From a virus, in the IMG/VR virus record IMGVR_UViG_3300020183_003705, positions 1-43,768 of that record: a DNA stretch of 43,768 nt, one strand, 5' to 3'. A program made the translations under genes and the position numbers. Positions within the stretch are counted from its first letter, which is position 1, and every line of letters starts with the position of its first letter. Positions 1 to 43,768 of the stretch are shown here, in pieces. The notes beneath the pieces were generated by a model. The model had not been told where the DNA came from, searched no databases, and saw only the letters and a program-made list of their open reading frames with translations.

Positions 1-298
1 CATGTAGGTTATTATCTTCAAAATAAATTGAGTTTCCAACATTTAAATTTTTTAATCTTAACCAATATGAATCATTCATAAATTCAACAAAATCATTATC
101 ACTTGTTTGCCCAACTTCAACTAAATGGTCTTCAGATCCTGAAAGTTCAGACCCGTTTGATAGTTTTATTTTAAAACAATTTTTATTTTGTTTTTTATAT
201 AAATTACCAACAAGTTTATAACCCGACGGAGTTTTAATTTTGTATGTTCCGCCTTCGTTTTCTACAAGGTTAAAAAATTCTTCAATTTTAATTTTCAT
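1..298 (-). CDS. C-terminal part of a split intein (partial; runs off the window)
   Basis: The visible 99 residues start with MKIKIEEFF and run off the left edge. Seen: a Hint-fold signature with the segment KIKTPSGYKLVGNLYK, then KLSNGSELSGSEDHLV. In the latter, S-x-x-H stands where intein block B has T-x-x-H. WLRLKNLNVGNSIYFED follows and matches the W..v..L.vGD segment after block B. No block A is present; the matching N-terminal piece ends the Clp ORF at 1513-1806. The ATG overlaps the stop of the endonuclease gene (ATGA, 295-298), which suggests translational coupling. By family knowledge, blocks F and G and the C-terminal Clp extein should lie beyond the window. Inferred role: trans-splicing that rebuilds the Clp ATPase. 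An alternative is a Hint domain of another protein, but the neighbouring block A makes the intein reading much stronger. Confidence 0.85.
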   Translation of the reverse strand, partial: MKIKIEEFFNLVENEGGTYKIKTPSGYKLVGNLYKKQNKNCFKIKLSNGSELSGSEDHLVEVGQTSDNDFVEFMNDSYWLRLKNLNVGNSIYFEDNNLH

Positions 299-1467
299 AA
301 TAATATTTTTATCTTTTCAATTAGTTTATTTTGATCCAAATCATAAATCATTTTAATTTTATTTTCTTCACAAAAATTTATTTTTTGTATCATTTTATTT
401 CTATAAAACTCTAAAGTATCGTCTAACTTTTCAATATTTTTTTTATTTAAAAGTCCAAACAATTCAATATAAATGTCAAAATCCGACAAATAAAAATCAC
501 ATTTCATATTACTTTCAGGATAATTTATTTCGTATTCAAAGTTTAAACAATTTTCTTCTAAAAATAAAGCCACCCTGTACTCACCAACACTTTTATATCT
601 TATACCTTTATGATAAACTGAAATACCATAATATTGTTTATTTTGATTTAAATTTAATTTACTGTATATGATATTTTTTAAATCAATAGAATTTGTCTTA
701 TAATAGTTTTGTATTATCTTACTGTTGATATATGGTGCAAAATCTGAATATTTTTTTATGTCGTCTTTATTTAATACACAATCGGCAAATTCATGGAGAT
801 TTTCATATTTAAAACAATAATTTACAATTTTATTTATTTTTTCTTTGAAATTTGAATGTTTTAATATTAATCTATAGTTTTTTTTGTCGTATTTATAAGG
901 GTTTTTATTTTTTTGTATTTCTTTAAAATCTTTTTTATTTTTAAGTGTGGTAATCCATTTATTTTGTCTTTGTTTAAATATCTTTTCACCTTCGTCTTTA
1001 CCGTATTTATCGATACATTTTTTTAAACTAAAAGTACTTTGTCTTTCTGAGACTTTATTTTTTGCATCATCTAATTCGTATCCTTTTTTTAACCAATATT
1101 CTACATTACTTGTAGTTTTATCTTTAAACTTCTCAGGATTATTTTTTTTAAGTGACACTAACTTATCACTATTATTTTTTTGTTTGGATGAAATAAAATT
1201 TACAATATCATTTTCTTCCCAACCCATTAATTTCAAAAAATTTGGGTTGTATATCGTTTCAGGATAATTTAAAATAGATTTGATAGTTGGTTTAACTTTT
1301 TTATAGTTAAGAAATTCTGTTTTATAAATTAATTCTTGAATTTTTTCTTGATTTGATGAATCAAATTTTATAAAAAATTTGTAAAGATTTTCGTTAATAA
1401 TAAATTTTTCAAAATCTTTAACACTATGTATTTCACATAATATTTTTTTTCTTTTTTTGATAATCAT
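295..1467 (-). CDS. Vsr/PD-(D/E)XK-like homing endonuclease between the two intein parts
   Basis: A 390-residue basic, Lys/Asn-rich protein. Residues about 120-175 hold a module familiar from free-standing phage homing endonucleases (YWLKKGYELDDAKNKVSERQ, then KYGKDEGEKIFKQRQNKW). The C-terminal part (about 290-385) looks like a Vsr/EDxHD-type nuclease core: SVGEYRVALFLE with E296, CDFYL with D324, IYIELFG with E335, then a helix with RNKMIQK and a strand KIKMIYDL. It lies in the same orientation between the N-intein piece (1513-1806) and the C-intein piece (1-298). It has its own ATG and its stop overlaps the next ATG. Known background: free-standing Vsr-like endonucleases occur between split-intein halves in so-called fractured phage genes. 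Inferred role: cutting of the uninterrupted Clp allele to spread the element. The active-site assignment is by eye. Confidence 0.75.
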   Translation of the reverse strand: MIIKKRKKILCEIHSVKDFEKFIINENLYKFFIKFDSSNQEKIQELIYKTEFLNYKKVKPTIKSILNYPETIYNPNFLKLMGWEENDIVNFISSKQKNNSDKLVSLKKNNPEKFKDKTTSNVEYWLKKGYELDDAKNKVSERQSTFSLKKCIDKYGKDEGEKIFKQRQNKWITTLKNKKDFKEIQKNKNPYKYDKKNYRLILKHSNFKEKINKIVNYCFKYENLHEFADCVLNKDDIKKYSDFAPYINSKIIQNYYKTNSIDLKNIIYSKLNLNQNKQYYGISVYHKGIRYKSVGEYRVALFLEENCLNFEYEINYPESNMKCDFYLSDFDIYIELFGLLNKKNIEKLDDTLEFYRNKMIQKINFCEENKIKMIYDLDQNKLIEKIKILL

Positions 1468-1478
1468 AAAGTTAGACA

Positions 1479-1500
1479 GGGTGTGGGATATACCACACCC
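1479..1500 (-). promoter_or_regulatory. Perfect hairpin between the Clp/N-intein stop and the endonuclease start
   Basis: GGGTGTGG at 1479-1486 pairs perfectly with CCACACCC at 1493-1500 around a 6-base loop. It is a GC-rich 8-bp stem in a very AT-rich setting. In transcription direction it follows the Clp/N-intein stop (1513) by about 12 bases and precedes the endonuclease ATG (1467) by about 11. No U-tract follows it, so an intrinsic terminator is unlikely. A structure that limits endonuclease translation or protects an mRNA end is a reasonable inference. Confidence 0.55.
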
Positions 1501-1512
1501 ATTATATAAATA

Positions 1513-1806
1513 TCACATAGTTTCAATATTGTGACTATCTGCGTCAGAAACTTTTTCAATTTCAATCCAAGTATCGCCTAAAACACAACCGGGTTCACCT
1601 AATATAATGGGATTATTTTTCTTTCTTCTTGAAAGAATTTGGGCAATTCTATTAATTTCATTTTCTCTACCAACAACAGGGTCTAATTTTCCTTCTTCCG
1701 CTAATTTAATAAGGTCTCTTGAAAAGTTGTCTAAAACAGGTGTTTTGGTTTTTGATTCAGTATTTTTATTTTTAGATTTTTCCATGTCGTCGTATGATTC
1801 AATCAT
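1513..1806 (-). CDS. Clp/Hsp100 AAA+ ATPase N-extein fused to a short N-intein
   Basis: A 97-residue ORF. Residues 22-73 match the start of the first AAA+ domain of ClpA/B/C ([48 protein letters not shown]). There is no Clp N-domain, only a 21-residue polar lead. Right after GEPG, in the Walker A loop, comes C74[10 protein letters not shown], a clear intein block A with catalytic Cys1. The ORF stops after 24 intein residues. The rest of the intein starts at 298, with a homing endonuclease gene in between. Alone this product cannot bind ATP because the GK[ST] of Walker A is missing; it should lie beyond the window after a C, S or T at the splice junction. A broken pseudogene is the alternative, but the exact block A boundary argues for protein trans-splicing. 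Confidence 0.88.
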
Positions 1807-1874
1807 CTTAATTTTTTTAATTTTTTTATTTGTTTAAAAGTTAAATGATTAAATCTTAATAATCAATATTCTAA

Positions 1875-2606
1875 CTAAACACCAATAATTTTTAACCCCT
1901 TTTTTAATCTATAAATTGTTCTTTCAGAAATGTTAAGTTCGGAGGCGATCTCCCTATTTTTTTTACCCATATTTAATAAATCTATTATTTTTTTCTTTTT
2001 ATTATATTCTAAAGATGACTTATAATTTTCTACCTTATATTTTATTTTTTTAGTTTTACCACCTATTAGATTACTTACATTAGTAAGTTTTGAGATTAAA
2101 ATATTTTCCAAATTAAATGCCTCAACACTAGTTAATTCATTTTTAACGATTTTAATTATTGGGTCATTGCCGGACTCTATTATCATTTTTATTTTTTCTT
2201 TTTTATCTGTGTTTACATCAGAATCCAATAATTTTAAATGTTCTAACATCCTATTCCCATAACCCTTACCTACGTAAAATGGTTCATAATCAAATTCAAA
2301 TAATTCACCATCTATTAATAGTTTTATAGTTTCTTCTAATCTATTTAACGGATTCAAATAAACATAAACATAATTGTTAAAAACAATATCTGGTTCGTCA
2401 TTAATTATTGGTTCACCATTTAACAATTTCACATTTAATAAAACTTTTTCTTCTAATATTTCACATAAGTTTATGTCTAAATAATCTATTAAACATTCTT
2501 CAATAAACTCAGACATACTCATTCTTTCTCCCGTATTAATTTCTTGTGTTATTTTTTTATTAAAAATAACTTTTAAAAACTCTCTTGAAAACTTTAACCC
2601 TGACAT
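1875..2606 (-). CDS. GIY-YIG endonuclease with C-terminal helix-turn-helix
   Basis: A 243-residue protein. The GIY-YIG core lies at about 79-180: strand YVYVYLNP (79-86), PFYVGKGYGNRMLEHL (109-124; YVG equals YIG, with R119 as the likely catalytic Arg), ALNLE-like SVEAFNLENILI with E167, and a terminal NLIGG. Residues 205-236 form a resolvase-like helix-turn-helix (KKIIDLLNMGKKNREIA, then ISERTIYRLK). This matches a selfish homing endonuclease with a DNA-reading C-terminus. It sits directly upstream of the intein-split Clp gene, separated by 68 bases, and is divergent from the UVR protein. A TATTTATA element and a 15-bp palindrome lie just upstream of its ATG. A non-mobile phage nuclease remains possible. 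Confidence 0.82.
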   Translation of the reverse strand: MSGLKFSREFLKVIFNKKITQEINTGERMSMSEFIEECLIDYLDINLCEILEEKVLLNVKLLNGEPIINDEPDIVFNNYVYVYLNPLNRLEETIKLLIDGELFEFDYEPFYVGKGYGNRMLEHLKLLDSDVNTDKKEKIKMIIESGNDPIIKIVKNELTSVEAFNLENILISKLTNVSNLIGGKTKKIKYKVENYKSSLEYNKKKKIIDLLNMGKKNREIASELNISERTIYRLKKGLKIIGV

Positions 2607-2622
2607 AATTTATACTTTTTAA

Positions 2623-2630
2623 TATAAATA
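2623..2630 (-). promoter_or_regulatory. TATTTATA late-promoter-like element for the GIY-YIG gene
   Basis: An exact TATTTATA on the minus strand, 16 bases before the ATG at 2606, followed by an A-rich leader. The same 8-mer precedes several other genes here. It directly abuts the palindrome at 2631-2645. Confidence 0.45.
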
Positions 2631-2645
2631 TGTCATACTATGACA
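2631..2645. promoter_or_regulatory. 15-bp perfect palindrome, candidate operator
   Basis: TGTCATA-C-TATGACA is a perfect inverted repeat with a single central base. It lies in the divergent gap between the GIY-YIG gene and the UVR-protein gene. Further TGACA copies follow at 2653-2657 and 2674-2678. The position beside the TATTTATA element suggests binding by a dimeric repressor; the protein is unknown. Confidence 0.4.
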
Positions 2646-2698
2646 ATTTTACTGACAATTGTGTATTTTTTTATGACATATGACCTTAATGGCATTTG

Positions 2699-2735
2699 TT
2701 TGGTATAAAACCGTACTGAAATAAACTTGTAAAAA
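2699..2735 (+). promoter_or_regulatory. Bacteroidota-type promoter of the UVR protein gene
   Basis: TTTG at 2699-2702, a 19-base spacer, then TAAACTTG at 2722-2729. This is close to the Bacteroidota consensus TTTG/TAnnTTTG, with one mismatch. The 14-mer AAATAAACTTGTAA recurs before the gene at 14624. The start codon is at 2744. Confidence 0.45.
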
Positions 2736-2743
2736 ATAAAATT

Positions 2744-3109
2744 ATGTTCAGTAGAAATTTTGAGAAATTATTTAACGAACTATGGTCGTCAGATCCATTC
2801 TTTAATGGTGATAAATGGGAAAGAAAAAATTACAAATCTGAGGATGGTAATATTTCGTTTACCTACATTACAAATAAACGTGGTAGTCTTAATAAACAAG
2901 ATGAATTAACCTTATTGAAACAAAAATTAAATGTTGCGGTTGACGAACAAAATTTTGAGGAGGCAGTAGAATTAAGAGACAAAATTAAAAATTTAGAAAA
3001 AAACAAAAATAAAATAAATAAACTAAATATGGAACTTGAAGAAAGTATAAAAAATCAAGATTTTGAAAAATCAATAATAATTAGAGACAAATTAAAAGAA
3101 CTAAAATAG
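2744..3109 (+). CDS. UVR-repeat protein, possible Clp adaptor
   Basis: A 121-residue protein with two UVR-type helical hairpins. The first (about 52-86) contains LKQKLNVAVDEQNFEEAVELRD; the second (about 93-121) contains LEESIKNQDFEKSIIIRD. UVR motifs are known from UvrB/UvrC, from ClpC and from the ClpC adaptor McsA. The N-terminal 50 residues (MFSRNFEKLFNELWSSDPFF) are unassigned. No Zn-binding Cys pairs of McsA are present. It lies next to, and divergent from, the endonuclease-invaded Clp ATPase gene, so a phage Clp adaptor is a reasonable inference; a repair role is the alternative. Its promoter looks host-like, which suggests early expression. A strong terminator follows the gene. Confidence 0.7.
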   Translation: MFSRNFEKLFNELWSSDPFFNGDKWERKNYKSEDGNISFTYITNKRGSLNKQDELTLLKQKLNVAVDEQNFEEAVELRDKIKNLEKNKNKINKLNMELEESIKNQDFEKSIIIRDKLKELK

Positions 3110-3132
3110 TTTATAATAATTACATAAAAAAA

Positions 3133-3160
3133 GTCCATCATTAAAAGATGGATTTTTTTT
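3133..3160 (+). terminator. Rho-independent terminator after the UVR protein gene
   Basis: GTCCATC (3133-3139), a 7-base loop, then GATGGAT (3147-3153) running into a T-tract to 3160, with an A-tract before the stem. This is a classical intrinsic terminator 23 bases after the stop at 3109. Confidence 0.8.
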
Positions 3161-3169
3161 ATTTGTGGG

Positions 3170-3177
3170 TATTTATA
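3170..3177 (+). promoter_or_regulatory. TATTTATA late-promoter-like element
   Basis: An exact TATTTATA 12 bases before the ATG at 3190. It sits immediately after the preceding terminator and is followed by a long A-tract. The location between a terminator and a start codon supports a promoter. Confidence 0.5.
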
Positions 3178-3189
3178 AAAAAAAATAAA

Positions 3190-5043
3190 ATGGAGAAAAA
3201 ACTATTAGAAGAAATAAATAAAATTAAATTTTATTTTGATTATCTTCCTGGTAAAATACTTTCAGAACAAAAAAACACTAATCTTTTGAAAGAACAAAAT
3301 GAAAAAAAATTTACAGATTGGTCAGAAGGAGGTAAAAAAAAATGGGAAGAAGCCGATATTAAAAAAATAATACAATTTATAAAAGAACAGGATAGTCAAT
3401 ACGCGTTTTCAAGGTCTCCAATATACACCGCGATGTTAGAATGGTTTCAAGATCATCCAGATGATAAAACAAGAGAATCTTTAAAAGCTTGGACAGGTTC
3501 AAAGGCCATTTCTTTAAAAGGAGAGAGTAAAGAAAAAGACTATGTTAGTTTTGCCAATAACATATTAGCAATGACCAACCCAGACAATACTGGAGGTAAT
3601 AGAAATAAACTTGCAACTTTTGTAAGTATGACTAAAGATTCAAAATTAAAAGTATCTGCTCAAAATATCATAAAACAATTAGATAGAATTAATAAAGAAT
3701 ATAAGGAATTCAAAAGAAAGGGTATTTTTCCGGCAGCAGATTTTTCAAAAGAAGTGAAGGACGAATTGGTAAATCTCTACAGAGGAATTAAAGGTGATGG
3801 TACATTACAAATTGTAGACGATGAAACGATTGATTTGAATACAATTTTATCTAATTTAACTTCTTTTGATATTATTTCATCGGCAAAAGATTCTGGCAAT
3901 GTCAACATTGAAAGCGATGAAAATATTAAAACTCAAATAATTTCACAATTAAACGTTAGAGCTTCTGAAAAATTGAACGATAAAGATTTTTTAGATGGGT
4001 TTTTTAGAGGAGTTAAACCAAATTTAGAGGGTATGATTTTAAAGGCGAAAGTTATTGAAATATCTGAGTCAAATGTAGAAATTATTGCACAATATAAAGA
4101 AGCAAAAGTAAAAGAAAAAAGTTTAGGTAGGCAACTTGCAGTAAGAACTTTCACATATCCTCAAGAAGGTTTAGATCAAAACAAAAGAAATGAGTTAGCC
4201 ATGAATATGTTTCCAGATGATGGGGATCAATTAGGACAAGAAGGTGAAAAAGGTTTAAAGGTTATGGTTGATGAGGCTTTACAAGTATATAATCAAGCAA
4301 TAGCCGAAGACAAAGGGGCAGAATTAAAAACTATAAATATAAAAGTTTATTCATCAACTAGTAAAGTTAGGACTATGTATAAGTCTGATAAATATAGTGA
4401 ACAAAACAATGAACAATTGGCAACCGCAAGGGCAAATGTCATTGAAAAAAGGATAAAAGAACTTATAGGTGAAACAGATTTAAGTAATGCTGAAAATGTC
4501 GTTACAATACTTAAAGTTGTTGATGCTAATAGAGGTCCTGGTTGGAACGATCAAAATAGTGTTGATTTAGCGGGGCAGCCTATGGATTTTGCAACCGCAT
4601 ATGCTAATGCTCCTCTTTATGTGACAGCACATAATAAGTATCCTAAATTAACCGCAAGACAATTCTATGGTGGTAGGGATAATAAAGCAGCAGCATATGC
4701 AACTAAACTAATAGGAAAGTCCGTTTCTGTTGAAGACTTAGAAATAGAATACGAAAACGTTTATGCAAAATGGAGATATTGTATGGGTGGAATAGATCTT
4801 AATATGTATGTTGCTAAATCAATAATAGAAGAAGATCCTGAACAAGATTTTGTAGTTGCGGTTGCTGGTGGATTATCGGCAGAAATATCATGGGCCGGTG
4901 ATGGCGATGGCGGCGGTGGCGGTCGTAAAAAAAGAAGAAAAAATAAAAGTAAATTTTGGAGAAAAGTTGGTCTTAGACTAACAGGTCAAATAGGTGGCAA
5001 ATCAAGTAAAATTAAAAGAACTTTGGGTTGTCCTGTGTTTTAA
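3190..5043 (+). CDS. Large probable virion protein with an OmpA-like segment
   Basis: 617 residues from the ATG at 3190. An upstream in-frame ATG at 3148 lies inside the terminator and is rejected. I do not recognise a named family for the whole protein. Residues about 382-425 (IKVYSSTSKVRT, then EQLATARANVIEKRI) resemble the C-terminal half of OmpA-like peptidoglycan-binding domains, with the usual 'LA.aRA..V...L' helix. The C-terminus has a Gly run followed by a strongly basic tail (RKKRRKNKSKFWRK, about 577-592). N-terminal ILSE at 23-26 fits an [IL]-x-E prohead-protease-type site. It is preceded by a TATTTATA element. A structural or cell-wall-contacting virion protein is inferred; a non-virion role is not excluded. 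Confidence 0.5.
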   Translation: MEKKLLEEINKIKFYFDYLPGKILSEQKNTNLLKEQNEKKFTDWSEGGKKKWEEADIKKIIQFIKEQDSQYAFSRSPIYTAMLEWFQDHPDDKTRESLKAWTGSKAISLKGESKEKDYVSFANNILAMTNPDNTGGNRNKLATFVSMTKDSKLKVSAQNIIKQLDRINKEYKEFKRKGIFPAADFSKEVKDELVNLYRGIKGDGTLQIVDDETIDLNTILSNLTSFDIISSAKDSGNVNIESDENIKTQIISQLNVRASEKLNDKDFLDGFFRGVKPNLEGMILKAKVIEISESNVEIIAQYKEAKVKEKSLGRQLAVRTFTYPQEGLDQNKRNELAMNMFPDDGDQLGQEGEKGLKVMVDEALQVYNQAIAEDKGAELKTINIKVYSSTSKVRTMYKSDKYSEQNNEQLATARANVIEKRIKELIGETDLSNAENVVTILKVVDANRGPGWNDQNSVDLAGQPMDFATAYANAPLYVTAHNKYPKLTARQFYGGRDNKAAAYATKLIGKSVSVEDLEIEYENVYAKWRYCMGGIDLNMYVAKSIIEEDPEQDFVVAVAGGLSAEISWAGDGDGGGGGRKKRRKNKSKFWRKVGLRLTGQIGGKSSKIKRTLGCPVF

Positions 5044-5067
5044 AATGGTGGTTAAAAAACCACCATT
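5044..5067. terminator. Hairpin between convergent genes
   Basis: AATGGTGG (5044-5051) and CCACCATT (5060-5067) form a perfect 8-bp stem with an A-rich loop between convergent genes ending at 5043 and 5052. The minus gene's stop lies in the loop. There is no strong U-tract on either side, so a weak or transcript-stabilising terminator is likely. Confidence 0.45.
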
Positions 5068-5573
5068 ACTACATTAATACGATAACCACCGTTTTTTTTG
5101 ACGTAGGTCCCAATACCAATACTTGTTACGTTTTTTGTTAACATGTTTTTATTATGTGCATCAGAGTCTTTCCAAGTTTTTACGGTGTTTGAAGGTAATT
5201 TACTAAGTTGATCGTATGTTAATAAAAACATACCAAAACCTGTCTCCTTGTATAAATTTTCAGATACAATATTACAAGATCCAATATCTGAGTGATTAAT
5301 AGAGTTTGATGTTGCCAAAACTTCCGAATAAAGTTTAGCATAGTTCATTAAAGAAGAGTCAATAGATAGTTCATTTAAACCATTAGATTTCCTATAGTTA
5401 TTTATTAATTTAATAGTCTCAATAGAAGAACTATCAATATTAAAAGATTTTAAAATGTTATAATTTGATTTTTCAATCATACTAACCATTTCTTCTTTGT
5501 GGTTTAATTTAGTAGTTTGAGAAAAAATTTTAAACGTACAGATAAATAAAATAATAAACGATAGATTTTTCAT
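5052..5573 (-). CDS. Secreted CAP/SCP-domain protein (copy 1)
   Basis: 173 residues. Residues 1-19 are a signal peptide (MKNLSFIILFICTFKIFSQ). The CAP domain spans about 50-173: LINNYRKSNGLNEL, H94 in NHSDIGS, SENLY with E105, W134, H140 in DAHNKNML, then IGIGTYVKK and a terminal strand. CAP (CRISP/antigen-5/PR-1-like) proteins are extracytoplasmic. The two His and the Glu are the residues usually forming the CAP cavity. A related paralogue is next in the same direction (5650-6153). It has its own near-perfect Bacteroidota promoter at 5607-5636, unlike the virion genes. Function in the phage is unknown; action at the host envelope, for example in exclusion or lysis, is speculation. Capture from a host genome is possible. 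Confidence 0.82.
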   Translation of the reverse strand: MKNLSFIILFICTFKIFSQTTKLNHKEEMVSMIEKSNYNILKSFNIDSSSIETIKLINNYRKSNGLNELSIDSSLMNYAKLYSEVLATSNSINHSDIGSCNIVSENLYKETGFGMFLLTYDQLSKLPSNTVKTWKDSDAHNKNMLTKNVTSIGIGTYVKKNGGYRINVVMVVF

Positions 5574-5606
5574 AACTTTTTGTTTTTTTAATTTAATTGA
5601 TTTTTA

Positions 5607-5636
5607 CAAAGATACTAAAATAATTTTATATACAAA
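5607..5636 (-). promoter_or_regulatory. Consensus Bacteroidota promoter of CAP copy 1
   Basis: Read on the minus strand, TTTG (5633-5636), an 18-base spacer, then TATCTTTG (5607-5614), a perfect TAnnTTTG -7 element. The ATG is at 5573, leaving a leader of about 25 bases. This is a host-primary-sigma type promoter. Confidence 0.6.
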
Positions 5637-5649
5637 AACATTTTTCAAT

Positions 5650-6153
5650 TTATTTTAAAACCATAACACATTTAAGTTTGTATGAATTATCAAATGTGGT
5701 TACGGTTGATAAACCTATTTCTTTTGCATTAGAATTTAAAAGATTTATGTTGTGGTACTTTGATTTAACCCAACTATTAAAAATTTTATTTGGTGTTTTT
5801 TGTAAGTCTTCTACAGTATAATTAGGGGTTCCAATAGAATTAATTGTATTTATATTTTCACACAAATATCCATATTTTTCTATTTTTGAGTGTCCGGTTA
5901 CTTGACCAACTACTGATAATTTTGCCCAATTTTTTGAATAATCGGTAAGTTCTTTAGAAAATGTAAGTTCATTTAAGTTCTGAGATATTCTATAATTATT
6001 TATTAGTTTAATTACTTCTAAACTAACACTATCGTAATTAATTTTATTGTATGCTTCTTTACTTTTATTTATCCAATATTGATCGTTTGTGTTTTCCTGA
6101 GAAAAAGAAACTAAAATATTAAATAAAAATACTAATGAAAATAATTTATACAT
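5650..6153 (-). CDS. Secreted CAP/SCP-domain protein (copy 2)
   Basis: 167 residues with a signal peptide at 1-19 (MYKLFSLVFLFNILVSFSQ). CAP-domain marks: VIKLINNYRISQNLNEL, H88 in TGHSK, E99-N100, W128, H134 in KYHNINLL, and IGLSTV before the final strand. It is clearly paralogous to the gene at 5052-5573 (same LINNYR-x-x-x-LNEL block and spacing), so the pair arose by duplication. On the minus strand TATATTTG at 6175-6182 fits the -7 consensus TAnnTTTG, but I see no matching -33 box. A 76-base gap separates the copies, so each probably has its own promoter. Role in infection unknown. Confidence 0.8.
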   Translation of the reverse strand: MYKLFSLVFLFNILVSFSQENTNDQYWINKSKEAYNKINYDSVSLEVIKLINNYRISQNLNELTFSKELTDYSKNWAKLSVVGQVTGHSKIEKYGYLCENINTINSIGTPNYTVEDLQKTPNKIFNSWVKSKYHNINLLNSNAKEIGLSTVTTFDNSYKLKCVMVLK

Positions 6154-6174
6154 GATTGAAAGTTTTGTTCAATA

Positions 6175-6182
6175 CAAATATA
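6175..6182 (-). promoter_or_regulatory. -7 element (TATATTTG) upstream of CAP copy 2
   Basis: An exact TAnnTTTG match on the minus strand, 21 bases before the ATG at 6153. No convincing -33 TTG is visible at the usual distance. Confidence 0.35.
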
Positions 6183-6204
6183 TGTACTTTTTTTTAATTT
6201 AAGC

Positions 6205-6212
6205 TATTTATA
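6205..6212 (+). promoter_or_regulatory. TATTTATA element before the KTSC gene
   Basis: An exact TATTTATA followed by an A-rich leader, 19 bases before the ATG at 6232. It lies in the divergent gap to CAP copy 2. Confidence 0.45.
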
Positions 6213-6231
6213 TAAAAAACTTTTTAAAAAA

Positions 6232-6474
6232 ATGGCAATTAAAACAACCACAATAACAGGAACTAAAATTGTTTGTGAAATCGATTCGTCTAACTTAGTT
6301 CAAACTGAATATGATTTAGAAACAAAAAAATTAGTAACAGAATTTAAAAATGGTGCAAAGTATGAATATGACAATGTACCACATAATGTTTATTCGCAAT
6401 TTAGATTATCCGAATCACAAGGTAAATTTTTTAATACTGAGATTTCAAAAAAATACCAATACAAAAAAATTTAA
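6232..6474 (+). CDS. KTSC-domain protein
   Basis: 80 residues. Residues 18-78 match the KTSC domain: SSNLVQTEYDLETKKL, FKNGAKYEYDNVPHNVYSQF, SQGKFFNTEI and a terminal YQYKK. KTSC domains are small beta-rich modules common in phages and sometimes fused to nucleic-acid-related proteins; their biochemical role is not settled. The next gene starts 4 bases downstream, so the two are one transcription unit, read from the TATTTATA element at 6205. Confidence 0.75.
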   Translation: MAIKTTTITGTKIVCEIDSSNLVQTEYDLETKKLVTEFKNGAKYEYDNVPHNVYSQFRLSESQGKFFNTEISKKYQYKKI

Positions 6475-6477
6475 AAA

Positions 6478-7224
6478 ATGTCCAATACAAAAAAAATTAT
6501 AAATAGTTTTTATCTGCAAGACGAATTAAATCCAGATGTATGGATTAAAAAAGGTAATGATTATATAATAAAAAAAGAAATTAGAGATAGATTATTAAAG
6601 GCTGCTGAAATTTTTATAGATTATTTAGATGTTGATTTTTTTGTTCACGACATAATTTTTATAGGTTCTTTAGTTGGTTTCAATTGGAGCGAGTTTTCAG
6701 ACTTTGATGTACACATTATATACGATTTTGATGAGGGAGGGAAAAATAAAGAACTATATTCTGAACTGTTTAGGTTAAAAAAAACAGTATTTAATGCGGC
6801 ACATGATATTAGAATAAAAGGATTTGAAACTGAGTTTTTTGTTCAAGATATTGTAGAAAAGGAAAAAAGTATGGGGTCATTCTCATTACTTAATAATAAA
6901 TGGATAAGAAAACCAGTTAAAGAAAATTTTGAAATAGACACTAAAAAATTAAAGGATAAATCTCAACAGTGGATGGATATTATTGACGGTGTTTTAGAAA
7001 ACGCAGAAGATGAGGATTTAGAAGACGCAATACTTTTAGTTTCTAAATATAAAGATAAATTAAGAAAGTATAGAGTTTGTGGATTATCAAAAGAAGGTGA
7101 ATATTCATACGAAAATTTAGTTTTTAAATTTTTGAGGAGGAATGGTTATATATCTAAATTAGAAAATTTTAAAAGTAAAATAACCGATAAAAAACTTTCG
7201 TTAGAACAACAAAATGCGGAATAA
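6478..7224 (+). CDS. MNT-type nucleotidyltransferase (Pol beta superfamily)
   Basis: 248 residues. FIGSLVGFNWSEFSDFDVHI (61-80) is the nucleotidyltransferase signature: GS at 63-64, then D75-x-D77 as metal ligands. A further acidic strand (IRIKGFETEFF, about 117-127) may carry the third carboxylate. The C-terminal half is helical and unassigned. This superfamily transfers a nucleotide to protein, RNA or small molecules; the substrate here cannot be read from sequence. It follows the KTSC gene by 3 bases. A toxin/antitoxin MNT role is possible, but I see no HEPN partner next to it. Confidence 0.7.
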   Translation: MSNTKKIINSFYLQDELNPDVWIKKGNDYIIKKEIRDRLLKAAEIFIDYLDVDFFVHDIIFIGSLVGFNWSEFSDFDVHIIYDFDEGGKNKELYSELFRLKKTVFNAAHDIRIKGFETEFFVQDIVEKEKSMGSFSLLNNKWIRKPVKENFEIDTKKLKDKSQQWMDIIDGVLENAEDEDLEDAILLVSKYKDKLRKYRVCGLSKEGEYSYENLVFKFLRRNGYISKLENFKSKITDKKLSLEQQNAE

Positions 7225-7248
7225 TTAAAAATTTATTAAGTAAAGATA

Positions 7249-7256
7249 TATTTATA
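7249..7256 (+). promoter_or_regulatory. TATTTATA element before the repeat-bearing structural gene
   Basis: An exact TATTTATA at 7249-7256, with an A-rich leader of 62 bases to the ATG at 7319. Confidence 0.45.
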
Positions 7257-7318
7257 TAAAAAAATTAATTTCAAAATTAAAATTTGAATAATTATTAAAC
7301 AATTAAAAAAAAAATAAC

Positions 7319-8713
7319 ATGGGAGATTTAAGACCACTTGGTAGTGAAAAACTTGAAGGGATTGCAAAAATAAAAAGAATGATTGAAATTGCGACTTACA
7401 AGGAAACTCCAAAAGATAATACATTAACCGAAAGTAAGACTAACACATACTCAATTCAATTGGCTGATGGTTACACATATGGTATTGTATTAGAAAAATC
7501 AGGATATATTATTAAGAAAGGTATTAATGAAAGTACCCTTAATTATGTTGACGATATTAGACAAAGAAAATATTATAGATCTTATTCAGAGGCTTTAAAA
7601 AGATTAAATTTAATTGCTGCCGAAACTAACAGATTAAATGAAAATTACGAAGGTATTTCATTATTAGGAGAACAACCTGAAAGAAAAAAAAAATTCGTAC
7701 TAAAGACTAAAAAAACCAAACCTGCTGAAACTGAGGGTATGCCACCCGCACCTGATGCTACAGGTACTGAGGGTATGCCACCCGCACCTGATGCTACAGG
7801 TACTGAGGGTATGCCACCCGCACCTGATGCTACAGGTACTGAGGGTATGCCACCCGCACCTGATGCGGAAGGTGATGAAGCAAAACCACCTGCACCTGAT
7901 GCGGAAGGAGGTATGGAAACACCAACCGAACCAGGGTCTGAAGACATGGGAATGGATGCGGAACCTACTGAACCTGGTGATGAAGGCGAAGACATGGGAA
8001 TGTCAGAGCCAGAAGATGATGAAATGGGTATGGATTCTGAAGATGAAGGTGGAGAGTCAAAAGTTAGTTTAAAGGCGATACAAAAACTTACAGGTAGGTT
8101 AAGTCAAAAAGTTAGGGAATATGAAAAAGAAAAAGGAATGGATTCCCAAGATAAAAAATATGTTTTAAATTCTTTAATTTCTGCCATTAATGTTAAGTCT
8201 TTGGATGACGACGACAGAGACGATATTTTTGATAAGTTGGAGCAATACGACGACTATGATTCAGGCGAGGGTGATTTAGATTTAGAGGGAGGTGAAATGG
8301 AAGAACCGATGGGTGGGGAGGAAATGCCTTCAGCAGAAGGTGAAGACGACTTATTAGGTGGTGAAGGAGCAGGAACGCAAGAATCCGCAGAAACGGGTAA
8401 TGAAGAATTATCGGCACCACCAATGAAAGAGTCTGTTGAAAAAATACTTTCTAAATATTTTTTTATTAATCCCTCAGAAAAAAATATAATTGAAGAAAAA
8501 AAGAAAAAAGATTATTTAAAAAATAAAATAAAAGAGGTACAAATTAAAAAAGAAATTAACTTATTAAGTGAAACTGAAATTCAAAGATACACCGCATTGA
8601 GTTTGATGGAAACTCAAAACGTAAAATTTATTGGTAAAACTAATAAAGAAAATTTAGTTTTTGTAAAAAATGGTAAGCATATAAAAATAACACCTAGGGG
8701 TATAGTAATATGA
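7319..8713 (+). CDS. Probable virion/head-associated protein with Pro/Ala/acidic repeats
   Basis: 464 residues, no named family recognised. N-terminal folded part about 1-125 (NTYSIQLADGYTYGIVLEKS). It is followed by a low-complexity linker (about 138-245) built of TEGMPPAPDATG repeats that grade into Glu/Asp/Gly/Met-rich sequence. A helical segment (VSLKAIQKLTGRLSQKVREYE) comes next, then a second acidic stretch. The C-terminus is basic and then beta-rich (VKFIGKTNKENLVFVKNGKHIKI). Its stop overlaps the next ATG (8710-8713). Position ahead of the terminase and portal, plus the TATTTATA element, suggests a late structural or scaffold-like protein. Confidence 0.5.
   Translation: MGDLRPLGSEKLEGIAKIKRMIEIATYKETPKDNTLTESKTNTYSIQLADGYTYGIVLEKSGYIIKKGINESTLNYVDDIRQRKYYRSYSEALKRLNLIAAETNRLNENYEGISLLGEQPERKKKFVLKTKKTKPAETEGMPPAPDATGTEGMPPAPDATGTEGMPPAPDATGTEGMPPAPDAEGDEAKPPAPDAEGGMETPTEPGSEDMGMDAEPTEPGDEGEDMGMSEPEDDEMGMDSEDEGGESKVSLKAIQKLTGRLSQKVREYEKEKGMDSQDKKYVLNSLISAINVKSLDDDDRDDIFDKLEQYDDYDSGEGDLDLEGGEMEEPMGGEEMPSAEGEDDLLGGEGAGTQESAETGNEELSAPPMKESVEKILSKYFFINPSEKNIIEEKKKKDYLKNKIKEVQIKKEINLLSETEIQRYTALSLMETQNVKFIGKTNKENLVFVKNGKHIKITPRGIVI
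7730..7873 (+). repeat. 36-bp tandem repeat, 4 copies
   Basis: Unit encoding TEGMPPAPDATG, starting at 7730, 7766, 7802 and 7838. The first three are essentially identical and the fourth degenerates at its end to DAEG. A weaker PPAPDAEG echo continues to about 7912. It is in frame, so copy-number change would lengthen the linker without breaking the gene. Confidence 0.9.
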
Positions 8714-9129
8714 TATTAGTGTACGTAAACGAACTTGGACCAAACTATAAAGGAGATAATATATATGAATTTATTTTTTCAGATTTAGATGATGTTTGGG
8801 GCGATGAGTGGGACGCCGAACCAGCGTCTAGTAAACCATCACCACCTGATATTAATTATATAAAAAAAGTTGGTGTTTTAAAAAACTCTGAGATTGATCT
8901 TAATCTAATACAAAACTCTGATTTTTTTGGAGTATACGATGCGATTGATGGTGTAATAAGTTTAGCTTGGGAAAGATCTGATAGTGATGAAATATTAATA
9001 CATAAAAGAAAACGATTAGTTTTTGGTTATGGGGATACTGTTGAATCAGTAGAAAATAAATTATACGAAAGAGATATCGTATTAAAATGGGAAAAAAATT
9101 TAGTTCAAGATGAAACATATGAATCCTAA
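8710..9129 (+). CDS. Conserved-looking phage protein of unknown function
   Basis: 139 residues; I do not recognise the family. It starts within the stop of the preceding gene (ATGA) and overlaps the next gene by about 20 bases. It opens MILVYVNELGPNYKGDNIYEFIFS, carries an acidic WGDEWDAEPAS segment at about 35-45, and ends in an amphipathic YERDIVLKWEKN helix. No signal peptide, membrane segment or nuclease motif is visible. Tight coupling between a structural gene and the DUF3008-like gene suggests a head or late role. Confidence 0.6.
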   Translation: MILVYVNELGPNYKGDNIYEFIFSDLDDVWGDEWDAEPASSKPSPPDINYIKKVGVLKNSEIDLNLIQNSDFFGVYDAIDGVISLAWERSDSDEILIHKRKRLVFGYGDTVESVENKLYERDIVLKWEKNLVQDETYES

Positions 9130-9664
9130 AAAAGTTAAACTTCTACATGAAGGATTTTCTATTAATACTTTAGAAAAAATGTCTAATCAACAAATCAATA
9201 TTCTTTATGAAAAAGTTAAAAGTAAAGAAATGAAAGAGCAGCCAGCACCTAAAGTAACAAATAAAACGGTAAAACAAATTGAACTTCCTGTTGGTTCTAA
9301 AACTACGGTATCCGGAAATTATTCGGTGGCTAACGATGCGGGGAAAACAGTTTTAACACAAACAGAAGGTGAAATGACAGAAAAGGCACTTTCAAAAAAA
9401 CAACAACAGTTTTTTGGAATTGTTAGAGGGATGCAAAAAGGAGATATCCCTAAAAAAGGTAAGGCGGGAAAGGCCGCAAAAGATATGAAAAAATCCGATG
9501 TGTTAGATTTTGCAAAAACAAAACACAAAGGATTACCCAAGAAAAAAGAAACAAAAGAAAGTCAAGTTAAAAAAATTGAGGAAAACATTATGAATCTTAT
9601 TGAAAAGCATATTTATAATGAGGTTTCAAAAAAAGATATTTTAAAACTTTTGAATAAAAGATAA
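9110..9664 (+). CDS. DUF3008-like basic protein
   Basis: 184 residues from the ATG at 9110; an ATG at 9119 is also possible. Residues about 92-145 (SKKQQQFFGIVRGMQKGD, KAAKDMKKSDVLDFAKTKHKGLP) match DUF3008, a short basic module with the terminal 'DFA.TKHKGLP' signature found in many phages. The N-terminus KVKLLHEGFS contains an L-x-E that fits prohead-protease specificity. The C-terminus is a charged helix (IMNLIEKHIYNEVSKKDILKLL). It ends 9 bases before the terminase gene. A DNA-associated internal head protein is a reasonable inference. Confidence 0.62.
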   Translation: MKHMNPKKVKLLHEGFSINTLEKMSNQQINILYEKVKSKEMKEQPAPKVTNKTVKQIELPVGSKTTVSGNYSVANDAGKTVLTQTEGEMTEKALSKKQQQFFGIVRGMQKGDIPKKGKAGKAAKDMKKSDVLDFAKTKHKGLPKKKETKESQVKKIEENIMNLIEKHIYNEVSKKDILKLLNKR

Positions 9665-9673
9665 AACTAATGA

Positions 9674-11452
9674 ATGTCATTAACAAGGGAACAAGCGTTA
9701 TTAGAATATGCGAAATGTGTAAATAATACACCTTATGCCCTTAAAACATATCTTCAAACTTATGACAACACACAATCTAAATACGTCCCATTAGAATTAT
9801 TTAATGACCAAGTTACGTTAGTAACTGATTACGACACTTGTGAAGAAAATATTGCATTAAAATACAGACAAGCTGGTGTCTCAACTGTTACGTCAGCATG
9901 GGCATCAAAAAGATTAGTTTTTGCAAAAAAAGAAAAACCTGAAAAAATCCTGATTATTGCTAACAAAATGGATACTGCGGTTGAGATGGCAAATAAAGTA
10001 AGAGCCTTTGTTGATCAATGGCCAAAATGGATTGGTGTTGGGTTTTCTTCTGAAAAAAATTCACAAAGACATTTTAAATTGACTAATGGATGTGAGGTAA
10101 AAGCAGTTGCAACATCAAAAGACGCTTTACGTGGTTATACACCAACAATTCTTATTTTTGATGAGGCGGCATATATTAATGCTGACGAAGACTTTTGGTC
10201 TGCGTGTATGGCATCTTTATCAACAGGAGGTAAGGTTATTGTAATTTCAACGCCAAACGGATTTGATCCAATCTACTATTCAATTTACAGTCAGGCGGTC
10301 AAAGGTATGAACGACTTTAAAATTACTGAAATGTATTGGTTTAGAGATCCAAGATACTCTAAAGATTTAAAATTGATTAAATGTAATGATATTATTCATT
10401 ACATTTTGAATAGAGGTGATTATATAGATGAAGAAATTACCATAGACTATAGTAAAATTAAAGTAAGTGAAAGAAACTTTGATGAAATAAAACAAAAAAT
10501 AGAAAACGAAGGTTACAAACCATACAGTTCTTGGTTTGAGGCGATGGCCAAAAAATTAAAGTTTGATAAGAGAAAGATTTCGCAAGAGTTAGAATGTAAT
10601 TTTTTAGGTTCGGGGGATAATGTTATTCCTGCAGAAACCATGAAAAAAATTAAAGATAAACACATTAAAGAACCTGAAAATAAATTTATGGGCGGATCTC
10701 TTTGGCAATGGAAAGAACCGGTTTCAGGTCACAGATATATTATGGGTGTTGACGTATCAAGAGGGGATAGTGAAGATTTTAGTACTTTATCTATTATTGA
10801 TTTTGATGAAAGAGAACAAGTATTAGAATATATTGGTAAAGTTCCTCCTGATATTTTGGCAGAAATCGCTTTTAAATGGGCAACTATGTATAATGCATTT
10901 ATTGTTACTGATATTACAGGTGGTATGGGGGTATCTACATCAAGAAAACTACAAGAACTTGGTTACAAAAATTTATATGTAGACGGTGTAAATCCTGCAG
11001 ATAAATGGAAGTGGGACCCTAAAAACCAAGATAAAATTCCAGGAATTAACTTTAACTCAAAAAGGGTTTTAATAATCCAATCATTTGAAGAAGCGTTAAG
11101 GTTTGATTTCGCAATGAGGTCACAAAGACTTTATAACGAATTGAACACGTTTGTGTATGTAAACGGTAGACCTGACCACCAAAAAGGTCAACATGATGAT
11201 TTAATAATGGCATTTGCTATGGCGATTTATGTTGGTGAAACTTCATTTGCTCAGTTAGAAAAAGCGACAGAACAAGCAAAGGCAATGCTAGAATCATGGT
11301 CAACTGAAAAAACACAGTATAAAGACTCATCAATGAATTTTAATCCTGGGTTACCTGTAAACCCATCAGATAGAATGACAATGAATAGAAACACTTTATC
11401 ACAAAGTGATTATCAAAAGTATTTATGGTTATTCGGAGGAAGAAGAGTTTAG
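9674..11452 (+). CDS. terL: Terminase large subunit (T4 gp17-like)
   Basis: 592 residues, full length for the family. ATPase: a Walker A-like RQAGVST at 65-71, Walker B ILIFDEAA with D163-E164, coupling motif ISTPNG at 191-196. Nuclease (RNase H fold): IMGVDVSRGDSED with D360, VTDITGGMG with D413, and HDDLIMAFAMA with D508/D509. The protein packages DNA into proheads by ATP hydrolysis and cuts the concatemer. Odd point: the canonical P-loop Lys of T4 (GKT) is replaced by GVS; K63 just upstream may serve instead. It heads the T4-ordered head block (terminase, portal, protease, scaffold, capsid). No intein or intron interrupts it. Confidence 0.96.
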   Translation: MSLTREQALLEYAKCVNNTPYALKTYLQTYDNTQSKYVPLELFNDQVTLVTDYDTCEENIALKYRQAGVSTVTSAWASKRLVFAKKEKPEKILIIANKMDTAVEMANKVRAFVDQWPKWIGVGFSSEKNSQRHFKLTNGCEVKAVATSKDALRGYTPTILIFDEAAYINADEDFWSACMASLSTGGKVIVISTPNGFDPIYYSIYSQAVKGMNDFKITEMYWFRDPRYSKDLKLIKCNDIIHYILNRGDYIDEEITIDYSKIKVSERNFDEIKQKIENEGYKPYSSWFEAMAKKLKFDKRKISQELECNFLGSGDNVIPAETMKKIKDKHIKEPENKFMGGSLWQWKEPVSGHRYIMGVDVSRGDSEDFSTLSIIDFDEREQVLEYIGKVPPDILAEIAFKWATMYNAFIVTDITGGMGVSTSRKLQELGYKNLYVDGVNPADKWKWDPKNQDKIPGINFNSKRVLIIQSFEEALRFDFAMRSQRLYNELNTFVYVNGRPDHQKGQHDDLIMAFAMAIYVGETSFAQLEKATEQAKAMLESWSTEKTQYKDSSMNFNPGLPVNPSDRMTMNRNTLSQSDYQKYLWLFGGRRV

Positions 11453-11490
11453 TTTTTATTCTCTGATGTTATTTTTTTTAAAAAAAGATT

Positions 11491-13338
11491 ATGGCAGAAC
11501 AAAAATATACAGTTTGGCAAAGATTAGGTCGAGTTTTTGGACCTAACTCAACATTAGACCAACAAGCACCAGTTTTTAAGTTTGACAAAAAAGAATTACT
11601 TAAAACAACAAATAAGTCTGAATTTGAAACAGAAAAATTACAAGCACAACAAAGTATGTACATTGGTAAACAATGGCAAAAGGTTGAAAGTAATTTATAT
11701 CAACAGGCGGTTTACTACGAACCGACAAGGATCGCTTCTTATTATGACTATGAATCAATGGAATACACTCCTGAAATTTCGGCGGCTCTTGACATTTATT
11801 CTGAAGAATCCACAACACCTGATAAAGATGGATATATATTAAAAATTTATTCAGAGTCTAAAAGAATTAAAACGGTATTGGCCGATCTATTTAATAATAG
11901 ATTAGATATTAACACAAATTTACCTATGTGGACAAGAAATACTTGTAAGTACGGGGATAATTTTGTTTATTTAAAACTTGATCCTGAAAGAGGAATTGTA
12001 GGGTGTCAACAATTACCAAACATTCAAGTAGAAAGATTGGAAAGAGGTATGAAAATAAATTCCTCAACATATGGTAAAGAAACAGAAAACGAGTCTTTAA
12101 AGTTTACTTGGAAAGAAAAAAACATGGAGTTTAATACTTGGGAAATTGGTCATTTTAGAATTTTAGGTGACGATAGAAAATTACCTTATGGTACTTCTAT
12201 GTTAGAAAAGGCAAGACGTATATGGAAACAATTACTACTTTGTGAAGATGCAATGTTAATTTATAGAGTTTCAAGAGCACCTGAAAGAAGAGTATTTAAA
12301 GTATTTGTTGGTAACATGGATGATAAGGATGTGGATGCATATGTACAAAGGGTTGCATCTAAATTTAAAAGAGATCAAATAGCCGACCCACAAACAGGAA
12401 ATGTTGATATGAGATATAACCAATTGGCGGTTGATCAAGATTACTTCATTCCTGTTAGGGACCCTGCGGCTACCATGCCTATTGAAACATTGGCCGGCGC
12501 AGCAAACTTAGCAGAAATTGCAGATATTGAATATATTCAGAAAAAATTAGTAACCGCACTTAGAATACCTAAAGCGTATTTAGGGTTTGAGGAAGCGGTT
12601 GGTGACGGTAAAAACCTTTCGTTACTTGATATTAGATTTGCAAGAACTATTAATAGAATACAAAAATCAATGATATCCGAATTAAATAAAATAGCAATCA
12701 TACATTTATTTTTATTAGGATTTGAAGATGAGTTGACGAACTTTACTTTAGGATTAAACAACCCATCTAAACAAGCAGATTTATTAGGTGTTGAGGTTTG
12801 GAAAGAAAAAATAACATTGTATAAAGATGCTGTTGCGGAAATACCAAATTCAGTAGCACCTGTTTCGGCATCATGGGCTAAAAAACACATTTTAGGGTTT
12901 TCTGATGAAGAAATAAGGTTAGATTTACAACAACAAAGAATTGAAAGAGCTGTCTCAGGTGAATTAGCTAAAACCGCCGAAATTATATCAAAAACAGGTC
13001 TTTTTGATAATATTGATAACCTATATAAACCTAAAAGTGGTGCCACATTTACTATGGGTACAGGAGGGTCAACGGACACTAGTGGAGGCGCTGCTTCAGA
13101 TACATCGTCTTCACCTGACATGGGTGGTGGTTCTATGGACATAGGGTCTGAACCACCGGCAGGAGGATCTGAACCACCCGCGTCTGAACCTACATTACCT
13201 GAAAGATTCAAAAAAGATGATTTAAATTTAATAGTAGAAGAAACACTTTTTAATGGTGTAGATTACATGGATTTATCAAAAGGAAGAAATTCGTTGGTCG
13301 AAATTAATAACAAACTGAAAGATTTGATTGATAAGTGA
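11491..13338 (+). CDS. Portal vertex protein (T4 gp20-like)
   Basis: 615 residues. Typical gp20 marks are RIASYYDYESMEYTPEISAALDIYSEE near the N-terminus, KYGDNFVYLKLD, RAPERRVFKVFVGN, ADIEYIQKKLVTALRIPKAYLG and FARTINRIQKSMISELNKIAI. Residues about 520-575 are a Gly/Ser/Pro-rich low-complexity insert before a short C-terminal helix. The protein forms the dodecameric DNA channel at one capsid vertex and docks the terminase. It follows TerL by 38 bases. Confidence 0.95.
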   Translation: MAEQKYTVWQRLGRVFGPNSTLDQQAPVFKFDKKELLKTTNKSEFETEKLQAQQSMYIGKQWQKVESNLYQQAVYYEPTRIASYYDYESMEYTPEISAALDIYSEESTTPDKDGYILKIYSESKRIKTVLADLFNNRLDINTNLPMWTRNTCKYGDNFVYLKLDPERGIVGCQQLPNIQVERLERGMKINSSTYGKETENESLKFTWKEKNMEFNTWEIGHFRILGDDRKLPYGTSMLEKARRIWKQLLLCEDAMLIYRVSRAPERRVFKVFVGNMDDKDVDAYVQRVASKFKRDQIADPQTGNVDMRYNQLAVDQDYFIPVRDPAATMPIETLAGAANLAEIADIEYIQKKLVTALRIPKAYLGFEEAVGDGKNLSLLDIRFARTINRIQKSMISELNKIAIIHLFLLGFEDELTNFTLGLNNPSKQADLLGVEVWKEKITLYKDAVAEIPNSVAPVSASWAKKHILGFSDEEIRLDLQQQRIERAVSGELAKTAEIISKTGLFDNIDNLYKPKSGATFTMGTGGSTDTSGGAASDTSSSPDMGGGSMDIGSEPPAGGSEPPASEPTLPERFKKDDLNLIVEETLFNGVDYMDLSKGRNSLVEINNKLKDLIDK

Positions 13339-13346
13339 TATTTATA
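13339..13346 (+). promoter_or_regulatory. TATTTATA element after the portal gene
   Basis: An exact TATTTATA that begins right after the portal stop (13336-13338), 13 bases before the next ATG at 13360. Confidence 0.45.
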
Positions 13347-13359
13347 AATAAAAAATTCT

Positions 13360-14091
13360 ATGAGCACTTTCGGATCAATTAAAACAAAAATAGAAAACAC
13401 AGCAATTACGTTGGCAAAAAAACCTGAGTTTAAAAGGTTTATGTTTGAATTTAAACATATAGTTTTAGAAAATAAGGACTTATCCGAATTATATTTTATA
13501 TATGACGACTTATCAAAAAACAAAGGATTACCAAAAGAAATTTCAAATGATTATATTAATGAGGCAATTGAATATTCTCAAATATTAATAGAAAGCCAAA
13601 CTAAACGTTTGAGACATTTGAGTCATTGGATTAATTCTTGGAATAAGGTAACTTCGAATAATTACTACGACATAGATAATGTAATTTATAAAAAAGGTAT
13701 CAAAAATTTAGAAAGTATTTTAGAATCTAAAAAAAATATTAAAAATATAATCACAAAAGAAGAGACTAGAAAAGATATAACTGAATATGTAAACATACCT
13801 ATATCATCTATGGTAAAAATAGCTAACGATAATCTAAAAAATGAACTAACCGGTTTGAATGAAAACGAAAAGAAAGAATTAGAAAGTATTTTATCTATAA
13901 ATTTTGAAGAAATGAAAAAAGAATTTAAATCACTAAAAGAGGAGGTTATAAAAAAATTAAAATCAACTTTAAATGAATCTAGTGAAAAAGGGGTTGACGA
14001 GTCAATTAATAAAACAATTCAAAAAATAGTAGAAGCTAAATGTAACTATTATGATTACTATAAATTAAAAAAATTAAATGTTGGTTTATGA
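13360..14091 (+). CDS. Helical protein of unknown function in the head block
   Basis: 243 residues, mostly helical and Lys/Glu/Asn-rich; family not recognised. Features: an N-terminal MSTFGSIKTKIENTAITLAKK amphipathic stretch, a W-rich spot LRHLSHWINSWNKV at about 85-98, and a coiled-coil-like stretch ELESILSINFEEMKKEFKSLKEEVIKKLKS (about 170-205). It has its own TATTTATA element, and its stop overlaps the ATG of the next gene (14088-14091). Position between portal and protease suggests a role in head assembly. Confidence 0.6.
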   Translation: MSTFGSIKTKIENTAITLAKKPEFKRFMFEFKHIVLENKDLSELYFIYDDLSKNKGLPKEISNDYINEAIEYSQILIESQTKRLRHLSHWINSWNKVTSNNYYDIDNVIYKKGIKNLESILESKKNIKNIITKEETRKDITEYVNIPISSMVKIANDNLKNELTGLNENEKKELESILSINFEEMKKEFKSLKEEVIKKLKSTLNESSEKGVDESINKTIQKIVEAKCNYYDYYKLKKLNVGL

Positions 14092-14345
14092 AATTTTTAA
14101 AGTCATTACTTGGTTCTGGTAATCAAACACTATCGTCTAAAAGATTTACGGGAATACTTTGCGTATTATCATTGATTGTTGCATTATTTGTAAGTTTATT
14201 TTCTGCGGGTAAACTTTGTCCTAATGAAACATTAGTTGATTCCATTGCGTTATTAGCATTTGGGTCTTTAGGTCTAACTTCAACTGAAGTAATTTTTGGT
14301 AAAAAATACGAAGATAAAAATAAAAACGATCAAGAACTTAATTGA
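14088..14345 (+). CDS. Small two-helix membrane protein (holin-like?)
   Basis: 85 residues. Two hydrophobic segments at about 22-40 (FTGILCVLSLIVALFVSLF) and 49-66 (LVDSIALLAFGSLGLTST), with a short loop and a charged C-terminus (KKYEDKNKNDQ). The size and topology fit class II holins, but no diagnostic motif exists, so a membrane-associated head or lysis role is a guess. Start overlaps the preceding stop by 4 bases. Its 3' end overlaps the convergent bS21 gene by 16 bases. Confidence 0.6.
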   Translation: MKFLKSLLGSGNQTLSSKRFTGILCVLSLIVALFVSLFSAGKLCPNETLVDSIALLAFGSLGLTSTEVIFGKKYEDKNKNDQELN

Positions 14346-14518
14346 TTTTTTTGTTTGTATTTTGCTTTTTGAATTTGTGATCTTCTTTTTACTGAAGGTT
14401 TTTTATATTCTTGTCTTTCCTGTAGTTTTTGTATTTGTTTTGTTTTGTATATTTTAAACTTATACACCTTCAGAGCTTGCTCAATTGATTTTTCATTTTT
14501 TACAGGAATTATAATCAT
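14330..14518 (-). CDS. rpsU: Ribosomal protein bS21 homologue
   Basis: 62 residues, the length of bacterial bS21. The match is clear along the whole chain: PVKNEKSIEQALKVYKFK corresponds to the 'V..nE.id.ALk.yKrk' start. ERQEYKKPSVKRRSQIQKAKY (split here as ERQEYKKPSVKRR and QIQKAKY) follows the RQ-x-Y-x-KPSV-x-RR pattern of Bacteroidota bS21. Tyr54 sits at the position I recall as contacting the anti-Shine-Dalgarno region in Flavobacterium ribosomes. The gene runs against the head operon and has its own TATTTATA element at 14538-14545. Phage-encoded bS21 is known, and proposed to swap into host ribosomes late in infection. Inferred role: biasing translation toward phage mRNAs. Confidence 0.88.
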   Translation of the reverse strand: MIIIPVKNEKSIEQALKVYKFKIYKTKQIQKLQERQEYKKPSVKRRSQIQKAKYKQKNQLSS

Positions 14519-14537
14519 ATTTTTTTTGGTTTTGATA

Positions 14538-14545
14538 TATAAATA
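14538..14545 (-). promoter_or_regulatory. TATTTATA element of the bS21 gene
   Basis: An exact match on the minus strand, 19 bases before the bS21 ATG (14518). On the plus strand the same bases read TATAAATA, the T4 late promoter core, so transcription toward 14624 from here cannot be excluded. Confidence 0.45.
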
Positions 14546-14596
14546 GTAAGATATTTTTTAATTTTTGACAACAGTTTGTTTTTTTATTATTATTAC

Positions 14597-14614
14597 AAAA
14601 AATAAACTTGTAAG
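14597..14614 (+). promoter_or_regulatory. Host-like promoter element before the gene at 14624
   Basis: The 14-mer AAATAAACTTGTAA (14600-14613) is identical to one upstream of the UVR gene. TAAACTTG resembles the Bacteroidota -7 box. A TTTG lies at 14575-14578, but the 24-base spacer is longer than usual. Confidence 0.35.
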
Positions 14615-14623
14615 TTATGAGAA

Positions 14624-15073
14624 ATGAAAAAAGGAAAAACATCAAAATTAAATATTTTTGATGACGCAAAATGTTATTATGGTACAGTAGATTCTAAAGA
14701 ATTAAAATCCGTTTATTTAGTATTGCAAACTTGGATAGAACCATTAAATGAAGATGAAAATTGGAACAAGATAACAGGTACGATAAAAAGAAAAATATCA
14801 CACACGCTTATAGAAGTAATAGAAACCTCAACATTTGAAAGAAAACAAATAGTAGATTTAGATTTAAGAACAAGTGGAATACAAAAAAATAAAAAAAGTT
14901 TTTTAAATTTAGAAATAACAATTTTCGTTCACGATAAAACAATAGATTTTAAATCACTAATATTACGTTCTAAAATAAAAAAAATAATATCATCAGTTTA
15001 TTATGATGATTTAAAAAAATCAAAGTATTTTACATTAAGTAAAACAAAAAACAAAGAAACTGAATTAATATAA
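14624..15073 (+). CDS. Protein of unknown function in the head block
   Basis: 149 residues, family not recognised. The sequence is beta-rich in the middle (VYLVLQTWIEPLNEDENW, ITGTIKRKISHTLIEVIE, FLNLEITIFVHDKTIDFK) and ends in basic segments (SKIKKIISSVYYDDLKKSKYF). No signal peptide or membrane segment. It lies 20 bases before the protease gene and after a 105-base gap that carries a host-like promoter element, so it may be expressed earlier than its neighbours. Confidence 0.6.
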   Translation: MKKGKTSKLNIFDDAKCYYGTVDSKELKSVYLVLQTWIEPLNEDENWNKITGTIKRKISHTLIEVIETSTFERKQIVDLDLRTSGIQKNKKSFLNLEITIFVHDKTIDFKSLILRSKIKKIISSVYYDDLKKSKYFTLSKTKNKETELI

Positions 15074-15081
15074 TATTTATC
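15074..15081 (+). promoter_or_regulatory. TATTTATC (one mismatch to TATTTATA) before the protease gene
   Basis: Begins right at the end of the preceding gene and lies 12 bases before the ATG at 15094, followed by an A-tract as at the other sites. Confidence 0.35.
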
Positions 15082-15093
15082 ATAAAAAAGATT

Positions 15094-15804
15094 ATGAAAA
15101 TATTAGGACCAAACGATACAGGTAAAGGAATATTAGTTGAGTGGGATGCGGGTACAATTAACCCAAATGAATATAGAAACAGTAAAGTTATTAAAGAATC
15201 TTATGGTCAATTAGATTATTCAAAACCTTTCGAATTCTTCGCCACATTACAAAAATATGGAGTTCCAAATAGGAATGGAAGAATTTATCCTGAGAAAATA
15301 TTAAAAAGAGAAGCAGAAAGATATAAAGAAATGATCGAGAGGGGTATGTCAATATCTGAATTGAATCACCCAGAGTCTTCGTTAATTGATTTAGATAGAG
15401 TTGCTCATTTAATAACCGATGTTTGGTGGGAAGATAATGTACTTGTTGGAAAAATTAAACTATTAACAACACCTGGTTTTCACGAAAGAGGTATAGTATC
15501 TTCAAAAGGTGATATTGCAGCCAATATGATGAGGCAAGGTGTAACTATGGGTGTATCGTCAAGAGGTGTTGGGTCATTAGTAAAAAAAGGTGAACAAAAT
15601 GAAGTGCAGGACGATTTCGAATTGATTTGTTTTGATTTAGTATCTTCACCGTCGACTCCAGGGGCTTATCTTTACTTAAACAAAGGTGATAGAACTAAAT
15701 ACGAAGAAAAATTAACTGAAAACGAAAATATAGAATTATCATCTAATCCTTTGAGTAAATCTGTTGACTTAATGAAAAGATTATCCGATTATTTAGGTAA
15801 TTAA
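15094..15804 (+). CDS. Prohead core protease (T4 gp21-like)
   Basis: 236 residues. The family core spans about 47-195: FFATLQKYGVPNRNGRIYP, SELNHPESS with catalytic His92, a strand WWEDNVLVGKIKLL, GVTMGVSSRGVGS with candidate Ser155, and FDLVSSPSTPGAYLYL. T4 gp21 is a serine-type protease of the prohead core that cleaves scaffold, internal proteins and gp23 after [IL]-x-E, and then degrades itself. The capsid protein downstream has a fitting INE site at 58-60. Order protease, small protein, scaffold, capsid equals the T4 21-22-23 arrangement. Confidence 0.92.
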   Translation: MKILGPNDTGKGILVEWDAGTINPNEYRNSKVIKESYGQLDYSKPFEFFATLQKYGVPNRNGRIYPEKILKREAERYKEMIERGMSISELNHPESSLIDLDRVAHLITDVWWEDNVLVGKIKLLTTPGFHERGIVSSKGDIAANMMRQGVTMGVSSRGVGSLVKKGEQNEVQDDFELICFDLVSSPSTPGAYLYLNKGDRTKYEEKLTENENIELSSNPLSKSVDLMKRLSDYLGN

Positions 15805-15816
15805 AAAATAATAATT

Positions 15817-16026
15817 ATGGATGAAAAATATTTTGTAGCAAAAATCTCAACTGACTTTGTTGACGAGAACACGGGTAAAATTAAAAAAGTGAAAGAAGAA
15901 AAATTAGTTAAGGGTTATTCACCAACTGACGTTGAGGCTAAAGTCACAAAGGTTTTTGAGTCTTACACATTAGATTGGAGAATCACTGCGATTGTTGAAA
16001 GTAAGATAGATGAAGTGATAGAATAA
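15817..16026 (+). CDS. DUF4494-like small protein
   Basis: 69 residues. YFVAKISTDFVDENTGK, IKKVKEEKLVKGYSPTDVEAKV and a terminal RITAIVESKIDEVI correspond to the pattern of DUF4494 proteins of Bacteroidota and their phages ('y.a.syteAE' core, then a strand-helix end). Function unknown. It follows the protease gene by 12 bases and is closed by a terminator at 16056. Confidence 0.6.
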   Translation: MDEKYFVAKISTDFVDENTGKIKKVKEEKLVKGYSPTDVEAKVTKVFESYTLDWRITAIVESKIDEVIE

Positions 16027-16055
16027 TACTAATTAATATTGTAATTTTTTATATT

Positions 16056-16082
16056 GGGGACATCTTAGTCTCCTTTTTTTTT
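16056..16082 (+). terminator. Rho-independent terminator after protease/DUF4494
   Basis: GGGGAC (16056-16061), loop ATCTTA, GTCTCC (16068-16073), then a run of 9 T. The stem includes one G-U pair. It separates the protease unit from the scaffold gene. Confidence 0.82.
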
Positions 16083-16112
16083 GCATAAAAATAATTTTTT
16101 TGTATTTCCATA

Positions 16113-16120
16113 TATTTATT
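16113..16120 (+). promoter_or_regulatory. TATTTATT (one mismatch) before the scaffold gene
   Basis: Within CATATATTTATTTGATAA, downstream of the terminator at 16056 and 34 bases before the ATG at 16155. A promoter is expected here because the upstream unit is terminated. Confidence 0.4.
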
Positions 16121-16154
16121 TGATAAATAAACGATCAAAATACTATTTTAAATA

Positions 16155-17753
16155 ATGAGTATGCAAACAAAATCGATAGTAGAAGACACTTTATTAAAAA
16201 TTAAAGCTGTTGAGGAAGCTATCAGTGAAAACGCAAAAGGAATACTTGCTTCAACTATGAAGGAAGAAATCAGTGAATTAGTTAAGGAATCATTGAATGA
16301 TTCGAAAAGAAAAAGAAAGTCACTTAGAGAACAAGAAGAAGTACCAGTTTCTGATGAAGAAGAGGTAGAAGTTGATGCGGAAGCAACAGACGACATGGGT
16401 GACGAAGAAGAATCTATTGAGATGGAAGACATGGAAGATGAAGACATGGAAGACATGGAAGATGAAGACATGGTAGACATGGAAGATGAAGACATGGTAG
16501 ACATGGAAGACATGGAAGATGAAGGTCTACAATCAGTATCAATGGATGATAATGAAATACCTCCTTTGGATATGACATCTGCGTCTCCTGAAGAAGTTTT
16601 AAAGGTTTTTAAAGCTATGGGTGATGAGGACGGTATCATTGTTAAAAAAGAAGGTAATTTTTTACACCTTTCAGACAATGAAACTAACAAAGATTATCTA
16701 ATTCAAACCGAGGGTAAAAAAAGAAATGACATGAGATCAAAAATAAACGAAGATGTTTTGTATGAAATACAATTTAAAGATGAAGAAGGCGAAAGACCAA
16801 GTCGTAGAAGATCATTTAGAGACATGGAAACTGATATTGAAGATGTAGATATGGATATGGGTGAAATGGAAGATATGTATGAAATGGAAGATATGTATGA
16901 AATGGAAGATATGTATGAAATGGAAGATATGTATGAAATGGAAGATATGTATGAAATGCAAGACATGTACGAAGATTCTCAATTTGAAATGCATGAAGAC
17001 GCAGATGAAACAATCTATGAATTAGAAATGGACAAATCTGAAGAAGAAGATTTAGAAGAATCTGAAGAAGAAGATTTAGAAGAATCTGAAGAAGAAGATT
17101 TAGAAGAATCTTTCAAATCAAAAGGTAGAATAGGTAAAATGAAATTTAAATACCCATCGAAATTAAAAAGAGGGGTTACTGAAATTTCAGATGAGGAATC
17201 TGAGTTTGGTGAATGGAATGAGGAAGAGGACGATGAACTTGTAAACGATGAAGATGATAAAGAAACAGAAACTAAAGAAGCTTCAAGAACTATGACATAT
17301 AGAAGAAGATCTGAAAGAGGAAGAGTTGCGACACCTATACGAGTTTCAGAAAACAGAACTAAAGAGATAAAAGTATTAAGAGAAAAAAATGAAGAATATA
17401 AAAAAGCTTTAGATTTTTTCAGAAATAAACTTAATGAAGTTGCTGTCTTCAATTCTAATTTAGCATATTCAACTAGATTGTTCACGGAACATTCAACAAC
17501 AAAACAAGAAAAGATTAATATTCTTAGAAGATTTGACAATGTTGAAACTTTGAAAGAATCAAAAAATCTTTATAAATCAATTAAAAACGAATTAGATAAC
17601 AATAACCAAAAAGGTAATGTTGTGAAAGAATCTATTGAAAGAAAAGTAACAAAAACTCCACAAAGCGGTTCTGCAACTAATTTGATTGAAAGTAAAACTT
17701 ATGAGAATCCACAATTCTTGAGAATGAAGGATTTGATGACAAAAATTAAATAA
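16155..17753 (+). CDS. Acidic prohead scaffold-like protein with tandem repeats
   Basis: 532 residues. Position (between the gp21-like protease and gp23-like capsid genes), extreme acidity and helical ends fit a T4 gp22-type core scaffold, though I see no diagnostic gp22 motif. N-terminus: helical SIVEDTLLKIKAVEEAISE. The middle is dominated by three repeat tracts: EDMEDED-like (about 90-122), EMEDMY (about 237-272) and SEEEDLEE (about 295-318). C-terminal part: basic then helical (IKVLREKNEEYKKALDFF, VAVFNSNLAYSTRLFTEH), ending MKDLMTKIK. Several I/L-x-E tripeptides could be protease sites, as expected for a scaffold degraded during maturation. Confidence 0.75.
   Translation: MSMQTKSIVEDTLLKIKAVEEAISENAKGILASTMKEEISELVKESLNDSKRKRKSLREQEEVPVSDEEEVEVDAEATDDMGDEEESIEMEDMEDEDMEDMEDEDMVDMEDEDMVDMEDMEDEGLQSVSMDDNEIPPLDMTSASPEEVLKVFKAMGDEDGIIVKKEGNFLHLSDNETNKDYLIQTEGKKRNDMRSKINEDVLYEIQFKDEEGERPSRRRSFRDMETDIEDVDMDMGEMEDMYEMEDMYEMEDMYEMEDMYEMEDMYEMQDMYEDSQFEMHEDADETIYELEMDKSEEEDLEESEEEDLEESEEEDLEESFKSKGRIGKMKFKYPSKLKRGVTEISDEESEFGEWNEEEDDELVNDEDDKETETKEASRTMTYRRRSERGRVATPIRVSENRTKEIKVLREKNEEYKKALDFFRNKLNEVAVFNSNLAYSTRLFTEHSTTKQEKINILRRFDNVETLKESKNLYKSIKNELDNNNQKGNVVKESIERKVTKTPQSGSATNLIESKTYENPQFLRMKDLMTKIK
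16422..16522 (+). repeat. Degenerate acidic codon repeat
   Basis: Imperfect 9- and 15-base units of GAAGACATG and GAAGAT encode EDMEDED, EDMVDMED and similar. In frame within the scaffold gene. Confidence 0.8.
16863..16970 (+). repeat. 18-bp tandem repeat, 6 copies
   Basis: Unit GAAATGGAAGATATGTAT (EMEDMY). Five exact copies start at 16863, 16881, 16899, 16917 and 16935; a diverged sixth starts at 16953. It is in frame, so slippage would only change protein length. Confidence 0.95.
17037..17108 (+). repeat. 24-bp tandem repeat, 3 exact copies
   Basis: The unit encodes SEEEDLEE and repeats exactly at 17037, 17061 and 17085, followed by another Ser codon. It lies in the scaffold gene. Confidence 0.95.
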
Positions 17754-17778
17754 AAATAAACTTTTTTAAAAAACTGTA

Positions 17779-17786
17779 TATTTATA
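17779..17786 (+). promoter_or_regulatory. TATTTATA element of the major capsid gene
   Basis: An exact match within GTATATTTATATAC, a palindromic context, 42 bases before the ATG at 17829. The leader is A-rich. Confidence 0.5.
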
Positions 17787-17828
17787 TACATAAAATAAAA
17801 AAAATAAACTCTAATTAAAAATAAAAAA

Positions 17829-19625
17829 ATGGGAGCATTATTAGAATCAGGTCTTGTTGGTAACATAGGTTTGAAACACCTTAAAGTTATCAAAGAAGAT
17901 ACAATTAACAAATGGGATAGATTAGGATTCCTAGACGGTCTTAAAGGACACGTTAAAGAGAACATGGCACAATTATATGAAAATCAAGCATCTCACCTAA
18001 TTAACGAAGCGGCTGCGACTGATAGCTCAGGTTCATTTGAAACTGTAGTTTTCCCAATCGTAAGACGCGTATTTTCTAAATTATTGGCTAATGATTTAGT
18101 ATCAGTACAAGCAATGAACTTACCTATCGGTAAATTGTTCTACTTCGTACCTAAAATTCAAAGTTATCAAGCGGCAGGATCAAACTCTATTGATCATTAT
18201 CCACCAATCGGCGGACCAACTTCTCCAAATTCAGATCCTACTCAAGGGTACACTGACGGAAGTAAAAACCTTTATGATAGATTTTACGAAGGAAATGAAG
18301 CCGGATTAGATCCTGCAGGTCTTTTCGATTATTCAAAAGGTTCTTATACTGCTATTACTTCAACCGCAGTACAAACAGTTGCATGGTCTAACGGTTCTTT
18401 AGTACAATCAGGATACACAACAGGTGAATATAGAAAAGTTCTTTTAGCACTTTCAGGATTTTCTTCAGCAGGTGCTGGAAAACTTATCGGACCTGATGGT
18501 CAAGAAATGGATAACGAAGCGTTCCTTTCAGACTTAACTATCAACGCTGTAAGTTCTGGGGCGTTCTCAGGAGCTGGTTCAGGTAACCTATTATTTAGAG
18601 TAGTAACTCAAAAATATGGTAAAGGTATCGTACAATATGGTTCTCAAGCAACTACAACATGGTCTTCAACAGGTAATGGAGGATCTTATGATGATATTTG
18701 TGACCAAGCAGGTATTATCTACTTAGAAGTTGATTTACAAGTTCCTTGTTCAATCGGAGCAAACTCTTTAGATGGTTACTCAGGTTTAACTACAACTGTC
18801 GCTGGTACAACAACTGCAGGTTCTCAATTTGAAGCAACTTATAGAAGATACAAAGAATTGGAATTTGAAGACAAAATTGGTGAAGTTTCTTTTGACCTTG
18901 AGTCAGTTACTGTTTCTGTTACAGAAAGAAAACTAAGAGCGCAATGGTCACCTGAATTGGCACAAGACGTTTCTGCATTCCATAACATCGACGCTGAGGC
19001 TGAATTAACAGCTTTATTGTCTGAACAAGTGGCAGCAGAAATCGATAGAGAAATCTTGAGAGACCTTAGAAAAGGAGCAGCTTGGAACCTAAGATGGGAT
19101 TACAACGGATGGAAAAGAGGTACTGCTTCTAACCCATTAACTCAATACACACAAAAAGATTGGAATCAAACTTTGATTACAGCAATCAACCAAATTTCAG
19201 CACAAATCCACAAGTCTACATTAAGAGGTGGAGCTAACTGGATTGTTGTTTCTTCTGAGATTTCTGCAATCTTTGATGATTTAGAATACTTCCACGTATC
19301 TAACGCGTCTCCTGAGCAAGATCAATACAATATGGGTATTGAAAGAGTTGGTACATTGGCAGGAAGATACCAAGTGTATAGAGACCCTTACTTCCCACCA
19401 AATACAGTATTGTTGGGTCACAAAGGTTCTTCATTGTTAGACACAGGGTACGTTTACGCACCGTATGTTCCTCTACAATTGACACCTACTATGTATAACC
19501 CATTCAACTTCACGCCTATCAAAGGTATTATGACCAGATACGCTAAGAAGATGGTAAATAATCGCTTCTACGGACGAATTACCGTTGATGGTGTTAGAAC
19601 GTTTGATTTAAGAGAATTGAGATAA
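17829..19625 (+). CDS. Major capsid protein (T4 gp23-like)
   Basis: 598 residues. The family signature is strong: WDRLGFLDGL (29-38), QLYENQASHLINEAAATDSS (49-68), VVFPIVRRVFSKLLANDLVSVQ, MNLPIGKLFYFVP. Later come KIGEVSFDLESVTVSVTERKL, LSEQVAAEIDREILRDL and the closing KMVNNRFYGRITVDGV. The predicted prohead-protease cut is after E60 (I58-N59-E60), near the T4 gp23 site at residue 65. Codon choice is unlike the neighbours: many ATC, AAC and TTC codons and higher GC, which fits very high expression. A strong terminator follows. No intron or intein interrupts the gene, but an HNH endonuclease gene sits right behind it. Confidence 0.97.
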   Translation: MGALLESGLVGNIGLKHLKVIKEDTINKWDRLGFLDGLKGHVKENMAQLYENQASHLINEAAATDSSGSFETVVFPIVRRVFSKLLANDLVSVQAMNLPIGKLFYFVPKIQSYQAAGSNSIDHYPPIGGPTSPNSDPTQGYTDGSKNLYDRFYEGNEAGLDPAGLFDYSKGSYTAITSTAVQTVAWSNGSLVQSGYTTGEYRKVLLALSGFSSAGAGKLIGPDGQEMDNEAFLSDLTINAVSSGAFSGAGSGNLLFRVVTQKYGKGIVQYGSQATTTWSSTGNGGSYDDICDQAGIIYLEVDLQVPCSIGANSLDGYSGLTTTVAGTTTAGSQFEATYRRYKELEFEDKIGEVSFDLESVTVSVTERKLRAQWSPELAQDVSAFHNIDAEAELTALLSEQVAAEIDREILRDLRKGAAWNLRWDYNGWKRGTASNPLTQYTQKDWNQTLITAINQISAQIHKSTLRGGANWIVVSSEISAIFDDLEYFHVSNASPEQDQYNMGIERVGTLAGRYQVYRDPYFPPNTVLLGHKGSSLLDTGYVYAPYVPLQLTPTMYNPFNFTPIKGIMTRYAKKMVNNRFYGRITVDGVRTFDLRELR

Positions 19626-19647
19626 TCAAAATCTTAAAATAACCTAC

Positions 19648-19676
19648 AAAGGAGACAAGATATTGTCTCCTTTTTT
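19648..19676 (+). terminator. Rho-independent terminator of the capsid gene
   Basis: GGAGACAA (19651-19658), loop GATA, TTGTCTCC (19663-19670): a perfect 8-bp stem extended by flanking AAA/TTT and a T-tract. It lies 26 bases after the capsid stop. Confidence 0.92.
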
Positions 19677-19729
19677 ATTTTTTTATATTTACTATATGTT
19701 TTTTGGTAAAATGTATTATATTTATAATT

Positions 19730-20407
19730 ATGAAGAAAATAGAACTAATTAAAGAAGAAATAGATAAAATTTTAAAAATGTATAATGAAGAATTATTTGG
19801 TTCTCACACTATTTCACAAAAAACGGGCATTAGTAAGCCAACAATCTTAAAGATTTTAAAAGAAAATGGTGTTATTATGGGCCCATCAGGTAGAAGAAAT
19901 ATTGGGGGTAAAAAAGTTGCAGATAAAAAATGGAGGGACAAAAATAAAGATTATATGTGTAATAAATCCAAAAATTGGTACGAACAAAACAAAGAACACA
20001 GAAAACAATATTTAAAAGAATACCGTGAAAAAAACATAGACAAAATTCGTGAAACAAAAAAAAACTACGAAAAAATACGTAAAGCGACTGATCCAATTTA
20101 TAAACTAATATCCAACTTCAGAACGGCAATCTATCAAGTATTAAAAGAAAACAAAGTCCAAAAAAAAGGACACTATTTTGACATACTTAAATATTCGCCA
20201 GAAAACTTAGTAGGACATTTAGAAAGTAAATTTAAAGATAATATGACTTGGGACAATTATGGTGAATGGCACGTAGACCATATAAAACCAATATCATCGT
20301 TTCAAATAACAGAAATTGGTGATAAAGAATTTATGTCTTGTTGGTCGTTAGACAACCTTCAACCATTGTGGAATAATGATAATATCCGAAAATCAAATAA
20401 ATTATAA
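19730..20407 (+). CDS. HNH homing endonuclease behind the capsid gene
   Basis: 225 residues from the ATG at 19730; an upstream ATG at 19703 would add a hydrophobic stub and is less likely. A helix-turn-helix lies at about 20-46 (HTISQKTGISKPTILKILKE). A long Lys-rich helical linker follows (about 65-120). The HNH domain is at about 174-225: WHVDHIKPIS with H181, D183 and H184, then WSLDNLQPLWNNDNIRKSNKL with N209 and N218. This is the group of phage HNH nucleases with an N-terminal HTH. Placement just after the capsid terminator is typical of free-standing homing endonucleases beside highly conserved genes. Confidence 0.88.
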   Translation: MKKIELIKEEIDKILKMYNEELFGSHTISQKTGISKPTILKILKENGVIMGPSGRRNIGGKKVADKKWRDKNKDYMCNKSKNWYEQNKEHRKQYLKEYREKNIDKIRETKKNYEKIRKATDPIYKLISNFRTAIYQVLKENKVQKKGHYFDILKYSPENLVGHLESKFKDNMTWDNYGEWHVDHIKPISSFQITEIGDKEFMSCWSLDNLQPLWNNDNIRKSNKL

Positions 20408-20421
20408 TAAAATTAATGTGA

Positions 20422-20880
20422 ATGAATAGATGGGATATGTTTGAAAGGTTGTTTACATCGGTAATTGCGGTAGCTCAACCTTTCATCATTTATTTCCTAT
20501 ACGGTGACAATCAAGCAATATCTAGAGTATGGGACACACCATTACAACCTTTATTTATTATCACAAACGCACTTGTTAGTTTTTTCTTTTTCAAATTACC
20601 AAAATGGAGAATACCCGCAACACTACTACTTCTTTTAACTTCTTTTTCTGTTACTGACCATTTTATATTACATAATATTTTTGCAATACTATTTTTTATT
20701 TTCTCTGCAGTTTCTTTATGGAGTATAAAAAAGTTTAGATATTATTTTTTTATATTTTTAATGTCTGCAATTTTTTTATTTGACGGATTATTTTGGGCTG
20801 AGACTTGTGGTATAATATCATTAGTATTTTATCATACACATTTGACCATATATAGATATTTATTAGAAAAAAAAAGATGA
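20422..20880 (+). CDS. Multi-pass membrane protein of unknown function
   Basis: 152 residues with about five hydrophobic helices: near 8-26, 44-60, 64-78, 83-102 and 105-140. Charged caps such as KLPKWR and KKFRYYF lie between them, and the tail is basic (LLEKKR). I do not recognise a family. It overlaps the next gene by 4 bases (20877-20880). An inner-membrane role in superinfection control or lysis is possible but not shown by the sequence. Confidence 0.6.
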   Translation: MNRWDMFERLFTSVIAVAQPFIIYFLYGDNQAISRVWDTPLQPLFIITNALVSFFFFKLPKWRIPATLLLLLTSFSVTDHFILHNIFAILFFIFSAVSLWSIKKFRYYFFIFLMSAIFLFDGLFWAETCGIISLVFYHTHLTIYRYLLEKKR

Positions 20881-21587
20881 ACGTCAATAGAATAGTTAAA
20901 GGTATAATAAATGAATTAACCTCATCAAGGTATGGTGGTTATTATAATGGACCACTAACTATGGGTGAAGTTTATTGGGACAAAGAAGAGTTGGGTCCAT
21001 TTACTAAAAAAGTTTCAGATTTTTTTAATTCGGATTTAGAGTATGATAGTTATGACGGTGCAATGGATTCACATAAAAAAAACTCTAAAAAATTAGAGTC
21101 AAAATCACGTAAAATTTCAAAATACAATAAAACACACAAACAACTTAGTGACGAAGAAGGCGGAATAGTCAATCAAACACCGGGTAAGGGTAAAAGAATT
21201 GTTCCGGTTAACGAATGGGTTAATTTAAACAACATACCATTAAATGAAGATTTGGCCGTTTGGTTTGGTAAAAAGAAAAAACCCAAAGGTTCAAAACAAC
21301 CAAAAGGACCTTGGGTTGATATTTGTAGAAAAGTTGACGGTAAACATCCACCTTGTGGTAGGTCTGACGCGAGTACTGGATCATATCCTAAATGTAGAGC
21401 GGCAGGAGTTGCCAGTAAAATGTCTGATTCACAAAAAAGATCGGCTTGTCAACAAAAAAGAAGAGCGGAAAAAAAAGATACACAATCAGGAAAAGGACAA
21501 AAACCTGTGATGACATCTTACAAACCGAAAAAGACCCAAAAAGAATCCATAGATATTATTGTAAGAAATATTTTATCAAGTCTTTAA
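20877..21587 (+). CDS. DUF5872-like protein with a capsid-targeting-like leader
   Basis: 236 residues. The N-terminal MNVNRIVKGIINE (1-13) is an amphipathic leader ending in I-N-E, identical to the tripeptide at the predicted capsid-protein cut, so the prohead protease may remove it. Residues about 122-205 hold the conserved part: LNEDLAVWFGKKKKPKGSK, PWVDICRKVDGKHPPCGR, YPKCRAAGVASKMS and SACQQKRRAEKK, a basic module with four Cys known from phages and giant viruses (DUF5872-like). C-terminal IDIIVRNILSSL repeats the leader style. It is convergent with a related gene, the stops overlapping at 21584-21587. An internal, DNA-associated head protein is inferred. Confidence 0.62.
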   Translation: MNVNRIVKGIINELTSSRYGGYYNGPLTMGEVYWDKEELGPFTKKVSDFFNSDLEYDSYDGAMDSHKKNSKKLESKSRKISKYNKTHKQLSDEEGGIVNQTPGKGKRIVPVNEWVNLNNIPLNEDLAVWFGKKKKPKGSKQPKGPWVDICRKVDGKHPPCGRSDASTGSYPKCRAAGVASKMSDSQKRSACQQKRRAEKKDTQSGKGQKPVMTSYKPKKTQKESIDIIVRNILSSL

Positions 21588-22039
21588 CAATAAGCCCCTG
21601 AACAATGTTTTTTACCATCTAAACCTTTAATTTTTCCTTTACATACTTGAACGGCATAACCATTTGCATAGGCGCTCGGGTACACATCAAATTTTGCTTT
21701 AGCTGCCGATTTACCTCTAGCACAAAGTTTAGTTCCTGTTTTTTTACGACCTTCTTCAATCATGTCCTCATCTTCCTCTTCTTCGTATTCATTTTCACCT
21801 TCTATTTCGTTTTTTAAAAAATCGAAAACTTGATCCATATTATTTTTTGCTTCAGCAATATGGTCTTGCGCCCAATCATGACCATCATCTAAAATAGATT
21901 CAATTTCATCTTGATCCATGTCCAATAACATCTCACACTGCCTTTTAATTTGTTCTAAATTTGAAAAGAACATGTATCTACTTGAGTGTTTTTTTTCTTC
22001 TTCTCTTAGCACTTTTCTAATAATTTGATTTATATTCAT
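21584..22039 (-). CDS. Second DUF5872-like protein with a matching leader
   Basis: 151 residues. The leader MNINQIIRKVLRE (1-13) has the same MN[VI]N start, length and terminal [IL]-x-E as the convergent gene at 20877. The middle is acidic (EGENEYEEEEDEDMIEEG). The C-terminal module TKLCARGKSAAKAKF, VYPSAYANGYAVQVCKG and KKHCSGAYC is a recurrent Cys-containing phage motif ('KAKFkVYPSAYAN..as.vCkg'). Function unknown; the leader suggests a head-internal protein. It lies 1 base after the structural gene 22041-23522. Confidence 0.65.
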   Translation of the reverse strand: MNINQIIRKVLREEEKKHSSRYMFFSNLEQIKRQCEMLLDMDQDEIESILDDGHDWAQDHIAEAKNNMDQVFDFLKNEIEGENEYEEEEDEDMIEEGRKKTGTKLCARGKSAAKAKFDVYPSAYANGYAVQVCKGKIKGLDGKKHCSGAYC

Positions 22040-22040
22040 A

Positions 22041-23522
22041 TCACATTTTATTTACTATTTGGAACTGAAGTTCCCTTTTATATGTATCCACATTTTTATC
22101 TGTGTTAACTTTAATATCCACATAATACTCGTTTGGTATTTTATCTCTCGTGTCAAATACAAAATAATACCCGTCAGGTGTTTTATTAACCTTTGTCCAT
22201 TCTTGAACTTGTACTTCGGTATTTGCGCCTTCTTTGACGTATATACGATAATAAACGTCAACACTTTCTAAAACTTGAGATGAGGTGTAGGCCTGTTTAA
22301 TAGTCAAATTAACTTTTCTAATATCGGTATTTAATACTTTTTCATTTTGTTTAATCCCACCTACATTGAACCCGAATATTTTAGGTTTACTCGTTGTAGT
22401 CCCTATCTGGTAATTACCGTTTGTTTTCAAAACTGCAAATTCATTTTCTACATCATCCAATGATGTACCGTTAATTGATAACCCTCCCCAAACGTCATTA
22501 AACAAACAAGGAATACTATCTGAAGTTAAATTATTAACATTAACTTTGTATACTCCTTTTGTGACTAAACATGTGGTAAGTGCGGTAAATCCACTAATCT
22601 CATCACCATTAGAATCTAATATATCTACTGTGGGTAATGAGTCCAAATTTATTGGATTTCCGTTTTCATAAACGTATAAATATAAATTATTATTTGAATT
22701 GGCGTAAAAACTATTTCTATCATCATTTATATAATCATCATATGTTGTTTCTAAAAAGGGTTCATAAAATGTTTGGGTGTGAGGAGAGAAAAAACCAACA
22801 GAGTAATTTTCTGTTAGACCTGAAATATTTTCAACTTCAGGATAAAATGCAATACCCCATCCTGTAACCCCCGTAGTACCACCACTTAATATTGAATTTA
22901 TTTCATTTGTCATATCGAACTCAATATCTTCATCACCAAATTCAAAATGTTGTGTATCTACAATTGTAAGTGCCGAGTAATTAACACCACTCCCTGTTAC
23001 GGAATTTTCATTATTATAAATACCGTTAGTTGACCACCCACTTATTGTTGTTCTTTCAAACCAGTTTGAAGGTCTTTGGGAAAAAGATCTATCATTCAAG
23101 TTAGTTACACCGAAATCATAATAATCGTAACCAACACCCGAATCCCAATTTTGTGGATTTCCTGTCGATCCTGAAGTTTTAGGTATTCTAAATAAAATTA
23201 AATCAAATGAAGTTGCTCTTCTTCTTCCTTGTGAAGTTTTATCATTGAATAACTCTTTATCAAAAAAAGAAGTATTTTTCATTTTTAAAGAGTGAGTTAA
23301 ACCACTATAACCATTACAACTAAGGGATATTGTATTGTCTGTTATTTTTTCATTCAAAATTGTTAAATCAATATTGAAAATATAACGACTATACCCCAAA
23401 GGAACTGCAACGTTATCAACCCTACCATAAAATAATTCAACAATGGGATTTCTTCCCGTGTTAGTGTAGGAATTGTCTATTAATGTGTTAGATTTATTAA
23501 AATAGGATCTATGTATTGACAT
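22041..23522 (-). CDS. Probable tail/fibre-associated structural protein
   Basis: 493 residues, beta-rich and rich in Asn, Ser, Thr and Gly. No named family recognised. N-terminal SYFNKSNTLIDNSYTNTGRNPIVELFYG is followed by jelly-roll-like strand patterns and lectin- or fibre-like loops (SGGTTGVTGWGIAFYPEVENIS). The C-terminal part (about 395-490) looks like an Ig-like or fibronectin-like sandwich (VDVYYRIYVKEGANTEVQVQEW, YYFVFDTRDKIPNEYYVDIKVN). It is in the same operon as, and just downstream of, the baseplate hub. A TATTTATA element lies in the gap. A baseplate or fibre component is inferred. Confidence 0.55.
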   Translation of the reverse strand: MSIHRSYFNKSNTLIDNSYTNTGRNPIVELFYGRVDNVAVPLGYSRYIFNIDLTILNEKITDNTISLSCNGYSGLTHSLKMKNTSFFDKELFNDKTSQGRRRATSFDLILFRIPKTSGSTGNPQNWDSGVGYDYYDFGVTNLNDRSFSQRPSNWFERTTISGWSTNGIYNNENSVTGSGVNYSALTIVDTQHFEFGDEDIEFDMTNEINSILSGGTTGVTGWGIAFYPEVENISGLTENYSVGFFSPHTQTFYEPFLETTYDDYINDDRNSFYANSNNNLYLYVYENGNPINLDSLPTVDILDSNGDEISGFTALTTCLVTKGVYKVNVNNLTSDSIPCLFNDVWGGLSINGTSLDDVENEFAVLKTNGNYQIGTTTSKPKIFGFNVGGIKQNEKVLNTDIRKVNLTIKQAYTSSQVLESVDVYYRIYVKEGANTEVQVQEWTKVNKTPDGYYFVFDTRDKIPNEYYVDIKVNTDKNVDTYKRELQFQIVNKM

Positions 23523-23536
23523 TCAAGTATTTTTAT

Positions 23537-23544
23537 TATAAATA
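23537..23544 (-). promoter_or_regulatory. TATTTATA element before the structural gene at 23522
   Basis: An exact match on the minus strand in the short gap between two structural genes, 14 bases before the ATG at 23522. It partly overlaps the upstream gene's stop region only at its distal side. Confidence 0.45.
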
Positions 23545-23545
23545 C

Positions 23546-25123
23546 TTAGTTAATCCGAATATTACTATTTAAAACTTTTTGATATGCTTCTTGCATTTTT
23601 TTTAATACATCATCTGTTGAAATACTTGAAGACCTACATATAGGACTTGGTGGTAACATCGGATATGGGTGATCGTGAGTTATTAAAAAGTTTACAATTA
23701 ATTGTAATAGTTCCATCAATTCCTCACCCCTAACTGTTGATGATGTATTTGGTGAAATTATATCATTAAAAGTATTACCCGTTATTCCATAAATCGTACC
23801 ATTCAAATTTATCGGGTCTTTACCTGGTATTGTACTTTTATGACTCAATAAAAATAATTGGTCTGCACCTAAAGTAGCTACCGTATTATCTCCTTTTACC
23901 ACCGTGGCGGGTACTACAATTTCTTGTACTTTATTAAAAGGCTCAGGTTGTTTGAAATTTTTATAAACATCACCATAACCGGGTGTTAAATCTGTTGCTG
24001 TTACAATTGTTGAGTTTATTAATCTCGACATATTATCAACAGATATTAAATCAATATTACCCGATAGATTTGATAATACATTTCTTATTTGTTCACCAGG
24101 TCTATAATAAAAAGGAAATTGTTGATCTTTTTGTATATTACAAAAAGTAGGATCATCGTGAAACTTTCTTACTGTACCAACTATTAATTGAACAAATTCT
24201 TCAAATGTTTTTGCTTGTATGTTCAAATTATATACAATACCATATGTGCTTTGTCCCGATAATTTGGTGTCATAATCGAAAAAACCAACTTGAGTCTCAA
24301 AAGAGTTGTTTGAGGGTAATTGAATTATTCTAACTCCTCCACTGAAAACATCTACTTGGGTGTTCATGGTTGTACAATAATATTCTATTAAAAATTTTAA
24401 TTGATCTTTTCTATCTACCAATTTAGTAAAAGATTGTGGTTCTCCGTATTTTACTGTGTCGGTTAATTTAGAAAGTTGTAAAAACGCTCTGTTATTATTA
24501 ATTACAGGTATTTCACCCCTCTGATAATCAAAATGTTTACCAGACCTTAATAATACATCATTTTGTTTGATTATTAAATCAGAATTACCCCTACCATTTA
24601 TTGATATATCTATTGGTTCAGAAAATACACCAGACTTAGATGGGTCTTTATAAGTTCCGTCAATGTTTTTAATATTTGGGACACTTATTGGTGAATTTTC
24701 ATATCCGTCATCTAAATGTATTTTTGATGATCTAAAATCTTCACCTCCGATATACAAAGGGGAAGAGAAAGGTGCAGACATGTAAAACTTATTTCTACCC
24801 GTTGTTCTTTTTCTATCAAAGTAAAAAATCATCACCCTATCTCCTGGTTTTGGTACTTGATTGATAAAATAAGGTAAAAACGGTAAATGAACCCAAGGAT
24901 CTTTAGGTGACCAATTCCCAATTGTTTCCTTATCGGAATCAGGTTCCCATCCACTTTTTTTTGCAGACTTTTCTATTTGTTCAATATTTTTTAGATTGAT
25001 TGGTTTTATCCTTGCTCTACCTAACATTAAAGGGTCTTCATTATTAACACAAACCCCCCAGTAGAAGTTTTGTGTCATATCTTGTGAAAACGAATCTGTG
25101 GTTTGTATTTCTCCTTTAGACAT
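23546..25123 (-). CDS. Baseplate hub/central spike protein with gp5-like OB fold
   Basis: 525 residues. Residues about 20-120 match the N-terminal OB domain of T4 gp5 and similar hub proteins: WGVCVNNEDPLMLGRARIKP (22-41), DPWVHLPFLPYF (75-86), VPKPGDRVMIFYFD (90-103), GRNKFYMSAP. The lysozyme domain that interrupts T4 gp5 is not visible. The C-terminal part includes ELLQLIVNFLITHDHPYPM, a region reminiscent of spike-stem linkers. Role: hub of the baseplate through which DNA passes. It overlaps the upstream 67-codon gene by 8 bases. Confidence 0.8.
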   Translation of the reverse strand: MSKGEIQTTDSFSQDMTQNFYWGVCVNNEDPLMLGRARIKPINLKNIEQIEKSAKKSGWEPDSDKETIGNWSPKDPWVHLPFLPYFINQVPKPGDRVMIFYFDRKRTTGRNKFYMSAPFSSPLYIGGEDFRSSKIHLDDGYENSPISVPNIKNIDGTYKDPSKSGVFSEPIDISINGRGNSDLIIKQNDVLLRSGKHFDYQRGEIPVINNNRAFLQLSKLTDTVKYGEPQSFTKLVDRKDQLKFLIEYYCTTMNTQVDVFSGGVRIIQLPSNNSFETQVGFFDYDTKLSGQSTYGIVYNLNIQAKTFEEFVQLIVGTVRKFHDDPTFCNIQKDQQFPFYYRPGEQIRNVLSNLSGNIDLISVDNMSRLINSTIVTATDLTPGYGDVYKNFKQPEPFNKVQEIVVPATVVKGDNTVATLGADQLFLLSHKSTIPGKDPINLNGTIYGITGNTFNDIISPNTSSTVRGEELMELLQLIVNFLITHDHPYPMLPPSPICRSSSISTDDVLKKMQEAYQKVLNSNIRIN

Positions 25124-25319
25124 TTTTTGTTCTATTATTTATTTCATCCAATAATTTATTATAACTACTTTCTGTCGAATCTAAATGGTGTGTTAATTTC
25201 ATAATTAAAGATTTAGTCTTTTCGAAGTCTTCAGATAGAAATTTTAAAGCACTCGTTAAATCTTTATTAGATTTATTTTTATAATTTTTTATAATCTCAA
25301 TTAGTTCTTTCGTTTTCAT
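25116..25319 (-). CDS. Small helical protein in the tail operon
   Basis: 67 residues from the ATG at 25319. A longer reading from 25388 would overlap the upstream structural gene and is rejected. The sequence is one or two amphipathic helices (KTKELIEIIKNYKNKS, TSALKFLSEDFEKTKSLIMK, STESSYNKLLDEINN). It starts 1 base after the upstream stop and overlaps the hub gene by 8 bases, so it is firmly in the operon. Family not recognised; a small baseplate or chaperone-like helical factor is conceivable. Confidence 0.6.
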   Translation of the reverse strand: MKTKELIEIIKNYKNKSNKDLTSALKFLSEDFEKTKSLIMKLTHHLDSTESSYNKLLDEINNRTKNV

Positions 25320-25320
25320 A

Positions 25321-27351
25321 TTAATAAGATTTTCCCCATCCTTTTGTTGGTTGGGTAGTCCCCGGTCCGGCACCAAATGGTGGTACAATTACTTTCAATG
25401 GCGGTATTAGAATTTCAGTTCTACCATTTTGTTTATTTTCTTTACTTTGTCCCTTTATTTTAGATTTAGTAAACAAATTCATTAAATTTGGTGTTCCGTC
25501 AGGATTATCGTCTGTTGGTAATCCTGCGTTTTGTAAATTCTCTATTACATTAGCATAACTTCTTGTGTCAGACGCTCCACCCAAAAATTGTGCACCAGCT
25601 AGTGCAAATAACGGTAACCCTAAATTAAACTGACTGAGACCCAAATTTAGTAATTTTAATAATTCATCTAAAACACTTTTACAGTTTCTGTAATCAATCA
25701 CTGCCTGACCAACAACAAAAAGAATGTAAACTATATTTGCATACATTGAAAGTTGTGTATCTTTTGCTTCTTTTGCAATATCTAAAAGGATACTCTCAAC
25801 TAAAAGTTTAATATTTTTCTTAACTAAAGAAAAAATTTGTTCTATGAAAATGGCAATAACTCTTCTTATAAAACATAGAAGAAATTTTTTAAATTTTTTA
25901 AAAAAATCAGTTACGTCCTCAAATAATTCGTTTAAAAATGCAGAACCATTAGAAATTATCGCCTTTATCATTATTATAAACCCTAACATTACTTTTGGTG
26001 TTAAAATTGCTTTAACTAAATTTGCCGGTAAGTTCAAAAGAAATTCTAATAATAATGATTCGTTAATATCTATATTTGGTCCTAAAAGTTGTTGCCATTT
26101 TGGATCTTCAGAGATGGAATCAATACCTTCAAAGAATTTATTTATTTTTTCTTGTGCCTTATTTTCTTTAATTACGTCGTCTAAAATTTGTGTGGTTGCC
26201 TGTACATTGACAGGTAAATTAACCTCATCGCAATCTTTAAATGTTACTAAACCATTAACTTTTAGTTCTGTTTTAAAATCAATTTCTAATAAATCTTGTG
26301 GCGAAAGCTCAAAAAAAGAATCATCGATTAAATCCAAATCACTTAATTTACCACTACCAGATATATCTATTTTTTTTGACGGATCAGAACAAATACCCAT
26401 TAATCTTTTAACAAATTTTATAAATTTTTCAAGATCACTTAATTCATCTGCTGGTGTGTTTAACCCTATTTGTATTGCTCCCATAAGTTGGGACATAATG
26501 GATTGTATTAATCCGTTTAAATCAAATATTTCAATACTACCAAAATAATCTCTTAAAAAATCACTAATTTTTGTTCGATTTAATGATTGATTTAATAATG
26601 TTATTTTAAAATAATCATCATATTCTGTTAAGTTAGTAGTCGGGTTTGTATATTGGTTTACATATTGTATGTCAAAAAGTTGAGCCCCTGATGATCCAAT
26701 ATATGATTGTCCATACTGTTGTTGAAATGATTGTGGAGAAATTAATCTATTATAAAGTTCTCTATTCATTGAATAAGGAACTTGACCATTTTGAGTGGTT
26801 TCAAACTCATACATATATTTACCATATTGATCATCAGGAGAAATCTTTAAAATTTTAAACAAGTCTAAATGTTTTAATTTTATATAGATGGGTATATTTA
26901 CCATATCTTGGTACGATTGTTCTTCAGAACAACCAATAGTGTCAGTAATACATTCTATAAAAATATCAGTGAATTTTGCTTTAGTATTTTCTACCGCCAA
27001 TAAAAAAATATTACCTAAAATTTTACTTGTCTTTAGGTTTCCTATTCTTCCTGATTTATTTTTGGATTTTTTTCTTGAATTTTCTCCTGACTTTTCTCCA
27101 TAACCTATAGTTGTTTTATATAAATCAATTAATGATTCATAAAGACCTGGTTCTTCAGAACTTCTTTTTTTATTTTTATTTTTTTGTAAATCTTTTAATT
27201 TTTTCTTAACGTCTTTACTGGTCAATGTATTTTTTTCTTTTGTTTGATCCTTCTTTCTTTTTTTTTCTGATTGATTATTTTGCACAACGGTTTTGTAAGC
27301 GGAAACCTTACTTTTTATGTTATCTAAATCATTTTTATTATCCAATCCCAT
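25321..27351 (-). CDS. Large tail/baseplate-associated protein
   Basis: 676 residues, family not recognised. The N-terminal 90 residues are very basic and coiled-coil-like (SEKKRKKDQTKEKNTL, KKLKDLQKNKNKKRSSEE). The middle has a mixed fold. Residues about 440-590 have long hydrophobic helices (AILTPKVMLGFIIMIKAI, FLLCFIRRVIAIFIEQIF, ANIVYILFVVGQAVI). The C-terminus is Pro/Gly-rich (IPPLKVIVPPFGAGPG). It sits directly upstream of the hub genes in one operon. The hydrophobic helices could be packed in a tail hub or could contact the membrane during ejection; the sequence does not decide. Confidence 0.6.
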   Translation of the reverse strand: MGLDNKNDLDNIKSKVSAYKTVVQNNQSEKKRKKDQTKEKNTLTSKDVKKKLKDLQKNKNKKRSSEEPGLYESLIDLYKTTIGYGEKSGENSRKKSKNKSGRIGNLKTSKILGNIFLLAVENTKAKFTDIFIECITDTIGCSEEQSYQDMVNIPIYIKLKHLDLFKILKISPDDQYGKYMYEFETTQNGQVPYSMNRELYNRLISPQSFQQQYGQSYIGSSGAQLFDIQYVNQYTNPTTNLTEYDDYFKITLLNQSLNRTKISDFLRDYFGSIEIFDLNGLIQSIMSQLMGAIQIGLNTPADELSDLEKFIKFVKRLMGICSDPSKKIDISGSGKLSDLDLIDDSFFELSPQDLLEIDFKTELKVNGLVTFKDCDEVNLPVNVQATTQILDDVIKENKAQEKINKFFEGIDSISEDPKWQQLLGPNIDINESLLLEFLLNLPANLVKAILTPKVMLGFIIMIKAIISNGSAFLNELFEDVTDFFKKFKKFLLCFIRRVIAIFIEQIFSLVKKNIKLLVESILLDIAKEAKDTQLSMYANIVYILFVVGQAVIDYRNCKSVLDELLKLLNLGLSQFNLGLPLFALAGAQFLGGASDTRSYANVIENLQNAGLPTDDNPDGTPNLMNLFTKSKIKGQSKENKQNGRTEILIPPLKVIVPPFGAGPGTTQPTKGWGKSY

Positions 27352-27353
27352 AA

Positions 27354-27728
27354 TTAAATTTTGTAACCATCGCTAAACGAATCTTTATTTAAATCTTTTT
27401 GTATCAAAGTCTGTAATAAACTATCATCAACATCAGATAAAGAAAAATCAGAATCTTTATCACTGTTTTGAGATTTTTCCCAAATTGAGGATTGTAGTTT
27501 TGATAAACTCAACTTTTTTTCTATTGTGTCGTTAATTATTTTTTGTTGTTCCTTTATAACGGGACCAATTAATGTCATGTCTTCGGCCTCTTTAAGCATT
27601 GACAACATTTTGTTTTGAATTCGTAATGCGGTAGATCTTTGCTCAACCAACTCATTATAAATTTCTTGCATTAAAGAAAGTACAGAATCTTTATTTAACG
27701 ATATCTCTTTTTTTCTATTTCTATTCAT
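27354..27728 (-). CDS. Coiled-coil protein in the tail operon
   Basis: 124 residues, predicted helical: SVLSLMQEIYNELVEQRS, LRIQNKMLSMLKEAED and IKEQQKIINDTIEKKLSLSK, followed by an acidic Ser/Asp-rich tail (SDKDSDFSLSDVDDSLLQ). It is 2 bases from the next gene and 14 bases after the sigma-factor gene. Family not recognised; a structural linker or assembly factor for the adjacent large protein is the simplest guess. Confidence 0.6.
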   Translation of the reverse strand: MNRNRKKEISLNKDSVLSLMQEIYNELVEQRSTALRIQNKMLSMLKEAEDMTLIGPVIKEQQKIINDTIEKKLSLSKLQSSIWEKSQNSDKDSDFSLSDVDDSLLQTLIQKDLNKDSFSDGYKI

Positions 27729-27742
27729 AATTAATAAATATT

Positions 27743-28480
27743 TTAATACTGATTATTTATTTTTCTGACAGTTTCAATATATAATGTTTTGTATTTTTTT
27801 AAATAAATTCTTATTTCTTTTGTGTTAAGATTTGTCATTTCTCTCAAAGTTAAAAGAACAACATTCTTGTTGAACTTATTATTATCATTACCAATAAAAA
27901 TATTTCCATAGTTGTCAAATAAATCAATAAGTGCAACCCCTAATTTTGATTCGTTTTCATTTAGTCTTGAATCTTCTACATAATTTTTTAAATCAATCAA
28001 AAACAATTCAATTATTTTTTCTGCGCCTATTTTTTCGAATTCCATATAATATACCATATCAGGTCTATTTTCTAAACTGGCTGAAATATCCTCATATGAA
28101 ATTTTTCTGTTCATATCTTTTTGGTCTTTTTGGATTTGCCCCATTAAATAATTTTTGCAAATGGTACCAAAATATGAATATGCTTTTTTGTTTTTTGCCG
28201 GTCTAAATTTATCCACTTTAGTCATAAGAAAAGAATGTGTGTCTGTGTGGATGTCTTTATAATCCATATCTTTTCTATATAACTTATACCTTCTGATTAT
28301 AGATTCTATCATCTTATCTAAAGGGTCTCTAAGAAATTCATTATATATTTCTTCTTTTTCTTCACGAGATTCGGCGGTGATGTATTTTTTCACCGCCTCT
28401 TCTTCACGGACATCAAAATAATTTGTTTTTTTTACCGTCTTTTGCTTTTCGATGCTGTTTTCATCATGGTTTAACTGCAT
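27743..28480 (-). CDS. Late sigma factor (T4 gp55-like)
   Basis: 245 residues. Residues about 54-122 look like sigma region 2: LDKMIESIIRRYKLYRKDM, HTDTHSFLMTKVDKFRP and KKAYSYFGTICKNYLMGQI. This is the 'D...Fr..kn..AysYf.tI..N.l...i.k' pattern of gp55-type phage sigma factors. There is no clear region 4. gp55 proteins direct host RNA polymerase to late promoters together with a sliding clamp. The repeated TATTTATA elements in this window are the natural candidate target. It lies between tail genes and the first glycosyltransferase, overlapping the latter by 1 base. Confidence 0.78.
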   Translation of the reverse strand: MQLNHDENSIEKQKTVKKTNYFDVREEEAVKKYITAESREEKEEIYNEFLRDPLDKMIESIIRRYKLYRKDMDYKDIHTDTHSFLMTKVDKFRPAKNKKAYSYFGTICKNYLMGQIQKDQKDMNRKISYEDISASLENRPDMVYYMEFEKIGAEKIIELFLIDLKNYVEDSRLNENESKLGVALIDLFDNYGNIFIGNDNNKFNKNVVLLTLREMTNLNTKEIRIYLKKYKTLYIETVRKINNQY

Positions 28481-29292
28481 TAAACATCTTGTGGTTCATA
28501 TTTTATGTTTCTATCAGATGTAAAAAAATGTTCTTTTTTTGCTACATCTAACCAAAAGGTTATTTCATTATCAGAAATCTTTTCTTGACCAAATTTATAA
28601 TTCCAAAAAATAGAACCTTCTCTCATGTTTGTATGTTTATAACCAATTCTAGGAATTGTCATAATTTTAATAGAATTGTAAGTTAATCTCAATAAAAACT
28701 CATACACAAAAGTAAGTTTTATTGATGGTTTGAATCCTCCATTATTTTCGAAAATTGATTTTTTTAAAACCATACCTGATGATTGAAAATTTTGGTATGT
28801 TAATAACACATCATTTGTTAAATAACCCATTTCGGTATTTAAACTTACTGCAAATGTGGCTTCATTAGTAAACCCCGCAAAAAGCCCTTTTTCATCAGTG
28901 TCTACAACTAAGGGTAAAAAGGCTTCGACTTCAGGGTATGACTCTGTAAATCTTTTTACATTTTTGAACCATATTGATGAGTACTCATCATCAAACTCTA
29001 AAATAGATACCCATTTACTCTTTGCGTTTTTAACTCCCATATTAACTTGGGTTGCGAAATCTTTTGATCCACTATTTTCAACTAAACTAACACTTAGGTT
29101 ACCAAAATCATAGTTTTTTAAAATATTAACAAGACTTTCTTCTTGTGTGTGTACAATTACCAACTCATTAATGTCTACCGTTTGGTTTTGTAACGATTTG
29201 ATTGATCTTTCTAACAGTTCTTCAAATGATCTGTGTTTTGAAGACTCAATAGGTAAAATTACCGATACGTCTAATTTTTGTTTTTCTTCCAT
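28480..29292 (-). CDS. GT2-family (GT-A) glycosyltransferase
   Basis: 270 residues. Starts with the GT-A nucleotide-binding strand (VSVILPIESSKHRSFEELLERSIKSL). The metal site is SILEFDDEYS (96-105), an E/D-x-D-D variant of the GT2 DxD. A further acceptor-side region reads NFQSSGMVLKKSIFENNGGF, a typical GT2 'N...r..f...GgF' segment. It is immediately upstream of gp55 in transcription and 1 base from the GT-B gene at 29294. Donor and acceptor cannot be read from the sequence. It is part of the glycan cassette, or decorates a virion protein. Confidence 0.82.
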   Translation of the reverse strand: MEEKQKLDVSVILPIESSKHRSFEELLERSIKSLQNQTVDINELVIVHTQEESLVNILKNYDFGNLSVSLVENSGSKDFATQVNMGVKNAKSKWVSILEFDDEYSSIWFKNVKRFTESYPEVEAFLPLVVDTDEKGLFAGFTNEATFAVSLNTEMGYLTNDVLLTYQNFQSSGMVLKKSIFENNGGFKPSIKLTFVYEFLLRLTYNSIKIMTIPRIGYKHTNMREGSIFWNYKFGQEKISDNEITFWLDVAKKEHFFTSDRNIKYEPQDV

Positions 29293-29293
29293 G

Positions 29294-30358
29294 TTATTTT
29301 TCTTCTGATATTTTAAGTTTATCTAATTGTTCTGTGAACAAATCATGTCTAGTTTCAAAGTAATCGTTAAATGTATTTATAACCTGATCTTCAAAAACTT
29401 CTTTTTTATTATAATTGGATGATGTTTTTTGCATTTCAATATATAGTTCATCATTAATATTATCTTCTAACCAGTTTTGTGTGAAATTTGCAGCAACATC
29501 AACAATGTCATTAAATTCTTGTGTCCACACACCATTCATATCACTCATCCATTCTGGTTTTAGTGCTGGTATTTTACCAATTACAGGTGTATTAGATGAC
29601 ATAGACTCTAATGGGTATGTACCAAAACCTGACTCATAATCTACCCAAATCGATAAATAAGATTCTTTTAAAAATTTAGCAAAATCCTCCTGTTTAATAC
29701 CTCTCATGTCCCTAAAAGTAATCCATCTATATTGTGGGTATTTTAAATAAAAAGTTTTGATTATTTTTGCAGTATCCCTTTGTTCTCTCGTGTGTATTGC
29801 GATAATTGGTTTGGAAGGTTTTTCTTTTTTTGTAAAGAATTCGCTGATGTATGGCTCAATAATGTCATAACTAACTCCTCTCATTATTTCTGACAAATGT
29901 TTTTTTTGTGTTTCGTTTGTTGTAATACATTTAATAAATCCATATTGAGACCAAGAAACGCCAGGAGGTAATGTTTCTAACATGTGGTCATACGCTTGAC
30001 ATAAAACAATTTTTCCACAAGGAAAACTTTTTAATTGGTCCATAACATGTCCATAAATTTCAGGAATAACAATGAAATCTTCGGGTGAAATAGCCAAATT
30101 CTGACCTTCAATTGGTTGGTGAGGTAACTCCATGTACTTAGGATCTAACCATTCTGAAACACCTTTGTAGTCGTTGGCTTCATGAATAATAATAGAATTA
30201 TATCCATTATTTTTCAAAGTTAATGCTATGTCATAGATATATTTAATAGACGCCTTGGGATTACCTTTAGTGTCTTGAACTAAAAAATATAATCTTGCAT
30301 TTTTGTTTTTTAAGTTTTCAATTGATTTCTCAATTTTTTCTAATTTTTCTAATTCCAT
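29294..30358 (-). CDS. GT-B fold glycosyltransferase
   Basis: 354 residues. N-terminal charged helix, then RLYFLVQDTKGNPKASIKYI and alternating strands and helices. C-terminal lobe: PIIAIHTREQRD, WITFRDMRGI, then ESGFGTYPLESMSSNTPVIG (about 255-275). This last segment is the donor-binding segment of GT4-like enzymes, with E-x(7)-E-like spacing. A classical signal peptide or membrane anchor is absent. Partner gene is the GT2 at 28480, one base away. Substrate unknown. Confidence 0.75.
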   Translation of the reverse strand: MELEKLEKIEKSIENLKNKNARLYFLVQDTKGNPKASIKYIYDIALTLKNNGYNSIIIHEANDYKGVSEWLDPKYMELPHQPIEGQNLAISPEDFIVIPEIYGHVMDQLKSFPCGKIVLCQAYDHMLETLPPGVSWSQYGFIKCITTNETQKKHLSEIMRGVSYDIIEPYISEFFTKKEKPSKPIIAIHTREQRDTAKIIKTFYLKYPQYRWITFRDMRGIKQEDFAKFLKESYLSIWVDYESGFGTYPLESMSSNTPVIGKIPALKPEWMSDMNGVWTQEFNDIVDVAANFTQNWLEDNINDELYIEMQKTSSNYNKKEVFEDQVINTFNDYFETRHDLFTEQLDKLKISEEK

Positions 30359-30361
30359 TTT

Positions 30362-30649
30362 TTAAAACTTTTTAAGTATTTTATTTATTAATAGAGTATT
30401 GAATGATATCTTGAAAGGTATGGTTAAGTTTTTTGATCCATGTAACCCCAAACTTTCATCCAAGTCTTCTCTTTCTGTTAATATTACCTCGATCAAACTT
30501 TTAAAAGTTTCAAATCTTGTAACGCTTATTTGTTGTTCAGGTGTTTCTGTTTCTCCTGAGACAACGGGTAATACTGATTTTTCATAACTAACTTGCTTTT
30601 CTAATTCATCAATATCAATGTAATAATTTTCTCCTAAAAATTCTAACAT
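30362..30649 (-). CDS. Small protein of unknown function
   Basis: 95 residues, family not recognised. Acidic N-terminal half (YYIDIDELEKQVSYEKS, SGETETPEQQISVTRFETF), then a helix FKSLIEVILTEREDLDESL and a hydrophobic end (KISFNTLLINKILKKF). Packed between a glycosyltransferase and the HAD-like gene with gaps of 2-3 bases, so it belongs to the operon. Virion or regulatory role cannot be told. Confidence 0.55.
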   Translation of the reverse strand: MLEFLGENYYIDIDELEKQVSYEKSVLPVVSGETETPEQQISVTRFETFKSLIEVILTEREDLDESLGLHGSKNLTIPFKISFNTLLINKILKKF

Positions 30650-30651
30650 AT

Positions 30652-31293
30652 TTATAATTTTTTTAACACTTCGTCAAATTCTTTCAATGTATTTATTTCA
30701 TATTCACAATCGACACTTTTATTGTAATTCGTATTATATTTGATAACAATTTTACCTTTCGGTTTTTCTAATAATAAGATAGGATTTGCCGTAAGTAAAA
30801 TATCAATTTCATCCCACATTGAATTTATTGTTGAATTTGAGTAAAATTTAACCTTTTCCAATAGGCATCCGAACTTAGATAAGAAAAATAAAGATGCTGG
30901 TTTTGATTTACCCATCTCGTCAGAAACAATCAATAATTCATTATTATCTCTATATTTTAAATAAATTTCATTAAGATCATTAAAAGTAAAAGTTTCAGTA
31001 GAACCCGCATGACCAAAAATTTGCATAGCAAAATCTTCATACATAAATTCGTATAATTCATTTTCATCAATAAATTTGAAGTGATCTATTAAATTTAATG
31101 TTGTAACATCACTTAAAATTTTATATTCAAACTCTTCAGGTGTTGATATCTCTTCGGTATTTCCCGATATGTCTAACTCAAAAGTTTTACTATCGTCATT
31201 TTTTTCTTCAATCATATGTTTTTCATATAATTGAGTAAACTTACCAATAGTGTCCCTTAACACTCCATTAATTTCAATCCCTATTCTCTTCAT
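30652..31293 (-). CDS. Degenerate HAD-fold protein
   Basis: 213 residues. The order of motifs is that of HAD hydrolases: GIEINGVLRDT (5-15) at motif I, ELLIVSDEMGKSKPASLFFL at motifs II/III and WDEIDILLTANP at motif IV. The catalytic DxDxT of motif I is replaced by E-I-N-G-V, so both acidic residues that act as nucleophile and acid/base are altered. The fold may be kept for binding rather than catalysis, for example of a nucleotide. A 5'-nucleotidase-like ancestor is likely. Its ATG overlaps the end of PhoH by 20 bases. Confidence 0.55.
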   Translation of the reverse strand: MKRIGIEINGVLRDTIGKFTQLYEKHMIEEKNDDSKTFELDISGNTEEISTPEEFEYKILSDVTTLNLIDHFKFIDENELYEFMYEDFAMQIFGHAGSTETFTFNDLNEIYLKYRDNNELLIVSDEMGKSKPASLFFLSKFGCLLEKVKFYSNSTINSMWDEIDILLTANPILLLEKPKGKIVIKYNTNYNKSVDCEYEINTLKEFDEVLKKL

Positions 31294-32008
31294 ATTTTTT
31301 TAATATTCTACTAATTAGTGGATTCCTTACCACATCCTCATCCCTAAACTCAAATACCCCTACATCATTTACATCATTAAACTTTCTAATTGCGTCATAA
31401 AGACCTGATTGTTTTTTGTCTTTATAACGGTCAGTTTGTTCAATGTCTCCTGATATAAAGAATTTACTATTGAAACCTATTCTTGTCAATAGTAATTTCA
31501 TCTGATTTGGGCTTGAGTTTTGCGCTTCCTCAAATATTAAAATTGTATTATCTATATTCATTCCTCTCATATATGCTAAAGCAAATACCTCAATAATTTC
31601 AGCGTCCTTTAATTTTTCTCTTGCATCTTTACCTATAATTTTGTTTAATAGATAATAAGATGGGAAAATGTATGGATCTAATTTTTCTTCTAAATTACCG
31701 GGTAATGAACCAAGTTTTTCTTCTGCCTCAACTGCTGGTCTAACAATAACAAGTTTTTCATAATGATTGGTTGGGTCCATTAATAAATCTACGGCAGCTT
31801 TCATTGCTATATATGATTTACCAACACCAGCAGGTCCTGAACAAATAGTTATTTGATTATTTTTTAAAAGGTTATAATAATGTTCTTGATTCTCTGTAAG
31901 AAATTTATTTTTTACTTTTTTTTTGATAACTGAATTTATAAAATCTTTTCTTGAAAAGGGTTTGGATTCTTGTTCTTCAGATTGTTGTTGTGGTTTTTTT
32001 CTTGTCAT
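31274..32008 (-). CDS. phoH: PhoH-family ATPase
   Basis: 244 residues. Walker A GPAGVGKS at 58-65, conserved VIVRPAVEAEEKLGSLPG (88-104), Walker B TILIFEEAQN (155-164), sensor-like FFISGDIEQTD and a terminal RNPLISRILKKYE. PhoH is common in phages; RNA helicase or RNase-linked functions are discussed, and the phosphate-regulation idea is not settled. It is embedded between GDP-fucose synthesis and the degenerate HAD gene in the minus operon. Its N-terminal 20 residues are polar and Gln-rich. Confidence 0.93.
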   Translation of the reverse strand: MTRKKPQQQSEEQESKPFSRKDFINSVIKKKVKNKFLTENQEHYYNLLKNNQITICSGPAGVGKSYIAMKAAVDLLMDPTNHYEKLVIVRPAVEAEEKLGSLPGNLEEKLDPYIFPSYYLLNKIIGKDAREKLKDAEIIEVFALAYMRGMNIDNTILIFEEAQNSSPNQMKLLLTRIGFNSKFFISGDIEQTDRYKDKKQSGLYDAIRKFNDVNDVGVFEFRDEDVVRNPLISRILKKYEENRD

Positions 32009-32009
32009 A

Positions 32010-32924
32010 TTATTTTCTTATAATATTATAGTTGTTTTCAAAATATTCAATAGTTTCTTTTAAACCTTCATAAAGCGGTGTGAATTTAAAATCAGGTAAA
32101 TATTTTTTTATTTTTGAATTGTCACTTGGTTTTCTAAATTGCCCCTCTGGTTTTTCTTTATCCCAAATAATATTACCCTTGTAATTCATAATTTCTATTA
32201 TAACATCAACAACATCTTTTATTGATATTTCATCAGATGTTGAAAGTATTATAGGTTCACTTTCTTCGTAGTTGTCTAAAACCCATTCTGTTAGTTTTGC
32301 AACATCACGGCTAAATATAAACTCCCTTAATGGTTTACCTGAACCCCAAATAATAAAATCTGTTTTATTTTCTCTTGCTAAGTAACATTTATGAATTAAT
32401 GAAGGAATTACGTGTCCATTTACAATATCGTAATTGTCGTTTGGTCCGTAAATGTTTGTTGGAATTACTGATTTGTAATTTAATCCATATTGTTCTTTGT
32501 ATGCTCTAATTTGTACATCTGCCATTCTTTTTGCATAAGCGTATGCATCATTTGAAAAATGTGGGGGACCTAAATGTATTTTTGATTCAGTAAGGGGATA
32601 TTCTACATTATTTGGAAAAATACAAGTAGATAAAAAAGCCACAAGATTTTTTATATTATGTTGTCTTGATGATTCAATAACATTTGTATTAATCATAATA
32701 TTATCATAGAAAAACTTACCCTTATGGTTCATATTTCCGCCAACACCACCAACTTTACCTGCACAATGTATGATACTATCAAAATTATTTAACCCAACTA
32801 ACGTGTTGACTTCTGAGGTTATTCTAATGTCAACCTCTTTAGATGTTGGTTTAAAGTATTTATCTCCAATAAATTCTGATCCAACCAAACCATAACCACC
32901 GGTAACTAATATCTTATTTTGCAT
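32010..32924 (-). CDS. fcl: GDP-L-fucose synthase
   Basis: 304 residues. SDR fold: ILVTGGYGLVGS (5-16), HCAGKVGGVGGN, the family mark NMNHKGKFFYDNIMINTNVI, STCIFPNN and the catalytic YAYAKR (Y-x-x-x-K). NIYGPNDNYD and FIFSRDVAKL follow the WcaG/Fcl pattern. The enzyme epimerises and reduces GDP-4-keto-6-deoxy-D-mannose to GDP-L-fucose with NADPH. The substrate-producing Gmd is encoded directly upstream with an 11-base overlap. The product is the donor for the GT10 and GT11 enzymes of the same operon. Confidence 0.92.
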   Translation of the reverse strand: MQNKILVTGGYGLVGSEFIGDKYFKPTSKEVDIRITSEVNTLVGLNNFDSIIHCAGKVGGVGGNMNHKGKFFYDNIMINTNVIESSRQHNIKNLVAFLSTCIFPNNVEYPLTESKIHLGPPHFSNDAYAYAKRMADVQIRAYKEQYGLNYKSVIPTNIYGPNDNYDIVNGHVIPSLIHKCYLARENKTDFIIWGSGKPLREFIFSRDVAKLTEWVLDNYEESEPIILSTSDEISIKDVVDVIIEIMNYKGNIIWDKEKPEGQFRKPSDNSKIKKYLPDFKFTPLYEGLKETIEYFENNYNIIRK

Positions 32925-33891
32925 AGTAATCTAACCAATATTCAATCATTTCATCTAACATAGTTTCAAATGTGTATTTAGGTTCCCATCCCAATTTGTT
33001 TTTTAACTTTGAGGAATCTCCTTTTAAATCATGTAATTCTTCGGGTCTGAAATGTTTTTCATCAATAACCACATAGTCTTCATAATTTAAATTTAACTTT
33101 TTAAAAGTGTAATCACATAGTTCTTTAACTGAATGAGATACACCTGTGGAACAAACATAATCTTCAGGATTTTCAGATTGTAACATTAACCACATCGCTT
33201 CGACATAATCCTTAGCGTGGCCCCAATCTCTTGATGCCGACAAATTACCTAAATGTAATTTATCTTGTAGTCCTAAACTAATTCTAACCGCAGCCTTTAC
33301 GACTTTATTTGTTACAAAATTAGTTCCCCGTCTTGGTGATTCGTGATTAAACAAAATCCCATTCCATATTTTCATACCATAAGAATTTCTATAGTTTCTA
33401 CAAATATTATATGAAAATACTTTAGCACAACCATAAGGTGATACTGGATTCATTGATGTCGTTTCTCTTTGATATCCGTCGTCATCAATAGTATTACCAA
33501 ACATTTCTGAGGAAGATGCTTGATATATCTTTGAATGTGGTGAAACCATTCTTACCGCCTCTAATAAATTTAAAGTCCCTAAACCTGTTGCATTTGCGGT
33601 GTAAATTGGTTGGTCAAAACTAATTCTTACGTGTGATTGAGCTGCTAAATTATAAACTTCATATGGCTGTATTAGTGAAATTACTCTGACTAATGATGCC
33701 ATATCTGTTAAATCAGCATACTCTAAATTTACTAAATTTTGCTCTCTTAAGTGTTCAATTCTACTTGATTGGGTTTCTGAAACTGAATTTCTCTTAACTA
33801 TACCCCAAACCTCATAGTTTTTACTAATTAGTAATTCGGCCAAGTATGACCCATCCTGACCATTTATACCGGTTATTAACGCTTTTTTCAT
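32914..33891 (-). CDS. gmd: GDP-mannose 4,6-dehydratase
   Basis: 325 residues from the ATG at 33891. An ATG at 33930 would add a hydrophobic, non-family stub and is rejected. Marks: KKALITGINGQDGSYLAELL (G-x-x-GQDG), NLAAQSHVRISFDQP, ASSSEMFG with catalytic S and E129, SPYGCAKVFSYN with Y153 and K157, NHESPRRGTNFVT, and ASRDWGHAKDYVEAMW. The reaction is GDP-D-mannose to GDP-4-keto-6-deoxy-D-mannose. It is coupled to fcl downstream. Together the two give GDP-fucose from a metabolite every host cell has. Confidence 0.95.
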   Translation of the reverse strand: MKKALITGINGQDGSYLAELLISKNYEVWGIVKRNSVSETQSSRIEHLREQNLVNLEYADLTDMASLVRVISLIQPYEVYNLAAQSHVRISFDQPIYTANATGLGTLNLLEAVRMVSPHSKIYQASSSEMFGNTIDDDGYQRETTSMNPVSPYGCAKVFSYNICRNYRNSYGMKIWNGILFNHESPRRGTNFVTNKVVKAAVRISLGLQDKLHLGNLSASRDWGHAKDYVEAMWLMLQSENPEDYVCSTGVSHSVKELCDYTFKKLNLNYEDYVVIDEKHFRPEELHDLKGDSSKLKNKLGWEPKYTFETMLDEMIEYWLDYYAK

Positions 33892-33931
33892 ATATTTTTT
33901 AAAAATACACGTAAAAACAATAAAGGTCAAG

Positions 33932-34240
33932 TTAATATTTTGAAAAAAAATCGGTGTCTGTTATACCTTTATCATCTATATAGTAATCGGCAGATATTTT
34001 AACACCCACCCTTAATTTATGATATTTCACACCCCAATTACTAAGTTGCTTTTCAGTTTTTTTATACCAATCTATTTTCGACTCAGAACCTCTAGCTGTT
34101 TCAATGATTATTGTATGACCATTATCAAATAGTTCATTAACTAGCTCAATCCTACTTTGGTAGGGTTCTGAATTTTCATAATTTAATCCATTAAGTTTAC
34201 ATAATGTACCATCTAAATCAAAACAATAAATTTTACTCAC
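33932..34240 (-). CDS. Small HAD phosphatase of a sugar-acid pathway
   Basis: 102 residues. Motif I is intact: CFDLDGTLC with D8 and D10. Later IIIETARG (motif II-like T), and ISADYYIDDKG (82-92) with motif IV Asp residues. It resembles the compact capsule/nonulosonate-linked HAD phosphatases. Its ATG overlaps the neuB stop by 8 bases. The inferred job is dephosphorylation of the NeuB product (9-phosphate) or another sugar phosphate. Its own substrate is not readable. Confidence 0.75.
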   Translation of the reverse strand: MSKIYCFDLDGTLCKLNGLNYENSEPYQSRIELVNELFDNGHTIIIETARGSESKIDWYKKTEKQLSNWGVKYHKLRVGVKISADYYIDDKGITDTDFFSKY

Positions 34241-35081
34241 CTCTTAAAGTTTTTCTTTTTGATAATTCGCTTTTAATAACTTCTCTTGGGCCATAACCAT
34301 TACCACTAGCTATCTCAATATCTCTAATACCTTTTATTAGTTTTATTAACCCACTAGGTTCAACTGAAGCCATTTGGTCACTACCCCATATTGATCTATC
34401 TAATGTGATATGTCTTTCAATCCATGTCGCACCTAATGTTGTTGCTGCAAAAGTTGTTGTTAACCCAAATTCATGTCCACTATAACCTATTTCTTTGTTA
34501 GGGTATTTTTCAGTTAACCATTTAATATAACCTAAATTTAATTCGTCTATTGGTGATGGGTAAGTTGAATTTGTATGAAAAATCAAATCTGGTTCACAAA
34601 TATTTATACATTTAACAATTTCTTCTTCAGTACTCATGCCAGTTGAAATCATTAAATAATCAGATTTTTCTTTTGCGTATTTAATCAATTCGTCATTAGT
34701 TATTAATGCAGATGGTATTTTCATCATTATTTTTTCTTCATCATTAAATTTAGTAGTATATTGACTCATAAAATCAACTGAACCTAAATCCCACACAGAT
34801 GCAAACCAACCTATTTTCTTTTCTCTACAATACCTATCAATTTCATCATATTCTTCTTTACCAAATTCTATTTTATGTTTATATTCTAAATAAGTCATTT
34901 CACCCCATGGTGTTGATTTAATTTTATTTTTTTCATCCTTTGGAACACAAACATCTGGATTTCTTTTTTGAAATTTGACGTAATCACATTTTGCTATAAC
35001 AGCAACGTCAATTAATTTTTTTGTCATTTCTAATGAACCATTGTGGTTTATACCTATTTCACCAATAATTTTTGTTTTCAT
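34233..35081 (-). CDS. neuB: Nonulosonic acid synthase (NeuB family) lacking the SAF domain
   Basis: 282 residues. NeuB TIM barrel: IIGEIGINHNGSLEMTKKLI (5-24), CDYVKFQKRN, WFASVWD, MKIPSALITNDELI, MISTGMST, HTNSTYPSP, IGYSGHEFGL, GATWIERHITLDRSIWGSDQ. The family condenses phosphoenolpyruvate with an N-acetyl sugar to a sialic-type acid (Neu, Leg or Pse). Odd: the protein ends at KSELSKRKTLRGE, exactly where other members (about 340-350 residues) continue into the C-terminal SAF (antifreeze-like) domain. That domain normally lends a substrate-binding residue to the partner subunit. A shortened substrate site or different acceptor is possible. ATG overlaps the neuA stop. Confidence 0.9.
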   Translation of the reverse strand: MKTKIIGEIGINHNGSLEMTKKLIDVAVIAKCDYVKFQKRNPDVCVPKDEKNKIKSTPWGEMTYLEYKHKIEFGKEEYDEIDRYCREKKIGWFASVWDLGSVDFMSQYTTKFNDEEKIMMKIPSALITNDELIKYAKEKSDYLMISTGMSTEEEIVKCINICEPDLIFHTNSTYPSPIDELNLGYIKWLTEKYPNKEIGYSGHEFGLTTTFAATTLGATWIERHITLDRSIWGSDQMASVEPSGLIKLIKGIRDIEIASGNGYGPREVIKSELSKRKTLRGE

Positions 35082-35725
35082 AATAATTTTTCTATTAATT
35101 TTAAATCGTCTATAGTATCAACTTGAAAGCTTTTTGAATAAGGCATTTCAATTATACCAACGTTATTGTTATATCTTAATTTATTTTTGATTAATGATTC
35201 TTTTTTTGTTATATAAAAAGCACCATTTTCAACAAATAATTCTTTAATTTCTTGTCTCATTGGTCTGTTATTAACATCCCAGTTATGTGGAGTTATTTTA
35301 TTATCAATGTTTTCCCATCTTGGTAACCAATGTTCTTTATAGCCGCTAAATACTGAATCAAAATTATTATTTAAAATTAATTCAATACCTTCGTTTATAT
35401 AATCATGAGTTAATAATGGAGAAGTAGCTTGTATAAAAACTAAAACATCAAAGTCAACATTGTCTGAAAAATATAATAACGCTTCTTCACTTTTACTAAA
35501 GTCAGTTGATATTTCTTTTGGCCTAATAAGAATATTAGCACCATTCATTTTACTAACATTAGCTATTTCTTCATCATCAGTGCAAACCCATGTTTCATTA
35601 ACTTTTGAGTTTATTGATGCGTCTATAGTGTAATTAATCATTGGTTTTCCTTTCAACGGATAAATGTTTTTCCTAGGAATACCTTTCGATCCACCTCTAG
35701 CCAAAATTACTGAAACTATTTTCAT
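35078..35725 (-). CDS. neuA: CMP-nonulosonic acid synthetase (NeuA family)
   Basis: 215 residues. Signature ILARGGSKGIPRKNIYPLKG (7-26), PMINYTIDASINS, VCTDDEEIA, DVLVFIQATSPLL, ENGAFYITKK and a terminal FQVDTIDDLKLIE. It activates a nonulosonic acid with CTP to the CMP-sugar used by sialyltransferase-type enzymes. neuB follows with a 4-base overlap. Upstream lies a short decayed reading frame whose TAA overlaps this ATG (TAATG). Whether the sugar is Neu, Leg or Pse cannot be told. Confidence 0.92.
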   Translation of the reverse strand: MKIVSVILARGGSKGIPRKNIYPLKGKPMINYTIDASINSKVNETWVCTDDEEIANVSKMNGANILIRPKEISTDFSKSEEALLYFSDNVDFDVLVFIQATSPLLTHDYINEGIELILNNNFDSVFSGYKEHWLPRWENIDNKITPHNWDVNNRPMRQEIKELFVENGAFYITKKESLIKNKLRYNNNVGIIEMPYSKSFQVDTIDDLKLIEKLL

Positions 35726-35844
35726 TAATTTAATGGTTTATAAATTACATTATATTCAAAACTTAAAAAACTAATCATTTTTTCTTCAATATAACCATTT
35801 TTATATAATTTTTAATATAAGTCAAAATAAGATATTTTATCCAT
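35725..35844 (-). pseudogene. Short gene remnant with an in-frame stop ahead of neuA
   Basis: Starting at the ATG at 35844 the frame reads MDKISYFDLY, then TAA, then in the same frame KLYKNGYIEEKMISFLSF and EYNVIYKPLN before a TAA that overlaps the neuA ATG. The protein-like continuation after the stop and the operon-style overlap with neuA suggest a decayed 3' end of a former gene. It fills most of the 138-base gap 35726-35863. Chance cannot be excluded at this length. Confidence 0.35.
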
Positions 35845-35863
35845 AATTGTTTTTTAACTTTTG

Positions 35864-36262
35864 TTATTTATTATTATTTTTAATTTTTAAAAATTCGTTA
35901 TAATCAAAAATATAATCATTTATGTCATATTCTGTTGAGCAAACTACAATGATTTCTGAATTAATATCCATAAATTCTTGACTGTCCCATATTAATTCTG
36001 GGATTAGTATGGCCTCACCTTGTGTTAACGTTATTTTTTCTTTTTTAGTTCCATCATCTAAAAAAACATCCACAATTCCTTTACTACAAATTAAAAATTG
36101 TTTTGTAGTAAAATGAGAATGGCAGCCTCTAATTAATCCGGTTGGAACATCTTTAACTATGAAAAATCTTTTCGGTTCAAATTCTAATTCATTAAATTCG
36201 AATGGTAATAATAAACCTCTCTCATCTAAAAAATTTTTTAATTTTATTTTTTTATTTTCCAT
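35864..36262 (-). CDS. Sugar 3,4-ketoisomerase-like cupin (QdtA/FdtA/WxcM type)
   Basis: 132 residues, a single cupin. Marks: FLDERGLLLPFEF, FFIVKDVPTGLIRGCHSHFT (RG-x-H-x-H at 45-50), QFLICSKGIVDVFLDDG, GEAILIPELIWDSQEF, VVCSTEYDINDYIFDYNEF. Relatives turn dTDP-4-keto-6-deoxyglucose into 3-keto isomers before transamination to Fuc3N or Qui3N. The adjacent aminotransferase (11-base overlap) is the expected partner. RmlA/RmlB genes that would supply the substrate are not in the window, so host or distant phage genes must do so, or the enzyme uses another nucleotide sugar. Confidence 0.82.
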   Translation of the reverse strand: MENKKIKLKNFLDERGLLLPFEFNELEFEPKRFFIVKDVPTGLIRGCHSHFTTKQFLICSKGIVDVFLDDGTKKEKITLTQGEAILIPELIWDSQEFMDINSEIIVVCSTEYDINDYIFDYNEFLKIKNNNK

Positions 36263-37181
36263 TTTTGTATTCGTTTACTTTATCAAAAATATAATAAATT
36301 TCAGAATTAGTTAATAGTTCATGGAATGGAATTGAAACCGTTAATTTTGATTTTTCTTCTGAGTTAGGGCAATTTGCGTCATGTTTTAAATAAACTGGAT
36401 GTAAATGCATTGATTCATAATGAATACCGCAAGAAATATCACTATTTTTCATAAAGTTAATAAATTTATCTCGTTTATTAACTTCTATCCTATATAAGTG
36501 GTTGCTGGTATTATCATACCCAAGTTCTTTATTGTATAATTCTCTAATTGTTTTTAATTTTTCTAACTTATCAGAATATAAATTAAAATTTTTAAGTGCT
36601 ATATCACATTGCATTGAATTCATATACATTTTATAACCGACAAAATTAATTTTTCTTTCCCAGTTATTTGGTGAATATGACATACCATTTAAAGCTAATT
36701 CTTTTAATTTTTTAATTTTTTCAAAATCATCTGATACAATCATTCCGCCATCACAACTACCAACTGGTTTGGTTGGGTAAAAACTAAAAATCATTAAATC
36801 ATTTGAATTACATTCTTTTTTAAATTGGTCTTTTTCTAGTTTTTGAGCTGAGTCGATAACTTTATAATCACCAAAATCATGTAACAAATAAGAATCACCA
36901 ACCCAATTAACATCGTCATAAAATTCATAATCATTTCCAGAGGTTATAATAGCATTTAAAACAACTGGTGGTATCATACTAGGTACTTTAATTGAAAGTC
37001 CTTTATACTCCGTTAATAATAAGAAAATAGCACTAGTTGCACTATTAAACGTTGCAGCGTATTTAGCACCAACATAATTAGCAATAGTTTCTTCAAATTC
37101 GTTTACAATTTTATCATGTAATAAATTTGAATACTTACTAGTATCTATAATATGATTATTTAAATTAAATAAGTTAATCAT
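36252..37181 (-). CDS. DegT/DnrJ/EryC1-type sugar aminotransferase
   Basis: 309 residues, short for the family (about 360-390). Marks: NYVGAKYAATFNSATSAIFL (35-54), PSMIPPVVLNAI, VIDSAQKLE (D110-x-A-Q) and SFYPTKPVGSCDGGMIVS with K138 as the PLP lysine. NFVGYKMYMNSMQCDIAL and HYESMHLHPVYL follow the family pattern. The enzyme transfers an amino group from glutamate to a keto sugar nucleotide. Paired with the ketoisomerase cupin, a 3-amino-3,6-dideoxyhexose is the most likely product; GDP-perosamine from the Gmd product is an alternative. Confidence 0.85.
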   Translation of the reverse strand: MINLFNLNNHIIDTSKYSNLLHDKIVNEFEETIANYVGAKYAATFNSATSAIFLLLTEYKGLSIKVPSMIPPVVLNAIITSGNDYEFYDDVNWVGDSYLLHDFGDYKVIDSAQKLEKDQFKKECNSNDLMIFSFYPTKPVGSCDGGMIVSDDFEKIKKLKELALNGMSYSPNNWERKINFVGYKMYMNSMQCDIALKNFNLYSDKLEKLKTIRELYNKELGYDNTSNHLYRIEVNKRDKFINFMKNSDISCGIHYESMHLHPVYLKHDANCPNSEEKSKLTVSIPFHELLTNSEIYYIFDKVNEYKNGK

Positions 37182-37182
37182 A

Positions 37183-37878
37183 TTATATTATAATAAATTC
37201 TAAACTTGTTATTAAACTGTTAGGTGTCCCATTGTATAAGTCGATACCACCATTTTTAAATAAATTTCTATAAGAAGCATATGTGTTATCTAAATTTGCT
37301 AGGTTTTGTCTTTCCATCTGTTCACCTTGTTCTTTGTTATAAACATTAAACCATTCGTTATAACCCATTCTAACTAAAACACTTTCTGATTCTTCATAAA
37401 AATGTTTTGATTGATTAACATGGTTAACCCAACTATGGTCAATACCCATAATAATAACTTCATTTATATTTTCTTCTTTAGCGACAAGATAACCAATTTG
37501 TAACCCTATTTGTGAAACACTTATATACGAATCAACGTTATTTGGTAATGTTTCTGGGAAATGACCATTTTCAGACCAAAAAATAACTTCATTATTTTTA
37601 AACAGTCCGTTATCTTCAACCAAAGGTTTTTGGTCTATATGAACCATTATTTTTGTTGAACTATTTAATTTTTCTTCGCATTCTTTAAACCAAGCTACTC
37701 CCATATCATAACTAATAGGATGATGTAAATTTCCAAAAATATGATATTTAATATTCATATTCTGAAATTCTGGATGAACAAAAAAATTACTAATTGTAAC
37801 ACAAGGACTATCTTTTATTTTTTTTAAATCTTGGTCCTTAATAGATGGGCCGCAAGCAAATACATAGCAAGTTTTCAT
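37183..37878 (-). CDS. Sialyltransferase/Maf-like (DUF115-related) protein
   Basis: 231 residues. N-terminal CYVFACGPSIKDQDL (4-18), followed by VTISNFFVHPEF, is the nucleotide-binding start shared by DUF115/Maf proteins and GT42 sialyltransferases. Later YISVSQIGLQIGYLVAKE and EVIIMGIDHSW (about 136-147) match their second conserved segment ('G....a.a.alG.k.I.l.GiD'). Both groups use CMP-activated nonulosonic acids. With neuA and neuB three genes downstream, transfer of the CMP-sugar to a glycan or protein is the likely role. Its end and start are tightly packed (1-base gap and 4-base overlap). The exact family needs a profile search. Confidence 0.65.
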   Translation of the reverse strand: MKTCYVFACGPSIKDQDLKKIKDSPCVTISNFFVHPEFQNMNIKYHIFGNLHHPISYDMGVAWFKECEEKLNSSTKIMVHIDQKPLVEDNGLFKNNEVIFWSENGHFPETLPNNVDSYISVSQIGLQIGYLVAKEENINEVIIMGIDHSWVNHVNQSKHFYEESESVLVRMGYNEWFNVYNKEQGEQMERQNLANLDNTYASYRNLFKNGGIDLYNGTPNSLITSLEFIII

Positions 37879-38744
37879 ATATAATATTTTTTATAAGTTT
37901 CTATTGTTTCGTTAAAGTAATCATCATATAATGATTTAATTTGTTGGTATTTCATAAATTCTTGATTATTAGGTTCATTAGTTGCCTCATAATTGTTTTT
38001 ATCAAAATTTGGTTTGAATTTCATAAAATGAACAAATATTAATTTTTGTGGTTTACCGTTATAGATAATTTCTTTATTTTCATCAGTAAAATTAGAATAA
38101 TCATATAAATGAAAATTAAATGGTGCACCGTGACCTAATTTTTTGTCAATTACACATAATTCTTTTTCATACTTAGGTAAAAATAATTCTAAATATTTTT
38201 GGTCGCCACATCTACCATGACTTCTGTGATATTCATGATTTTTAGTTTTATTAAGTGACCACCAATAATTAATTGATTCATTACCTATATTATCATTTTT
38301 AAAATAAACAATCCCAACATTGAAATCACCAACTCTGCTACCATAAAAAGTATGTCTATGTCTTATTAAACCAATTGATTTATCACCTATTTCATCATAT
38401 ATTGTATCTAAATCATTGTAAAAATATAAATCAGAATCACAGTATAAAACAGAATCTAAATTGTTTAATAATTTCATTGTAAAGTATGATGCTAAACTCC
38501 AACAAAATTCATCATATTTTAACTCATTTTTAGTGTTTAACAATTCATTATCGGTTGTTAAATAATTGTTTAAATTATAAATTACTAAATTTTCTAAATT
38601 TAAATTTTTTAATTTTTGATAAGCTAAATCATCTAAACAAAGATAATGTAAAGTAAAATCACCAGCATTCTTAATTAGTGATTCATATAAAACTAAACCT
38701 TTTAATAGATAGTTGTTATCTGAAAGTGTGCATAAATGTCTCAT
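37875..38744 (-). CDS. GT8-like glycosyltransferase (copy 1)
   Basis: 289 residues. MRHLCTLSDNNYLLKGLVLYESL start, DSVLYCDSDLYFYND with D103-x-D105 as metal ligands, RVGDFNVGIVYFKN, GDQKYLELF and GHGAPFNFHLYDY, then KLIFVHFMKF near the end. The order fits the GT8/GT-A fold (DxD, 'GDQ', terminal H-F). It is clearly paralogous to the gene at 39519-40403, with the TIGR04325-type methyltransferase between them. It overlaps its neighbours by 4 bases on each side. Donor unknown. Confidence 0.78.
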   Translation of the reverse strand: MRHLCTLSDNNYLLKGLVLYESLIKNAGDFTLHYLCLDDLAYQKLKNLNLENLVIYNLNNYLTTDNELLNTKNELKYDEFCWSLASYFTMKLLNNLDSVLYCDSDLYFYNDLDTIYDEIGDKSIGLIRHRHTFYGSRVGDFNVGIVYFKNDNIGNESINYWWSLNKTKNHEYHRSHGRCGDQKYLELFLPKYEKELCVIDKKLGHGAPFNFHLYDYSNFTDENKEIIYNGKPQKLIFVHFMKFKPNFDKNNYEATNEPNNQEFMKYQQIKSLYDDYFNETIETYKKYYI

Positions 38745-39517
38745 AATTTTTTAAAAATATATCCTTTGTATGCTGACGTATTAATTCTTGGAGCAAAACC
38801 TCTACCACCTAAAGCGTCAAAACTTTTTAAATGCTCATATCCATTATCGACAACATAATTTATAAATTTATATTCACCAAAAAACCAGCATGGGTATATT
38901 GCTTTATAAATGTCTGGTGGTACTATTTGTATTGACAATCTATCTTTGTCACCGTCAATCATTGACATTCTATCTAATAGAATCCAATCAAACTTATAAT
39001 CAAAAACAGATGTTAATATTTCTTCTGTGTTTTTAATGTACGGAAAAACACCCGAACTAATAAAACAATTTGGTTTAGTTTCGGCTAAACACTCATCAAT
39101 AGTATAATAAAATTTAATATTATCATCCTCAAAAATTTCTTTACCAGTAGTAACAAAATTTCCTTGTTCGATAATGTTCCATCTAACTTTATAATCTTTT
39201 AAATATTTTTTTAATTGAAAAAAGGTTGTACCTAATGACCCACCAAAATCGATTAAATTAATTTCATTGTTTATCGCAGTTTTTTTAATCCATTCCAACA
39301 ATTCAAAAGCATATTCTGGTTCACCAACTATGATGCAGCCATCCCTTTCGTAAATATCTTCTCTATCTTTGGTTGTTAATAATATATTCTTAACTTGTTC
39401 TAAAATGCATTCGTCTGAATAACCAGTACATTCTTTTTCAGCGTCATCCCATGTAGGGTAATCACCACTCCACCAATAACCATGTTTATTGATTTGTTCG
39501 TTATAAAATTCACTCAT
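38741..39517 (-). CDS. TIGR04325-type putative methyltransferase
   Basis: 258 residues from the ATG at 39517, which lies 1 base after the upstream gene. A start at 39547 would overlap that gene by 29 bases. Family marks in order: WWSGDYPTWDDAEKECTGYS (15-34), YERDG (56-60), INLIDFGGSLGTTFFQLKKY (87-106), RWNIIEQGNFVTTGKEIF and WILLDRMSMIDGDKDRL. DFGGSLG is the AdoMet-binding glycine loop. Members occur in polysaccharide clusters and are predicted to methylate surface glycans. Flanked by two GT8-like paralogues. Confidence 0.82.
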   Translation of the reverse strand: MSEFYNEQINKHGYWWSGDYPTWDDAEKECTGYSDECILEQVKNILLTTKDREDIYERDGCIIVGEPEYAFELLEWIKKTAINNEINLIDFGGSLGTTFFQLKKYLKDYKVRWNIIEQGNFVTTGKEIFEDDNIKFYYTIDECLAETKPNCFISSGVFPYIKNTEEILTSVFDYKFDWILLDRMSMIDGDKDRLSIQIVPPDIYKAIYPCWFFGEYKFINYVVDNGYEHLKSFDALGGRGFAPRINTSAYKGYIFKKL

Positions 39518-39518
39518 G

Positions 39519-40403
39519 TTAAATTTTGTATTTATTTTTGGTTTCAATTAATTTATTAAAATAATCATTATAATATTCATATATCCTAGGATGTCTTAAA
39601 TGTGAGTTATTCCATTCACCTTCTCTGTCTACTTTAAATGTGTTGTTTTCATAGTTTGGTGTAAAGTGAGAAAAATGTATAAATAACATTTTTTGTCTTT
39701 TACCACCCCAATCTATGTAATCACCATCATAACCATATAATGTAAAATTCCATGGTGCACCATGACCTATTTCACTGTCAATAACGCAAACATTATCTTC
39801 ACCGAATATAGGTCCAAACCCTTCCAAATAAACTTGGTCGCCAACTCTGCCATATTCAGCAAACCATTCGTTTGTTGGGTCCATCACACAATCTCTCCAC
39901 CATTTTAAGCATTTATAACCTATTTCGTTATTTTTAAAATAAACAACACCTACGTTATAACCACCGACATGATGTCCTATTGGTACATGTCTATGTAACA
40001 TTATACCTATACTTTTATCGCCAATTGTTTTAATAATAGAATTAGGGTCATCATAAAAAATAATGTCTGAATCAACATATAAAACATCCGCTAAATTATA
40101 TTTTTTAATAACATATTCAGTGAAAAACGAGCCAAGTGCAAAACAATATGTACATTCATGTGAATTTGGTTTATAATCTGTATTCTTTTTTAAAGTTTCA
40201 AAATCTTCATCGTTTTCAAATTCTTTTATGCTTATTGGAATTACATTTTTATTGTTAATTTCATTTAATTTATTTAAACTATCATCATCCATACAAAAAT
40301 AATATATGTTTATATCGGTTGCTGAGAATTTAGTTAGTGAGTCAATTAATAATAAACCATTTATTAAAAAGTTTTTGTCAGATAAAGTACATATGTTAAT
40401 CAT
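39519..40403 (-). CDS. GT8-like glycosyltransferase (copy 2)
   Basis: 294 residues. MINICTLSDKNFLINGLLLIDSL start, DVLYVDSDIIFYDDP with D111-x-D113, HRHVPIGHHVGGYNVGVVYFKN, GRVGDQVYLEGFGP, GHGAPWNFTLYGYDGD and MLFIHFSHFTPNYE. Blocks such as GDKSIG, NVG[IV]VYFKN, GDQ-x-YLE and GHGAP are shared with copy 1 at 37875, so the pair is a duplication that has diverged considerably. It overlaps the GT10 gene by 8 bases. Donor and acceptor unknown. Confidence 0.78.
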   Translation of the reverse strand: MINICTLSDKNFLINGLLLIDSLTKFSATDINIYYFCMDDDSLNKLNEINNKNVIPISIKEFENDEDFETLKKNTDYKPNSHECTYCFALGSFFTEYVIKKYNLADVLYVDSDIIFYDDPNSIIKTIGDKSIGIMLHRHVPIGHHVGGYNVGVVYFKNNEIGYKCLKWWRDCVMDPTNEWFAEYGRVGDQVYLEGFGPIFGEDNVCVIDSEIGHGAPWNFTLYGYDGDYIDWGGKRQKMLFIHFSHFTPNYENNTFKVDREGEWNNSHLRHPRIYEYYNDYFNKLIETKNKYKI

Positions 40404-41205
40404 TATTATTTATTTTTTTATAGATTAAATCATCGGCTATTAAATATTTTTTAGCTAATTCATAATTAGTTTTTATTACTTCTAATTTACTGAAATAATT
40501 ATTTAAAGTCAATGTATTTTTCATTTTTTTTAAATCGTTTATATCGTCAAAAATAATAAATCCATCCAAATCAAAAAATTCACATATAGAAGGACAACCC
40601 CAGTATATTGGTATCGTACCAGTTATTAAACAATCTATTAATTTTTCAGTAAAATAATAATCTTTTTTAACATTTTCAATTATGACGCTATATCTGTAAT
40701 CTTTTAAACCTTCTGATTTATTTTCAATTTGGTTATTGAATCCGTACACATCTAAATTATCAATAACATCGCTAAATGCTATTTCATGTCTTAATCTATG
40801 GCCATATGTTGATTTTTTGGCTGATAAAATAATTGAAGTGTCTTTTGTCTTTTCGTGTATTATCCTATTTTCTTCTTCAATCCAACAACCACCAATTGGT
40901 ACCAACACAAATTTTTCAGACAAGTTTAATAATTCTTTATCAAAAGTAAAAATTTTATCGAACTTTTCAAAATTGTCTTTTATGTATTCATATGCATGTG
41001 GTGTTATTGCTGGTGATTCTAATAACCATGCGAATTTTTTAACGCCATTTATATTATCAACAAATTTTAATGTTGTGTCAGTCATAACAATATGGTCACC
41101 TATTTTATCCCTTACCCATTTAAATTCTGTAGGTTTATTATACCAACTAGATGAATGAGCGTGAGAAAAAATATTATCTAAAATATATAATTCACTTTTT
41201 AACAT
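40396..41205 (-). CDS. GT10-family (alpha-1,3-fucosyltransferase-like) enzyme
   Basis: 269 residues from the ATG at 41205, a 14-base overlap with the FkbM gene. Earlier ATGs at 41211 and 41256 are possible. The GT10 core is plain at about 170-206: YRYSVIIENVKKDYYFTEKL, then TIPIYWGCPSICEFF. This is the 'Y.F.iafENs...dYvTEK...a...g.vPiy.G.p' donor site for GDP-fucose. FAWLLESPAITPHAY upstream fits the N-lobe. Since GDP-fucose is made by gmd and fcl of the same operon, fucose transfer is a strong inference; linkage and acceptor are not readable. Confidence 0.87.
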   Translation of the reverse strand: MLKSELYILDNIFSHAHSSSWYNKPTEFKWVRDKIGDHIVMTDTTLKFVDNINGVKKFAWLLESPAITPHAYEYIKDNFEKFDKIFTFDKELLNLSEKFVLVPIGGCWIEEENRIIHEKTKDTSIILSAKKSTYGHRLRHEIAFSDVIDNLDVYGFNNQIENKSEGLKDYRYSVIIENVKKDYYFTEKLIDCLITGTIPIYWGCPSICEFFDLDGFIIFDDINDLKKMKNTLTLNNYFSKLEVIKTNYELAKKYLIADDLIYKKINNND

Positions 41206-41803
41206 ACAACGCATCTCCCCAAGTTCCACCATCCCAAGTCGTTTCAACTCTTTCAAATCCGTATTGACCTAAAAACATATCTAAATCTTCTATTCTGGCA
41301 CAACCTTTATATAGTTCAGCCCTATTAACTTCAGTCATTATGTAGTCAATATTTTTAAGATATTCAGATCCCCCTTTAAAAACCTCTAGTTCATAACCTT
41401 GTACATCAACATTGATAAAATTATAGTTTTCTTTATCTTTTATGAAATTATCTAACTTTGTAATTTTAACTTTTTCTCTTCCATTAAATTGAATGTTGGG
41501 GTGTTGAATTAAATGGTATTCTGGTTCCAAGACCGAACTTGATTGTCCTTCATTTATTGTTTCAGTATACATCTCAACTTCACCTTCAATGTTTCCGAGA
41601 GCGGTATTAATAATAATTGCCGACTCGCCAACATTTTGTTTAAGCCTGTTAAATGTTTTTTGTACAGGTTCAAAAAACATAACATTTGATATTCCTAATT
41701 TTTGATAGGTACCAAATTCTTGACCAACATGTGCCCCGATGTGTAAAACACCTTTTATTTTAAGGCCATACTTTAACTTTAAATTTTCTAAATTTAACAA
41801 CAT
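41192..41803 (-). CDS. FkbM-family methyltransferase
   Basis: 203 residues. VLHIGAHVGQEFGTY (19-33) is the AdoMet-binding glycine motif; FFEPVQKTFNRLKQNV follows as motif II. Later YNFINVDVQGYELEVFKGG carries the conserved D..GyE..vl.G block of FkbM enzymes. They O-methylate sugars or polyketides. Position between GT11 and GT10 suggests methylation of the same glycan. It precedes the GT10 gene with a 14-base overlap and lies 4 bases after GT11. Confidence 0.88.
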   Translation of the reverse strand: MLLNLENLKLKYGLKIKGVLHIGAHVGQEFGTYQKLGISNVMFFEPVQKTFNRLKQNVGESAIIINTALGNIEGEVEMYTETINEGQSSSVLEPEYHLIQHPNIQFNGREKVKITKLDNFIKDKENYNFINVDVQGYELEVFKGGSEYLKNIDYIMTEVNRAELYKGCARIEDLDMFLGQYGFERVETTWDGGTWGDALYVKK

Positions 41804-41807
41804 AATT

Positions 41808-42617
41808 TTAAATTATTAATTTATTGTTTTCATATTTGACTTTTATTTTTTTCCAATCATTCTCATATATTGAATGGTAGTCTTTTTCGCCTTTAGGTCC
41901 AAACCAAACTGACGGAACAAATACTTTTTTATCTTTATTTGTATTAAGATAAGAACCCCACCAAGAAAATGAAGAGTTACACATAATATTATGATTACAT
42001 AAACTCATCGCCCAAAGTTCTTCATAATCTTCTAACCCATCAACAACTATTGAGTTTTTATAGGTTAAGTTTTCCTTTACCCATTCTTTATCATTTGAAA
42101 AAATAAAAACGTTTGAATGTTCAAGTTGACTTATACATTCATCAAAATAACTTTTGTCTAAAACCGGTAAAATTTCAGATATCCCTAAATAGTCGCCTCT
42201 TCTTACATGAATTGAAACTGAATTTTTATTGAATATTTCAGGGTATAAATTTTTTATTTTGTTTTTAAATTCTTCGGTTGGTAAAAACATTTCTTGTATT
42301 TCTTTTTTAAAATTTAAAAAGTTTTCACTACTTTGAAAATAACCATAAAATTCAGTTGGTTCTGTGTAAGTATATTCAGTTTCATAGTGAGCCCAAGTAA
42401 TCTCATTAATTCTTTTTGTTGGTATTTTAATATAATCAAAATTTATATTTCTAAATATGTTATTTTGATATTTTGTTGGTTGATTACCTTCCATTGGAAT
42501 AAAAGCAACATTATTAAAAATAACTGATGTATTACTTTTTAATCCTTCTGCCGTGGCCTTTGCAATTTGAAACATTTGATTACCGAGACCTCCCATCAAA
42601 TAACTAGTCAAAAACAT
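41808..42617 (-). CDS. GT11-family (alpha-1,2-fucosyltransferase-like) enzyme
   Basis: 269 residues. GGLGNQMFQ (9-17) at the N-terminus, SIHVRRGDYLG (135-145; the Arg motif that binds GDP-fucose), VFIFSNDKEWVKENL, and CNSSFSWWGSYLN with the family's FSWW-A/G-aYL end. These motifs are diagnostic for GT11 fucosyltransferases. GDP-fucose comes from gmd and fcl downstream in the operon. Together with the GT10 gene it gives two different fucose linkages. It is 2 bases from the GT2 gene. Confidence 0.92.
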   Translation of the reverse strand: MFLTSYLMGGLGNQMFQIAKATAEGLKSNTSVIFNNVAFIPMEGNQPTKYQNNIFRNINFDYIKIPTKRINEITWAHYETEYTYTEPTEFYGYFQSSENFLNFKKEIQEMFLPTEEFKNKIKNLYPEIFNKNSVSIHVRRGDYLGISEILPVLDKSYFDECISQLEHSNVFIFSNDKEWVKENLTYKNSIVVDGLEDYEELWAMSLCNHNIMCNSSFSWWGSYLNTNKDKKVFVPSVWFGPKGEKDYHSIYENDWKKIKVKYENNKLII

Positions 42618-42619
42618 TA

Positions 42620-43351
42620 CTATAATTTTTTATATTTTGGTGAATTTCTAATAATATTAGAACATCTGTATTGTTCGTGTGCAGATCCTGAAGAAGAACC
42701 GGGTTTGTGGTCGTTATACGGGTTTTGTTCATTATAAACGTATAAAATATTAGGTATATATTCATAATGATTTTCACCGGCCATCTCTACCATAGGAAAA
42801 GAATATGCCGCGTCTCCCGCAGATTTAAAATATTCACCATTTTCATCTAAAAATGATTTTTGTTCAATATTTCTCCATAGATGAACTTTCCATGTTCTAA
42901 GGTGAGAAAATAAGAAAGTATCAGTTCTAACAGTTTCAGGATTAACTTTAGATGAAAACCCAAATCTACCGTCTGAATAAACAAAACTACCGTTTGTTAT
43001 CCAAAGGTTTTTATTATTTTCATATTTGTTATTAATTAATGATAATACTTTCGTGTTTTCTAACCAATCGTCGCCGTCTAACTCGATCATAATATCTTCA
43101 TCATCAAAAAGACTTTCATCCATTAATAAGTCATCAATATTTTTTAACTTATATTTTTTTTCCGTATTTATTATAAGTTTGAACCTATTATCATCTTTAA
43201 TTTTATTTTTTATAATATCTATAGTGTTGTCATTTGACATATCGTCAACTAAATACATTTCAAAATTTTTAAATTCTTGATTCATTACAGAATCAATACA
43301 TTTTGTAATGTATTCCCCAACATTCCAAAAACAACTAACAATTTTAATCAT
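42620..43351 (-). CDS. GT2-family glycosyltransferase
   Basis: 243 residues. KIVSCFWNVGEYITKCIDSVMNQ (3-25) is the GT2 start, MYLVDDMSNDNTIDII (32-47) the nucleotide-binding acidic motif, and IELDGDDWLE (89-98) the metal-binding DxD. The C-terminal half is polar and aromatic (YEYIPNILYVYNEQNPYNDH). It overlaps the next upstream gene by 8 bases. Donor unknown. It is probably the elongating or initiating enzyme of the glycan made by this cassette. Confidence 0.85.
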   Translation of the reverse strand: MIKIVSCFWNVGEYITKCIDSVMNQEFKNFEMYLVDDMSNDNTIDIIKNKIKDDNRFKLIINTEKKYKLKNIDDLLMDESLFDDEDIMIELDGDDWLENTKVLSLINNKYENNKNLWITNGSFVYSDGRFGFSSKVNPETVRTDTFLFSHLRTWKVHLWRNIEQKSFLDENGEYFKSAGDAAYSFPMVEMAGENHYEYIPNILYVYNEQNPYNDHKPGSSSGSAHEQYRCSNIIRNSPKYKKL

Positions 43352-43768
43352 TTAAAATTTTTATATATTCTTCTTTTATTTTTTTTGCAACTTCAAGTCC
43401 ATTGAACTTTGTAACATCGTTAGGTACTTCGTGTTTTTCTTTGTTTAAAATATAACCATTTTCATCCACATTGTAAATCCATCCTGGTTTTCCACAAAGC
43501 CAACCTTCAATTGTTGTTCTACCTAAAAGTATCCCCGCAGTTTCAGAACAATTTTTAACAAACATCTCAACTTTACTTGTTGCATCAAAATGTTTTACGT
43601 GTGAATTTTTTAATAAATCATTTAAATAATTTGATTTATTTTCACCAACAATCCAAAATTCTTTACCTATTTCTTTTGTGTATTCAACAAGATCTTTAAT
43701 TGCGTTTTCTCTTAAATAATCTAAGGTTCCTACAAATAAAACGTATCCATTGTCTTTTGTGTTTTTTG
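43344..43768 (-). CDS. GT-B glycosyltransferase, C-terminal part (partial; runs off the window)
   Basis: The right edge of the window cuts this gene; 141 codons are visible in one open frame. They read GYVLFVGTLDYLRENAIKDL, FWIVGENKSNYLNDLL, MFVKNCSETAGILLGRTTIE and then GWLCGKPGWIYNVDENG. This is the second Rossmann lobe of a GT4-like enzyme: 'fvG.l' strand, 'iiG' strand, and R-T-T-I-E-G-W-x-C-G-K-P at the place of the donor-site E and 'a.g.Pvi'. Its ATG and N-terminal lobe lie outside. It overlaps the GT2 gene by 8 bases, so the cassette continues upstream. Confidence 0.7.
   Translation of the reverse strand, partial: KNTKDNGYVLFVGTLDYLRENAIKDLVEYTKEIGKEFWIVGENKSNYLNDLLKNSHVKHFDATSKVEMFVKNCSETAGILLGRTTIEGWLCGKPGWIYNVDENGYILNKEKHEVPNDVTKFNGLEVAKKIKEEYIKILND

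Follow-up and report, generated by a model that had tools for sequence, protein, structure and literature searches.

The window analysed here is an IMG/VR virus record of 43,768 bases with 28.7% G+C, likely a fragment. It contains a T4-type head block (TerL, gp20 portal, S77 protease, gp23) and, inside this block, a gene for ribosomal protein bS21 on the strand opposite to these genes. The features discussed below are:

9674..11452, plus strand: terminase large subunit (TerL; PF03237 7.4e-12, phrog_2 4.4e-38)
11491..13338, plus strand: T4-type portal (gp20; PF07230 2.1e-76)
14088..14345, plus strand: 85-aa protein with hydrophobic segments and of holin-like size, convergent with bS21 (from sequence)
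14330..14518, minus strand: phage bS21 (rpsU-like), 62 aa, Tyr54 conserved (PF01165, 7JIL alignment, dN/dS)
14519..14537, minus strand: 19-nt A-rich stretch lacking a Shine-Dalgarno sequence (SD), from promoter motif to ATG (duplex energy)
14538..14545, minus strand: putative late-type promoter motif TATTTATA of bS21 (exact 8-mer counts, sense orientation)
14565..14593, plus strand: predicted TTGACA-N17-TATTAT promoter of the divergent gene CN149 (11/12 consensus matches)
14601..14607, plus strand: AATAAAC leader motif of CN149 (79/93 CN149 upstreams)
14624..15073, plus strand: CN149, conserved 149-aa protein divergent from bS21, adjoining it across the portal-based set
15094..15804, plus strand: prohead protease (gp21, S77; PF03420 3.2e-22)
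17829..19625, plus strand: major capsid protein (MCP, gp23; PF07068 1.1e-72)
27743..28480, minus strand: putative phage sigma factor, late-sigma-like (weak phrog_234 and Foldseek matches)
31274-32008: PhoH (PF02562, E 2e-64)

The bS21 gene and its relatives

The bS21 reading frame runs on the minus strand from an ATG at 14518 to a stop codon ending at 14330 and comprises 62 codons. A sequence-only reading of this DNA had placed a Bacteroidota-type bS21 in the interval 14330-14545, opposed to the head operon. Gene and orientation stand, with a minus-strand bS21 inside the plus-strand TerL/portal/protease/gp23 block; the interval holds as coding sequence only for 14330-14518, while 14519-14545 is leader and promoter. 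In a profile search, the 62-aa product matches Pfam Ribosomal_S21 (PF01165) at E 8.7e-11, scoring 41.8 bits against a curated cut-off of 27 and covering profile positions 2-54 of 55, which assigns it to the bS21 family. Its residues 1-57 align without gaps to F. johnsoniae bS21 in 7JIL, Tyr54 falls in register with Tyr54, and the protein thereby carries the aromatic residue 54 that characterizes the Bacteroidia type. The motif R-Q-x-Y-x-K-P-S-V-x-R-R is found as well, so that both sequence marks named in the earlier reading are borne out.

The phage protein is about 49% identical to a Flavobacterium bS21 (G025). Across the sampled Bacteroidota genomes, the nearest cellular copies reach at most 54% identity and no homologue lies above this value. 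In the annotated phage collection there is no close bS21 homologue; only metagenomic records match, the best at 52% identity. Relatives are encoded on 123 IMG/VR stretches. Among them, dN/dS has a median of 0.12 over 379 pairs, which is indicative of purifying selection. The gene overlaps the convergent 85-aa frame tail-to-tail by 16 nt, and this overlap is kept in 72/75 relatives. Being under selection, the phage bS21 gene is presumably a working one.

Conservation of the position was judged on 80 IMG/VR loci fetched by their portal. Nearly all relatives with a contig spanning the region carry a minus-strand bS21 between portal and protease. The one exception is L084, with a small lipoprotein-like ORF at the usual bS21 place (L084:4450-4722, minus strand) and the divergent 149-aa gene retained. 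We considered bS21 and CN149 as an obligate pair and rejected this, as L084 has CN149 without bS21 at that place; bS21 may lie elsewhere in L084. The AlphaFold model of CN149 is confident (pLDDT 89) and finds no match in the PDB at E<=0.001. The viral library returned only an uncharacterised myovirus protein, and a functional assignment by fold was therefore dropped. CN149 may correspond to the 'bS21_CN' of Chen et al.

The closest known systems include the bS21-encoding Bacteroidetes myophages described by Chen et al. in 2022 (PMC9723584; ISME Commun 2:31), for which a reverse-strand bS21 in the same block, an aromatic residue 54 and a link to the anti-SD were reported. The sequence-only reading had treated this link as an open idea, which is superseded by that work. 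Gene, position, Tyr54 and anti-SD link are thus already published, and the record studied here adds another member. As in those phages, bS21 is encoded in reverse between two hypothetical genes within TerL-portal-protease-MCP, and PhoH, common to all bS21 phages of that study, is present. The eight complete genomes of Chen et al. span 293-331 kb at 31.0-33.7% GC; the 43.8-kb window, likely a fragment, is lower in G+C (28.7%). The annotated phage collection holds no record close enough to be one of their phages, for which the criterion is a TerL similarity above ~70% to the described clades. Phage-encoded homologues also occur in Pelagibacter phage HTVC008M (Mizuno et al. 2019) and in huge phages (Al-Shayeb et al. 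2020), and the hosts of these other bS21 phages include bacteria with ordinary SD use. What is added here is the contrast between host and phage leaders and the promoter pair. For neither did we find an earlier report in a literature search that was thin on subscription journals and preprints; the text of Chen et al. does not touch on promoter or autoregulation, and its SD passages leave the phage leader aside.

The remainder of the window contains further recognizable genes. On the minus strand, a ClpA/B-like ATPase fragment (1513-1806; phrog_4871, E 1.9e-17) is broken off in its Walker A motif, apparently by the short N-terminal part of a split intein. It is followed by a 390-aa ORF (295-1467) and an intein-like stretch running into the window edge (1-294). 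Adjoining the broken gene is a probable homing endonuclease that combines GIY-YIG and helix-turn-helix parts (1875-2606, minus strand; PF22945, E 1.2e-09). Two CAP-like secreted proteins, each with a signal peptide, are encoded side by side at 5052-5573 and 5650-6153 (minus strand), the first recognized by PF00188 (E 4.2e-16) and the second by eye. After the tail genes, a long minus-strand run of sugar and glycan genes (29294-43565), read from sequence only, appears to encode glycosyltransferases, sugar epimerases/dehydratases, a NeuB-like synthase, a cytidylyltransferase and an aminotransferase, in agreement with the surface-sugar genes of the phages of Chen et al.

Promoter motifs between bS21 and the divergent gene

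The 3' end of TATTTATA is separated from the bS21 ATG by 19 nt, the distance given in the sequence-only reading. The exact motif is found within 60 nt upstream of bS21 in 61 of 95 distinct relatives, where dinucleotide-shuffled sequences give 2.0 on average. Orientation deserves consideration, as the T4 late motif, which we take to be TATAAATA, is the reverse complement of TATTTATA. The element could thus be an opposite-strand TATAAATA pointing away from bS21. This candidate was rejected because the sense form dominates: among 740 gene upstreams of relatives, TATTTATA occurs in sense in 165 and as its reverse complement in 22. Sense TATTTAT precedes g243 in 97/97, the protease in 80/81, bS21 in 72/95, the scaffold in 49/69 and MCP in 20/48 cases, and it is scarce upstream of CN149 (1/93), g85 (2/48) and g69 (0/75). 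Judged by these counts, TATTTATA is a predicted sense-oriented promoter motif of the phage group that marks the head units g243, bS21, protease and scaffold. Because it is positioned at capsid genes, we infer that this promoter is late, in line with the late-type promoter proposed earlier and in the orientation assumed there. Chen et al. report that bS21 is transcribed late in such phages.

The divergent gene CN149 has a predicted promoter of another type, TTGACA-N17-TATWWT. Its spacer is exactly 17 nt in 58/99 distinct relatives and 15-19 nt in 67/99. The -35 element shares bases with a TTGTCA of the bS21 strand, which raised TTGTCA-N17-TACTAT as a sigma-70-type bS21 promoter sharing its -35 with CN149. 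This second candidate was also rejected, since its spacing is unstable among distant relatives. In close relatives, TTGTC and TATTTATA stand 25-26 apart; in distant ones the spacing, judged by eye, ranges over roughly 13-31, and with such wide variation the element is more plausibly the -35 of CN149. The motif AATAAAC is located ~23-30 nt before the start codons of CN149, scaffold and MCP in relatives, in the window at positions 14601, 16126 and 17803 on the plus strand. It is present upstream of MCP in 41/48 and of the scaffold in 39/69 relatives, its reverse complement in 0-1.

The putative sigma factor belongs to a family in which 10 of 12 members weakly match phrog_234 'late sigma transcription factor' (best E 0.003). 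Among viral structures, its Foldseek hits, obtained with a model of low confidence (pLDDT 64.5), are chiefly sigma factors of phages. Sigma70_r2 matches at E 0.015 only, and a profile search against PDB sequences returned nothing relevant.

Residue 54 and the phage-specific substitutions

We compared 92 distinct phage bS21 with 54 distinct Flavobacteriia-type host proteins. Of the comparison with host bS21 that had been proposed earlier, residue 54 was taken up: it is Tyr in 78, His in 11 and Phe in 3 phage proteins, and hence aromatic in 92/92. In Bacteroidia bS21, this aromatic residue stacks on A1534 of 16S rRNA. Its conservation speaks for a phage protein that, like that of the host, sequesters the anti-SD. 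The opposite function, in which phage bS21 would expose the anti-SD and move initiation to SD-containing mRNAs, could draw on the 14/92 proteins with His or Phe instead of Tyr54 and on a few phage leaders with a moderate SD (L092, L098). We consider it very improbable, with the residue aromatic throughout and SDs rare on phage genes (3.4% overall versus 1.9% in shuffles). The effects of Y54A and deltaC were described by McNutt et al. 2023 (PMC9976891).

Positions other than 54 set the phage proteins apart from those of the hosts. F23 is replaced by V/I and R21 is lost in 92/92, G27 is changed to K/R in 90/92, T28 to Q in 88/92 and A37 to E in 86/92. Chen et al. found a like substitution pattern in 61 sequences, with the same divergent positions 21, 23 and 28, and described the mRNA-facing side of bS21 together with a model of specialised ribosomes. 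According to this model, the mRNA-facing N-terminal half of phage bS21 would shift mRNA choice to phage leaders. The model stands as a rival because the five changed positions cluster where, according to Chen et al., bS21 faces the mRNA. AATAAAC would be a candidate for a shared leader signal, as it is common to some phage mRNAs, MCP and scaffold included, and rare in host upstreams (4/302). However, it is absent from the leader of bS21 itself and from many late genes, and competition with host bS21 or escape from a protease could account for the substitutions just as well. That phage bS21 alters which mRNAs are initiated, as the sequence-only reading suggested, is possible; the specialised-ribosome version of this idea appears rather unlikely to us.

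The location of the gene within the head block, and the packaging of bS21 in the virion raised as a possibility by Chen et al., could also fit a non-ribosomal role, for instance as an RNA-binding protein or one packaged into the virion and delivered on infection. Against such a role speaks the conservation of the entire bS21 fold together with residue 54. Another phage's bS21 is reported to be incorporated into E. coli ribosomes (PMC6375957), and we give a non-ribosomal role little credence.

Leader contrast and a possible takeover of host feedback

Duplex energies were computed against CACCUCCUUUCU, which we take to be the Flavobacterium 16S 3' tail. All 42 distinct Flavobacteriia rpsU leaders contain an extended SD, with -17.5 to -20.7 kcal/mol. 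None of the 87 distinct phage bS21 leaders reaches -13 kcal/mol or below, and 4/87 have a moderate SD (-7.4 to -12.2 kcal/mol). The leader of L002, identical to that of the bS21 in the window, gives +1.6 kcal/mol. The contrast (42/42 versus 0/87) corresponds to a Fisher value of 6e-35, which ignores relatedness among leaders and refers to sampled Flavobacteriia, from which the true host of the phage may differ. In the wider Bacteroidota phylum, 33/52 sampled rpsU copies reach -13 kcal/mol, accessory paralogs included; extended SDs on rpsU are therefore common across the phylum and not universal. Among the sampled Bacteroidota genomes, G146 carries three copies of bS21. Its main copy has an SD of -17.6 kcal/mol; in the accessory copies (L313:6845-7015, L314:6658-6822) the SD is weak or missing (-9.8 and -1.4 kcal/mol). 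Both accessory copies adjoin sigma-70 family genes, possibly forming sigma/bS21 pairs for specialised ribosomes.

The extended SD of F. johnsoniae rpsU is preferred by bS21-free ribosomes, which results in autoregulation (McNutt et al. 2023). The phage gene resembles host rpsU in its ungapped residues 1-57, Tyr54 and the KPSV motif, and differs from it in the substitutions listed above and in a leader that lacks the extended SD on which this autoregulation is based. On sequence grounds, it is the phage protein that is of Bacteroidia type and not its regulation, and phage bS21 probably escapes the SD-based control of the host copy.

We regard it as fairly likely that a late-expressed bS21, blind to the host feedback, enters host 30S subunits and sustains SD-independent initiation. 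A late-type promoter of its own on the minus strand would drive production of the protein at the time when capsid proteins are made. It would then most likely enter the host 30S subunit, either replacing or joining host bS21. There, residue 54 would keep the anti-SD hidden and initiation would remain SD-independent, which would suit the phage mRNAs because they lack SDs. Since the phage leader has no extended SD, production of phage bS21 would proceed regardless of bS21 supply. As bS21-free 30S subunits are filled by the phage protein, bS21-free ribosomes would vanish, and host rpsU should consequently fall through the host's own feedback. More tentatively, and with some doubt on our side, the missing extended SD and the autoregulatory silencing of host rpsU may together let the phage protein take over without a dedicated protease.

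McNutt et al. discussed phage bS21 alongside rpsU autoregulation and speculated about a bS21-degrading protease. If our proposal is true, phage bS21 could displace host bS21 without such a protease, and the phage would seize a translational feedback loop and not a promoter. The contrast between host and phage rpsU leaders allows a simple reporter test in the genetically workable F. johnsoniae.
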